Positions 1 to 64,000 of a stretch of 64,000 nt of DNA are shown here, in pieces (position 1 is the stretch's first letter; each line of letters starts with the position of its first letter). The position numbers and the translations under genes are program-made. The notes beneath the pieces are model-generated. The model did not search any database and was not told the DNA's origin. It saw only the letters and a list, made by a program, of their open reading frames with translations. The DNA lies in the NCBI GenBank assembly GCA_015178975.1, contig WHVD01000006.1, positions 806,001 through 870,000 on the forward strand. The letters are read 5' to 3'. The stretch is from Hysterangium stoloniferum (Eukaryota > Basidiomycota > Agaricomycetes > Hysterangiales > Hysterangiaceae).

Positions 1-545
1 GGCCAGATAAAACCTATGGACAAATGCTCATCCAGGAAATCCCAGATTGTGAACAGTTCCATGGAGGACAGTGGGTAAATATGTATGTCCAAGGGGTGGC
101 TGGGCCCCATCTTCAAGATTGATTTTTAAGTTGTAGTGTCTGTGGGGTGGAAGCCAGTCATATTTTCACTTATTAAAAACATCCATGAAGTCATGATATT
201 TCTCTGGGATGCCCTCTAGGTCTGTGATGTGCTCAGATTCCAGAGTTGCAAAACATCTGGTTGCTTTATCAACTTTCAAGTTGATTGTGAACACCTGGGA
301 TCCATCCAATGTTGTAGCCCTAATAAAAGCTGCTGCATTAATGTGGGAAATGGATGGATTATCATGGGTTCCAGGGAAGCCAAGGATGCCATTGAGGCCA
401 TGGGTGCTGAAATGGCCAAGGACAATACAATTATATTGGGTGGCATGGGCATCCAGAAAGTAATACTGCCTGATACCCAGTCAATCAATGGATTGTGCTG
501 GATTAGCAGTTATGTCCTAGGATGACTGAGCAACTTGAGTCCAAC
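1..545 (-). mobile_element. Ty3/gypsy pol fragment (protease to RT linker)
   Basis: Read on the minus strand, this is the stretch from the end of the protease domain to the start of reverse transcriptase of a chromovirus. It closely resembles the region at 28500-28920 of element E, including the linker that leads into the reverse transcriptase. The element runs off the left window edge and is broken. Confidence 0.7.
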
Positions 546-973
546 TGCATCACATAGAAAGTGTTAAGATCTAAGCTAGAAGGGGAAAGGAGGGCTCTAA
601 GTCAGGGGTCTAGTGATTGGAAATGAGCTAATCAGGGGGCCAATGATAGAGATTGTACTAGTTGGGAGGTCTGACTCTATAAATGTAGTGGAGCTTGGCT
701 TCAACTTATGTGTTGTGGCCTCATATGAACTGTTAGGGTGCTCCAGTATTTCAAACAGAGCAGATAGTACAATAGAGACAAAGTTCAACACTTAGCTCAA
801 TTGGCCAGGGAACCAAAATACTAAGTGTCATAAGGTAAGAGTTTGCAGCTTGCTGAAAATGTCTTCAAGGGTATTGAGAGGGGAGGAAAGGGACTGAGAA
901 CTAAATAGGGGGTAATCTAAGTTGATTTTTGAACTCCAGAACTGTAGCATACATAAAGAAGATTTTATACTAT
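546..973. repeat. Decayed LTR-like sequence
   Basis: No gene is visible. A stretch near 690-720 is a decayed, reverse-oriented copy of the conserved module found near the 3' end of LTR families A, C, D and E (sense form ataagctgaagccaagtcc). This is probably a degraded LTR lying between two retroelement remnants. The exact ends cannot be placed. Confidence 0.4.
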
Positions 974-1545
974 TGTTAAGTGCCATGTTGGGAACTTATT
1001 CTGGAACTATCAGAAAGTCACCGGAATGTTGGGAACTATCGGATAGGGTCAGGACGTTGGCTTCAGCTTATGTGCTGCGCCTCTACGCAAACACTCAAAA
1101 GTCCTTGATTTCACAGGTGAGACTTACAATGGAAGATACGGATATTCAGAGTTCCGAAGAGTTCCGAATATCGAGTGTACAGAAAGATGGAAGAGGGAAT
1201 AAGAAACTAAGTTGATATCAGATCTAAAGTAAAGTACAAATTCGCAGAAACTAATATAAGTCTTCTTGTTATTGTACTACAAACTAAGACCACAATAAGA
1301 TGGAAATGGAAGTATTCTGAAATGGAATACAACAGGACGAATTTGGGAGATAATATTCTGAGATGGGAATATAATAAACAAACAAGTTGAATATTTGTCA
1401 ACAGACAAATTACCAAATATGGAACAAGGGAAGAATACGGAAGATACGGTAACTATGATGTCCCATAGTTGGAGGTCAGAAGTTGGAAGTCGGTAGTTGG
1501 AGGTTGGGAGTCGGATATTGAAACATCCGGGAACGGGTTGTAACA
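974..1545 (-). repeat. LTR of family A (3' LTR of element A)
   Basis: 572 bp bounded by TGTTA...TAACA. Near-identical copies lie at 15372-15915 (same orientation) and 17705-18247 (opposite), with partial copies at 20247-20690 and 23334-23625. The polypurine tract on its right side shows that this is the 3' LTR of a minus-strand element. Confidence 0.9.
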
Positions 1546-1793
1546 GTACCCCCCTATTAGGCCGAAGTCCCATAGAGGCGATTAGGTACTGAGTGATTGA
1601 AGTGATGGCTGATTGTTATGTGTCATGAAATTTACGCAATTCTGGAGGTGAGAGTTTTTGCTACTGTTCTGAGTATAAAAACCTCCAAATATTTGAATTA
1701 ACGATTTTGTTTCTTTATCCACAACTTGCATGTCGATTTGTCGGCCATTGTTCACCACTACCCCGGAAGATTCAGACATCAAAATTACCATAC

Positions 1794-2700
1794 TTCAAAA
1801 AATGTCAAAGGTTGAAGAACTTCAACAAAAACGACAGAGGATGGAGGAGATGAAGTGACGACAAGAGGAGGAGGAAAAGGTGTTGATGCGGGAGTTGAAG
1901 GAGGCTGAAGAGGTGGAACAACGGGAGTTGGAGCGAGTGAAGGTGGAAAAGGAGGTGTGGATATGGAAAATGGCAAAGGTTCAGAGGAAGAAGGAAGAGG
2001 CGGAAAGAAAGCAGCAGGAGTCTGAGGTGGTGGAAAAGAGTAAGGAGATAAGGGAGGGAAAGGTAAGTTTAAACCATAAATTTCCGTATTTCCATCTGAT
2101 AACTATTGGATACAGCAAAAAGCCATGGAGGTGGAGGTAGAGGGAGAGGCTGGGCCTTTGAGTCCCAAAGTAAGTGACATTTGTAAAAGGTCGGCAGTAG
2201 ATTAACTTCCGAAACAGAAACAAAAGGTCAAAGCTCCGGAATGGATGGAAGTCATCCATGACAATCCATGTTATCAATGTTCAATTCAGAATATGATGTG
2301 TTGGAAACAGAAGGTAAAATGAGGCAGAACTTGCTATCCCTGTGTGGTTCTCACACTTCTGTGCACTCTTGCTGTGAAGAGGGTTCCAAAAGGTGAGAAG
2401 GCTCAGAAAACTGATGACACGGAAAATTCAGGAACGGCCAGGATTACGGAAACTGAAGTGCCAAATACAGATAGTACAGGCATTGAGCTCCTCAAGGACA
2501 CTGTCGACACGTTAGTTTTTATCGGGACAGAACTTATGAAAATGCGGGATGCACTGGAGCGCCATAATGATATCCAGGAAAAAGGTTTCCATTCATTGAC
2601 CCAGAATTTCTGGAGGCAAAACGAATTTCTGGAGAAGGTAATGGTTAGCATCGGCGTTATCGCAATTTCCAAGAGGTTTTCCGATAAGGCAAGGGAATAG
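1794..2700 (+). other. Antisense coiled-coil/Zn2Cys6-like gene in element A
   Basis: It lies on the strand opposite to gag-pol, between chromodomain and 3' LTR. A Lys/Glu-rich coiled coil (about 1800-2062) is followed by an intron at 2063-2115 (GTAAGT...CAG), a 54-nt acidic mini-exon, a second intron at 2170-2217 (GTAAGT...CAG), and then a cysteine cluster at 2269-2364 spaced C-X2-C-X6-C-X10-C-X2-C-X6-C, which fits the fungal Zn2Cys6 spacing rule. An acidic, then helical tail runs to 2700. The same layout occurs in elements E and D. It belongs to a broken element, so this copy is treated as a fossil. Its function is unknown; a DNA-binding or chromatin role is only inference from the cysteine spacing. 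Confidence 0.6.
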
Positions 2701-5700
2701 CCAAATGATCTGTTGGTGGAATGTGTCGAGAAAAGGTGGGAGTCAGGAAAGGGGCTGGAAAGTGAGGATGAAGAAGTGCAGGATATGGTGGAAAGTGCAG
2801 AGATTGCGGATGATACGGGAGTTGAAGCGGAAGGAGGATTTGGGGTGTCAGAGACTTTGAAGTAGTTGCAAATATATTTTTGACTTGTATGATTTCAAAA
2901 CGAGCGTGATATTGGAAGTATCGGAAACTGAACAGAAAGAAAACAGAAAAAGGTCAGAGTGATGATAAAGGTCTGGGTTTGCTTGGATAAGCTGTGTGGA
3001 AGTCGGTAACAATTTCCATAGCGTGTCCAAGTTCTGTGGCCAATATCCATAAAGTTTCCTCATCAGTACCTTCATATCCTGCCCATTTGACTAAATAGAG
3101 CAATTTACAAGTACGTCAGTGATTGTCGATTTTAGAATCCAAGATCTCAGAAACTTCAAATTCAGGTTCTCTATCAATGATGACCGGAGGGAGCGGAGGT
3201 TGAGTATGTTCTGGGATATTGTTAGGAACACAAGGTTCTAACATGGAAATGTGGAAAACAGGGTGGACTGCTTGCATATTATCGGGAAGTCGGAGAGTCC
3301 ATGAAAGTGAACCAGCTTGTGCTATAATTTCAAAAGGGCTTAAGAATTTCTCAGCGAGTTTTTTAGAAGGTCAGGTGGTATGGAAGAATTGAGCCTTTAC
3401 AAAAACCTGATCACCAATTTTAAAATTAGGAGGTGAAATCCTGTTTTTGTCTGCGGAACGTTGATAATATTCCTGGGTGGAAGAAATAGCTTTCCAAAGT
3501 TTTTGATGTAACTCATCGAGGTTGGTAATAAATTCTTGAGCACAGATAGAAGCCAAATCTCGTTCAGAATGTACTGTGAGATTTGGATTATAACCCTTGT
3601 TGGCGAAAAAGGGAGAGACACTTGGTAGTTGCATTCAGAGAGTTATTGTAGGCAAATTCCACGATCGGAAGGAGGGATTTCCAGTTGTCCTGTTGATAGT
3701 TGCAATAGATGTGGAGATATTGTTCAATGTTTGATTAACATGTTCCATTTGTCCATCACCTTCCAGGTGATATCCCGAGGTGAAGTGTAGTTTCATGTCA
3801 AGGGCTTTTCTGAGGGCCTGGAAGAAATGGGAGAAGAACTTGGAGCCTCGATCGGAAGTTATGTGAGATGGAACACCATGCTTGGAAAATACGTGAATAA
3901 TGAAAAGTTCCACTAATTGTAAGGATGTGATTGTATCGTGAGTGGGTATGAAAATGCCTTGTTTTGAGAATCGATCCACAACAACTAGAATGGATGTAAA
4001 GCCTTCAGAAGTCAGAAGTTGTTCGATAAAATCCATGGAAATTGAGTTCCAGGGTTTTTCTGGTATCGGAAGTTGCTTGAGAAGGCTGTATGGCTTATGT
4101 CTCTGGGTTTTAGAGCGTAAGAGGTGGTGCATGACTTACAGAACTGGGTTACAAAATATCGGAGGTTGGGCCAAGTATATTCTCTACAGATTAGACCAAG
4201 AGTATTGTTAATGCCATAATGTCTGGAGATTGGATGATCGTGTTTGTACTGAAGTACGCAGAGTCAGAGATTATTGGAATCTGGAACGTAGATATGTCCA
4301 TCGAGATAGATAAAACCTTGAGAGTCTTGTGACCATTGGGGTTGGTCAGGATTATTGGGAACTTCTAGGTGTGGCTTGAGAGCCTGGTCGGAAGTGAGTG
4401 CAGAAAGGATATCTTGATGTAATTGCTCAATGTCCATAATCATAACACTATGCATAATTGGATAGTAGAGGGAAGTTGCTTGAATACATAGATGCAGAAA
4501 GTTGTTGTGTTGTAAGAACCGGTTTCAAGTTATGCGGATTAACAACAGCATAGTTACTTTCCCCCTCTTTAGGATAGACGTCCCATCATCGAGTCATGGC
4601 ATCTGATTTTCCACCAAGGCGTCTGGGTCGGAAACGGATAATCATGTTGAAGGCGGAAAGGAATTCAGACCAGCAGGCTTGCCGGTGGGTCAAAAGTTTA
4701 GTGGTAGAAAAATATTCGAGATTTTTGTGATCGGTAACAATGTCAACGGGAGTTGCAGAACCTTTGAGGTAATGACGCCAATGTTTGAAAGCTTCAAACA
4801 TTGCCAAAAGTTCCTTATCATGAATGTCGTAGTTGAGTTTGGACACTGAAAGTGTCCGAGAAAGGAATGCGACCAGATGAATTTCACCATCGGAATCTTG
4901 AATGGAAAGAATTGTGGCAATTACATAATCAGAAGCATCAGTTTCCACAATAATCAGAACATCAGGCTTCCAGTGAGAAAGAATCAGGGTGGAAGTGAAA
5001 GCATTTTTCAAAGTCTGGAAAGCAGAGCGGCATTTGTCATCAAAGACCCATGGTTGAGTTTTATGGGTAAGATGAGTAAGTGGTATTGTAATATCCAAGT
5101 AATTCCAAATAAAATGATGGTAAAAGTTTGCGAAACCTAAAAATGACTGAATGTCTTTGACTTTCTGTGGTTTGGGCCAATCATGGACAACTTGAACCTT
5201 GGTTTCATCCATATGGAGACCCTCGGGTCCAATAATGAAACCTAAGTATTCAATAGAATCCATGTCAAAGTAGCATTTTTTACCATTGGCAAAAAGACCG
5301 TTTTTATGGAGTCTTCGGAAGACTTCATGGACTTGTTCGTCGTGAAGAGCGGGATCCTCGGAAAATACCAAAATGTCGTCCAAATAGACTATAACACATA
5401 CATCAAGCATGTTGGAAAATATATCATTAACAAAACTTTGAAAAGTGGAAGGGGCGTTGGTAAGGCTGAACGGCATAACCAACCATTCAAAGGATCCATA
5501 GCGAGTCCGAAAAGCAGTTTTCCATTCGTCACCCTTGGCAATTCAGACCAAATGATAGGCGTGTTTAAGGTCTATTTTGGTGTAGATCCGAGCTTTCTGT
5601 GGGGCATTGAGTAAGTCGGTAACAAGTGGAAGTGGGTACTTATCTTTCCGTGTGATGGAGTTTAATTCTCTGAATTCGACACAGAGTTGAAGGGAGCCAT

Positions 5701-7109
5701 CCTTCTTTCTGATGAAAAGGATGGGTGCTCCATATGGAGACTTTGAGGGATGGATAAAACCTATCGACAGATGTTCATCCAGGAACTCCTGAATAGACAA
5801 AAGTTCTGATTGGGATAATGGGTAAATAGGTCCTAACGGAGGGTTTGAACCAGGCTCAATATCGATTTTTAAGTTGTAGGGCTTATGTGGTGCAAGCTGG
5901 TCAGCTTTTTGCTTACTGAAAATATCCGTGAAATCATGGTATTTTTCGGGAACTCCTTCCAGGTTGGCTTTTAGCTTGGATAATTCTGGAGTCACAAAAT
6001 GTCCAGATGCTTCATCAACTTTTAAGCTGATCGAAAAACACTGTGATCGGTCCAGTTTACTCACCCTAACAAATGCTGAAGCATTGATGAGAGAGATTTT
6101 TGGAGGCTCAGAGGTTTCGGTAGAAGCTGGAGGTGCTGTTGAGGCCGAAAAGGCTCTGGCCAGAAGAGATGCTGCAGGAGGAATGGAAGTGTCGGGAATT
6201 CGGAAATTAATACTGCCCAATACCCAGTCAATCAACAGATTATATCAGGTGAGCCAGTTGTATCCAAGAACTACTGAACAGCTAGCATCCAACTGTGTTA
6301 CGAAAAAGGTAACTGTCTGGGATGTTCCACACAGGAACCAGATAGACATGTCGCAAGCTTGGGTAATTGCCGTATTGCTAGTGCCGTCAAACAGACACAA
6401 AGAAATTGTGGGAACAGAATGGAGTTTCAGATTATGTTTCATGGCAAAGGTGGTATCTACAAAAAAATGTGTGGAGCTGGAATCTATCAGAGCTCAGAAC
6501 ACTAAATTTCCAAGAAGGTCAGAGATGAGTTTTACAAATAATGAGTCAGGATTAGAGAGAGCAGATGCGTTGAGACGGATAATCTCAGAAACATGGAGAG
6601 AGTCAATGCAACCCTCTGTCCATGCAGATTCCAGAGGGTTGCTTACTCTTTTTTTGACTCTGTGGTGGGTTTTTCCTTAGATGTCGTAGTTGTAGTGGAA
6701 GTTGCCGCGTGGGCCTTGGAAGAGCTAGACTTAACGGTACAGTCAGAAACCTTGTGTCCGCCTTTCCCGCAGAAAAGGCAGAAGTCGTTATCCATACATT
6801 GTTGTTTCTCCATTGGGGTGAGTTTACCATTGGTGCCCAACAAATGGGAAATGTCGGGTTTGTCAGAAGTTGACTGTTTATCCTTGTTGGATTTCTTGTC
6901 TTTCTTTCGATCAGAGTTTGATTTGCCAGTATTAGTGCCAGAGTTGCCAGTGTTATTGCCTGAGTTGTTCCTGGAAGACTTGCTAGTCGATGCCTTGCTG
7001 TTCTGAGAACGTTCCATTGGATTCTCTTGGGAGACCTTGGCTTTTTGTTCCCATTAACGGGCATTGGATGTCCGAGCTTTAATCCGCATGAGTTGGAGAG
7101 TTTTAGGCT

Positions 7110-7440
7110 TTCTGTAAGGGCAACCCCTGCAGCCTGTGGTACTCACACTATGCTAGCAGGAGGGAATCCGATGTAATATTAGATCTGATATATATATACA
7201 AGTAACTACCTAACTCACCTAGCAGGAGGGAATCCGATGTAATATTAGATCTGATATATATATACAAGTAACTACCTAACTCACCTAGCAGGAGGGAATC
7301 CGAAGAGAAACAGTCTAAGGAATTCTCCCTGCAAGGTGTGACCCATAGGCACCCAGTAGTCTAAAAATAACTCTACCTATTACAGAACAGGGGGCCTTCC
7401 CCCAATGGAACATTACTACTAATGAGAAGGAGAGGGAAAG
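7110..7440. repeat. Repeat H, copy 1, with internal tandem duplication
   Basis: Begins gcaagggcaaccccY-like and holds two tandem copies, plus part of a third, of a unit of about 70 bp starting ctagcaggagggaatcc. A diverged copy with the same internal duplication is at 13157-13470. It interrupts the gag of element A. The class is unknown; it could be an LTR or a non-autonomous element. Confidence 0.6.
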
Positions 7441-8640
7441 CGATGGATGGCATGGGGTTGGACTGTAGAAATCATATGACTACAAATAATCCTCAAACAG
7501 TGTACCCCAATTGGAAATCTCAACATATTATCACTGCAGAACCATTGGAACTGAGATTGGATGTGCATCAGTCCCAACATTGCAATATAAGTTGATAATG
7601 CATGAGAAGGACTCAACCGCAATCCAATATCAATTTCAACTATCCCTTGCATCCACCCAACTACAGTGATATTGACACTATCATATGCATGGGAAGAAGA
7701 CTGTCCTCAACCACACAAGGAATGTGAAACGATAATGACCACCACAACATGCTACTTGACTCCCTTCTGGAACTGGGAATTGCCTTAACAATGGTCCTCC
7801 ATGATCTCCTACTGGAATGAACATTGCCACATAATGGGTTCCCAGTGTTGATGAGGGATGAGTACGTTGAACTACCTGATCAAATTGGTAGTGAAGCTTT
7901 TTGGAGTCGTTGTCATATGGGGAAATGAAGGCAGGATTACCATGAGCATATGGGAGTCGAGCACCTTGTTGACGAAGGTAACGAATATGCTCCTTAGAGG
8001 AGTATGAAGTGGTTTCTGATGATAAGGAGAAACAAGACTTCTGTGGTTGGAGTTCGATGTGGGAGGGGGGTGATTTGGCATAGGAGTTAATGGGTACTTT
8101 GATGATGAGGCAGTATCAAGCATAATATGGATGATTTTCAGATGTCTGATGAGGCTGCTGGAGCTATGTTGAATCGTCTTCAGTGCCCAATTATATATAG
8201 ATATAAGGTGGGACTGGTAACTGTAACCAGGAACTCTAAGCCAGATCTGGAATATTTTAATTTCCATCTCAGTTACACTCTCCACTGGTCCCATGTCCAT
8301 AACTTCCAGACAGTTAGCTCTTCTATGTCACAATTCATATTCTCCTTGTCATCTGAACTTGCCTCAACCAGACACTTCTCAGGAAGGACAAGAGTATTAT
8401 CACATGAATGATAAGGAGGAAGCCAAGAAGCAGTCACACCATGTTTGGAAATAATGCCATCAAGTTCCAAGCAAATGTAAGATCCATCTTTAGTCTTGAA
8501 CTTAACTTCAAACTATCCTATATATATCAGGGTTTCATTTGCCTATTTAATTCCTTCTCAATCTAAGAGTTCCACTCTTCTTGAAACCAGAACAGATTCA
8601 ATGAGATAAGGGGCATGACGGGCTGTCTCATATAGGAGAT
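7441..8640 (-). other. Unidentified coding-like remnant
   Basis: On the minus strand several open stretches (7872-8300 and 8273-8470) have protein-like composition but match no family I recognise. They directly follow the ATP synthase beta fragment in the same orientation, so they may be part of the same chimeric cluster of captured gene fragments. No intact gene is supported. Confidence 0.3.
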
Positions 8641-8644
8641 AGTG

Positions 8645-9742
8645 AGGGGGAAATCTGGTTGTACATCTGACAGTAAATCTATTGGCTGGTATATAGACGG
8701 CTTGAATGGAGGTGATATACCCTTTCTTGGTGTTGGTAATACACTCCTGCATGCCACCCATATCAGTTGAAAGAGTGGGTTGGTAACTGACAGTGGATGG
8801 GTGTGAAGAGTTGCTAGATTCTGACCGTTCAATATACGAAGAATATTGACTATATGAGCATGACTAGAGAGTATTGACTGATCTGTACAATACGGTAGTT
8901 TACTAGACAGGCAGTACTAGTAGTGAGACATGAAGAACATCACTAGAGCAACTGTACAGTTGCTCGTGATGACTAAGTAAGAGAAATAAGAGTTGACCGT
9001 TGCAGTACAACTCACAGTAAGGGTAAAAGTAAAACAGCCCACAAGAAGATGAATATCTAAAGTAGAGTGATGAGAGCACAAATCGACAGTAGTGTTGATG
9101 AGCACAGCAATTTGAGTAAGGGACTTGACCTTCACAGTTTGAGTCCAGAAGCTCGCAGTAAATTAGAAACACTACCTGTATTGGTAGCTGAGATGTTACC
9201 CTTGACACCTCTCGCTATTCAATGTTCTGAGTCATTACGAGGTGGTGTCTGTTGGGTAAAAAAGTGTCTGTCTCTTTGGCACCGAGTGCGCCCATAGGTA
9301 TACACAATGCTTTGAACTAAGAAATAAAGGTATGCTCAAAAGGTATAAGGAATTAAGGAAATAAAATAAAAGGTAGATAATAATGTACTATAATATGTCT
9401 AGTATTTAACAGTCCGATCATGATATATGCATACCCTTCACAATAGGATATGACCAAGAAGAGCAGACACTTCTGAACTGCCTTGTGTGGAGTGGAAAAT
9501 GTTGTCAATAAACAAAAGGACATCCTGGCCTTCCTCATCACGGAAGTATTCAGCAGTTATCAAACTGGTAAGAGTGACACGAGCACGAGCACCCAGAGGC
9601 TTGTTCATCTGACCAAAGATGGGTGCTACCTTAGAATCACCCTTGAGGTTGATGACACCTTTAACAGGACCACACTTGTCAATGGGTTTACCAATGACCT
9701 TCTGACCATGGACGAGACCTTCAGTATCATCCATTGTGTGGC
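8645..9742 (-). pseudogene. ATP synthase F1 beta subunit fragment, split by an LTR
   Basis: Minus-strand 9735-9443 encodes recognisable mitochondrial F1-ATPase beta sequence, including [19 protein letters not shown] and SEVSALLG. The following residues (QPT...TDMGGMQE...[11 protein letters not shown]) lie at about 8795-8680, on the far side of LTR F (8802-9442). Compared with the known family, two internal blocks are missing: one after GQKV, and one after KGV that removes the P-loop. Both junctions keep the frame and fall at residues shared by the two sides (V and GV). It is intronless. This is a broken host-gene copy, not a working atpB/ATP2. It was probably a captured or retro-copied fragment. 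Confidence 0.85.
8802..9442 (-). repeat. Solo LTR, family F variant
   Basis: 641 bp, TGTGAAGAG...CCCTTCACA, with 5-bp flanks atggg/atagg (4 of 5 match). It matches the F LTRs at 14047-14450 and 30455-30928 in reverse. It interrupts the ATP synthase beta fragment, whose reading resumes on the other side. Confidence 0.8.
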
Positions 9743-9842
9743 AAAATGCTGTGATTGCTTAGTGCACTCAAACCGGGGCAGGGTCCATGGCTATCTGTGT
9801 CGCTGTGTGCCATGAAATCAGGCCAAAGAGGTGCTGTAACGC

Positions 9843-10650
9843 TCAAAGGGGAATATAATAGGTAGGCAGCCCTAGAGAGGGTGGGACAGTGGAGAAGAGT
9901 GCGCTAGGCTGCTTCAAGTTAATCACTTTGCAAGAAAGATGAGTTACACTACACGAGGTGAGCATACTGGATGGACCATGGTGCTGTGGGTGGACATGGA
10001 GCGGGAAGAGATGTTGATGAATGGGGTCTCCTCCGGCGAGTCGTCGTATTGGTGCAAAGTTTGTCTGTTCTGTGTATGTAACAGAGTTGCAAATAACATT
10101 CTCAAGGAAGATCTTCAAAACACCACAAGTCTCTTCATAGATAAGACCGGAAATATGCTTGACACCACCACGGTGGGGTTCAAGGTCGAGATATCTGGAA
10201 GGGGGGGAGCTCCTGAAACAACTGTAGGAGTCACGCCAGTTGCATAGGTTGTATCTAATGGAACAGTAGATGGGGGTGGCAGGTTGACTGTTAAAGAAGC
10301 GAGGATGGTCTGAGTTGCAAAGATGGCGGTCTTGAGGAGTTGGCTCCATTCATAAAAACATGTGAAGTAAGTGACTGGACTGCCGACGGCTTCCGTTTGA
10401 GAGATGAAGCCTTCCAAGACTCGAATGAGGTCAACTGTGAGGTGGAATGTACCAAAAAACATCATGGGTGAGGAGGTTGTGATGAGATGTTTGTTGAGGC
10501 ATTCACTCTTGTGGTGGTATACAAGGACCCAGATTGTGATGACGAAAAGCAGGAGAGATACACCACAGAGAAGGGACTCTAGGAAGAAGGCGATGAGCTC
10601 TGCCTTGTCAAGGGACAGGTTGTGATTGATATTGGGACATGGTGGTTGAC
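9843..10650 (-). pseudogene. Fragment of a fungal multi-pass membrane protein gene
   Basis: Minus-strand 10640-10330 encodes an N-terminal piece with two strongly hydrophobic segments (ELIAFFLESLLCGVSLLLF and a second near [10 protein letters not shown]). The pattern resembles the large Agaricomycete families of uncharacterised seven-helix proteins. It then runs into non-homologous sequence down to about 9843. It has the same orientation as the ATP synthase beta fragment next to it. It is truncated, and no complete gene is present. Confidence 0.55.
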
Positions 10651-10749
10651 TCTACGGTGTCATACAATTTGAGTCTAGTTAAAACACATCCAACACCTGC
10701 ATCTCTGCACCCTCAATTCCACCATTCTGGCTGCAATGTGAAATAGGGG

Positions 10750-11358
10750 TGTGAAGCATAGGTTGCATAGGAGGTGTGACTAAAGACTCTAAGCCTTACC
10801 CTTTAGCCGCTTTATATTTCCTTTATTTCTTTTATGTTTTATACTTTTATTTCCTTCTTTATCACTCATAAATACAGGTTGTATTCCCTTTTTATTAGTT
10901 CGAGAGCCCATGTATACTTGTGGGTGCTCTAGCCCACAAGAAGTATGTGCATGTCACGGCAGTAGTCACACAAGAGAATGTTAGACACTTTTCAATCCCG
11001 ACAACCATCACCTGCACACGCAAGTACTGGTTTGGGGTCTTGTCTAAAACAAACCTTCACTCTATCTCTCTTCCTAGATCAGCAGTAACTACACTTTGCA
11101 CTGAAACAGTCGAAGTTAGTTACTACTATTTGACTCGACTTCAAGTTCTTGCTTCACGCGGTAAGAATATCCATCGTAGCTCACTTTCTTAGGATATTCT
11201 CTCTCTCTCGCAATATATACTTTCTCTTATCTACTTGGCCATCAGCCCGGCTAGTAATCTATATCTTGACTACCTAAAACTACTAGTCAATTGTACCTCG
11301 CACTATTGTTAGTTGATAACAATTGCACATTGAGTGGTAAACTACTCAACCCTTTACA
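10750..11358 (+). repeat. Solo LTR, family F variant, perfect 5-bp TSD
   Basis: 609 bp from TGTGAAGC to CCCTTTACA, flanked by agggg at 10745-10749 and 11359-11363. It shares with family F the central stretch ending in gtatacttgtgggtgc. Confidence 0.8.
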
Positions 11359-11410
11359 AGGGGAGTGATGACAAGGACGACATGCATGAGAGGAGTGCGG
11401 TGGTCCAGGG

Positions 11411-11890
11411 TGTCACGAATCAAATTTTACTCAATAAAGTCGAATAAACAATCGAAGAATATTCAACAATATTGAATAAAGATGCCTCATTTGACGAAGT
11501 ATTAATTTGTCCTGTTGATAAAGCATAAGGCAAAGATAGGACACAGAGGCTCACGAATAAATAAGTCAAAGAAGGACTCAGAAAAGTTCGATGATTATGT
11601 AATACAGTAATAATATAATATAATACAGGTTTTCTGACTGACTTCCTTCGTTCCTATCATTGCCCTTATATACTATATATCATTTACCTATAATGATATA
11701 ATATGATATCAAAGTGAAATCATCAATGATGTCAACCTGAGACAAGTTGAAGATATTCAATATTGTCAAAGATATTGTCGAAGAATAGTCGAGTCGGAAG
11801 TCGAGTCAGAAAGTCGAAGGAAAGTCGAAGAAATGTCGAAGAAATATTAAATTGAATATTATCAAAATTTGAGCTTATACGTTCGTGACA
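11411..11890 (-). repeat. LTR, family G variant
   Basis: 480 bp from TGTCACGAAT to TTCGTGACA. It is similar in reverse to the G LTRs at 12712-13142 and 16647-17077. The flanks caggg/cagag agree at 4 of 5 positions. Confidence 0.7.
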
Positions 11891-12711
11891 CAGAGAAAGA
11901 ATGCTTCATGGGGGTCCCGTCAAGTGTGGCCTAGCATGTCGTCGCAAAACGACACATTTTGGGAGTGCACTGGAGGGCTGGCACATATGGGGCTGGTACC
12001 CAGGAATCATCGCTAAACAGTGCATGCTATGGCGTGCACATTCGGAATGTCGGGGCATGACAGTGGATTCAGGGCTGAAACCTCAGTGCTTATATGTGCT
12101 GTGAATATCGCCAATCATCAAGAGCAGGCTACCAGGCATTGAAAACATCCTGGGGGCCAATGGCTTAAGTGTGTCTTAATGCATCATCACAAAATGATGC
12201 ATTTTGGGAGTGTGCTGGGGAGATAGCACATAGGTGAGCCTTGGGAGATGATGCAGGGGACATAAAGGTCATCATGGCGGAACTGAGTTCAGCATGTGTC
12301 ATGCTATTGACATACAGGCCCACCAAGATAGCACTGAACCTGACCAAAAAACAGCATCCAGAGAGCCATGAGTGTCTCAGCATCTAAGGCTCTGAGGATG
12401 TTCTTGCCGAGTCAGGCAAACTGCTTCGTGAGCCATTGCATTGATGTCTCTTTTTAAGTGATCTGGTAATAGCCTTTTTTTTCATGTTAGAGGGATTTAC
12501 GGGATAGGTGGTGGTGAGGGGACTGCTGAACTGGGGTGAGAAGAAGTCTTAGTAGCCATAGCCAGAGGAAGTAGTCTCACTTAAAAATATGAGGAGTTTT
12601 TCATAAAACTTTGTATATTCAATGAATTTTGACTATCCTCCAAAGACAAAAATAGATGATGAAAAATTTTCAAACTCTGACCTCATGGGCTTGGTCACAA
12701 GGAGGGGATAC
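11891..12711. repeat. Non-coding repeat with two related hairpins
   Basis: No gene is seen. Two diverged copies of one segment start near 11925 and 12178. Each has a short hairpin (stem TGTCGT/ACGACA, then CATCAT/ATGATG; loop CRCAAA) followed by ttttgggagtgYRctgg. The right end (about 12560-12711) resembles the AT-rich repeat I and ends in a purine tract that abuts the next LTR. Confidence 0.45.
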
Positions 12712-13142
12712 TGTCACAACTGTCACAAGTCACAACATTGTCACAAAGATTTAAAGGTAATATTCGACAACTCTTCAACTCGATAAACCTGAACATTATT
12801 CAACAACATTGAATCTCTTTTGACATGTCTTATTTTGATGTCACAAATGATTTCATTATTAAATCATAATATAGTCATAACAATATGAAGAAAAGCATAA
12901 AAGGGCCACAAAAGAAGTGAGGGAAGTCAGTCGAAATATGTATCTGTAAATTAGTGTCATATTAATAATCAAAATCTAACTTGTCATAACTACTTTGACA
13001 AAACTTCCATGAGTCCTCGTGACTGGTAATAGCCTCTTACTTCATCAACAGGGGAATATATATGTACTTCGTCAAACGAGGCTTTCGAGTTCAATCAATA
13101 GAATATTATTTGACTTTATTGAAGAATATTCAATTTGTGACA
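12712..13142 (+). repeat. LTR, family G, probably a 3' LTR
   Basis: 431 bp from TGTCACAAC to TTTGTGACA. The purine-rich caaggaggggatac lies directly upstream, as a polypurine tract does before a 3' LTR, so a plus-strand element probably once lay to the left. No target duplication is visible. Confidence 0.7.
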
Positions 13143-13156
13143 AACTCAATCCATGG

Positions 13157-13470
13157 TCTGCAAGGGCAACCCCTACAGTCTGTGACACTCACACTAGGCT
13201 AGCAGGAGGGAATCCAAAGTTATATTAGAACTGATATATATACAAACAACTACCTAACTCACCTACATAGCAGGAGGGAATCCAAAGTTATATTAGAACT
13301 GATATATATACAAACAACTATCTAACTCACCTAGCAGGAGGGAATCCAAAGAGAAACAGTTTAAGGAATTCCCCCTGTGAGGTGTGTGTGACCCATAGGC
13401 ACCCAGTAGTCTAAAAATAACTCTACCTAATACAGAATAGAGGCCCTTCCCACAATGGAACACTAATGCT
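13157..13470. repeat. Repeat H, copy 2
   Basis: Diverged copy of 7110-7440 with the same internal tandem duplication of the ctagcaggagggaatcc unit. Nothing coding was found from 13470 to 13835. Confidence 0.6.
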
Positions 13471-13835
13471 ACAAGCTTCTGAAATTAGTTACCTACTCAG
13501 AAGCATGTATTAGCCAGAGTAGTTGATATCCACAAGGAGAGGAAAAGTGACAAGGCATGGGGTTGGACTGTGGACTCAGGTCAGGGACTTCAATAAGATG
13601 AGGAAATGGTGCTCCCTGGGGTCTGTGACAGAGGAGCCCCTGACACAGTCACTTCAAGGGTGAGGTTGCACTAAAGGATGGCTGCCTCATTGTGAATGGG
13701 AAGAGCATCATTATCTTTGTGGAGTGCAATCCTAGCAATATTTCATGGGGCAAAGTTGGTGCTGATTACATTGTAGAGTCTACTATGAGTGGCAATGGTA
13801 AAGTTTTTCCATTTTGATAGTGGAGGATAACCCAA

Positions 13836-14790
13836 AACTTTAAAAAGTTATTTATCCACTAAAGTATATATATTTATATTGTTTGTTGTAAAATTAATAT
13901 TTAATCAAATTCAGCCTATCAGATAATATTCTGGAGAATAAGGAAATATTAATATTTATCTTGTATCTGACAAAAGTTAGTCAAACAAACATATATAGAT
14001 TATCCTTTTGGGGATAAATTCCACAACATGGATTGGTTGGCCAGATTGTGAGGAGTATGCTTTTACCATAGTTTCATTGTGGTAAAACACTCCTTTTATT
14101 TTATTTATATTTTACACATTCTATTCATATTTTTCTATCTTTTATATTCTTCGAATATTGCATCATTTCATTAGTTCGAAGCATTGTGTATACTTGTGGG
14201 TGCACTTGGCACCAAATGAAACTCAGACACACTTTTACCCAAGCACCACTACTTGTAAGACATAAACTAGGTCTACTATGAGCAGTGATCAGGGTAACAT
14301 GTCAGCTACCACATAGGTAGCATTATCTGAGCTATCTAACACTTCAGGCTTCGAACTATAGCAGTCGAGGCCTCCACTCGAATCATCCATCTTCCCATTC
14401 TACTCATTTCTTCGTATATAGAATGGTCAGAACTTATACCACTCTTCACACAGATAGTTCTGGTTAACTTTCTAAACCAAATAAATTTAAATTATATGAA
14501 CTATATTTGAAAGTTTGCATAATATACAAGAGAATCCATCTTATCCCAAAGATTAAGTCATAACCCAAGTAATTTTGGTTAACTATAATGTTTGTGGACA
14601 TTTTAAAAGTCATGGAGATACTAGAGAATGTATTTTATCCCAAAGATTAGGTAACAATCCAGATAATCTTGTATAACCATGACATTTGTGCATATTTTAG
14701 GGGAGTGTACAAGTCTTAAAGATGAAGTTTTGGGTTAATGAAATATAAATCCCTAAAACATGTAGTCATAGCCAGGAGAAATAGTCTCAC
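13836..14790 (+). repeat. AT-rich repeat I, split by LTR F
   Basis: Very AT-rich, non-coding. An inverse copy lies at 23626-24125. The copy here is split by the LTR at 14047-14450, while the other copy preserves the uninterrupted site. Class unknown. Confidence 0.6.
14047..14450 (+). repeat. Solo LTR family F with perfect TSD
   Basis: 404 bp from TGTGAGGAG to CTCTTCACA, flanked by cagat (14042-14046 and 14451-14455). The paralogous repeat at 23626-24125 shows the empty site with a single copy of the target. Confidence 0.9.
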
Positions 14791-15140
14791 TTAAAAATAT
14801 GAGGAGTTTTTCATACAATTTTGTGTATTCAATGAATTGTGACTATCCTCCAGTGAACTAAGCAACATTTGCAGGGTATCTTCACAACAATTGAGAAGTA
14901 TGCCATGGCTAGTAGTCATAAACAAGTATGAGGTGTGATGGCTCATAATGGAATGACAATCTTGCTGACAATTGATCACAGCCAAATTTTGAGTTGCAAT
15001 TTTGGATGCCATTGCTGACATCATTGCACTTTTGAAGGACACTGATCCCTGGGTTCATTCAGAGGGAGTTTCGGCCCTGGTTGTAAAGAGTTGTGGAAGT
15101 TCTGACCATTCTATATACAAAGAATATCAACTGTATAGGT
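14791..15140. repeat. Unassigned repeat remnants
   Basis: The continuation of repeat I-like sequence is followed by a short piece (about 15080-15140) resembling the end of LTR F, cut off where LTR D begins. No gene was found. Confidence 0.35.
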
Positions 15141-15371
15141 TGTTAAGAACAGAAAACTGACTGATATCAGTAGACCAACAGGGACTGAACGGAAGGACTT
15201 GGCTTCAGCTTATGTGCTGTGCCCTTGTAAGTTACCATCAGGTGTCCTTAAATTTTGGGTGGGCAGAAAATTAGTCCTGTTGAATAATCCTCTTGGTAAG
15301 TCACCGATTGGAAGCTGAAGGATAAGTTGAGGGTTGGATCGAAGGGTTGGAAACTGAGGGTGCATGAGAGC

Positions 15372-15915
15372 TGTTAAGTACTGTGTCGGGAACTTATTCC
15401 GGAACTATCGGAAAGTCACCGGAAAGTCGGGAACTGTCGGATAGGGTCAGGATGTTGGCTTCAGCTTATGTGCTGCACCTCTACGCAAACACTCAAAGTC
15501 CTTAATTTCAGAGGTGAGACTTACAATGGAAGATATGGATATTCAGAGTTCCAAAGAGTTCCGAATATTGAGCATACAGAAAGACGGAAGAAGGAATAAG
15601 AAACTAAGTTGATATCAGATCTAAGGTAAAGTACAAATTCGTGGAAACTAATATAAGTCTTCTCGTTATTGTACTACAAACTGAGACCATAATAAGACGG
15701 AAATGGAAGTATTCTTAAAATGGAAATACAATAAGACATATCGGGGAGACAATATTCCGAAACGGGAATATAATAGATAAACGAGTGAATACTTGTCAAC
15801 GGACAAATTACCAAATGTGGAACAAGGGAAGAATGCGGAAGATACGGTAATCATGATGTTCTGTAGTCGGAGATCGGGAGTCAGATATTGAAACATCCGG
15901 GAACGGGTCGTAACA
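15372..15915 (-). repeat. Solo LTR family A with perfect TSD
   Basis: 544 bp TGTTAAG...CGTAACA, flanked by agagc on both sides (15367-15371 and 15916-15920). It lies inside the LTR of element D. Confidence 0.9.
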
Positions 15916-16646
15916 AGAGCAAGCAGAGGCAGGAGTGGAATATTTAGAGTGAGACTATGAAAGTTGTTTAGGAGTGTTCTGAGTCGATATTCTGATTACT
16001 TTGTAGCTACATTACAGTTGGACTTAAATACTAGTTATCGGCATCTCGAAATACTAACTAAGGTAAGAGTGAAAATGTCCAATTAGTGACAAATAAACTT
16101 GACTAGGAACTGGAAAGTTACGATAAGATCAGAAGCTGTGATTAACTGAGAGTGGAATTACAAGAAAAGGGAATAGTCCAAGAGCTACAAGTATATACAG
16201 GCATATGTGAAACATAGTGTAGAATGGATCATCATAAATAAAAAGGGGATGTATCAAAGCATAACCAGATGGTATGTATGAGTATAACTTGACAGGGGCA
16301 TAAATGGGGTTTGATCACTGTGAAGGTATACATCAGTGTCGGTGTACCCACAGTTGCTGATATGATGACTTGGCCAATGACTTGAAATGTAGGCAGGCAA
16401 TAGTATCATCGGGGACTGTCAGGTTGCAACAGGGTTGCGACACAGTCATAACAGTATCCCCACATTTGGCTGAAATCCCAAGGAGGCCGAAATTTAGATC
16501 TTGTACATAAAAATTGTCAGGTATGGGTGGTGTGTCAAGACATCATGTGACCTGGTAAAATTTTACATATAAAAACTTGAGGGTTGCTGGCACTTGAGAT
16601 TTTGACTCTTTTCCTTCAATCTCGATGACCATGGGTTCAGGTTCAA

Positions 16647-17077
16647 TGTCACAACCGTCACAAGTCACAAAACTGTCACAAATATTTAAAGGTAACTTTC
16701 GACAACTCTTCGACTCATCAAATTTGACTTGACAAACCTGAACATTATTTGACAACATCAAATCTCTTTCGACATGTCTCATTTCAACGTCATGTATGAT
16801 TTCATTATTAGTTCATAACATAGTCATAACAATATGAAGAAAAGTATAAAAGAGCTACGAAAGGAGCGAGGGAAGTCAGTCGAAATATCTGTAAATTAGT
16901 GATACTAGTAATCTATCTTGTCGTAACTTCTTCGACAAATACTTCTGTGAGTTCTTGTGACTGGTAATAGCCTCTTACTTCATCGACAGGGCGAATATAT
17001 ACTTTGTCGAACGAGGCTTTCGAGTTCGATCAGTAGAATATTATTTGACTTTATTGAAGAAATATTGATTTGTGACA
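16647..17077 (+). repeat. Solo LTR family G with perfect TSD
   Basis: 431 bp TGTCACAACC...TTTGTGACA, flanked by ttcaa (16642-16646 and 17078-17082). It interrupts the antisense gene zone of element D. Confidence 0.9.
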
Positions 17078-17082
17078 TTCAA

Positions 17083-17494
17083 GACCTTTCCCATCCAGGC
17101 CAACCATTGCCCCCATATCGGGTCTGAGTGGACCCCTGAATGCACAAGAGCATCGATGACTTCTTGAAGAAAAGAAGAAGGTGCATGAGGAGGAGGAATG
17201 TAGAGAGAGGGAAGAGCTGAAAGCAATAGAGGCAGAGGAGAAAAGGTTGGCAGAAAAGGAGGCTGCTCACAAGCATTGGGAAGCTGAGCTTGCAAAGAAG
17301 AAGCAGAGGGAAGGGAGGCCGATCAGGTGTGAGAAGAGGAGGTGAAAAAGAAGCAGGAGGGTAAAGTAAGTCAGGAATTCCTCATTCTTGTAACCTCACT
17401 GACATTCTTTTACAGTGCAAGGTGGCAACACCATTGGATTCTGATGATGAAGAGGATGGGGAGGATGAGGAGGAAGTACCAGGGCCTTTGAGCC
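17083..17494 (+). other. Antisense coiled-coil gene fragment in element D
   Basis: On the strand opposite to the host element: a Glu/Lys/Arg-rich coiled coil (17150-17365), an intron at 17366-17415 (GTAAGT...ACAG), then a very acidic exon ending in GPLSLS, much as the mini-exon of element A ends in GPLSPK. It is cut by LTR C before the position where a cysteine cluster would follow. It supports the same gene layout as in elements A and E. Confidence 0.55.
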
Positions 17495-17704
17495 TGTCAA
17501 GAACTGGAAAACCTGCTGGCCTCCAGGCCCCTGGACCCCATCCTACATGCTCCCAACCCTCTATATTGTATAGTCACAGCCAGAGTTTCCACTGGAGCCT
17601 GCACGTCAACTTGTTTATGCCCAACTCTCTGTATGCACCCCACCCTATCTGTACCCAACTCTCTATACCCACTACTGGACAACCCACCGGGACCCAGACT
17701 CCAC

Positions 17705-18247
17705 TGTTACGACCCATTCCCAGATGTTTCAATATCCGACTCCCGATCTCTGACTATGGAACATCATAGTTACCGTATCTTCCGCATCCTTCCCTTGTTC
17801 TGCATTTGGTAATTTGTCCATTGACAAGTATTCACTTGTTTGTCTATTATATCCCCGTTTCGGAATATTGTCTCCCCAATATGTCTTATTGTATTTCCAT
17901 TTTAAGAATACTTCCATTTCCATCTTATTATGGTCTCAGTTTGTAGTACAATAATGAGAAGACTTATATTAGTTTCCGCGAATTTGTACTTTACCTTAGA
18001 TCTGATATCGACTTAGTTTCTTATTCCTTCTTCCATCTTTCTGTATGCTCGATATTCAGAACTCTTCGGAACTCTGAATATCCATATCTTCCATTGTAGG
18101 TCTCACCTCTGAAATTAAGGACTTTGAGCGTTTGTGTAGAGGTGCAGCACATAAGCTGAAGCCAACGTCCTGACCCTATCCGACAGTTCCCAACTTTCCG
18201 GTGACTTTCTGATAGTTCCGGAATAAGTTCTCGACACGGCACTTATC
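17705..18247 (+). repeat. Solo LTR family A nested in LTR C
   Basis: About 543 bp TGTTACGACC...GGCACTTA. The flanks tccac/tctac agree at 4 of 5 positions. The unbroken LTR C sequence gactccaccctatat is present at about 24403-24418, confirming the nesting. Confidence 0.85.
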
Positions 18248-18695
18248 TACCCTATATACACCCGACTCTCTGTATCTCATGGACCAGTCACCAGACTCTG
18301 ACCGGACTCCTGGAACCCCTCTAACAGAGATAGAACCCTGCTCTCGTTATGGTCAAACAGTCTGTCATGTGTCTCATGTACCAGTCATTGGACTCCACCG
18401 GACTCCAAACTCCACCCTATATACACCTGATACTCTGTATCTCACGGACTAGTCATCAGACCCTGACTGGACTCCCCAGAACCCCTCTAACAGAGCCCCA
18501 TTCCCATTATGGTCTAATGACCTGTCATGATTTGTTCTCCACTCCCGTTCCATTCCGTCCCTAATTCCCAGTTTAGTATTTACTTATTTCATTTTATGTG
18601 TAATAGTTCTGCCCCTCATTAATACCAGATTTGGTATTATTACATTTCAAAGTCTATATATGTAAGTCTGCTACATTCATATACTTAGAATCCAG

Positions 18696-19120
18696 TTTGA
18701 CCCTCGAACAAGTTTGACCCTCGAACAAGTTTGACCCTCGAACAAGTTTGACCCTCGAACAAGTTTGACCCTCGAACAAGTTTGACCCTCGAACAAGTTT
18801 GACCCTCGAACAAGTTTGACCCTCGAACAAGTTTGACCCTCGAACAAGTTTGACCCTCGAACAAGTTTGACCCTCGAACAAGTTTGACCCTCGAACAAGT
18901 TTGACCCTCGAACAAGTTTGACCCTCGAACAAGTTTGACCCTCGAACAAGTTTGACCCTCGAACAAGTTTGACCCTCGAACAAGTTTGACCCTCGAACAA
19001 GTTTGACCCTCGAACAAGTTTGACCCTCGAACAAGTTTGACCCTCGAACAAGTTTGACCCTCGAACAAGTTTGACCCTCGAACAAGTTTGACCCTCGAAC
19101 AAGTTTGACCCTCGAACAAG
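18696..19120. repeat. Minisatellite, 25 x 17 bp
   Basis: Exactly 425 bp, 25 copies of tttgaccctcgaacaag that I see as identical. It starts right after cttagaatccag, downstream of the TATA-like box of LTR C. Long open frames across it are an artefact of a stop-free repeat unit. Confidence 0.95.
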
Positions 19121-19203
19121 TTACACCCCTGATCCAGTCTCTAGTCTTCTTGTCTGTCTGCACACTTGATTCCCAGAACTCCCACGGGAACTCCGGAATC
19201 TAC

Positions 19204-20246
19204 ATGAAATATCAGGTTTATTGGAAGTTGACTGTTTTTCCTTGTTGGATTTCTTGTCTTTCTTCCAATTGGAATTTGATTTGCCAGTATTATTGCCAGA
19301 GTTGCTGGAGTTAATGCCAGAGTTGTTGCCAGAAGACTTGTTGGTCAACACCTTATTGCTTTGAGAACATTCCATCGGATTTTCTCGGGAAACTTCCACT
19401 TTCATTCCCAATAGTGGGCAGCAGATTTCTGAACTTTCATCCACATGAGTTGGAGAGTTTTCAGCTTTCCTTCTTTGCAGATGTTGTCTTTTAGGTATGA
19501 CAGAAGACCCATATAGAAATGGTGTCTGAGGGTGGAATCGTCCCAACCACAATGTGCAGTAAGGGTATTGAACTTGATGAGATAATCAGAAACCCATTGA
19601 TTGTCCTTCATCTTGAGTGCCATTAGTTCATTTTCTGCTTCACCAGATTGATTGTAAGGTCTGAAATTAGTTTCCAGTTCTTCAACAAAGGTCTCCCAGT
19701 CATTAAGCCTTGCAGGTATCTCATCAGATATTCCAGAAAGTCTGGGCTCAAACCAATCCTGAGTAGTATCCTTAAGATAAGAGAGCATGAAATTGACTTT
19801 TTGACTGTCAGATTTAAATGTGGTGGGCCAATCACAGAAACTGAAATGGCATTGAAGAAGGAAATTCTTCAAAATTTTCAGGCCCTTGCCAGTAAATGGT
19901 TCAGGTTCTTTGACTCTGGTACAGGAGGATTCTTTGCTTTCCTCAGGAGATTTCAGATAGTCAGCAAATTTTACAATGGAGTTGATGAACATCATTTCAG
20001 TCAGATCATTGGAACTTTTCTTTTTTGATTTGTCCAGCTAATCTTCCTCAGAAACTTCAGGAGTGTTGGGATATTTTGCTACCTCAATGACTTCTTCAAT
20101 GGAAGCTGATGTTGTGGGCTGAACTGGGGTTTCAGGTTGAGTGGTATAAAGTTGCAGTGGGGATCCAAGTTGGGATGGTCCTTCAGCAGCTTTGCATTTG
20201 AGACCCATGATGAGTGAGTCACAGGATTGAGATTTGATACATATAC
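19204..20246 (-). mobile_element. Element A2: gag fragment of a chromovirus
   Basis: Minus-strand gag of the family of element A, starting at an ATG near 20209 about 40 nt after the LTR. It includes a retrotransposon gag domain (19402-19995), with the usual FVEELETNF motif, and the Asn/Ser/Lys-rich linker before the zinc knuckle. It is cut at 19204. Its 5' LTR is the partial LTR A at 20247-20690. Broken. Confidence 0.85.
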
Positions 20247-20690
20247 TGTTAAGTGCCATGTTGGGAACTTATTCTGGAACTATTGGGAATAACCAGGAAC
20301 TGGGAAACTTCCAGATAGGGTCAGGACATTGGCTTCAGCTTATGTGCTGCACCCCTACACAAACACTTGGAAAGTCCTTAATTTCAGAGGAGGGATTTAT
20401 GCTGGAAGATTACAGATATTCAAAGTTCCAAAGAATTCCAAATATTGAGCATACAGAAAGAAAGAAGTAATAAGAAACTAAGTCAATGTCAGATCTTAGG
20501 TAGAGTACAAATGTGTGGAAACTAATATAGGTTCTTTTGTTATTGTACTACATACTAGGATCACAATAAGATGGATTAGGATGAATATTCTGAAATGGGA
20601 ATACAACAAGCAAATGAATTAATACTTGTCAATGGACAAGTTACCAAATGTGGAACAAGGATGAGGTTCAGAAGTACAGAAACTATGAAT
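20247..20690 (-). repeat. Truncated LTR family A (5' LTR of A2)
   Basis: Starts TGTTAAGTGCC and is collinear with 974-1430. It is lost at the right, where gag sequence of another element follows. Confidence 0.75.
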
Positions 20691-20938
20691 GTTCCTGGAT
20701 GGAAGTCAGGTACAGAAAATAACTTTGCTCTTATTGGTGGAGAATTTATCAAGTGTGTCATTGAAGTTGAGACTGCATTGCATAAAGAAGGCCCACAACT
20801 TTGAAGTATCTGTTCCATGGAAAAAATTGGGTTCCTTGACCTTGGCATGCTGAATGGACTTCCCTTTATTGTTTTTGAGGAAAGTGGTGAGTCATTCAAG
20901 TGCTGCTCTATGTGTAAATTCAGGAGTCAAGTACTAAG
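20691..20938 (-). mobile_element. Gag fragment of another gypsy family
   Basis: Near-identical to 37500-37715. The minus strand encodes gag-like sequence. Short remnant, broken. Confidence 0.6.
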
Positions 20939-21189
20939 TATTCTGCTATCTGCCTTCACGTGCGCTCACCCACTCTCAGTCCCCGACACCTTGGCGGAAC
21001 ACTCGACTTATCCTTTGGTCCTGATCGGTGATCTGCTGAGAGGTACTCGTTAGGTCTCGTCTTCATTTGCCCGAAATCTAAGGACACCCAATGGATTATT
21101 TGCAAGGGTGCGGCACATAAGCTGAAGCCAAGTCCTTCCGATCAGTCCCCATCAGCCTACCGACATTAGTCAGTTTTCAGTTCTTAACA
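20939..21189 (+). repeat. Truncated LTR family D
   Basis: Matches the last 250 bp of the D LTRs at 28918-29639 and 33942-34664, including the ataagctgaagccaagtcc module and the TTCTTAACA end. Confidence 0.8.
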
Positions 21190-21445
21190 AGGCTCCAGCT
21201 TGTTGGGGTGAAGCCCCCCAAACCCCCCCACATCAACAACTCTTAAGTATTTCTGAGACTCATTGTCAAAGAACATAGAAATTGCCTTAGAAAGGAAATT
21301 CTGTTAGAACTGAAACTCTGTTCAAACAGAAAGTGTTTAACAAACAGAAACCATTTAAAGAATGGAAAATGTTACAAAAGGGAAACAACAGTTGCAAAGG
21401 GAGACAACAGTTGCAAAGGGAGACAACAGTTGCAAAGGAAACAAT
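21190..21445. repeat. A-rich spacer with three degenerate repeat units
   Basis: No gene. About three copies of acagttgcaaagggagaca precede the main array and look like its ancestral form. Confidence 0.5.
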
Positions 21446-21958
21446 GTTTACAAAAGGAAACAATGTTTACAAAAGGAAACAATGTTTACAAAAGGAAACA
21501 ATGTTTACAAAAGGAAACAATGTTTACAAAAGGAAACAATGTTTACAAAAGGAAACAATGTTTACAAAAGGAAACAATGTTTACAAAAGGAAACAATGTT
21601 TACAAAAGGAAACAATGTTTACAAAAGGAAACAATGTTTACAAAAGGAAACAATGTTTACAAAAGGAAACAATGTTTACAAAAGGAAACAATGTTTACAA
21701 AAGGAAACAATGTTTACAAAAGGAAACAATGTTTACAAAAGGAAACAATGTTTACAAAAGGAAACAATGTTTACAAAAGGAAACAATGTTTACAAAAGGA
21801 AACAATGTTTACAAAAGGAAACAATGTTTACAAAAGGAAACAATGTTTACAAAAGGAAACAATGTTTACAAAAGGAAACAATGTTTACAAAAGGAAACAA
21901 TGTTTACAAAAGGAAACAATGTTTACAAAAGGAAACAATGTTTACAAAAGGAAACAAT
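21446..21958. repeat. Minisatellite, 27 x 19 bp
   Basis: Exactly 513 bp, 27 copies of gtttacaaaaggaaacaat that appear identical, followed by one variant unit. All three frames of the + strand stay open, so the apparent 284-aa reading frame is not evidence of a gene. Confidence 0.95.
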
Positions 21959-21994
21959 GTATACAAAAGGAACAAGGAGTCTTTTGACCTTCAC

Positions 21995-22813
21995 TGTTAG
22001 GATACGTACAGGGTGGGTCTCCAGAGAAACCCATGGAATATCCGGTAGGACTTGGCTTCAGTTTATAGGCTGTGCCCTCGCTAGCTCGTGTTGTCCAATT
22101 TCAGATGGGTGGACGGGAATCCCGGGGAGTCTGGGCGGGGGTCGTGGTCGAGAGGTCGTAGGTCGGAGGTCATGGGTTGTGAGTTGAGATGGTGTGAGAG
22201 AGATAGATGTGCAGGAGCCTGTGGGCTCCGACTAGTGCAAGCGGTGTAATTCAAGTAGGGATTAGAGCGGGAAAATGTATTAGATTACTGGGGGGAATCT
22301 AAGCCGATTTTCTGACTGGATTGTATGTACAATATCTGCCAGTTTAAATATGTAGACCGTGGAGTAAATGTCATACCGAATCCAGTAATAATGAAATGAA
22401 GTGAGCAAAACATAAAACGGGAATAGTAAACACCAAATTGGTGTTAGGAATGGGATGGAACGGAGCGGAGTCCAAATGGTGACAAAGCATAACCCATAAC
22501 GGGAAACAGAGCGGGAGCGGAGTCCAAATCGTGACAGGTCATTTGACTAAAACGGGAACGGGACTCAGTTAGAGTGGTGACAGGATTCTGAGCAGGGTCC
22601 AGTAACTGATGCGTGGGACGAAGACGGACATAGACAGAGACGGAGTCCGGGGGAAGTCCGGTGACTGGTATGTGTCATAATGAGGTCGAACGTAACAAGT
22701 CTTGAAGTACGGAGTCCAGGCGGGAAATCCTATAAACAGACAATTGGTGCGTATAGGGTGTGGTGGCGTACAGGTTAGTGCCTGGAGTCTGGCGGGATTG
22801 TCCAGTCGTAACA
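21995..22813 (-). repeat. Solo LTR family E with perfect TSD
   Basis: 819 bp TGTTAGGATACG...CAGTCGTAACA, flanked by ttcac (21990-21994 and 22814-22818). It is the reverse of the LTRs of element E. Confidence 0.92.
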
Positions 22814-22818
22814 TTCAC

Positions 22819-23127
22819 CATAGCCTTCAAATTCTCTTTCTTCAATGCATTGTGAATTGTCTGTATGCAGACATTGAGGGAGAGGTGGGACTTGGCCAGG
22901 GAGGCATTGAATTGGTTCCTGATATTGATATCAGGAACACCATTCAGTTTGCTAATATATATTAGTTACAAATACTCTAATTTGCTTGGACATATAGGAG
23001 GATATCTGAAAACTATTAAGTGTATCAAATTCTAATATACTCTAAAGGTCATTTAAACATCTGATTTGATTCAAACATAATTTAAGTTTTTCAAACTTTG
23101 GGAATGTTTAAAACTTATTTGTATAGT
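22819..23127. other. AT-rich stretch without recognisable content
   Basis: No gene, LTR or terminal repeat was recognised here. Confidence 0.4.
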
Positions 23128-23333
23128 AGGTGACAAAACTGTTCCAATGTTTTAATACTTCCCATTAAATGTTGTCTAACTGATCACATAAATTTCTTAA
23201 AATGGTGAAAATATTCTAGCAGATGCCCTAGCATACTAACTTTCATATTCCCAAGTATTACATAATATTGATGGAAATTGGTGTCACAGTGAATATTTAA
23301 AAATAACCAATTATTGGGACAGTTTTGTCCCCT
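23128..23333. mobile_element. Small Tc1-like MITE candidate
   Basis: About 205 bp with imperfect inverted ends: gtgacaaaactgttccaatg on the left and ttgggacagttttgtccc on the right. The ends resemble the termini of the larger MITE at 25206-25812. The boundary with the following LTR A is tight. Confidence 0.45.
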
Positions 23334-23625
23334 TGTTATGACCCATTTCTGGATACTTCAACATCTGATATTATCCGACACATCTGACTTTCTGCCCCAA
23401 GCCTCCAACCTGACTTCCCACCTCAATATCTGACCCTGACTTCTGACTGCAGAATATTTATTGTTCCTGTACTTCCAGATCTCATCCTTGTTCTGCATTT
23501 GGTAACTTAGTTCATCTTATTGTATTCCCATTTTGGAATACTACCGAATCCATCTTATTGTGATCTTAGTTTGTAGTACAATAACAAGAGAACTTATATT
23601 AGTTTCTGTGAATTTGTACTTTACC
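23334..23625 (+). repeat. Partial LTR family A
   Basis: Begins TGTTATGACCC and matches the first half of LTR A in sense orientation, with an internal loss. It ends where repeat I begins. Confidence 0.65.
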
Positions 23626-24125
23626 TTAGGATAGTCACACTTCATTGAATATACAAAGTTTTATGTCCTCATATTTTTAAGTGAGACTATTTCCTTTAGC
23701 TATGACTATATATATGTTTTAGGAGTTTATATTTCATTACCCCAAAATTTCATCTTTAAAACTTGTATACTCTTTTAAAATATGTACAAATGTCATGGTT
23801 AACCAAAATTATTTGGATTATGACTTAATCTTTGGGATGAGATGCATTCTCTAGTATCTCTGTGACTTTTAAAATGTCCACAAACATTATAGTTAACCAA
23901 AATTATTTGGGTTATGACTTAATCTTTGGGATGAGATGCATTCTCTAGTATACATATTATGCAAACTTTAAATGTAATTCATATAATTTAAATTTATTTG
24001 GTTTAGAAAGTTAACCAGAACTATCTGGCCAACCAATCCTTGTTTGGAATTTATCCCCAAAAGGATAATCCATATATGTTTGTTTGACTAACTTTTTGTT
24101 GAAATATGATATATATAATTAGTAA
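23626..24125 (-). repeat. AT-rich repeat I, inverse copy with empty LTR F site
   Basis: Reverse complement of 13836-14790 without the LTR: ccagaactatctggccaacc here is the pre-insertion form of the site occupied at 14047-14450. Confidence 0.7.
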
Positions 24126-24450
24126 TCTTGCATTCTTTTGTAAATAGATAAGTAACTACTGTATAGCTGCTTAGTAATACTAATGCTCTTTGCTCGCGTC
24201 CTGTCAGGAACCAGAAAACCCACTGGCCTCTGGGCTCCTGGACCCCATCCTACATGCTCCCAACCCTCTATATTGTATAGTTACAACTGGAGTTCCTGCC
24301 GGAGCCCACACATCAACTTGTTTATGCCTGACTCTTTGTATGCATCCCACCCTATCTGCACCCAACTCTCTATACCCACTACCAGACAACCCGCTAGGAC
24401 CTGGACTCCACCCTATATGCACCTGACCCACTATATGGAACCCAACATAC

Positions 24451-25826
24451 TGTTACGACTGGAATTCCCACCAGACTCTGGGCACTAACTTATATGCACC
24501 TGCACCCTATACGCACCCATTGTCAGTTCACTGGAATTCCCACTGGACTCTGTACGTCAGACTTGTCTACATTTGACTTCGTTACGTTGTGTTTCAGTCA
24601 CCGGAATACTCACCAGACTCCATCCCTGTCTATGTCCGTCCTCATCCCGTGTGTCAGTCACCAGACCCCACTCATAAAACCCATCATCCCTCTAACAGAG
24701 CCCCATTCCCATTTTAGTCAAATAACCTGTCACAATTTGGGCTCCGCTCCCACACCATTTCCCGTTATGGTTTATGATTTGTCACGATTCGGACTCCGCT
24801 CTGTTCCGTCCCATTCCTAACACCAAATTTGGTGTTTACTATTCCCATTTCATGTTTTGCTAGTTTTGTTTCATCATTACTGGATTTGGTATGTCATTCA
24901 CTCCACGGTCTATTTAAACTGGCCAATGTTGTACATACAATCCAGTCAGAAAATCAGCTTAGATTCCCCCCAGTAATCTAATACATTTTCCGCTCTAAAC
25001 TCCTACTTGAATTACACTGCTTACACTAGTTGGAGCCCACAGGCTCTGGCGCATCTATCTCTCTTACCTATCTCGACTCATGACCTCTCGACCTCCCGTA
25101 CACCTGTCTGAAATTGGACAACACGATCTCACGAGGGTGTAGCCTATAAGCTGAAGCCAAGTCCTACCGGATATTCCGCAGGTTTCTCTGGAAACCCACC
25201 ATGTACAGTGGGTCAAAAAACTGCCCCAATGTTTGTGCATTTTAGAAGGATTGATATTGTGTGAAGGAATTACATCAGCAAAAATTCTGACAAATTCACA
25301 TGATATACTAGAACATGTTGGCTATCTACCAACTTAAGAAATCATGTGATTCCAATCAAAGCTCATTGCTCAATAAATCAAACAAAATAATCACTCATTG
25401 GGGCAGTTTTTTGACCCTCTATTATTTTACAATCTAATACTTTGTATGACCCCCGTTTGCCTTTAAAACTGCTTGTATCCTCTTAGGCATGCTTTTTATT
25501 AGCTTCTAAGATGTCTCTGGTGGTATTTCAGTCCACTCCTTTGCCACCCTGTCCCATAATTCATGTGTGTGTAACATTGAAAATCAGAGAAAATAATAGA
25601 GGGTCAAAAAACTGCCCCAATGAGTGATTATCTTGTTTGATTTATTGAGCAATGATCTTTGATTGGAATCACATGATTTCTTAAGTTGGTAGATAGCCAA
25701 CATGTTCTAGTATATCATGTGAATCTTTCAGAATTTTTGCTGATGTCATTCCTTCACACAATATCAATCTTTCTAAAATGCATAAACATTGGGGCAGTTT
25801 TTTGACCCACTGTACATACCCTAACA
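24451..25826 (+). repeat. 5' LTR of element E, containing a MITE
   Basis: TGTTACGACTGG...CCCTAACA. Without the 607-bp MITE it is about the length of the 3' LTR. A TATTTAAA box is at 24911, and agtcagaaaat, the likely transcript start, is at 24944-24954, about 33 bp downstream. Confidence 0.9.
25206..25812. mobile_element. Tc1/mariner deletion derivative (foldback MITE)
   Basis: 607 bp flanked by TA (25204-25205 and 25813-25814). Inverted repeats of about 225 bp begin cagtgggtcaaaaaactgcc. The core of about 150 bp encodes, on the minus strand, the carboxy end of a Tc1 transposase (VAKEWTEIPPE, SMPKRIQAVLKANGGHTKY) with one in-frame stop. It is a deletion product of an autonomous Tc1 element; it has no intact transposase and could move only in trans. 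The 3' LTR of element E supplies the empty site. Confidence 0.88.
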
Positions 25827-25828
25827 GT

Positions 25829-25839
25829 ATTTTCTGACT
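25829..25839 (+). promoter_or_regulatory. Self-complementary primer-binding site of element E
   Basis: attttctgact, two bases after the LTR end, is the exact reverse complement of agtcagaaaat at 24944-24954 in the LTR. This is the self-priming layout known from Tf1/sushi chromoviruses, where the first 11 nt of the transcript prime reverse transcription. I see no tRNA-type binding site here. Confidence 0.65.
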
Positions 25840-26054
25840 AAGACTCACAGATTGTTTTCAATATGCCACCAAGAAGAAAAGCACACACACATACATCATT
25901 ATCTGGACCATCGACTCTTCATTCCCCGTTAACTTTGTATACCAGCCAGACGCTTGTGAACCAGTCGGAACCCATGGAAGAAGCCCGTATCGAAGAAGTC
26001 CTGGGAAACCAGGATGAATCTGAGTATGAGGATGAGTCCATGGTCCTAGTATAA

Positions 26055-27058
26055 GGTAGGAGTGGGTCATGTGAATCATCAACATGTCATGTGACCTTAT
26101 TTGTATCAATTTGGCATGTTGAACTTTGTTCATTCATCTCCTTGACTCCTTACCACCACTATGAAATCCATCTCTACTGAAAAGCATTCTTCTGTTGTTT
26201 CTCTCCTCAATGAGGGATATTCCCATTGTCAAATTCAAGCTAGGACTGGCCTGGGGAAGGGTATTATTGGCAGGATCAGTAAGGAGGTAGAGGGGGATAA
26301 GGAAAATTATCCTGGTGGCCATCCTTCCAAGCTTTCCCTTATGATAAACAGTCAATTGTCTGTCAAATCAGCTCTGGGAAGCTTGACAATGCTGTCCAAG
26401 CCACCCAATTCATAAATTCCATCATATCTACCTCTGTCACTCCTCAGACGGTTAGGAATGTGTTGAAAGAAGCTGGCTTTAGGTCAGCAACAAAGAAGAA
26501 AGTCCCTATGCTCAAGGGGTCTCATTGTCAGCAACATCTAAAGTTTGCCCAATACCATGAAAATTGGACTATGGAGGACTGGAAGAGGGTGTTGTGGACT
26601 GATGAGACAAAAATCAATAGGATTGGGTCAGATGGGAAGGTATATGTTTGGAAGCAACAAGGGGAACCAGTATCAGACAGGACCACCACACCAACTGTCA
26701 AACATGGAGGGGGGAATAACTTGATGATTTGGGAGTGTATGGGCTGGAATGGGGTGGGGAAGCTGATAGAGATGCAGGGGAACATGGATGCAGTGCAGTA
26801 TTGTGAGATCTTGGAGGAGGGAGTGGAGGAGAGCATTGAAAGTTTGGAGATGGCTGAGGATACATGGTACTTCCAACAGGACAATGATCCAAAACATACC
26901 TCAAAAAAGGCAGACCAGTGGTTTTCTGACAATAACATCATTCCCATGAAGTGACCTGCCCAATCCCCTGATCTAAATCCCATTGAACACCTCTGGCAAC
27001 ACCTCAAGGCCAAACTCCAACAATATGACATACCACCCAAAGGAGTGACAAGGGCAAA
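26055..27058 (+). mobile_element. Tc1/mariner element with damaged transposase, inside gag
   Basis: The transposase starts at ATG 26161 with a helix-turn-helix N terminus (RTGLGKG...GRISKEVEGDKEN). The catalytic part has WTDET (first D), QQDNDPKHTSKKA (second D) and SPDLNPIEHLWQHLK (E), the Tc1 DD34E arrangement. It has a frameshift near 26345, and a TGA at about 26953 where a Trp is expected before PAQSPDL. It stops at about 27058, lacking the last 40 or so residues, which are the very part kept by the neighbouring MITE. The ends are not clearly resolved. It cannot make a working transposase. Confidence 0.85.
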
Positions 27059-28917
27059 GGTGTCGAAAATCCTCTGTCCAATGATCGACTGCCACTTTCG
27101 GATCCCGCCTCTGAGTATTTAGCAATCACTTTAGAAAGGTTGATGAATCATATGCTCGGAGAAGGCAAAAAGAAAAATCCGGAATCCCCACAGTCAAATG
27201 TCAATGCTCCGGAACCCTTCACGGGTTCCAACCCAAACAAACTCTCTACTTTCCTCATGCAATGTCACTTCAATTTCCGCGATCGATCCGCTGCTTTCTC
27301 CATGGACTCCTGAAAAGTCAACTACGCACTTTCATACTTGTTGGGATCTGCATTGAAATGGTTCGAACCGGCTTTTAGCAGACTTTCCAAGGAAGAGCCG
27401 CTTTGGCTCGAAGATTGGGATGCTTTTGTTGAGGAGCTTGAAACCAACTTTGGCCCATATGATCCAACAGGAGAAGCCAAGAATAGTCTCAAAAATCTTT
27501 GTATGAAGGACACGCAGTGCATCACGGACTACATCATCCAATTCAATAATCTTGCAGCTCATTGTCAGTGGGGCAATCCCACTCTCTGCCACCAATTCTA
27601 CACTGGTCTGCTGTCCCACCTTAAAGACAAAGTCTCGAAAGGAGAAGATGGCAAGCCAAAAACCCTGTCCCATATGCGCCTCAAAGCTCAAAACGTGGAT
27701 GCACGTTATTGGGAAAGCAGTTGCCCACGAGACCTCTGTGGACAAAGTAAACAAGTCCACGGCCAATAAAACCAACAACAACAACTCGTCAACCAGCAAC
27801 CAAAACTCCACACAATCTGACAAGAAGAACAATAAAAAGTCTTCTAACAACAACAACAACAAGGACAATAACAAGGGTCAACAGTCTGGCAAGCAAGCTG
27901 GAAAACCCGACCTCTCAGGCAAACTCGGACCCGATGGCAAATTGACCCCACAGGAAAGACAACGTCGCATGGACAATAACCTCTGTCTCTTGTGTGGGAA
28001 ACCCGGTCATTGAGTCCTGGAATGTCTGCTGGCAAAAGCAAACTCTGCAAAGGGTCAAACAGCCAAGACCTCCATGGAAACCCTGTCGAAGGACAAACTG
28101 GCTTCCGACTTGAAAAAAGAGTAAGCAACCCCGCAGACTCCACGCGGGTTGGGGGTTGCATTGCCTCTCCGCACATTCAAGAGTTTACCCACCTCAACGC
28201 ATCCGCTCTTTCACATTCCAATTCATTTTTCATTAAATTTATGTCTAATATGATTCTGAAATTCATTTTTTCAGCCCTTATAGATTCCGGCTCAACTCAT
28301 TGTTTTTTAGATACAAAATTCACACAAAAAAATTTGTTGTCAACTTACCCGATAAATCCTGTCAGTCTCTGCCTCTTCGATGGCACAAGTAATTCAGTTG
28401 TCACCCAAGCTTGTGATTTATCCATCTGTTTCCTGTGTGGAACATCTCAATTGGTCACTTTCTATGTGACCCAGTTAGACTCAAGTTGCTCAGTGGTCCT
28501 AGGACACAACTGGCTTACCTGCTACAATCCGTTGATTGACTGGATAGCTAACAGTATAACATTCTGGACTCCTGCGGCAACCGAGGAAACTGTGCCCGTA
28601 ACGGCCTCCACAGCACTCATGGCCTTCCTGGCACCTGCAATCTCGAGGACTCCTGTGATCCCTACGGCACCCATGGCTTCCCCAGAACCCACAGCACCTC
28701 CGTCTATTTCTCTGATTAATGCTGCAGCTTTTATTAGGGCTACAAAAATGGATGGGTCCCAGGCGTTCACTATCAACTTAAAAATTGATGAAGCAACTGG
28801 ACATTTTTCAACTCTGGTATCTGAATCTGAGCAAGCCACTGACCTAGAAGGCATCCTGGAGAAATATCATGACTTCATGGATGTTTTTAGCAAGTGGAAA
28901 GCTGACCAGCTTCCACC

Positions 28918-29639
28918 TGTTACGACCGTGTCGCAACCCTATCGGTCCCGAGGTTATCGCCACTTATCAACGTTTCAAGTCACCATCTCGGAAACCATCA
29001 GCCCCAAAGCTGATGTATGTTTTCGCGAAGATCAAACTCCGTTTACGCCCACATCAAAATAACTCGTATTGTCTGGTCAAACTTTGATACGTCCCCTTTA
29101 TTATGTTGATCCGTTCAACCTTATGTTTCACATATGTCTATCTATATTTGTAGTCCTTGAACTATTTCCTTTTATCGTAATTACGCTCTCGGTTATCATC
29201 AGCCTCTGAACTAATCATAAACTTCCCGTTCCTAGTCAAGCTTATTGTTAATGCCGTTTTCCACCCTTCTCCCCATTAGTATTTTCTAGACGCCTGTTAC
29301 TTGTATATAAACCCGCTGTAGTTGTAGTTACTAGGCAATCAGAATATTGACTCAGAACACCCTCATACGCCTGTAATAGTCTCATACTAAGAATCCCCCC
29401 ATCCGCCTCCGCGTGCGCTCGCCCACTCCCGGCCCTGACCCCTTGGCCCGACGCTCGACTTGTCCTTCAGTTCCGATTGGTATCACGCCGAAAAGAGCTC
29501 TTTAGGATTAGTTTTCGCCCACCCGAAATCTAAGGACACCCTACAGATATTTGCAAGGGCGCAGCACATAAGCTGAAGCCAAGTCCTTCCAATCGGTCCC
29601 TGTCGGCCACCGACATTAGTCAGTTTTCAGTTCTTAACA
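28918..29639 (+). repeat. Solo LTR family D between protease and RT of element E
   Basis: 722 bp TGTTACGACC...TTCTTAACA. The flanks ccacc/ccgcc agree at 4 of 5 positions. It has a TATATAAA box near 29310 and the conserved 3' module at 29556-29585. Confidence 0.9.
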
Positions 29640-30454
29640 CCGCCCCATAGAGAATACGACTTAAAAATCAATCTCAAAGATGGCGCCCAGCCACCCTAGG
29701 ACATATTTACCCACTCTCATCCATGGAACTTTCCACGATCTGCAATTTCCTGGATGAACATTTGTCCATAGGTTTTATCAGACCCTCAAAGTCTCTTTTT
29801 GGAGCACCTGTTCTGTTTGTCAGAAAAAAGGATGGATCCCTTAGACTATGTGTTGATTTTAGAGGACTCAATGCTGTCACCAAAAAGGATAAGTATCCAC
29901 TTCCACTCATATCTGATCTGCTCGATGCTCCGTGGAATGCCCAGATTTACACCAAAATAGATCTCAAACATGCCTATCATTTGGTCTGGATCACCACGGG
30001 CGACAAATGGAAAACCACTTTTAGAACCCATTATGGGGCCTTTGAGTGGTTGATGATGCCCTTTGGACTCACCAATGCTCCATCTGTTTTTCAGTGTTTT
30101 ATCAACGACATTTTCTCCGACATGCTCGATGTATGTGTTATTGTTTACTTGGACAACATTCTTATCTACTCTGAGAATCCCGTGGAACACGACAAACAAG
30201 TCCATGAAGTTCTCCGGAGACTCAGACAACATGGTTTATTCATGAATGGTAAAAAATGTACTTTTGACACAGACTCTGTGGAATACCTGGGTTTCATAAT
30301 GGGACCCGACGAACTCCACATGGTCGAAACTAAAGTGCAAGTCATCAAAGATTGGCCTGAACCCCGAAAAGTTAAAGATATACAATCCTTCCTCGGCTTT
30401 GCCAATTTTTACAGACGGTTTATCTGCGGATATTCTGACATCACGGTACCCCTT

Positions 30455-30928
30455 TGTGAGGAGTATGCTTTTGCCACAATTTCATTGTGGTAAAACACTC
30501 CTTTTATTTTATTTATATTTTACACATTCTATTCATATTTTTCTATCTTTTATATTCTTCGAATATTGCATCATTTCATTAGTTCGAAGCATTGTGTATA
30601 CTTGTAGGTGCACTCGGCACCAAATGAAACTCAGACACACTTTTACCCAAGCACCACCACTCATAAGACATAAACTAGGTCTACTACGAGCGGTGATCAG
30701 GGTAACGTGTCAGCTACCACATAGGTAGCATCATCTGAACTACTGAACACTTCTGGCCTCAAACTATAACAGCCAAGGCCTCCACTCGATCCATTACACT
30801 CATTGACTCCTGTATCATCTAGTGCTCTCTCTCTCACTTTCTCTCATATTGCACCGAAGAGGTTGATTCCTCCTCTTCTACTCATTTCTTCGTATATAGA
30901 ACAGTCAGAACTTATACCACTCTTCACA
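30455..30928 (+). repeat. Solo LTR family F between RT and RNase H of element E
   Basis: 474 bp TGTGAGGAG...TCTTCACA. The flanks ccctt/ctctt agree at 4 of 5 positions. Confidence 0.88.
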
Positions 30929-33209
30929 CTCTTATCCATCTTATGTGTATGGATACTCCATGGAATTTTAACGATAAGTGTCAAAAAGCTTTCAATCTTT
31001 TAAAAAATTCTTTTTCTTCAGTTCCTATTCTGTTGCATTGGAAACCAGACTTCCCACTCATTGTTGAAATGGATGCCTCAGACTATGCACTTGGAGCCAT
31101 TCTATCTATCCAGACTCTGACGGAGAAGTCCACCCCGTGGCTTTTCTGTCCTGGACTTTTACCGGAGCAGAGCTCAACTATGACGTTCATGATAAGGAAC
31201 TCCTGGCAATCTTTTCAGCTTTCAAAGCGTGGCAACACTATTTGGAAGGCTTGGGAACTCCGATTGACATTGTTACAGATCACAAAAACCTGGAATATTT
31301 TTCTACTACAAAACTTTTGACCCGTCAGCAGGCCCACTGGTCTGAATATCTATCTGCTTTCAATATGATTATCCACTTTTGACCCAGCTGTCTCGGTGGC
31401 AAACCTGACGCTTTAACTAGATGATGGGACGTCTACCCTAAAGAGGGGAGCAACAACTATGCCACGGTAAACCTGCACAACCTGAAACCTATTTTCACAA
31501 ATCAACAACTTACTGCATCAGTCCGCATAACTTTCCTCATCAATCCCATTGTCCGTGGAATTATCATTATGGATATTGAGAAGTTACATCAAGATATTCT
31601 ATCAGCAATTCCGTTAGACCCGATTACTAAAGCTCACCTTGACAATCCCGTGGACCCCGACCAACCCCGGTTGTCTCTTGATCAGCATGGTTTCATTAGA
31701 CTTGATGATCAGATCTATGTACTGGACTCTGACGGCCTCCACCTCAGGATCCTTCAATACAAACATGATCATCCACTTTCAGGACATTTCGGGTACAACA
31801 AAACTCTATCATTAATAAGAAGAGAATATACTTGGCCCAGACTCTGTGGATTTGTTAAGCACTATTGTAAATCTTGCACTACTTGTCCCCACTCGAAATC
31901 TCAGCAACACAAGCCATACGGCCTTTTGAAACAACTCCCAGTACCGGAACATCCATGGAATTCTATCTCTATGGATTTCATTGAACACCTACCGGACTCC
32001 GAAGGCTTTTCCGCCATTCTAGTCATTGTTGACAGATTCTCAAAACAAGGTATATTCATCCCTACTTATGATACAATTACGTCCATGCAGTTAGCAGAAC
32101 TTTTCATTATCCACGTATTTTCCAAGCACAGAGTTCATATCTCACTTCTTTAGATCCCTCAGGAAATCCTTGGACATGAAATTACATTTCAGGTCTGGAC
32201 ATCACCCGGAAGGTGATGGACAAACCAAACACGTCAATCAGACATTGGAACAATATCTCCGCGTATATTGCAATTACCAACAGGACAATTGGAAATCCTT
32301 GTTACCACTTGCAGAATTTGCTTACAACAATGCACCCTCAGCCACTACTGGTGTTTCCCCGTTCTTTGCAAATAAAGGATATAATCCAAATATTACAGTA
32401 CATCCAGAATGAAATCTCACCTCTGCTTGTGCTCAAGAGTTCACCACAGACCTCCACAAGCTCCATGAGGAACTCCGGACTGCAATAAAGTCCGCCCAAG
32501 AGCAATATCAACATTCAGCGGACAAACACCAGATCCTACCACCCAACTTCAAGATTGGCGACCATGTTTTTGTCAAAGCTCAATTCTTCTGGACGACCTG
32601 TCCATTAAAAAAGCTTGCTGAAAAATATTTAGGTCCCTTTGAAATTATCACACAAGTAGGTTCAGTCTCTTGGACCCTACAGCTTCCAGATAGCATGCAC
32701 GCAGTACACCCGGTATTTCATGCTTCTATGCTAGAACCTTGTACTGCTAACACTATCCCAGATCGCGTGCAATCTCCGCCTCCTCTGGTCATTATTGACG
32801 GAGAACCTGAGTTTGAAATCTCACAAATTTTAGATTCGAAAATTGACAAGCATCGACACACTTGTAAACTGCTTTACTTGGTCAAGTGGACGGGTTACGA
32901 GGGCACCGATGAAGAAACCTCATGAATTTTGGCCACAGAACTCAGTAATGCCATGGAAATCATTACTGACTTTCATACAGCTTACCCACTCAAACCTGGA
33001 CCACTATCGTCTCTCTGACCACACTCCATGGACCCCATGTTACATTTGGACTCATTTTCATTATTCCCTGTCGCCCTATGTCTCCCTTTGCTTTTACAGG
33101 TTCTGACATGTTTTCAAGTCCTTAAGCGGAGTTTCCACAGACTTTGATTTTTTATGTTTTTCACACCTTACTTTTATTTTCAAAAAAATTATTAAACTTT
33201 TATATTTTA

Positions 33210-34880
33210 TTTCAATCTACATTTATGGGGCTATGTTTCTGCCCAACCTCAGCCATCTCCTGAGGAAGCTCCACTACCTTTGCAGGCACCCCGTCCTCAT
33301 CTGACCTGGCATCCTCGGAACTCCTGGCTTGCAGCTCCTCATATATATATCCGCCAAACTCCGCAAGGAATTTCCAAAACTCTGAGCGGAGCCCACGGAG
33401 CTCATTCGCCACCACTATTTGGACCTTGTTGCTTTTTCAGAGCAACTCATTCTGGGCCTCTATGCCCTCAGCGATCCGCCCCAACACATTGTCCAACCTG
33501 GACATCCCATGTCTGTCCCACTAACATCCCACACCCCGGGTCCTGTGGGTTGCTCATGGACGAGTGAGCACCTCGCCTTGAGGTGTGTGCATTGGTAGCA
33601 TCCCAGTCCCTGCCCAGACTTTCGATTGCACTCTGTGTTCTGGTCATTGCAACCAGAACACCGTGGATCATTCCGTGTCAGTAGGTGGACTGGTGCCGCC
33701 TTCCTTGCCTTCTGTTGATATGATTAGTTCCCCGGATATCCCACAGACCTGAGACTTACCTTTTGGGGGCTCTCCAGCTCCCCCTCAGACTCCGATTTGA
33801 CCTCTCTCACTTTGCGCTGAAAATGCTAAGTCAGTTAAACTCAACAAGTTGAAACATTGGGACTTACTTTGCCTGCGGCAACCACAGCCCTCTCCGCAGC
33901 CACCTGCACAGCCTCCTCCTCATCCCTCTTCCTCTGCCTCTTGTTATGACCGTGTCACAACCCTATCGGTCCCGAGGTTATCGCCACTTATCAATGTTTC
34001 AAGTCACCATCTCGGAAACCATCGGCCCCGAAGCTGATGAATGTTTTCGCAAAGATCAAACTCCGTTTACGCCCACATCAAAATAACTTGTATTGTCTGG
34101 TCAAACTTTGATACGTCCCCTTTATTATGTTGATCCATTCAATCTTATGTTTCACATATGTCTATCTATATTTGTAGTCCTTGAACTATTTCCTTTTATC
34201 GTAATCCCGCTCTCGGTTATCATCGGCCTCCGAACTAATCATAAACTTCCCGTTCCTAGTCAAGCTTATTATTAATACCGTTTTCTGCCCTTCTCCCCAT
34301 TAGTATTTTCTAGATGCCTGTTACTTGTATATGAACCCGCTGTAGTTGTAGTTACTAGGCAATCAGAATATCAACTCAGAATACCCTCATACGCCTGTAA
34401 TAGTCTCATACTAAGAATCCCCCCATCTGCCTCTGCGTGCACTCACCCACTCCTGGCCCCGACCCCTTGGCCCGACGCTCGACTTGTCCTTCAGTTCCGA
34501 TCAGTATCTCGCCGAAAAGAGCTCTTTAGGATTAAGTCTTTGCCCACCCGAAATCTAAGGACACCCTATGGATATTTGCGAGGGCGCAGCACATAAGCTG
34601 AAGCCAAGTCCTTCCAATCAGTCCCTGTCGGCCACCGACATTAGTCAGTTTTCAGTTCTTAACACCTCTCCACCTCTTCCTCCACAGCCAAGGCTGCCTG
34701 GTATTCCCTGTCAAGAGCTTCCTCCACCTCCCTCGCCTCCTTTTCCACCTCCTCATGTTGTCGACACTGTTCCTCTCGCTGTGCCAGCATTTGGGCCACA
34801 CTGGGTGGCACCCGATATGGAGTGCCCGTGGAGGGCCTGGTGGTCGGCATAGGATGTCTTGGCCTTGGCTTGGGTCCCAT
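33210..34880 (-). other. Antisense coiled-coil/Zn2Cys6-like gene in element E
   Basis: On the strand opposite to gag-pol, starting near 34880 with a Pro-rich segment and a Glu/Arg-rich coiled coil that is split by LTR D. It continues through an intron at 33817-33867, a 57-nt mini-exon, an intron at 33712-33759 (both GTAAGT...CAG on the minus strand), and a cysteine cluster at 33660-33568 spaced C-X2-C-X6-C-X9-C-X2-C-X6-C. A helical, acidic tail extends to about 33210. The distance from second intron to first cysteine is the same as in element A, to within one base. A fossil copy; function unknown. Confidence 0.6.
33942..34664 (+). repeat. Solo LTR family D with perfect TSD
   Basis: 723 bp TGTTATGACC...TTCTTAACA, flanked by cctct (33937-33941 and 34665-34669). 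It interrupts the antisense gene of element E. It is very similar to the copy at 28918, so both are fairly recent. Confidence 0.92.
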
Positions 34881-35088
34881 TATGGTGAGACGGGGGTAAT
34901 AAAGAAGAAGAAATTTTCATTTTTTCAATTTTTATATAGGCTCATCGCATCTGAACCTTACCTTCCAGATCACATGACTCTTTGACACATACGTGTAACC
35001 AACATGTCTTTTGACACATGTGCATAGCTGACAAGAACCTTATCAAGGTCTAGAGCCTCTTTGGGACTTCGGCATAAAGGGAGGGTAC

Positions 35089-35911
35089 TGTTACGACTGG
35101 AATTCCCGCTGGACTCCAGGCACTAACTTATACGCACCCGCACCCTATACGCACCCATTGTCAGTTCACCGGAATTCCCACTGGACTCCGTACATCAGGC
35201 TTGTCTACATTCGACTTCGTTACATTGTGTTTCAGTCACTGGAATACTCACTAGACTCCATCCCTGTCTATGTCCATCCTCGTCCCACACGTCAGTCACT
35301 GGACCCCACTCGTAAAACCTGACATCCCTCTAACAGAGCCCCATTCCCATTTTAGTCAAATGACCTGTCACGATTTGGACTCCACTCCCACTCCATTTCC
35401 CGTTATGGTTTATGATTTGTCACGATTTGGACTCCGCTCCATTCTGTCCTGTTTCTAACACCAAATTTGGTGTTTACTATTCCCATTTCATGTTTTCTAG
35501 TTTTGTTTCATCATTACTGGATTTGGTATGTCATTCACTCCACGGTCTATTTAAACTGGCAGATGTTGTACATACAATCCAGTCAGAAAATTGGCTTAGA
35601 TTCCCCCCAGTAATCTAATACATTTTCTGCTCTAAACTCCTACTTGAATTACACCGCTCACACTAGTTGGAGCCCACAGGCTCTGGCACATCTATCTCTC
35701 TTACCTATCTCAACTCACAACCTCTCAACCCACAACCTCTGACCCAACAACCCCTCGACCCATGAACCCTGCCTGGACTCCCCAGGATTCCCGTCTGCCT
35801 GTCTGAAATTGGACAACACGATCTTGCGAGGGTGCAGCCTATAAGCTGAAGCCAAGTCCTCCTGGATATTCTGTGGGTTTCTCCGGAAACCCACCATGTA
35901 CATACCCTAAC
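35089..35911 (+). repeat. 3' LTR of element E
   Basis: 823 bp TGTTACGACTGG...CCCTAACA. It is preceded by the polypurine tract aaagggagggtac and followed by catac, which also precedes the 5' LTR. Confidence 0.93.
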
Positions 35912-36493
35912 ACATACAGTTCCAACCAGAGTTCCCACTGGGACCCACCCATCACATCTATCTGTACCCAACACGTCTATACCTATACCTGTCTGCACCT
36001 AACCCTCTGTGTCTCATGCACCAGTCCTCGGACTCTATTGGACCCCCTACACATCCAACCTGTCTGTATCCAACATTATCTCACAGACCAGTCACCAGAC
36101 TCCAACCGGACTCCCAGAACCCCTTTAACAGAGCACAGAACCCTGCTCCCATTATGGTCAAATGGTCTGTCATGTGTCTCATATACCAGTCGTCAGACTC
36201 CACTGGACTCTGAACTCCACCCTATATACACCCGACACTCTGTATCTCACAGACCAGTCACCAGACTCCCGGAACCCCTCTAACAGAACCCCATTCCCAT
36301 TATGGTCTAATGACCTGTCATGTTTCAGACCCTGCTCCCATTCTGTTCCGTCCCTAATACCTAGTTTGGTATTTACTTGTTTCATTTTATGTTTAACAGT
36401 TCTGCCTCTCATTAATACCAGATTTGGTATTATTACATTTCACAGTCTATATAAATCCCTTATATTCATGTACTTAGAATCCAGTTTCAATCT

Positions 36494-36782
36494 CAAACAA
36501 GTTACTCCCTCAAACAAGTTACTCCCTCAAACAAGTTACTCCCTCAAACAAGTTACTCCCTCAAACAAGTTACTCCCTCAAACAAGTTACTCCCTCAAAC
36601 AAGTTACTCCCTCAAACAAGTTACTCCCTCAAACAAGTTACTCCCTCAAACAAGTTACTCCCTCAAACAAGTTACTCCCTCAAACAAGTTACTCCCTCAA
36701 ACAAGTTACTCCTTCAAACAAGTTACTCCCTCAAACAAGTTACTCCCTCAAACAAGTTACTCCCTCAAACAAGTTACTCCCT
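36494..36782. repeat. Minisatellite, 17 x 17 bp
   Basis: Exactly 289 bp of caaacaagttactccct, with one unit carrying a single substitution near 36712. It occupies the same place in LTR C as the 25-unit array at 18696-19120, with a related but distinct unit of the same length. Confidence 0.95.
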
Positions 36783-37179
36783 CATCCTGATCCAGTCTCT
36801 AGTCCTCTTGTCTGTCTGCACACTCGATTCCCAGAACTCCCATGGGAACTCCAGAATCTGCATCTTTCTGTATGCATTCTGTCAGCTCGAAATATGGACA
36901 CCCGAATGAGTGTACGAGGGTGCAGCCCATAAGCTGAAGCCAAGTCCATTCCCAGCAGTACCATACCTTCTGGTAATTATTCTGATACCACACTCCCTTG
37001 TACTAATATCCCCGGAAACTCCCCAGATGAGTATTATAGTACAAAAGCTAATATACAGATAAGGGTCAAGATTTTCTGACTGTCCTTCTTCACTCGTATC
37101 ATGGTCCTTTTATGCTTTTCATTGTTTACCTATGACTATGTTATGATTTAATAATGAAATCATTCATGATGTCAAACTG

Positions 37180-37735
37180 AGGAACATTGCATTATTCAGC
37201 CTTGATGTGCATGTCAATGAGAGTAGTCAGCTTGCCATTACCATGACAGATATTATCTTTGCGATGAGATGGAAGGCTGGAATAGAAATGAGGCAAGGCT
37301 GTGTCATCCTAATCAACAAGTGTGGCCAAAGAATTAAACTGGACAATGTATTAGTGATCCACTAAGTGTCATTCATCTTGATATTGGGCAAAGTTAAGAT
37401 GAAGGTCTGTGATAAAAGAAATAATTATTCAGCCAATCATTGAGATTGTTTAGGGCAGGTTCAACCCAATTCATGGTGGGACCCCAAAGATACAATAAAG
37501 GGAAAATAACTTTGCTCTTATTGGTGGAGAATTTATCAAGTGTGTCATTGAAGTTGAGACTGCACTGCATAAAGAAGGCCCACAACTTTGAAGTATCTGT
37601 TCCATGGAAAACATTGGGTTCCTTGACCTTGGCATGCTGAATGGACTTCCCTTTATTGTTTTTGAGGAAAGTGGTGAATCATTCAAGTGCTGCTCTGAGT
37701 GTAAATTCAGGAGTCAACCAAGAGTCATGGGTAGA
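37180..37735 (-). mobile_element. Gag fragment of a gypsy element, last TE remnant
   Basis: The minus strand encodes gag-like sequence (AFFMQCSLNFND and neighbouring residues). Part is duplicated at 20691-20938. 36994-37180 resembles LTR G in reverse. This is the right edge of the transposon island. Broken. Confidence 0.65.
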
Positions 37736-38094
37736 GCTGCATTCTGGAGATTTACTGCCATGTGGGGAGCCATGTGAGGAACTATGATGTGAAAGAGCCT
37801 GATTGAAAACACTGTTCATCATTTGGTCATCTAGTCATTTTCTTTTTCAATCCCAGTATGGTTCTAGTCTTATCATCATTTTAATAATGGCCCGATTATT
37901 TATTTTCATTAGAAATAATAATTCTAATTTTATCCAAATTCATAGTCATATACAGAATTTATTGTGGACAAGTTCGAAGGGAAGTTGCTTCCGGATCTTA
38001 GGGACGTGGGAAGATTAGCTAAGACGTCCAACTGTTAAATTGGAGGCTCTTCTTGGTTGTACTAAGACACGTTGTAAATCTCCACTTAATATTC
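37736..38094. other. Spacer between transposon island and first host gene
   Basis: AT-rich, no gene. It should contain the promoter of the GRASP gene; no clear box was identified. Confidence 0.4.
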
Positions 38095-39406
38095 ATGGGA
38101 GCTGGACAATCTCAACCTAATGATCGCAAACCGTCGCGTGGTTTACATATACTGCGTGTAACTCCTTCCTCTCCCGCTTCGCAAACTGATTTAGAACCAT
38201 TTTTCGACTTTGTGGTCGGATTGGAAGGCAAGCCGTTCACATCTCATATCGACGCTTCGGAGTTAGAGAGGATTGTCGAATCTCATGAAAATATACGTCT
38301 CAATTTACTTGTATGGAGCTCAAAAACACAGCAAACTCGCCGTAAGCCTTGTATAATATACGCTTGAACTCTGAACTCACTGTGGTGAAGCTAGTGGTCA
38401 CTGTGACCCCTTCACGAATATGGTCGGAACAGGAAAATAATGCCCTTTCAACGAGTCAACCATCTCTTCTCGGATTAAGCATGCGATTATGTCAACCCGA
38501 CCTTGCCTTAGACAATGTTTGGCACGTCCTCGATGTTCTGGAAGGCAGCCCAGCAGAAAGTGCAGGATTGGTACCCTACGGTGATTGGATCGTGGGTTGG
38601 TCTGGAAGTGCTTTACATTCTGAAGGGGACTTCTATGATTTGGTCGAGGCAGTAAGCACTCGTTTTAATATTGTTCTTTTACTCCCTCGAATAACCGTCC
38701 TGCAGCACGTGGACAAACCCCTCCGTGTATACGTATACTCTTATGATTTCGAGTATGTACCCTCAAATCAGGTCACATATTATATTGACATGATGTCGGG
38801 CCTTCAGCACCCTGAGGGAAGTTGTATTGGTGCCAAATCGTCAGTGGGGAGGGGAGGGTCTTTTAGGCTGTGTATTTGGGCAAGTGCCTTTACCGATAAC
38901 ACTCATTTTTCTGATACCTCAAAAATGCAGATTTGGTCTCTTGCACCGCATACCACTCTCGGAGCCAGGTCAAAACTCTGAGGACCTTGTCTCCTCACAT
39001 ACATCATTGGACGAAGGGGATTACGAAGAACAGGCACTGTTTGTTCCTGCTGACACCCACATGGATTCTGCGTTTGGCACCGACGGTATGTCGCAACTTT
39101 CGTATGGTAGAAGGCTACCAGTTGACAGTTACAGAACGCTTTCCTTATCTACACCAGCATCACCATGAATCCCACGAAGATCTAACTTTAATCTTGGAGC
39201 GAGGATCCTCTCCCAGCGAAAACGGATTCGTCACTATTCCGGCAGTCAGTGGCACGCAATCACGTCGAAGAAACTCCTCTGCAACAGAAGAAAAACACTC
39301 TGGCAGCTCTAGACCATCAATACAGGACGGCTCAGACGGTGATGATGAAGACGATGATGGCGTCAGTGTGGAAGAGACTACAGGTAGCATTACTAGCGTC
39401 GATTAA
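38095..39406 (+). CDS. GRASP family Golgi reassembly-stacking protein
   Basis: Peripheral Golgi protein that tethers membranes and serves unconventional secretion in fungi. Five exons: 38095-38341, 38395-38752, 38808-38879, 38931-39085, 39135-39406, giving about 367 residues. It starts MGAGQS, an N-myristoylation-type start as in animal GRASPs. The two tandem PDZ-like GRASP domains are clear: domain 1 with GLHILRVTPSSPA, domain 2 with VLDVLEGSPAESAG, and the conserved NRQWGGEGLLGC followed by FGLLHRIPL. The tail is Ser/Asp/Glu-rich and low in complexity, as in the family. Intron 3 (38880-38930) appears to be a GC-AG intron. The 3' end faces the capping protein gene 40 bp away. Confidence 0.93.
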
Positions 39407-39446
39407 TCTTCCTATTTCGGATATACCCAATATACGCGCTTTAGTC

Positions 39447-40702
39447 TCAAGCGCTGAAGACACCTTTGCTTGCAGCCAGCTCTGCTCCCAATTTGTAACC
39501 AAGTACCTGGAATACTTAATGAGCTACCCATGACAATAAACGTATTTTTTACTTACTTTGTCCCAATCTATCTTATGTCGTGTTAAGGGCAATGCTCGCC
39601 GTAAACCTTTGAAAGTCCTCTCCCCCATTTCGTAATAGCTGTCGAACAAGGCCGTTTGATGCTCTGTTTCTCGGGTTTCGATGAGTGCGAGGATTTTCGA
39701 TGCTGATGCGGCATTGGGAGACGATATGATTGCAGGAGTGAGTTCGAATGTAGGTGTGTGTGTGGTAGAAAGCTGGACCTGGAGAGAATGCATTAAAATA
39801 TGACTTCAACGATTAAGTAACTGTATTTATTTACATTCCCTTGCTCAAAATAGTGGACGTTGATTAAAACTTTCCCGCGTAATTTGGCTTCGTCAATGTC
39901 AACGATGTACTCCGATCGCCATCGTCCAGACCTAAAATTAATCAAATAAATAGGTAGTGTAAAAGAAAGTATAATGAGTCAATACCAGTAATTATGTGGG
40001 TTATACTTATTGGCGACGATTTGAATGATATATTTAGAAGCGGAAATGGCGTGTACTGCTGCGACACCCCCAGCAAAATGGTCCGAGACGTAAGTAGTAG
40101 TTGCTGATTCTAAAGCAGCACTGAAAAGGTATATCACGTCGTATTATGATAATTCACGTAGATGAAAACATACCGGAATGGTTCTGCCTCTTCATCTGGT
40201 TGGTAATCCTGCACATCCGCGGCTTCCTACGACAGAATGAGCACCGTCATCGGAGTCGGACAAAAGACATTCTCTTAATCTGCTACTCACAAGCGTCAGA
40301 TGGTCAAATATGAACGTGGTCTTCGACCGAGGGTCACGGAATCTCTCTTGCTCGCCATCCACACGCGCAGCCTCGCTAATAATTACCTGTGGCACTGAGC
40401 ATTATAACACGATTTATCATCATAGGATGAAAACGAACTTGATGTTCTTGATTCAACACATCTACGGTTACAAATTGCTCGATGTTATACTGTCGCAACG
40501 CTGGCTGAATGCCGCGTTGGAGTGACTCGTCGTCCGAAATGATGTTGCGGACATCTGTCGGATTTGACTCTCTCAATCCAGAGAAAACCAAATGAGCTTC
40601 AAATTACATACCATTTAAGACATCATTTATTTCACCAGGAGGACTCTGTAGGATGAAACTTGCAGCGGAGGCCATTCGGTCGTCCTGATCGACCTGGTCC
40701 AT
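39447..40702 (-). CDS. F-actin-capping protein subunit alpha
   Basis: CapZ/Cap1 alpha; with the beta subunit it caps barbed ends of actin filaments. Eight exons on the minus strand: 40612-40702, 40439-40554, 40291-40386, 40174-40226, 39986-40120, 39835-39931, 39557-39778, 39447-39506, giving 289 residues, the usual size. Family signatures: SFILQSPPGEINDVLND near the start, FDHLTL, NPHNYWSGRWRSEY, VHYFEQGNVQL, and near the end ALPLTRHKIDWDK followed by LGYKLGAELAA. The start at 40702 gives MDQVDQDDR, in line with the family. All eight exons join in frame. It is convergent with the GRASP gene. Confidence 0.95.
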
Positions 40703-40888
40703 TAGGAATGCGGGATTACCTAAGCTTCAAGGTCAGAAGTCTAAGTAGTCGACGACAGCCCGCAATCATTACTGGTAAGTACAATCCACTAAGATGATAC
40801 TAATTTAGGGTCCGAAACTCTTCTAGGATCACTCATTGGTATTATATATGTATGACTTTATATATTGGTACTTTCATGATGTCCTAGC

Positions 40889-43154
40889 TCAAGTCACGCC
40901 AATAATCTCCTCAACAATAGTTTTAAACGTCTTTTTGGGATCGAAATTTTCACGGACCCCCGCAAACCTCTTCAAGCTCTGAATAGTACTTTATATTAAT
41001 CGGATACTAAATAAAACCCACATACATCTTCATCGAGATTTTTGACTGAACGAGCAAAAACCTCTTTAGTATTTTTTGTCCAATGTGGTCTCGCGGGGAA
41101 TTCGTCAATAATGGTTTTGGCGAGATCGTCATTTAAGTGCATATCAGACGAGCTACATCAGAAAACAACTATCTTAGGAATATACGCACAGAATTCCTCA
41201 TTATAGCGCTGAAGGTCCCCTCTGGTGGGGAGAAAACTCGGAAAATCGAACATGATACCTCCCCTAGAATTAAATAAACCTTCGATTACACCACTTCCAC
41301 ATATGTAGATCCCCACCTTCGACCAATCAGCAGTAACGTTCCTGACTCGTTCCGTCGTCTGTCCCAAAAAACTGTCAAATACTTTCCCGAATTTAATGTT
41401 GATTCCACTACGGTAGGTACTCGTAACAGGCTTGCCCTTCACGGCCGCTTCATCAAAAATTTCTCTAATGCGCTGTAAAAGTAAACTGGCTTGTGTTATA
41501 GGGACTGCAAGCACAAGGGTTTTTCCGTGGAGGCTACCATAAAATGGCCATTTATACCGATACGGAATGTAGTAGAAAAGTACCTACTCGTAATCCCATT
41601 CCGGCTGTTGTTCCGGATATATACCCCCAATATGCCCAACCATAGACGGGCCAAGCAAGCAACGGCCTGTTAGTGATTTTGTCTGGGACCAACGATTATT
41701 TCTGGCTCGATGTCACTGCGATGATTGCAACGCACCATGAAAGTTGGGTGTATATCACAGATCATAGAAAATCTGTAAGTGCCAATCTCCCTTCTAAAGG
41801 AGTGACACTAAACGTAGACTTATGATATCGTCAAAATAATTTTCGCCTAGTCTATAAATAGTGGCTATATCATACCTGGAAGGCAGCCTCCTTTGTCTGG
41901 ACAGGTACAAGATCGTAGGTCCTGAGATGGAATTTGCGAAGGCCTGGCACTACTATACAATTTTCAGTTGATCCTCTGCGCCTATGAGAGCAGATACAAA
42001 CCAAATAGTTGGCGGTCACGTAACGTAATATCTAGTCGTTGAGATCTTTATCTTCATCAAGGTTATTTCTGAGTTAACCTTGTAATAAAAGCACAAAGGA
42101 ACGGAGGGGTCACATTGTTCGGTTGGCATAGAGCTTGGATTTGCGATCACCGCAAACCTTACACGGGTCATTATGCCTAGAAGACCAAGAGACATGGTTG
42201 CAGCAAGCCATGTATCTAACGTATCTTTCTCGATATGTACGAGCTCCCCTGTTACGTGTCCGGTAAAATAATATATCATAATCGTCAACATTTTAGAAAC
42301 GGACCTTTGCCGTCCACGATTGTCCATCGCGAGTGCCGCCGAAGAGTCTTGAGAGTCTTCACGTAACGAAGATCGATGCGCTCCCCTCGCAATTGCGCCA
42401 GCTATTGGGGAGAGGTACTTATTAGAAACTCGCAAATGGAAATGAAGTGAATTAAGAGAATTTGAAAGAGGGTTGTCCGATCCAATTGACGAGAGTGTAA
42501 CCCATCGAGGCGCCGCTAACTGCAACCAGGCCGCTCTATAATTAATTCAGTTATTAGATTAATAAACATATTATAACGACTCACAATTGCATGAATGTCA
42601 TGCCTTCATAATCGTCAATACAGAATGCTGAATCGAATCAAGACTACCGAAAGCTCGCCTGCTTCAACATCTACACTTCCGCTTCCATTTTGAAGAACCA
42701 TACCATTAACTTCATCAGTACGAACAATAACGGTCCCCGGATGGTCCGAGCACATCGTATCGTACCTACCATTCGCAGTTGGATTTCTTGTGCAGAGCTT
42801 GCGAAGAATTCAACATACCAAAATATGTCCAGCCTTTACGCCATAAATGTAAATTGTCAATAAAATATAAACTAAAAATGTACTCCATTGGCTTTAACGT
42901 GCCTCCCTTCCGTGGCTGCATTCTTCATCAGCTGAACTATTTCGTCGTCAGTAGTAGGATGGAATACATTGGCCACTGCATCATAAGTGTATTTCCTTCA
43001 AATAAATTCATACAATGATAGATGCGGGATAGGCTATTTACCGGGGGTATGATAATTTACTATTTGGAGGTTGCGAAGGTTGGCGACTGAGGACGGGATT
43101 AATTAAGACATAAATAGTGAAATACCTGAAACCAACGTTGTGGCCAATAATCAT
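40889..43154 (-). CDS. Sugar-lactone oxidase-like FAD protein (possibly decaying)
   Basis: Resembles the L-gulonolactone/D-arabinono-1,4-lactone oxidase group. An FAD-binding part lies near the start (ANVFHPTTDDEIVQLM, then TVIVRTDEVNG and SGSVDVEAG), the second FAD lobe near 42200 (LAATMSLGLLGIMTRVRF), and the C-terminal ARPHWTKN motif near 41080 matches the HWxK motif of the family. It ends NFDPKKTF...GVT with TGA at 40889-40891. The flavin loop usually written GxxxxGTHG reads AGAIARGAH here, and near 42650 the frame changes within a stretch too short for a normal intron, so this may be a diverged or failing gene. The start codon is uncertain; 43154 is the best guess. Many short introns. 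Confidence 0.6.
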
Positions 43155-43397
43155 GATTATTTGTCCAACTCCAGTCCACCCAATCAAATCATTAATTAGA
43201 TGACCTGCTCTCATCCTTACAAGTCTTCTTGAGATGCTTGGGAGAAGAAATCCGGTCCCATACAGATTGGATATCTAAATCGAATAGTCACATTACTTCT
43301 CCCTGTTGTGATTATCGTTTTTCGTGGTAGCCCATGAGGACGCGAAATGTCACAGCTACCAAATGATGTCACTGCCCCCTAGGTTACATAACACTGC

Positions 43398-43966
43398 GCA
43401 CGTGACTAATTATTATTTTTTTTTTTTGATATATTTGTATCCCGCTTCAAGCAACAATGGCTAACTGCGGCTAGGGGGTGAAAAGGCCCCCAGAGAAACT
43501 ATGCTACGGTGGTACGAAGTTCCGAGTGAGCTACGTGTGCGGAAGGGATTTTAGTAAGCAAAGGGGGGGCATGTTGATATATACATGGTATAGAGCTGAG
43601 GCCTTGAGGCCTTGGGCCGAAGCCCCAAGAAAAGCCCGAGATCCTGCTAGCAGGCGTCGACAAGGGCTGCAGGCACACCGAAGTCTTGCATTGCTAGTGC
43701 ATAGGTGAATGCTGGAGTCGGAGGTGGGTAGGAAGGGTAGACCGCTGCCAGGCAACAGTCATGGTTGGTAGGTGCCAGTGACGTTCCGCAGACGACACTG
43801 GTGCGCGGCTGAAGGCTGCCGACTTTGACAGAGCAGTGAATTCAGAGGTCCCCAAACCTGTTCACTGTCATCCGCCTCTCCGCCCCTCACCACGAGCACT
43901 GGGGGCCCCAACCCCAGAGGCAGGTGGTGGTCACGGAACAAGAGAGCCTTGGCACGTGACTAATTA
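43398..43966 (-). mobile_element. SINE-like retroposon with 15-bp target duplications
   Basis: The 15-mer gcacgtgactaatta occurs at 43398-43412 and again at 43952-43966. Between them lies a 539-bp insert that is GC-rich, unlike its surroundings, and ends on the minus strand in a run of 12 A (plus-strand T at 43416-43427). Long target duplications plus a poly-A tail are the marks of LINE-driven retroposition. No protein is encoded. I could not place convincing RNA polymerase III boxes, so it is either a SINE or a retroposed RNA. Confidence 0.8.
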
Positions 43967-44104
43967 GCCACAGGTGTCAACACGTCGAGATTTCCTCAAC
44001 GTTTCTTTGCTCGAAATAAATTCTCATAGATATAAATTAGCTAGTCTACACTGATTATTGTCTCTCCTTCGACTGGAAGGCACGTATACCCCGCATAAAA
44101 CAAA

Positions 44105-45939
44105 ATGCCTCCTCCACGCCCACTTCACCCCCTTCTGGTCACTGCCCTATTCCCCATTGGATCGTGGCTCATCGTTCGACCTCTAATGACGCCGCTCGCG
44201 CTTGGTGCTCTCAGTGCTTCTCTAGGTTTTTCAATTTTGGCGTTTGTTGCGACCATTTTTCTTGTTCCCGCCTTGGGGCATAAATTTGTTGGAGTAGGAC
44301 TTAAGGGGCGGGATTTATTGAAGATCGGCGGAGGGGATATGTGAGTTCGCATACAGACGATGGTTATGGTTAACGATAGGTTAAATTTACACTTGCGGCA
44401 GCCCGGAAAGCATGGGTCTCATCTGCGCGTCGGTGTATATTCTATTACTGATCCTTTTTATCCCTTTCCCATTTTCACCCTTCCTCATGAATGGGCATCG
44501 AGAGGGACTGACTGGTCTAGATTTCCCGCTCGCTCAGGTGCCAAAGAATATCTCCAATATATAATTACTGTCCTGATTCTTCACAGTTGTCAGTATACCT
44601 CTCAGCTATCCTTTCTCTCCTCATGGCAACTCTCCTGGGTTTCATTGATGACCTCTTTGATGTCCGTTGGCGCCACAAACTGCCTATACCTCTAGTGGCT
44701 TCTATCCCGTTGCTTCTAGTCTATTATGCCGAAGGGGGGAACACACATATTGTTGTCCCTAAGCCGTTTAGAGAACTTCTAGGTCCTATAATTAATCTGG
44801 GTCAGTTCAGACAATGAATTCTACCCGCCCATTCGTCAGTCTAACACTGATGATACAGGTCCTCTCTATTACGTATACATGTCACTCTTTTCAACCTTCT
44901 CCACGAATAGCATCAATATTTTAGCAGGACTGAATGCGCTCGAGGTCTCTCAAACACTCATAATCGCCCTCTCTGTGTGTCTTAATGATGTACTATATTT
45001 GCCTTGGGAAAGGGAAACCACCTTGGAAATTCCCTTTCCGACATTTTTGAGTGGTAAATCTGACGCCTCTGCCTTATCGTATATTAAATTAAACGGTGTT
45101 TCACCAGATGTCGTTGGAGAAAAGTGGACATGGACAATCGGTGGCGTTTATGGTGCTGGGCTTGCACATGGGAGCAAGGAGCTGGTTGAGAGGCATTTAT
45201 TGAGTCTGTATTTTATGCTACCGCTTATTGGCGTCTGTTTGGGATTTATGTATCATAACTGGTCAGTATATGATGCTCATTGGACCTTTATTATTGAGTT
45301 ACTTCCTACTCACCTATATCCTCTTCAGGTATCCTGCACGTGCATTCCCCGGGGACACGTTTTGTTATTTTAGCGGCATGGCTTTCGCCGTCGTCGGTAT
45401 TCAGGGGCATTTCTCCAAAACTCTCCTACTATTTTTCATACCGCAAATATTCAATTTCATTCTGAGTTGTCCGCAGTTGTTTGGCCTAGTTCCGTGTCCT
45501 AGACATCGACTGCCACGGTGAGTTGGGTTATATGTCTTATGTCTCTTGTGTATCTAATAGAATTGGTTGATCCAGTCTCAACGCCTCTACATCCTGCTTG
45601 ATGCCTTCTTTCACGGATTTCCCCCATCCTCCATCGGGTTTGACAACCTTGATACTGAAAATATTCTCATTATTGCGCTTAACGCGTTTAATAACTCATC
45701 CGAAGACCGGGGTAATCCTGTCGGCGACGAATTTAACGATTCTGAACGTGATCCTTATTAATGTCGGCGACTTGAGTGAGAGAACGCTAGTCATAATTAT
45801 GATGGGGATTCAGGTGAGTCCAGTATTGAGATTTTCTTCGCATTGGTTAACATCGAGGCTGCAGACGGGGTGTAGTTTGGCTGCCTTTGGGGTGAGATAC
45901 GGACTTGCAGGATTGGTGTATGATGGTGATAGGCGATGA
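44105..45939 (+). CDS. ALG7: UDP-GlcNAc:dolichyl-phosphate GlcNAc-1-P transferase
   Basis: First, tunicamycin-sensitive step of N-glycan assembly, in the ER membrane. Seven exons: 44105-44340, 44402-44537, 44587-44800, 44859-45261, 45329-45517, 45576-45813, 45865-45939; 496 residues. Markers in order: [43 protein letters not shown], with the conserved Asp pair; [10 protein letters not shown]; the [17 protein letters not shown] loop; [18 protein letters not shown]; and [10 protein letters not shown]. It has about ten hydrophobic segments. Slightly longer than yeast Alg7, mainly through a loop after DVLYLPW. Joins at all six introns keep the frame. Confidence 0.96.
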
Positions 45940-46534
45940 TTGTGTCATGGCCTTGATATGAAACATAGCGCAAATATGATGAAGCTAGTAATTATTAAAC
46001 ATCAAAAAGCCGTTCACCAACGCGCCACTTCTTTTTGGAATCAAAGTGTTGAACCGGCCCGGATGGATTTCTCACGGCGGCGTCTCCCATAGTGTTTTCT
46101 CTATTTCCTTATGATTGTAAAAATTCTGGACACACTGCAGTACATCACGATATAACTGCAGGCTTCTGCTCGTATCGCCCTTGAAATGCACTCTCGCTGG
46201 TTTTTTTCTCAATCAAAACTTTAGAAAACTTAGGATACTGTTCAGTACATCCATTCAATCAAAAGACCACCTTTAAATGTCATCTAACAAACTTTAATGA
46301 CAAAATCCAACGCAACACAGGCAAAGAGCTGCTATCCTTGGTTCTCTACTTCTCTATGGGCATTCCAGTGAAACCACCAGAGAAACTCTCTCAGGGAAGC
46401 CTCCACTCTGCTCATCCACATGAGTTTGAATTTGTATAAGTTAAATCCGTCAATGATAACATCCATGCCAAGATACGTTCACGCCACAGCTCGAATCAAC
46501 AATCCCGGATATAATCGGTCTCTGGCGGAGCAGA
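45940..46534. other. Convergent spacer between ALG7 and isocitrate lyase
   Basis: 3' flanks of two genes facing each other. AT-rich; no gene or structured element was recognised. Confidence 0.5.
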
Positions 46535-48396
46535 CTACAGCTTGCTCTTTGTGGGTGCCGCAAACTGCGCCTCTGTGACGCCTTTGCCCATGGCAGCGGT
46601 CGACGAGACACCGCCTGTTACGGTCATTAGCAGCTGGTCAATGAGTTCTGCGCCAGACCACTATGGAAGAAAGAAGGTCAGTTAAACAACGAAGACATGC
46701 GACGTATGGCTATCGTACCTTCTGATGCGTCAAGACATCACATCCAATATCCCGTTCCTTCCTTTGCACGAGTTCCACATATGCTTTCATGCCTTCCTCC
46801 TTGAAGGCCTTCGCGAACAAGTCCGAGATGTACCCGTTCGAGTGCAGCCCACCGAGGGTAATAAACTGCCAGCAGAACCCGAGCTTCCCCAGGTCCCAGA
46901 CAAAGCGCTTCATATCCTCACCCTGCAGCCCGGCTGCATCCCAGTTGAAACTGGGGCTCAGGTTGTACGCCAGCCACTGTGTGGGGTCCGCGGCGTGGAC
47001 CCCGTCCGCGAACGCCTTCGCCTGCTTGAGCACGGGCTTCGCCGTCTCCATCCAGATGAGATCGGCGTGCGGGCCGAACGCGATTCCACGCGCGACGCAC
47101 ATGGGCGTTCCGCCGCGGATGCGGAAGTAGCCTTCCCGGGTGCGGGGGTGGGTTGAGCTCCAGAAGGGGAGCTTCGACGCGGGGAGGTTGAACGGCGAGG
47201 ATTGGACGATGCGATAGGCTTCGATGTAGGGAACATGGCCTGCCGCAGCAATGAAGCGCTGGACGGTCGCGGTGGGAGCGCCGTTCGATCTGAGGGCGGC
47301 AGCGAGGGCTTCCGAGAGCGTCTGCAAGCGGGCCTTGGCCAGCCACTCGTCTTCCACTGCCTGGAGTGCTGCACCGTTGGCACCTCTCATAGTAGCAGCC
47401 ATCATCTCCTCCGTCAATGGCTTTTGGGAAGCATCGGACGAGCCCAGTACAAATGGCTGGTCGCGGGGGTCGACATCAGACATGATGAGAGTTGCTGCGT
47501 CGGCATCGGTTCTTGCAATGACGAGGTTTTCCACGCCCATGATATCGTACTGCAAGCGGATTGCGACGAGTCTGTCGATGTGTTCTTGCGTCGGGACAAG
47601 GACCTTTCCAGCCATGTGTCCGCACTTTTTCGTGCCCGGAGCCTGGTCCTCGACGTGGATGCCGGCTGCGCCCGCCTCGACGAACATTTTGGTGAGCTTT
47701 AGCACCGCAGAGAGACCACCGTGACCAGTGTCGGCGTCGGCAACAATAGGTCGGAGGTAGTCGATGGGGGGTTCGGATGCCGCGGCGGGGTTGGATAGCC
47801 GGGCAGCACGCTGCTTGCGATCGTGGAAGAGCTGTGCAGCGAAGAGGTGGTGTACCTTGTTCGGGACAGTGTTTGATGGGTAATCTGCAAGGTCAGGACC
47901 GGGCTCATTGGTCGTTGAGGCGGTGCTACTTGATTGCCAGCTGTAAAACGGTGTCGGTAAGCAATTGGGCGCATATATGCGGGGCGCTGCTTCACTGACC
48001 CAGACACATATACGGTCTCGAGGTATTTAGCCATCTGTGTGACTTGCACGGGGTCGAGCCTATCTAACAGCTGAGTATGTACTACATTACGAGTGTGGCA
48101 AAAAGTGACTCACGCGCCATAGGTGTGGCTGGGTGTGCCGTTCCTGAAGTGCTGCTCAAGCGAACGCCACAACTTCTTGCCTTGTATATTAGAAGGGTAC
48201 TCTGTGTGGATCAACCCCCGCTTGGAGACGACGTCTGCGGCGGTATAAGGACGCTTTGTGCGTGCAAAGCGGGGAGACTGTCACGTACGATGACCGTCAG
48301 TGACGATCACTGGCGGTCGGGGCTCGAACTGACCTTCCACCACTGTTCAACCTCACGGACCTCCTTCTCAAAAGCCTGACGTTCAGCAGCGGACAT
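46535..48396 (-). CDS. Isocitrate lyase (glyoxylate cycle)
   Basis: Splits isocitrate into glyoxylate and succinate, allowing growth on acetate, ethanol or fatty acids. Five exons on the minus strand: 48334-48396, 48114-48277, 48000-48059, 46719-47940, 46535-46660; 544 residues, the fungal size. Signatures: [26 protein letters not shown]; the catalytic [18 protein letters not shown]; and [12 protein letters not shown]. The protein ends KSKL, a type 1 peroxisomal targeting signal, so it probably acts in peroxisomes. The large exon is GC-rich with strong codon bias, unlike its neighbours, suggesting high expression; long antisense open frames there are shadows of this bias. Confidence 0.97.
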
Positions 48397-48463
48397 GGTT
48401 GTAAAACTCAAAAGCGGGCGCAAGGAGAGATATGAGGAGGAGGTGAGTCAAATAAAGGCCAGG

Positions 48464-48472
48464 TTTTTATAT
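48464..48472 (-). promoter_or_regulatory. TATA-like box of isocitrate lyase
   Basis: On the minus strand atataaaaa lies about 70 nt upstream of the start codon and is followed by a C/T-rich leader, a common arrangement in highly expressed fungal genes. No carbon-source response element was identified. Confidence 0.45.
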
Positions 48473-49228
48473 CAATGGAGGAATGGAAATAAGTTTCACG
48501 TGATTTATAATTAGAGCGGAAGACCGCCGTAAACAACACGGTCGGTGAAGTCTCAGAACATATCATGTGCATGTAGATAATATGTGAAAATAAATACAGG
48601 AAAGACTTCAGATCCAAATCCTCCTTGAACTTACACTTTAGACTCTTGTGTTCTTAATCCCAAAGCGGAGCCCCGCCGACCCGTACTCCCTTTCCTTCCG
48701 TCCCGGTTTTCCATCATTGCCTCCCCGGCCTCCCGTTACCTTATAATCTTCGGGGTTGCTATCAATAAAAGTTTCTATTTTTTTCCCTGTTCCTCTTTTC
48801 AAAGACGCTGTGAGTTGAAGTCCATTTGAACCACCGAATCTTCTGTCAACGTTCCTTCCTCCCTCCCTTGACCGAATCTCCGACCTCCTTTCAGAAAAAC
48901 ACGCGCATCTTTCCCCCAGCATGAAGGATCATCACCTGTGTTATCACGTTATTCGAAGCCCTGAGCATAAAACTGCCGGATCTCAAAGTGTCTTTTGATT
49001 TCAGGAAAACAGACGCTACCTGTGTTAGTCCTGTGATCTATCTATCCCTAGGTCTGTGATTATAAGAATTTTTTTACTCTACGTATGCATATCTAGATAT
49101 TACTAAAGGTATGTCCTTTTAGGAGGTTGCGACGACTCTCCCCCACATACTATATATATATTTTAATGGCGCCCCCAGGCGCATGGAAACAAGAAACGAA
49201 TCCACCAAGTCCTCATCCGACTTCTTCT
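48473..49228. other. Spacer between isocitrate lyase and MFS transporter 1
   Basis: Holds the isocitrate lyase upstream region and the 3' flank of the transporter, with C/T-rich tracts around 48670-48900. No gene was recognised. Confidence 0.45.
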
Positions 49229-51264
49229 TCAGTGACCATACTCGTCCAAAATATCTTCACCTGGATTCTCAGGGAGCAAATAATGACCGCAAAGGACTGA
49301 AATAGCACCGATGATGCACATAATGATGTAGACCAGGTGTCCATTTAGCAGGTGATGCTCTTGTGAGGCTGCGAACAAGGACTATAGAATCGTAAGTATC
49401 TATTACAGCCTTTTTACTGCACTCGCAGTACGCACCGTCACGCCAGCAGGTCCTATAGCACCCATGGACGAAAAAATCGTCTGTGCCACCCCATTGGTTG
49501 TCCCTAACAGCTCCTTCGTAGGCGCTGCACACGAAATAAAGATGAACATCGCACTAAACGCCGTATAACTTGGGAGCAACAACAACAGCTGAAACACGAC
49601 AAGAACCCACACCCCAGGATAGGCCAGTCCCTTCGAACGCGCGAGGATATTGATTATGGGGAAGCACGCATAGGCAGGAATGATCATCGCCATGCAGAAT
49701 GTGTAGAGGCGCTTGGGGTCAAAGGCCCGATATAAAGGTGCGAAGCAGAAGGACTGGAGCACTCCGTGGATGAGGCCAGTAGACCCTAAGATTATGCCGA
49801 TCTGCAAAGGGTCGAGTCCAAGGCCCCCGGATGTGATGGGAGTCGCGAGAAAGACCGCAACGAGGGCGATATAGGAGTGGTCGAGGATTGCGAGGAGTGC
49901 ATGGTTAATGAGAACACTGATGAGACGGGGTGTGAGCAGGAGGGAGAGTCGGGTTTTGGCTGGATCAGCGTAGGTGGGTGTATCACTCGAGTCGTGTTCG
50001 GACGTGGAAACAATTGTGCCGTACGATGCTTGAGAGCTAGCAAGCAAATTTTTACGAGTCAGTTTGGTAAGGAGGTTGGGGGCAACATTGTGCGTCTGGA
50101 GGAGTAATTACACTTAGAAGATACTGGCTACTGGCTATGTCGTGTGCATACATACCTCTTTAATAAAAAATAAGGTTGAAAAAAAGGCGGTTAGGGAGAG
50201 TGCCCCGGCGGCTATACAAGGAAGGAGATATGGGTGCGATGCCCAAAATGCATTGTTGAAACCCGGGAAACGTTTTGCGGGACCGGCGAGCATGCCCCCG
50301 ACTAGAGGGCTGCATGTAATGTGAGTACAACAACACCTTGGAGGTAAAAGAGGAATCTAACCCAAGAGTCGAACCGCTTGCCCAACTAGTACGATATTTA
50401 AGTTAGTCAGGGATATGACATGTAGATCAATGGTGAACATACACAATCGGAGTGAATGAATAGGCTTGTGCGCGGTTGGTAGAATCAGTGACCTGTGTAA
50501 AAGAATCATTGGCCTTCCATTTTAACACATCCCACGCCCACTCACCTCTGCCAACATCGCCCTCACCACACCCGTATTGCCATTTAGTGCGCCTGAATAA
50601 TGGCAACATTAAACCTGGACTCATGTCTGACACTGCGTACATACCTTGTAATGCCCTACTGGCCATGACTGTAAAAAGACTCGTGGAAAACCCAAAACCA
50701 AGCAGAGCTATTGCAAGTCCCATTGATCCAAAGAGAACGACTGGTTTCCGGCCAATCCTATCCGATATCATTGCCCAAAAGAAGACGAAAATGGCTTCCG
50801 TCACGAAGAAACATGATTCCTATCAAGATATGAGAATGGCTCGGGTACGGCTATAGGATAGAATGTAGCATACGATGAGACCGGAGTAGTATCCGACGGC
50901 GGCTGGGTCGCCTTTTACGATATTTAGGCTTCGGACGAGCTGGCACGATTTGAGTATCTCGATCGAAACCCGGCAACTGCTTAATGAGGGGCAAGCACAC
51001 ACACACCTGGACGATAAACGGATAAATGAGTGTAGACGTCACCGACTCGGGTAACAGGACAAGCAGCAGCCCTGCGACCTGCAGCTTTGGGAGGGGTGTC
51101 CTCGCGGCGGATGTTCCCGCGAGTAGGGGGCTCGTCTCGCTATTTTCATGCAGGGTATTCTCCGACTCTGTCGCGGCCAGATGCTCCGGCTCATCACAGT
51201 CAGAACAGGCGCATTGCTCGAGACTAGGTCGGCGAAAGGGCTGGGACGTACGGCGGGTACTCAT
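49229..51264 (-). CDS. MFS transporter 1 (drug/metabolite, DHA1-like)
   Basis: Twelve-helix secondary transporter of the plasma or vacuolar membrane; substrate unknown. It starts at 51264 with a long cytosolic Ser/Glu/Cys-rich head (MSTRRTSQPFRRPSLEQ) before helix 1 (LQVAGLLLVLLPESVTS). Motif A is present as ISDRIGRKP after helix 2. Further pieces: RALQG; EVTDSTNRAQAYSF; a central loop near 50000; and helices in 49403-49950. The last exon, 49229-49376 (after an intron with donor GTGCGT), ends PENPGEDILDEYGH. About eight exons. It resembles the fungal family often annotated as tetracycline-resistance-like or zinc-induced-facilitator-like, but I cannot fix the subfamily. Confidence 0.8.
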
Positions 51265-51838
51265 AGGGGGTGGTTCAGGAATGTCCGTTTCGCAGCGCCT
51301 GTAGAAGCTTTATACACGGTGAAAAGCCATCTGGGTAAAGGCGTCGGTTTGGCGGACATGACATCCGCAATTCAGTATGTAAGCACGAATCAAAGTTCCC
51401 CTGGGCCCAATTACCCTGCCGAGCTCTGACCTCCGAAATAACAGTGCCTATTGCCCAGAAAATACGATGTCTTCTCATGCGGAAAATCTTTTTCTTAGAT
51501 ATTTTTGACTGGAAAAGGGGCTTATCATCTGCTCTAGTGGAAACCACCAACTAGTGCCATCTAGAAGCAGCGGGTACATCCGATATCCATCACTCTTTTC
51601 AGGCAGTTCCGTTCACTGCAGTACTGTAAACCCACGCCCCACGGCATATCGTTCACACTGCATGATACGGTAATACCATAGCACACATTCAAAGTATTCA
51701 TGTACGTGTTATTCATGTCCTAATGTTGTCTCGTCAAGTTCGTAGTGTATTGCATGACATGCATTTATTAATACCTCGTAAGAGCGGTACACGACAAAAC
51801 ATCAAAGCCCCCTAAGTTCAATACTACATCTATAAACA
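51265..51838. other. Spacer between MFS transporters 1 and 2
   Basis: Upstream region of transporter 1 and 3' flank of transporter 2. No gene was recognised. Confidence 0.45.
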
Positions 51839-54241
51839 CTAGGCAGTCTGTAACCTCTCCTCTTCATCTAGTGACGCCAGCCTTTTAGCAAACTTCGATC
51901 TTGCTCTTAAAGCTGATCCATATCGATATAGAATAAATGGTGTCACAGCGAATGCTGTGCCTATATTATCAGTTACATCAGCGTCTGAACATGCTATCGT
52001 ACAATAGCAAACACTCACTAAGTGCAGCAAGTATTGTCCCCGCAAGATGGATACCCAGACGGTTGTACATGGGTTGAGCTGAAAGACTGAACAACGCCCC
52101 GAGGGTGACACGAACCGCAGTCTGTCCGCTCATAGCACTCGAAGAATAAATAGAGTAGGAATCAGTAATCTGTAGATAGCTTCAGACGATTCAACTCAAT
52201 CGAGTTTTAAAAAACGCACATAATTGAAGCATGCCGTACTATATCAGACGTTAGTCATGACCCGGTGATATAACAAAAACACTAGGCTCAAGTACGCACT
52301 ATATACCAAACATCTGGAGGACCTCATTAATTAGATTACCAATCAAATAACGATTACGCTTACAGCCGCATACGTCACACATATACTTATGACAGGCGCG
52401 ATCCATGTGATGTTGGAAGAACTCGTCCATGCTGAATATTCTGAGCCAAAATATCATATCAATAGGAAAGACTTACCATACATCCAGCAGCCTTCATCGG
52501 CCACTTTTGTGTGAAAAGCAAATTACTTTGATGTGGTTACTCAACTCACCGATGGGGAGTGCTATGCCGGAGCACATAGCGATATAAAGCCTCGCCTCCG
52601 GTCCCTTCCGGGAGACATGGCGATGATATGCACGATCGCACCAGATATTGCCGACTGACGTGAGTATGTGAATTCAAGTAATCGAAAGCGTGCGATAAAA
52701 ACACTTGTTTGTGCTTACTCATTCCTAACAAGGGCCCAATTATCTGGCCCATAAACACTAGGCCACTTTCACCTGAATTGAAATTGTACAATTGTGTGAA
52801 TACCAGGGGAATGGATTCCAACATTAGATACACTAAAAGAGTGAGTTGAGCAGTGCGGTACTACCGCTCGCAGCTATAGTATGCTCACAAATGCCCCAAC
52901 TATTGATTCCAACGTAAATCTTGAAATACAGCGAGATGATCTCTGCCAAACTCACGCATAAGTAATCCAAATCTAGACAGAATATTAAATGGATTTTCTA
53001 ATGAAAATATAATTGGCAGACCGTCACTCACACAGGACGAAAAGAGCACCGGTTCAGTAAACAGCATCCGAAGTGGCCTTGTTAATGATATCGAGATTTT
53101 TTTTCCTATAGAAGACACGTCTTCTTCCATTCTAAAACAGTATCGCATATCTCCCGTTTGAGCACGTAAATGCTTCGCTTTCTTGGTCAAAATGACAGAT
53201 GCTATATGGCATATATCAGGCCGTGCCAGAATGTTGAAGGTCACTGTCGCTCACCTCTGGTTTCTTTGGTTACAGCGATGATAGCAAGTGCGACTAATCC
53301 CGAAGCTCCGAAAAGAATCCAATTGACGAATCTAAAGCCTAATGCTAGCTCCACATAGCCAAGGGAAACAGGGCCGAGACCAGTACCAGCAAATGCTACA
53401 AAGGAAAAAATAGCCTGGAAAAAAAAAGGAAAGAAATTGATGTGGTTATCCTGACTGTATGTTGCTTTGAAGATACCATTGGCAAGCCTCGCTCATGGGT
53501 TTCCCATATATCAGCCAATATACCTCCGACAATGGAAACTGAGGTCGAACCGCCAATTCCAGCAATAAATCGTGTTACAAATACAGTCGTAAAATTCTAA
53601 GGGGATCAATTAATAAAACCTAAGATGATGACTATCGTGATGAGAGGATACATACTTGGGCGAGAGCTTGTGGGAGAAACATGAGCCAAAATACCACAAC
53701 GGAAGCGATGTACACTGGTGACCGGCCAAATAGTTCTGAGAAAGGGGCCAAAAGGAGAGGTGCCAGGCCGAAAGAGACAGTGAAAGCAACGATGCCAAGG
53801 GTGGCCGTAGAGTCAGAGATGTTCAACGCTAATGAAGACATCGGTTCAGACGTTCTTCAACAAGCCTTCGAGGTCCTGTACAATCTCTTACCTTTCTGCA
53901 ATGAAGGCTGAGAAATCGCATAGGCAGCGACAGACCCTCCACTGGGAAATCAAAGAATAATTTAGTCTACAGTGGCCAAAGCGCAAAGACAGTGAAGTGC
54001 GTACACCATCGTCAAAAATGCACCGCCCAGTCCAGTAAGCACCCATTTGCGTGTCCTAGACCAGTTGACGGGGTTTTCGGGATCACTTAGAATACGGTCA
54101 GATAAGCTCAGGAAACGAGGCGATGGCATACTTCGGTCCATCCCAGGAAACATAGATTACGTTCCCCTCGCCCTTGGATGATAATTCAGAACTAGTCGCC
54201 GGAATGGGGATTTCGCCCTCGGGGTTGGCTGGAACATCCAT
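51839..54241 (-). CDS. MFS transporter 2 (DHA1 family, paralogue of 3)
   Basis: Fungal DHA1 drug:proton or polyamine antiporter type; substrate unknown. It starts MDVPANPEGE at 54241. After the first intron comes DPENPVNWSRTRKW, the hallmark just before helix 1 in this family. Next are FSELFGRSPVY, the family form of motif A, a RFxxGIG...GGILADIWE-type segment near 53500, and GESGLVFMGQIIGP near 52770. The tail FILYRYGSALRARS ends at TAG 51839. Many short exons; it reads as intact as far as I followed it. Head-to-tail with a paralogue at 55285-57724, so they arose by tandem duplication. Confidence 0.85.
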
Positions 54242-55284
54242 CGTGTCCTGGTGAGTTAATCTCGAAGAGATCGTGGCCTAGGGGTTGCCTGAGTAATCCA
54301 TCTCCTTAAATACATGCTCCCCCCTCTTTGCCAGTTTTCGCGGTTCCCGAGAGTGAGTTGCTGTCCGGCTTGAAACTTATCATAGCAAAAACACATGGTA
54401 GAATTGTGGCCCCTGCCTAATAGGATGGCTAATAGTACATAACCTAATGTGCATAGTTTGGATGGTCGAAAGAAGACGACAAATCATCGACAGGAATAGA
54501 AATACTTATTTCCCGATTAGGCTTCATGCCGTCATGAGCCTTAATGTAATCGAACTTGGCGTGTTTATTTTTCTCAACTCCCACGCGACATTCGGAATGG
54601 CAAGTGACATCCATTGCGGTTAAATCGTATGTGTCATGGCCATATCGGTTTTATTCGTCAAGAAATACCCCGGAGACAGATAGCCATGCAGAGTTCAACC
54701 TTCGTGAGTAACAACTTGTCGTTTTGAGAAAAAAGCCTATGTATGTGTAGGTCGGTACTAGGCTAGTGCTCATTGTCTATAGTCGCCGTATACGTCCCTG
54801 ACACATCATATTCAAATCACCAATCCTTCGATGTCTTGGCTATCATTTCTTTGAACCCATGGGCCATAAAAAGGACTTCAAGCTACGTTGAAACTTACAT
54901 AAAAGAGATTGAATCTTGTTCATACATGAACCCGTGATAGTCTAGGAAAAGACATTAAATTGCTACATAGGTGTCAATCACGTAAGTCCAGGGCAGGCAT
55001 TATACGCCTTCTCACCGGATAGACTTTTAAGACCGGCCGACAGGATCATTGCATCGGCATGCGATGGTTACTACATGTTTATATGTTCTTCAATTGCCAC
55101 ACTATTGAACCATGTGCCTTGTCTTGGACATGATGCCTACATACATTCTGCACACAAATCCAAATGTAACTATGCGCAAGTGACATTACACCTTAGCATG
55201 CACATGTGCTCAGTGACCAAAATAACTATAGAGGCACCAAGGTCCAGCCGCCGGCCCATGTTACCGGGTGAAAACCTCCGGAAT
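54242..55284. other. Spacer between MFS transporters 2 and 3
   Basis: About 1 kb with no recognised gene; it holds the promoter of transporter 2. Scattered short open frames lack any family resemblance. Confidence 0.45.
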
Positions 55285-57724
55285 TCACATCTGTGCTTCG
55301 CCCAACGTGCTATGGATTGTCATGCTTCTGCTCTGAATAATTCCCAGTTTTTTTGCAAATGGAGACCGTGCCCGGATCACCGATCCATATCGATATAGGA
55401 TGAAAGGTGTTATTGCGAACACCGTACCTACCTCTCGTTCTTAGCCCGCTAACAATAGAGAAAAATGGTTACTCACTCAGTATGGCGAGAGTTGTACCCG
55501 CTAAATGGATGCTCATTTTTGAGTACATGGGTCGCGCCACAAGGCCGAACATCGCCCCACATATAAAACGGACAGCGGACAGGCCACTTAACGCACTTGA
55601 TGCGTATATCGTGTAAGAATCGGTGAGCTACCGCACACCGTCGTTAGTTGATCTGCCTGATACCGATATGCAAGTGAATATACATAATTAAAGCATGCAA
55701 CGCTGCACTCATTTAAACAACCGATGAATATGTGTCCAGAACCAAACCGCAACACGTACTATATCCCAAACAGCTGTATCATTTCATTAGCCATTATGAG
55801 ATGGATGGCATGGTATGTAATTCGAACTTACAGCAGTATAAATCACGCAAATTCCTATTGCAGGCACGAGCCAGAAAGTGGCTTTTGAACCCGTCCAAGC
55901 TGTAATAAATGTAAATTAGAAGAAGACCGTCGTCCACACCAGAATATACAGCACTCGCCATAAATCCAGCATCCTTTAGCAAACATAAAACCAATTTGCT
56001 CAGAAAGGCAAAGCGACTACTGGGTTGAATTCGGGTAAACTCACCAACCGGTAGTATCACTCCTGCAACCATTGCAATGTACAGTCTAGCTTCTGGACCT
56101 TTTCTGGAGACGTTTCTGTGGTAGGCTCGATCGCACCAGATATTGATGACTAGGGTGAAAAAGAAAAAATCCCCGGTTAATTTCGCACCACTGATGAGAA
56201 GGTTCAATTGATAGCTACTTAAGCCGAAGACTGGGCCTATGACTTGGCCCATGAATATAAGACCACTCTCTCCTGTGTTGAAGTCATACAACTCGGTGAA
56301 CAGAAGAGGCACGGACTCCAACATTAGATACACTAAAAATATTACTTTGGAACATATAAAGCCTCGTCTGGAAGAACTTACGGATGCCCCAGCTAACATG
56401 CACATCAAATAAAGAAAACAAATTACAAGATTGTTAAAACCCACGCAAAAGTCATCCAAAACTGCTCTCTTTTTAAGGTGGCAATTTCTGATATAGCTTG
56501 GTGCTCACCATAAGTGATATCAGAACGGGTTCCCTAACTAGCATTCGAATGGGTCTGCACAACGATGTCGCAATCATGTGACCAACAGATGTGTTGGAAC
56601 TAGAGTCTTTCTCCGTTATAGGACGATAATGTATGTTTCCTGTTTGTTCTCTCAGACGTTTCACTTTTCTAAGCAGAAGTACTGAAGCTATAAAACTCAT
56701 TAGTTACTCTTGTCCGTCGGTATATGACTGGTTCTCACCTCTTGTTTCTTTCGACACAATAATAATGGTAAAGGCAAGTAGTCCAGATGCTCCGAATAGG
56801 ATCCAGTTAACGTATCTAAAGCCCAATGATAGTTCCACGTATCCGAAACAACTAGGCCCGAGACCACTACCCCCGAATGCCGCGAGAGAAAAAATCGCCT
56901 ACTAGAATGGCTAAATTTGTGCTTAGGAGAAAGGAGGTGTCCTTTCCATACCATTGGTAAACCCCTCTCGTTCATTTCCCATATGTCTGCGAGAATTCCA
57001 CCGACAATCGCAATCGATGTTGAAGCTCCAATGCCAGATACAAACCGGCTGACAAGCACAGTTGTCAAATTCTGGAGATAAAATCTTTTTGAGAGTGCTG
57101 GCAGTGAGCAAGAAAGATGGATACCTGAGCGAGGGCCTGGGGAATGAACATGATCCAGAATATTATGGCAGAGGCAACATATACTGGTAAACGTCCAAAT
57201 AACTCAGACAGCGGTGCCAAGGCTAGAGGGGCAATTCCGAATGAGAGCGTGAAAATGACGACTCCAAAAGCGGCCTCAAAATTAGAAATGTTCAGTGCTA
57301 TTCCAAGGCAGTTAGATTGCAACTCGGGGATACGATAGTGCTAGTTTCTGACCAGTCTGGAGTGATGGCTGGGAAATAACATATGCCGTGAGAGAGGCCC
57401 CCCTATGAACAAAGTCAACTTAATGCCAAACTTTCTTTGGGTTCTTGGATGTCGTACACTAGGGTCAAAAACGCACTCCCCAGGATGGTGAGACTCCACT
57501 TCCGCATCTTCGACAAGTTGACAGGTTTTTCAGGATCACTGAAGCCAACCGGTACCAATAATATAAATATGGCGGAAGTTGGAGATAATGTAGGCTTACT
57601 TCGGGCCATCCCAGTCGACATAGATGTAGGTTCCCGGGTCCCCCTTGGCGCCTACACATGATGAACTGGAGAGAGGGCGAATATGGGATTTGGTGGCTAC
57701 ATCTGAGCCTGAAGAGATGTCCAT
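55285..57724 (-). CDS. MFS transporter 3 (DHA1 family, paralogue of 2)
   Basis: Starts MDISSGSDVATKS at 57724. An intron follows VDWDGPN, then DPEKPVNLSKMRKWSLT before helix 1. Family motifs: APLSELFGRLPVYVASAI; RFVSGIGAST...GGILADIWEMNERGLPM; GESGLIFMGQVIGPVFGL; and the tail FAITPFILYRYGSVIRARS, ending at TGA 55285. Motif order and intron placement follow transporter 2, but the proteins differ at many positions, so the duplication is not recent. Substrate unknown; members of this family export drugs, polyamines or secondary metabolites. Confidence 0.85.
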
Positions 57725-59255
57725 GTTGCGGTATGCTGCTCGCTACAACACATGTAGGTTGAAGAATGTATTTATAGGCAGGACTTGTTAGAGATACGAA
57801 CACATCGTATCCTCGCCGTTACAAGCAGTACTCCATACTTTGCGCGATCGGAAGTCTCACACATGCGATAGGTACGTACAAACGTAAATCCTCAATATAT
57901 GCACATATATAGTGTATAGTCAAGCATAGGGAGCACTGAGGCCAAATGGGGAGTAGTGACGTATAAGACTTCATTTGTTATGCCGGCCGCAATAAACGTT
58001 CCCGTCCGGAAGGTGAACAATATAGTCGTGAGAGCATGTTGCCGTCGATTCGCCAGGAATAATGTGTCAATGCCGTATGTTCCCAGCTACCAGCCAAATT
58101 AATGGCGGAGTGTAGTCTTTATTGATTTCTACGCATATTGCCAGAGTACCCACTTATGGATAGGCCAGGGTACTGGCAGTAGTTGATAGATATTGACTAC
58201 TGTTCTGTGCGTAGACCACTGCCACAGTTGAGCCAAACATTATCAAACAGTAAAGTGTCTGGAAAGCATCCGATAGTGTTGTTCATTTAGCCTTTCGAAG
58301 AATCCATGCCTCTCGAAATGGGATGCTTCCGTAGAGGAGGGACAACGACTCGACACGCCGCAAAGAATTCAGAACATCAGCATCCCACACTATACTGTGG
58401 CATTTCTGCGTGTGCGGCCTCATGGGAAAATCTACTCAACATATCCTTTCCTTCATATCCTTCATATTAGGCCTGCATACCGTGGGCCTTTCACTTGGGA
58501 GACACAAAGGGCTCGAAATTATTGAACGGCGAAATGAAATTCGATTCTCACGTAAGCTTGAAGCTTCTGGCCCGTTGTTTTTCGGGGCTTTTACTTCTAG
58601 TGTATTAAAACTTGTAAAATTTCACCATGCAAGTAGCTTACTAGAGAGTATTTTGCAAAGTAATATATGTTAGCAAATTGGCTTGGTTCCTTATATAAAT
58701 AATATTCATTATGTAGTTGCAATTACTCAATAGTAGACTACTAGCCTAGTGCATTAATTATGCAACGACCCCCTGTGTGCGATCACGATTTAGTGCCAAC
58801 CAACGATAAAATGAAAATAGATGACACACTTTAATCCATTTTTGCTACTTTAAGAGATGTCTAGCCATCTCTGTTTGACATGCCATGCGAAACGCCACTC
58901 AAAGGAGTCATAATCACTGACAAGCGTGGATCGATGGTAAAGTATTTGCTCTTGCTTTCTGTCAAGTGCTGTGGTTTGGTTCCCGAAATTGCATACACTT
59001 GCTGGTGCGCCGGCTGGTTGGGTCCCCCAGTTGGGTTGCCTGAATCCGAAAATAGTTGGTATTGGCCCAGCTTTTTGGAAACTACGTTGGCGTTGGGCCA
59101 GTTGTTTGATATTGATGTTATGGATCAAGGCTAACACGTGCTCAAGACACCATTTACTTTCGGGGTTACAGGTCCATAATCGTCTTATTACAATGTCTTG
59201 CGGACACTCTGTATTGTTCCGATTCCATATAATTACTAGGTAAACAATATGTTAA

Positions 59256-59289
59256 CCTCAGTCGATTTGACACTTCGTGTCGACTGAGG
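59256..59289. other. Inverted repeat, 10-bp perfect stem
   Basis: cctcagtcga and tcgactgagg enclose a 14-nt loop. It stands alone in the long spacer. It could be a hairpin or the footprint of an excised element; no function is supported. Confidence 0.6.
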
Positions 59290-59543
59290 TATGTTACGAC
59301 TCATTTGTTTGTTGGTGTAATTTACTTATTCGTAACAGACATTCTATTCGTTATAGTTAATATCCCAATTTATTCGAGGTTGATGTTCCCCAGTATGGGT
59401 ATTATGCGTTGAAGGGTGGAGGTCGTTGAACTATTTGTCTTTATGTTTTGATTAGTGCAAAGGCTGGACAAACCAAATAGCGGGGCCCATCAGCTAACTG
59501 AATCGGATTCATCGAGTCCTAATTTGAACCTCACATCAATAAA

Positions 59544-59693
59544 ATGGTCTTTGATCCAGAGGCCTTGAAGGAGGGTCCACCGTTTAAGACCGGTTTACTA
59601 ATGTATAGAGGCGGTGAATGGCATCATGGTCGCGGACGGATAGTCACTTATAATATTAATGAATGGGTCATCAAGCGGGTTGTTAAAGTCTGA
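59544..59693 (+). CDS. Possible small protein, 49 residues
   Basis: Single frame from ATG 59544 to TGA 59691-59693, basic and rich in Gly/Trp near the middle (GLLMYRGGEWHHGRGR). No family is recognised and no intron is needed. It may be chance; it is listed only because the surrounding 2 kb has no other candidate. Confidence 0.15.
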   Translation: MVFDPEALKEGPPFKTGLLMYRGGEWHHGRGRIVTYNINEWVIKRVVKV

Positions 59694-60090
59694 ATGTCTT
59701 ATGAAACAAAATTTTGTTATCAAGAAATCATCCTTTAGGCTCATGAAGAAACTCAGGTGACCTCGTAGAATGAATAGTTCACGATAATTAGTGTCATCAT
59801 GATTAGGATAGCATTGCCAAAAAAAGTCTCATAAAAGAAGGAAAAGAGCAACAGATGTGCTTTTAAAAGATGTTTTCTCGCATGATCTCAAATTACAAGC
59901 CTGATGTCAAAGTAGCAACTCATCGTCTACATGGTCGGTCCTCCCCGCTGCCCAATAAAGGAGTCGATGTTTCCGATCGGTGCGACCGTTTGTAATGCGC
60001 CAGCATTGTGAAACTCAGTGAAGTTCCGCCAGAGAAAGTAATAGATAGAAAGTTGCTATAATGATAATGCAATCCAAAGGCGGCGGCCTA

Positions 60091-61381
60091 TTAGGCATCT
60101 ACGTCGGCTTCAATACCCCCTGATCCCATGGGCACCTCACGCCATCTCCAGATTTGATAACGGTGATTCACATTTTTAAGCCCGGATACGGATGTTAAAC
60201 TACCGCAGCCGCCAGTTAGGGGCATGGGGTACAAATAAACGACCTAGGTAGGAGCAGTTAATCAAGCACAACTACAGCATCTCCACCTTCGTACCTCCTT
60301 GACGCGGGAATGGACAAGGGCCATGCTACACGCTATACATGGCTCGTGGGTTGTGAAAAGGGTGAGTGATGTCAATAAATAACTCTGTTTGATCTGCGAA
60401 GAATCAGGAGCCTCGGCTGCATCTCCCATTTGACGAACGAGATTGAATATGGAATGTCGTAGCGGGTGTTGCGAGGACAAACGCGTATCATGCGCCACAA
60501 ATGAGCGAGACCCCGGGGGAGCATCGAGTGGTACCGGCACATAGGAAACTATCGGAAACTATGCTCATACAATGTAAGTTCGTGTTCTCTGCTGAGACTC
60601 GGAGAAATTACTTCTCCTAATAATTTTACACGTTTTGCTTCTCTCTTGATAATTTTAACAGCTTCACAAAACCATGCCACTGTTGCGTAGGTCCATCGCT
60701 GAGCTTCTTCTCGGAGCTCTTTATGGTTTTGAGCCTCGTAAAATACTGGCCATATTGCAGATTTTGCCTTCACTTGTTCAAGTGTTCGGGCAGGAAACCG
60801 GGGAATTTCTACGACAAAGGGAGTGAGCCCATTTGGGATCAATGGCGGCGGTTCATCTAATGGGGAGAGAAGCAAGGCCGTTCTAGAAGCTAAAAAGGGG
60901 ATTGTGTCAGATTATTGTACTAATGGAACAGAAGGAGGATACGTGCTATCGGTGTGAGGATCCATCCATTTTCGAATATGTTTAGCATGTTTTAATGATG
61001 GATGCTCCAAACCAGTTTCTTTTAGCCATCTGTAGTGCACTCAGCCCAAGATAATCGTAGATATTCTGAATTGACGGGCACTTTATCATTTCGGCAGTTT
61101 TTCGTGGGTCAGGTATCTCAACAGCCCAGGCACTGACTAACAGAATCACAGTTTCTGAAACGTATTTGCGGGGTGATGGCATAATGCTCACCTGTTTGTA
61201 TTTTAGAGACAATACAACATTCCTCCTCTTCTTCTTCGCTGGGAATGGTCACCTTTTCAAAAGGTAATTCAGATTCGGGCAACAATTTATTTAGTTCTTC
61301 ATCTTCGGTATTTAGGTCAATAAGCCTAAAGTTGTTCCAAGGGCCTTCTTTCACATCCATCTCGTGTGGAATGTTAGACAT
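60091..61381 (-). CDS. TAD3: tRNA adenosine-34 deaminase subunit Tad3
   Basis: Partner of the catalytic subunit Tad2; together they convert A34 to inosine in the wobble position of several tRNAs. Start ATG at 61381 (MSNIPHEMDV). Six exons by my reading: the first is 61192-61381, the second 61082-61154, and the last begins VVYLYPMPLTGGCGS and ends at TAA 60091. Markers: IPRFPARTLEQVKAKSAIWPVF; FPIVSYVPVPLDAP; HPLRHSIF, where the catalytic Glu of active deaminases (HAE) is replaced, as is normal for Tad3; EPCIACSMALVHSR, with the zinc-binding PCxxC; and LKNVNHRYQ. All joins are in frame. Confidence 0.92.
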
Positions 61382-61527
61382 TCTGGAATTGTGGTCTTGG
61401 CAAAAGTTCCTTTCCGTCAAATATGAAAAGTTCGTCCCCGATACACAACGAACCTACTTTTAGTCTAAGATCTCCGCTGACGTAATCACACCTCAGGGGA
61501 AAGGATTAGGATCCAAATGAAGAGGTT

Positions 61528-61551
61528 ATAAACGGCATATATGCCGTTTAT
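61528..61551. promoter_or_regulatory. 24-bp perfect palindrome in a divergent promoter
   Basis: A perfect dyad centred between 61539 and 61540, containing CGG-N8-CCG. It lies between TAD3 (start 61381, leftward) and the gene starting at 61750 (rightward). Inverted CGG triplets are the usual target form of fungal Zn2Cys6 dimers. Regulation of either gene is inference. Confidence 0.6.
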
Positions 61552-61749
61552 GTTGTGATAAGCTCATCAGTATGAGATGTCCCAGTTGTCTTGATTAATG
61601 CCTTAGGCCGAGCCGGGAGTCCCTGAAAATGTTCTTCGCGGGCTCGTGGCCATACTCATGCCTAAGCATTAATATTAATGTACCTAAGGTAAGTCATGCT
61701 GAAAAAGTGATCGAATAGCCAAAGTTGAACAACCACTCTCAAGTCGGCG

Positions 61750-62262
61750 ATGCCTCTTGAGTTTTGCGGTCATTTACATAATTATGTCAGCTGCAATTTG
61801 CGGACAGAATGCGGCGCCAGTAACGTTCTGCATCCGACCATGAACTCGCCACCTGAAGCCCTGTCGCCTTCACCGTCGACACCTAGTTCTGGATCACCCT
61901 CTCCGGAAGATCTAGGACTTCCGACCCCTATAACAACCACAACAACAGGTGGCCCCCATTCACAGCACGCCAGTATATTAGCTTCCCCTAGTCAATCTCA
62001 GGCTAAGCGACGCCTACCTTCATCCTCATCTTCAGTTCTGCCTGGTAGGGAAGGTCGGGAATATAAATCAAGAAGAAGAGACAGAGACGAACGCGAAGAT
62101 GCTTCTAGAGCAGGTCGCATGTGGGACCCTCCACGCGGCGAGGCACCCAGTCATTCGCTTTCGGCGAGGATGAGAGAAGAGCTAGTCGACCAGAGCGTGG
62201 TCGAATTTATGAGGAACTGTACTTGTCCCCATAACGTTGCCTATGATGATTACACCTTTTAA
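61750..62262 (+). CDS. Ser/Pro-rich protein of unknown function
   Basis: 170 residues from ATG 61750, or 140 if the in-frame ATG at 61840 (MNSPPEALSPSPSTPSS) is used. The first 60 or so residues after the second ATG are Ser/Pro/Thr-rich and probably disordered. Then comes an Arg/Asp/Glu-rich basic stretch (KSRRRDRDEREDASRAG), possibly a nuclear signal, and a more ordered end (MREELVDQSVVEFMRNCTCPH) with two cysteines. No intron. I do not recognise a family; the ordered C terminus suggests a real conserved gene. It shares its upstream region with TAD3. Confidence 0.6.
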   Translation: MPLEFCGHLHNYVSCNLRTECGASNVLHPTMNSPPEALSPSPSTPSSGSPSPEDLGLPTPITTTTTGGPHSQHASILASPSQSQAKRRLPSSSSSVLPGREGREYKSRRRDRDEREDASRAGRMWDPPRGEAPSHSLSARMREELVDQSVVEFMRNCTCPHNVAYDDYTF

Positions 62263-62834
62263 CTCGCCTTTTCGGTCTGTATAGCATACGGTGACCCTCT
62301 TGACGATTCTGTACTCAAACAAAGAACATAAGATGAGGCCTCGGCATGCCGCCTCATTGCTTTCTGTGCGTAATTCATTATAATAATCGCCTCCCCATCC
62401 TTATGGAATTTGAAGTCTCTGCTTTCGGTGTTTTATTGTCCTTACCAGACTACCCTGACTTCAAGCAATCGTCCCAGCTTTTATGTGTCCATTTTGGCAG
62501 CTTATGGAGTTTTTAGTCCATCCGACTTTAGCTTTTTCAGATAACAAGTCTGTTGCTCGATGGATCCAACATTTAATCGCGTTGACTATAAAGAATGAAA
62601 TTATTAAACGAGTCTAGAACTACTGGGTTTTGAAATGTCTATGCGCTGCAAGTTGTTTAAACCCTTCGACCATGCTTATGTCTGCAGATCTCGTGCGTGA
62701 GAACCATTTCGGAACCGAAGTACCGTCAGTGTGACCGAGTCACGAAGGTTGGTCCATTGACCAAAAACATGCAAGCCATCCTTGAAGCATAATTTATTGT
62801 TGTTCCTATATTGTTTCTTTTCCCCAGGCAGCAG
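62263..62834. other. Spacer before RAD4
   Basis: No gene was recognised. A pyrimidine tract ending in ccccag at about 62826 could be a splice acceptor, so a short 5' exon of RAD4 may lie here. Confidence 0.4.
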
Positions 62835-64000
62835 ATGACTACTCAAGAAGGCCCCAGCAGTCCGTGGAACGCCTCGGTTCAGTCGTTCAATGATTACTCG
62901 AGTGATGAAGATGAGATGGACTGGGAGGAAGTTGACGTTCCCATAGAGCTACCAGTTTCCAAACACGTCGAAGAGCCCTCAATGGTGATTTTGGAAAACC
63001 TTCCTGAGCTTTCCAAACCTCTTGAAATTACCCTGGATGTTGCGGGGAAGAAACCAGAAACAGCCAAGTACGTTGCGATACAGAATGAGCAAATTATGGA
63101 ATATTAAACCAATATCAACGTAAGGAAAAGTGTCATCAGCCATGCCGAGCGTGTTCTGCGGTTACAAGTGCATAAAATACACACAATCAGTTTAATTTCG
63201 AATGGTTGGATACGAAACAAATATTTAAATGATCCATTACTACACGTTTGTCATCTTCTTCAAGAAACCAGTTTTCTATATTGATTTATGTTAGGCACGT
63301 CTGATGTCATTAACTCCTTTGCCATTGCAGAGCTCATTTACGCATATCCACAAAAAGCGACAGCCAGATGCGAATCGGAGAGGCCGTCTCTTTGAAGCTG
63401 CTGTAATGCGTCTAACTCAATGGTGGCAAGAAACCTTCTTTGATGCTCAAGATCGAGGCAATGGTGAGATTCAAAACCGAACATTTGATGAGGTTATGCT
63501 AGATCTGCAAAAACGGAATAGTAAGGACCCGAAACCCCCAATCAGCTGCCATTGACGTGTGATGATCGGAATTTCTTCCTAGGATTAAAGGAAAAGGATT
63601 TTGAAAAGGGCGAGATTATACGTTCTTCCAAATCACTCCAAAAACATGCTCTAATGCGATATGGGTCGCGTGATGTCTCTGCGCAACTCTTCACAGCATT
63701 GTGCCGCGCGCTCGGTATACCTGCACGACTCATAATAAGCATCCAAAGCGTCCCGTGGAAAGCAAGCATTGGGAAGAAGAATGGTTCATCGAAGTTAAAG
63801 AATCGACAGACAGAAGTTGTTCAGGACATACCAAGATCCAACCATCGCCCGCACGCTAAAGGTAAAGGTAAAGCGAAGGCCCTATTCCCAGGGAGTGGGC
63901 AATCTCTGGACGGAAATCAATCTTCAGTAGGTAGTGACGACAAAGGCAAGGCGATTATCCGACTGCGAAAGCAACGTAGTAAAGGAAGGACACTTGGTTC
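62835..64000 (+). CDS. RAD4: DNA repair protein Rad4/XPC homologue, 5' part
   Basis: Damage sensor of nucleotide excision repair. Exons 62835-63067, 63125-63245, 63295-63520 and 63593 onward, open to the window edge. An acidic start (SSDEDEMDWEEVDVP) is followed by LEITLDVAG, the block HAERVLRLQVHKIHTISLI, ARLMSLTPLPLQSSFTHIHKK, and the transglutaminase-like fold core GSRDVSAQLFTALCRALGIPARLI followed by SVPWKA. After this a Lys/Gly-rich linker begins. The C-terminal beta-hairpin domains lie beyond the window. The start at 62835 is likely, but an upstream exon cannot be excluded. Confidence 0.92.

Follow-up and report, generated by a model that had tools for sequence, protein, structure and literature searches.

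The gene brtn was reportedly described by Zhao et al. in 2011. It is carried in antisense orientation by Boty-like elements (Ty3/gypsy) of Botrytis cinerea (PMC7264820, PMC8365987, PMC4227169), placed between pol and the 3' LTR (PMC7264820) of elements that have a chromodomain in gag-pol (PMC4227169), according to the portions of these papers that were available. Plant antisense open reading frames (aORFs) at this position are listed in the available portions for Grande (gene23), RIRE2, Retand (TRP28) and PvRetro13 (PMC7264820, PMC11963269). There, the Grande gene is credited with its own upstream promoter and a nuclear protein (PMC7264820, PMC11963269), and the Retand gene with a TRP28 domain for which DNA binding is predicted (PMC11963269). 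Among retroviruses, the accessible text of the same sources describes HBZ of HTLV-1 as a nuclear protein (PMC11963269) and places the HTLV antisense promoter within the 3' LTR (PMC7264820). The function of antisense accessory genes of LTR retrotransposons is called unknown in the available part of PMC7264820.

Here we analyze a stretch of 64,000 nucleotides from Hysterangium stoloniferum, the window, in which two elements, A and E, carry an additional gene antisense to gag-pol, with the chromodomain on one side and the 3' LTR on the other (Table 1). By its sequence, element A is classified as a chromovirus, with gag, protease, RT, RNase H and integrase in Ty3 order, a C-terminal chromodomain and an LTR pair; in Pfam, SH3_Tf2-1 reaches 68.3 bits (cut-off 30) and Chromo 24.9 bits (cut-off 25.1). 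Its pol is split by a solo LTR (28918-29639) related to the one in exon 1 of the antisense gene. Element E, which is on the minus strand, has LTR blocks at 974-1483 and 15372-15881. Between the 5' LTR and gag of A, the window also contains a piece of an HTH_Tnp_Tc3_2 transposase (26301-26954, plus strand), which is probably a further nested insertion. Minisatellites with units of 17, 19 and 17 nt, several copies of which are near-identical, occupy 18575-19237, 21282-22098 and 36410-36851.

Table 1. Positions of the antisense genes and of their host elements in the window
Feature	Position	Strand	Remarks
TATA box, antisense gene A	34929..34938	-	58 nt upstream of ATG
Antisense gene A, exon 1, first part	34665..34880	-	ATG 34880; charged, coiled-coil-like by inspection
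Solo LTR within A exon 1	33942..34664		723 nt, flanking 5-bp duplication AGAGG
Antisense gene A, exon 1, second part	33868..33936	-	
Antisense gene A, intron 1	33817..33867	-	51 nt, GT-AG
Antisense gene A, exon 2	33760..33816	-	57 nt, acidic
Antisense gene A, intron 2	33712..33759	-	48 nt, GT-AG
Antisense gene A, exon 3	33460..33711	-	six-cysteine cluster 33660-33568
TATA box, antisense gene E	1674..1680	+	128 nt upstream of ATG
Antisense gene E, exon 1	1802..2062	+	in-frame TGA 1856-1858
Antisense gene E, intron 1	2063..2115	+	53 nt
Antisense gene E, exon 2	2116..2169	+	54 nt, acidic
Antisense gene E, intron 2	2170..2217	+	48 nt
Antisense gene E, exon 3, up to final Cys	2218..2364	+	cysteine cluster 2269-2364, TGA 2320-2322 inside
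5' LTR of element A	24451..25207, edges approximate	+	direct repeats with 35.1-35.9 kb, blocks 89-95% identical
gag-pol of element A, decayed	27314..32925	+	Pfam matches
Domains of element A	gag 27314, protease 27980, RT 29651, RNase H 30823, integrase 31425, SH3/chromodomain 32413-32925	+	
3' LTR of element A	35089..35902	+	purine tract ahead of it
RT / RNase H of element E	4586..5542	-	strand opposite to E antisense gene

A sequence-only reading had reported an antisense spliced gene in both elements, and its coordinates and spacings are all correct, including the 51 nt that separate intron 2 from the first cysteine codon in A (33660) as well as in E (2269). A six-frame scan of the window finds the six-cysteine pattern, with a middle loop of 4-16 residues, at these two sites only. 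The antisense ATG lies about 210 bases from the LTR edge in A and about 260 in E. The architecture claimed by that reading is present in both elements, but both gene copies turned out to be decayed. In A, the start of the coiled-coil exon, ATG 34880, is on the far side of the inserted solo LTR, and the frame of exon 3 is closed early by a stop at 33462-33460, leaving 83 codons versus about 165-171 in intact copies. With the solo-LTR insertion and the premature end of exon 3, the window copy of gene A is a pseudogene; so is that of gene E, with stops at 1856 and 2320.

A search of the genome (111 Mb, 554 contigs) detects the antisense gene at at least 300 places. With a 65-residue piece of A exon 3 as query, the best 150 of 947 first-look candidates were scored, all with E <= 2e-28; about 118 of these 150 have no internal stop, and every stop present among the matches listed is TGA. 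The E query gave 296 candidates, and about 134 of the best 150 have no internal stop, so that about 252 of the 300 A and E matches listed are stop-free in the matched piece. A third subfamily was found through another query (best 150 scored of 679, in partial overlap with the A list). The exon-intron plan, the six cysteines, the TATA box ahead of the ATG and the antisense site between chromodomain and 3' LTR recur among the copies. The cluster that the sequence-only reading had expected in related elements is thus present in further copies and in a third subfamily. A chromodomain is found on the opposite strand at 44 of the 50 loci fetched by the A and E queries (the others being L017, L024, L040, L042, L046 and L058), and all six longer loci have gag-pol, whole or partial, in the expected order on the opposite strand. 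An automatic gene finder returned the canonical plan in about 22 of the 50 loci, and no model or other sites in the remainder, partly owing to broken exons. By definition, the gene is an antisense additional gene between pol and the 3' LTR (aORF-3R).

Individual loci give some insight into the history of the family. L028 differs from L022, L026 and other A-type loci by 6-8% in pol, but in exon 3 by 24-27% from the main A group and by 18% from L022, suggesting that the antisense gene may have been exchanged between subfamilies. At L062 (approximately 3267-8759), a 5.5-kb element is nested in an E-type element. It has two 1055-bp LTRs that are 100% identical, a duplication TATTG, no pol match beyond an 18-residue piece, and a decayed remnant of the antisense cluster adjoining one LTR. 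It probably arose recently as a non-autonomous derivative.

Purifying selection acts on exon 3 with about the same strength as on the chromodomain. The pooled pN/pS of exon 3 is 0.263 in A (13 disjoint pairs) and 0.278 in E (8 disjoint pairs), and the value for the chromodomain of the same elements, taken as control, is 0.34. The sample comprised 26 of the 30 loci of A and 16 of the 20 loci of E, in disjoint pairs with a p-distance of at least 0.03 and at least 100 codons. Nonsynonymous changes were fewer than under a null in which each change was moved to another site with identical base and CpG state, with 314 versus 455.6 expected among 649 changes in A, and 213 versus 275.7 expected among 401 changes in E. 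For the remaining frames, pN/pS ranged from 0.68 to 1.44, save for the reverse frame with shared wobble positions (0.31 and 0.33); in each of the 13 copies looked at, that frame is interrupted by 3-8 stops. Of 8 A copies, 4 have another reverse frame open, yet its pN/pS of 0.97 indicates no selection. Stops between A pairs were not depleted (18 versus 19.1 expected).

Indels spare the exons relative to the introns. Per 100 nt, they number 0.07-0.41 in the exons and 2.92 and 4.18 in the introns of A, and 0.18-0.31 in the exons and 0.63 and 3.65 in the introns of E. In the upstream non-coding stretch of E, indels are as scarce as in exons, and substitution rates in A are not higher for introns than for exons. 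The cysteines are retained at 154 of 156 sites in 26 distinct A copies and at 113 of 120 sites in 20 E copies, compared with means of 87% and 86%, respectively, for the other columns. The sequence-only reading had named selection on the cysteine codons across copies as one of its tests, and purifying selection on both frame and cysteines is indeed seen among the genome copies. A TATA box is located at -56 to -64 from the ATG in 26 of the 27 A copies with a recognizable start, and at -128 or -129 in 15 of the 18 such E copies. The most conserved stretch of A (p 0.07) extends from 230 to 100 bases upstream of the ATG and also contains the purine tract. The conserved TATA box suggests that the gene has a promoter of its own within the internal region of the element. 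Because of the codon-level selection, the frame-sparing indels, the kept cysteines and the TATA box at a fixed distance, we conclude that the antisense gene is a true accessory gene, carried by a large group of Ty3/gypsy elements with a chromodomain.

The predicted protein has about 290-320 residues, with a charged N terminus, an acidic part from the mini-exon, the six-cysteine cluster and a C-terminal part; judged by inspection, the product of exon 1 is probably a coiled coil. Across the cluster, A and E show homology (48 columns in hhalign, E 3.5e-7), with a middle loop of X9 in A and the third subfamily and X10 in E. Zn2Cys6 clusters have the spacing C-X2-C-X6-C-X5-12-C-X2-C-X6-8-C and are nearly two-fold symmetric. 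The spacing found here fits, and the full motif is present in 55 of the 76 loci L009-L084. Invariant in 18 rows are the six cysteines, K31, L44 and K45, the cysteine part being circular since the rows were chosen for the full motif. The assignment to the Zn2Cys6 type, made by the sequence-only reading, holds for the spacing and only partly beyond it. With the Pfam profile Zn_clus (PF00172, cut-off 21 bits), the third subfamily scores 21.3, with its halves reversed; A stays under the cut-off with 15.5 bits for a 60-residue piece and 10.9 bits for 170 residues, and the E cluster is without a match.

When the halves of the third-subfamily cluster were scanned separately, the first aligned to profile positions 15-31 and the second to 2-18. 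The half-motifs of A and E, scanned singly, had no profile match, and the best stretch of A (14-31) aligned to profile positions 16-32, in agreement with a swapped order. In the one subfamily that is readable, the profile alignments thus place the basic, presumptively DNA-contacting half second, in swapped order compared with the canonical cluster. Given the near two-fold symmetry, a swapped cluster could still hold two zincs. A PDB profile search gave no match at E up to 10, and the AlphaFold model of the exon 3 piece from the window (mean pLDDT 65, which is low) has strands only, versus the helices expected of Zn2Cys6. Pfam PF04195 (TRP28) was not reported at E up to 10 for exon 3 of A and E, exon 1 of A or the 60-residue cluster pieces, and none of 13 pattern matches in viral contigs was confirmed. 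No host donor of the swapped cluster was identified; the Zn_clus genes seen elsewhere in the genome, at L001, L002, L003 and L006, are canonical. At L002 (G000:C115:73449-76550), several canonical Zn_clus motifs are closely spaced, some of them in one 203-residue open frame, and contig C56 has match clusters similar to this group.

What might the protein do? The makeup of the protein, in which a zinc-cluster-like module is joined to a coiled coil and an acidic part, would fit a nuclear regulator. Our leading explanation, which we give even odds, is that the product of this accessory gene is a nuclear DNA-binding regulator working in trans on DNA of its own element. According to this model, the antisense gene would be transcribed from the internal TATA promoter, and its two short introns would be spliced. 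The cluster would bind zinc and DNA, and the protein would dimerize, then enter the nucleus and act in trans on the LTR promoter, the chromatin state or the insertion of the element. The introns would outlast retrotransposition because the gene is antisense: in the sense genomic RNA they are reversed, and should hence be unspliceable there. This makes a general point, namely that introns can persist through retrotransposition in an antisense gene, while their loss is to be expected from a gene in sense orientation.

A more specific version, which we regard as improbable, casts the protein as a half-swapped Zn2Cys6 controller that would bind CGG-N3-CCG palindromes in its own LTR and set copy number or subfamily identity in the manner of a phage immunity repressor, and the gene and the LTR would diversify more quickly than pol. 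Mean divergence is 0.188 for the gene, 0.225 for the LTR and 0.078 for pol in A, and 0.139, 0.225 and 0.090, respectively, in E, the LTR means being raised by three rows at about 50%. When CG/TG/CA sites were left out (in 16 of the 30 A loci and 10 of the 20 E loci), exons 1 and 3 of A still diverged by 0.105-0.120 versus 0.037 for the chromodomain, so that the faster divergence of the gene than of pol is a CpG effect only in part. Co-divergence of LTR and gene beyond pol was not significant (A 0.08, p 0.35; E 0.43, p 0.09), and the LTR as direct target is for this reason put forward as a proposal. We rejected CGG pairs in general as operators: A LTRs are enriched in them over dinucleotide shuffles, but the pol region is enriched too (10 of 30 A loci). 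Among single spacings (13 of 30 A loci, as for the 9-mer below), CGG-N3-CCG is foremost in A LTRs, with 38 occurrences in 13 LTRs versus 2.6 expected, and pol and the gene are led by other pairs. The 9-mer palindrome CGGAGTCCG occurs 23 times in 13 upstream parts versus 3 times in gene and pol; it is present one to three times in 10 of the 13 A LTRs and absent from the other 3. As the search was exploratory, with 39 patterns tried on related copies, we treat this palindrome as a lead only to a possible operator site.

Instead of tuning the LTR promoter, the protein could bind the element's DNA and lift host methylation or heterochromatin, a doubtful explanation that nevertheless has a precedent: VANC proteins of plant VANDAL transposons relieve host methylation or heterochromatin. 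A coiled coil with a zinc-cluster-like module, and a gene and LTR that outpace pol in divergence, would also suit an anti-silencing factor. Moreover, the restriction of stops in A copies to TGA, among the matches listed, is what CpG decay would give, and makes methylation of the element plausible. The lack of significant co-divergence between LTR and gene counts against this explanation. Alternatively, the zinc-binding coiled coil could serve particles, nuclear import or the choice of integration site and have no part in transcription, which we consider unlikely. Assistance to the pre-integration complex has been proposed for plant antisense proteins (PMC7264820, in the part available), and the E cluster, which lacks the basic residues found in A and the third subfamily and has few basic residues, would be compatible with such a role. 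However, the basic half-motif HLKARC of A and the third subfamily resembles the DNA-contacting half of Zn2Cys6.

It is very unlikely that the antisense RNA is what regulates, with transcription of the 3' region giving double-stranded RNA and the protein being secondary. A role of antisense RNA is discussed for other elements in the available part of PMC7264820, but RNA alone would leave the codon-level selection, the kept cysteines and the frame-sparing indels unexplained. Chance open frames, or the recent capture of a host gene by a few copies, deserve almost no credence in spite of the decay of both window copies and the canonical Zn_clus genes in the genome, since one plan, TATA box and splice sites are shared by hundreds of copies from three or more diverged subfamilies, and both the selection tests (about chromodomain strength) and the indel tests contradict them.

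The family numbers hundreds of copies under strong purifying selection, conserves its introns and TATA box, and has a recognizable candidate DNA-binding module, which makes it a clean case of an antisense accessory gene. No zinc-cluster antisense gene in fungal LTR elements was found in a literature search that included PMC3248453, with most subscription journals outside it and sources available in part. The class of antisense genes is known; the spliced structure and the half-swapped Zn2Cys6-like cluster appear to be new, subject to comparison with brtn. Like brtn of Boty as described in the available text, the gene belongs to a fungal chromodomain gag-pol element and lies antisense between pol and the 3' LTR. 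With Zn2Cys6 transcription factors (Zn_clus, PF00172), it shares six cysteines and a fitting spacing, but the cluster is mid-protein, its halves are reversed in the third subfamily, and A and E are under the cut-off. The plant aORFs have the same position and orientation, are kept in most copies and are suspected regulators, as far as the available text goes; they differ in that no Zn2Cys6-like cluster is mentioned in the available parts of PMC7264820 and PMC11963269. Retand differs further in belonging to a non-chromovirus lineage, according to the same partial text. HBZ is spliced and has a leucine zipper. It resembles the gene described here in being a retroelement antisense gene close to the 3' LTR, as the available accounts have it, and differs in that the TATA box is here internal and not in the LTR, and that a cysteine cluster is the candidate module for DNA binding. 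Should the protein act on the element's own LTR, retrotransposons would have independently reached an antisense regulator like that of HTLV.
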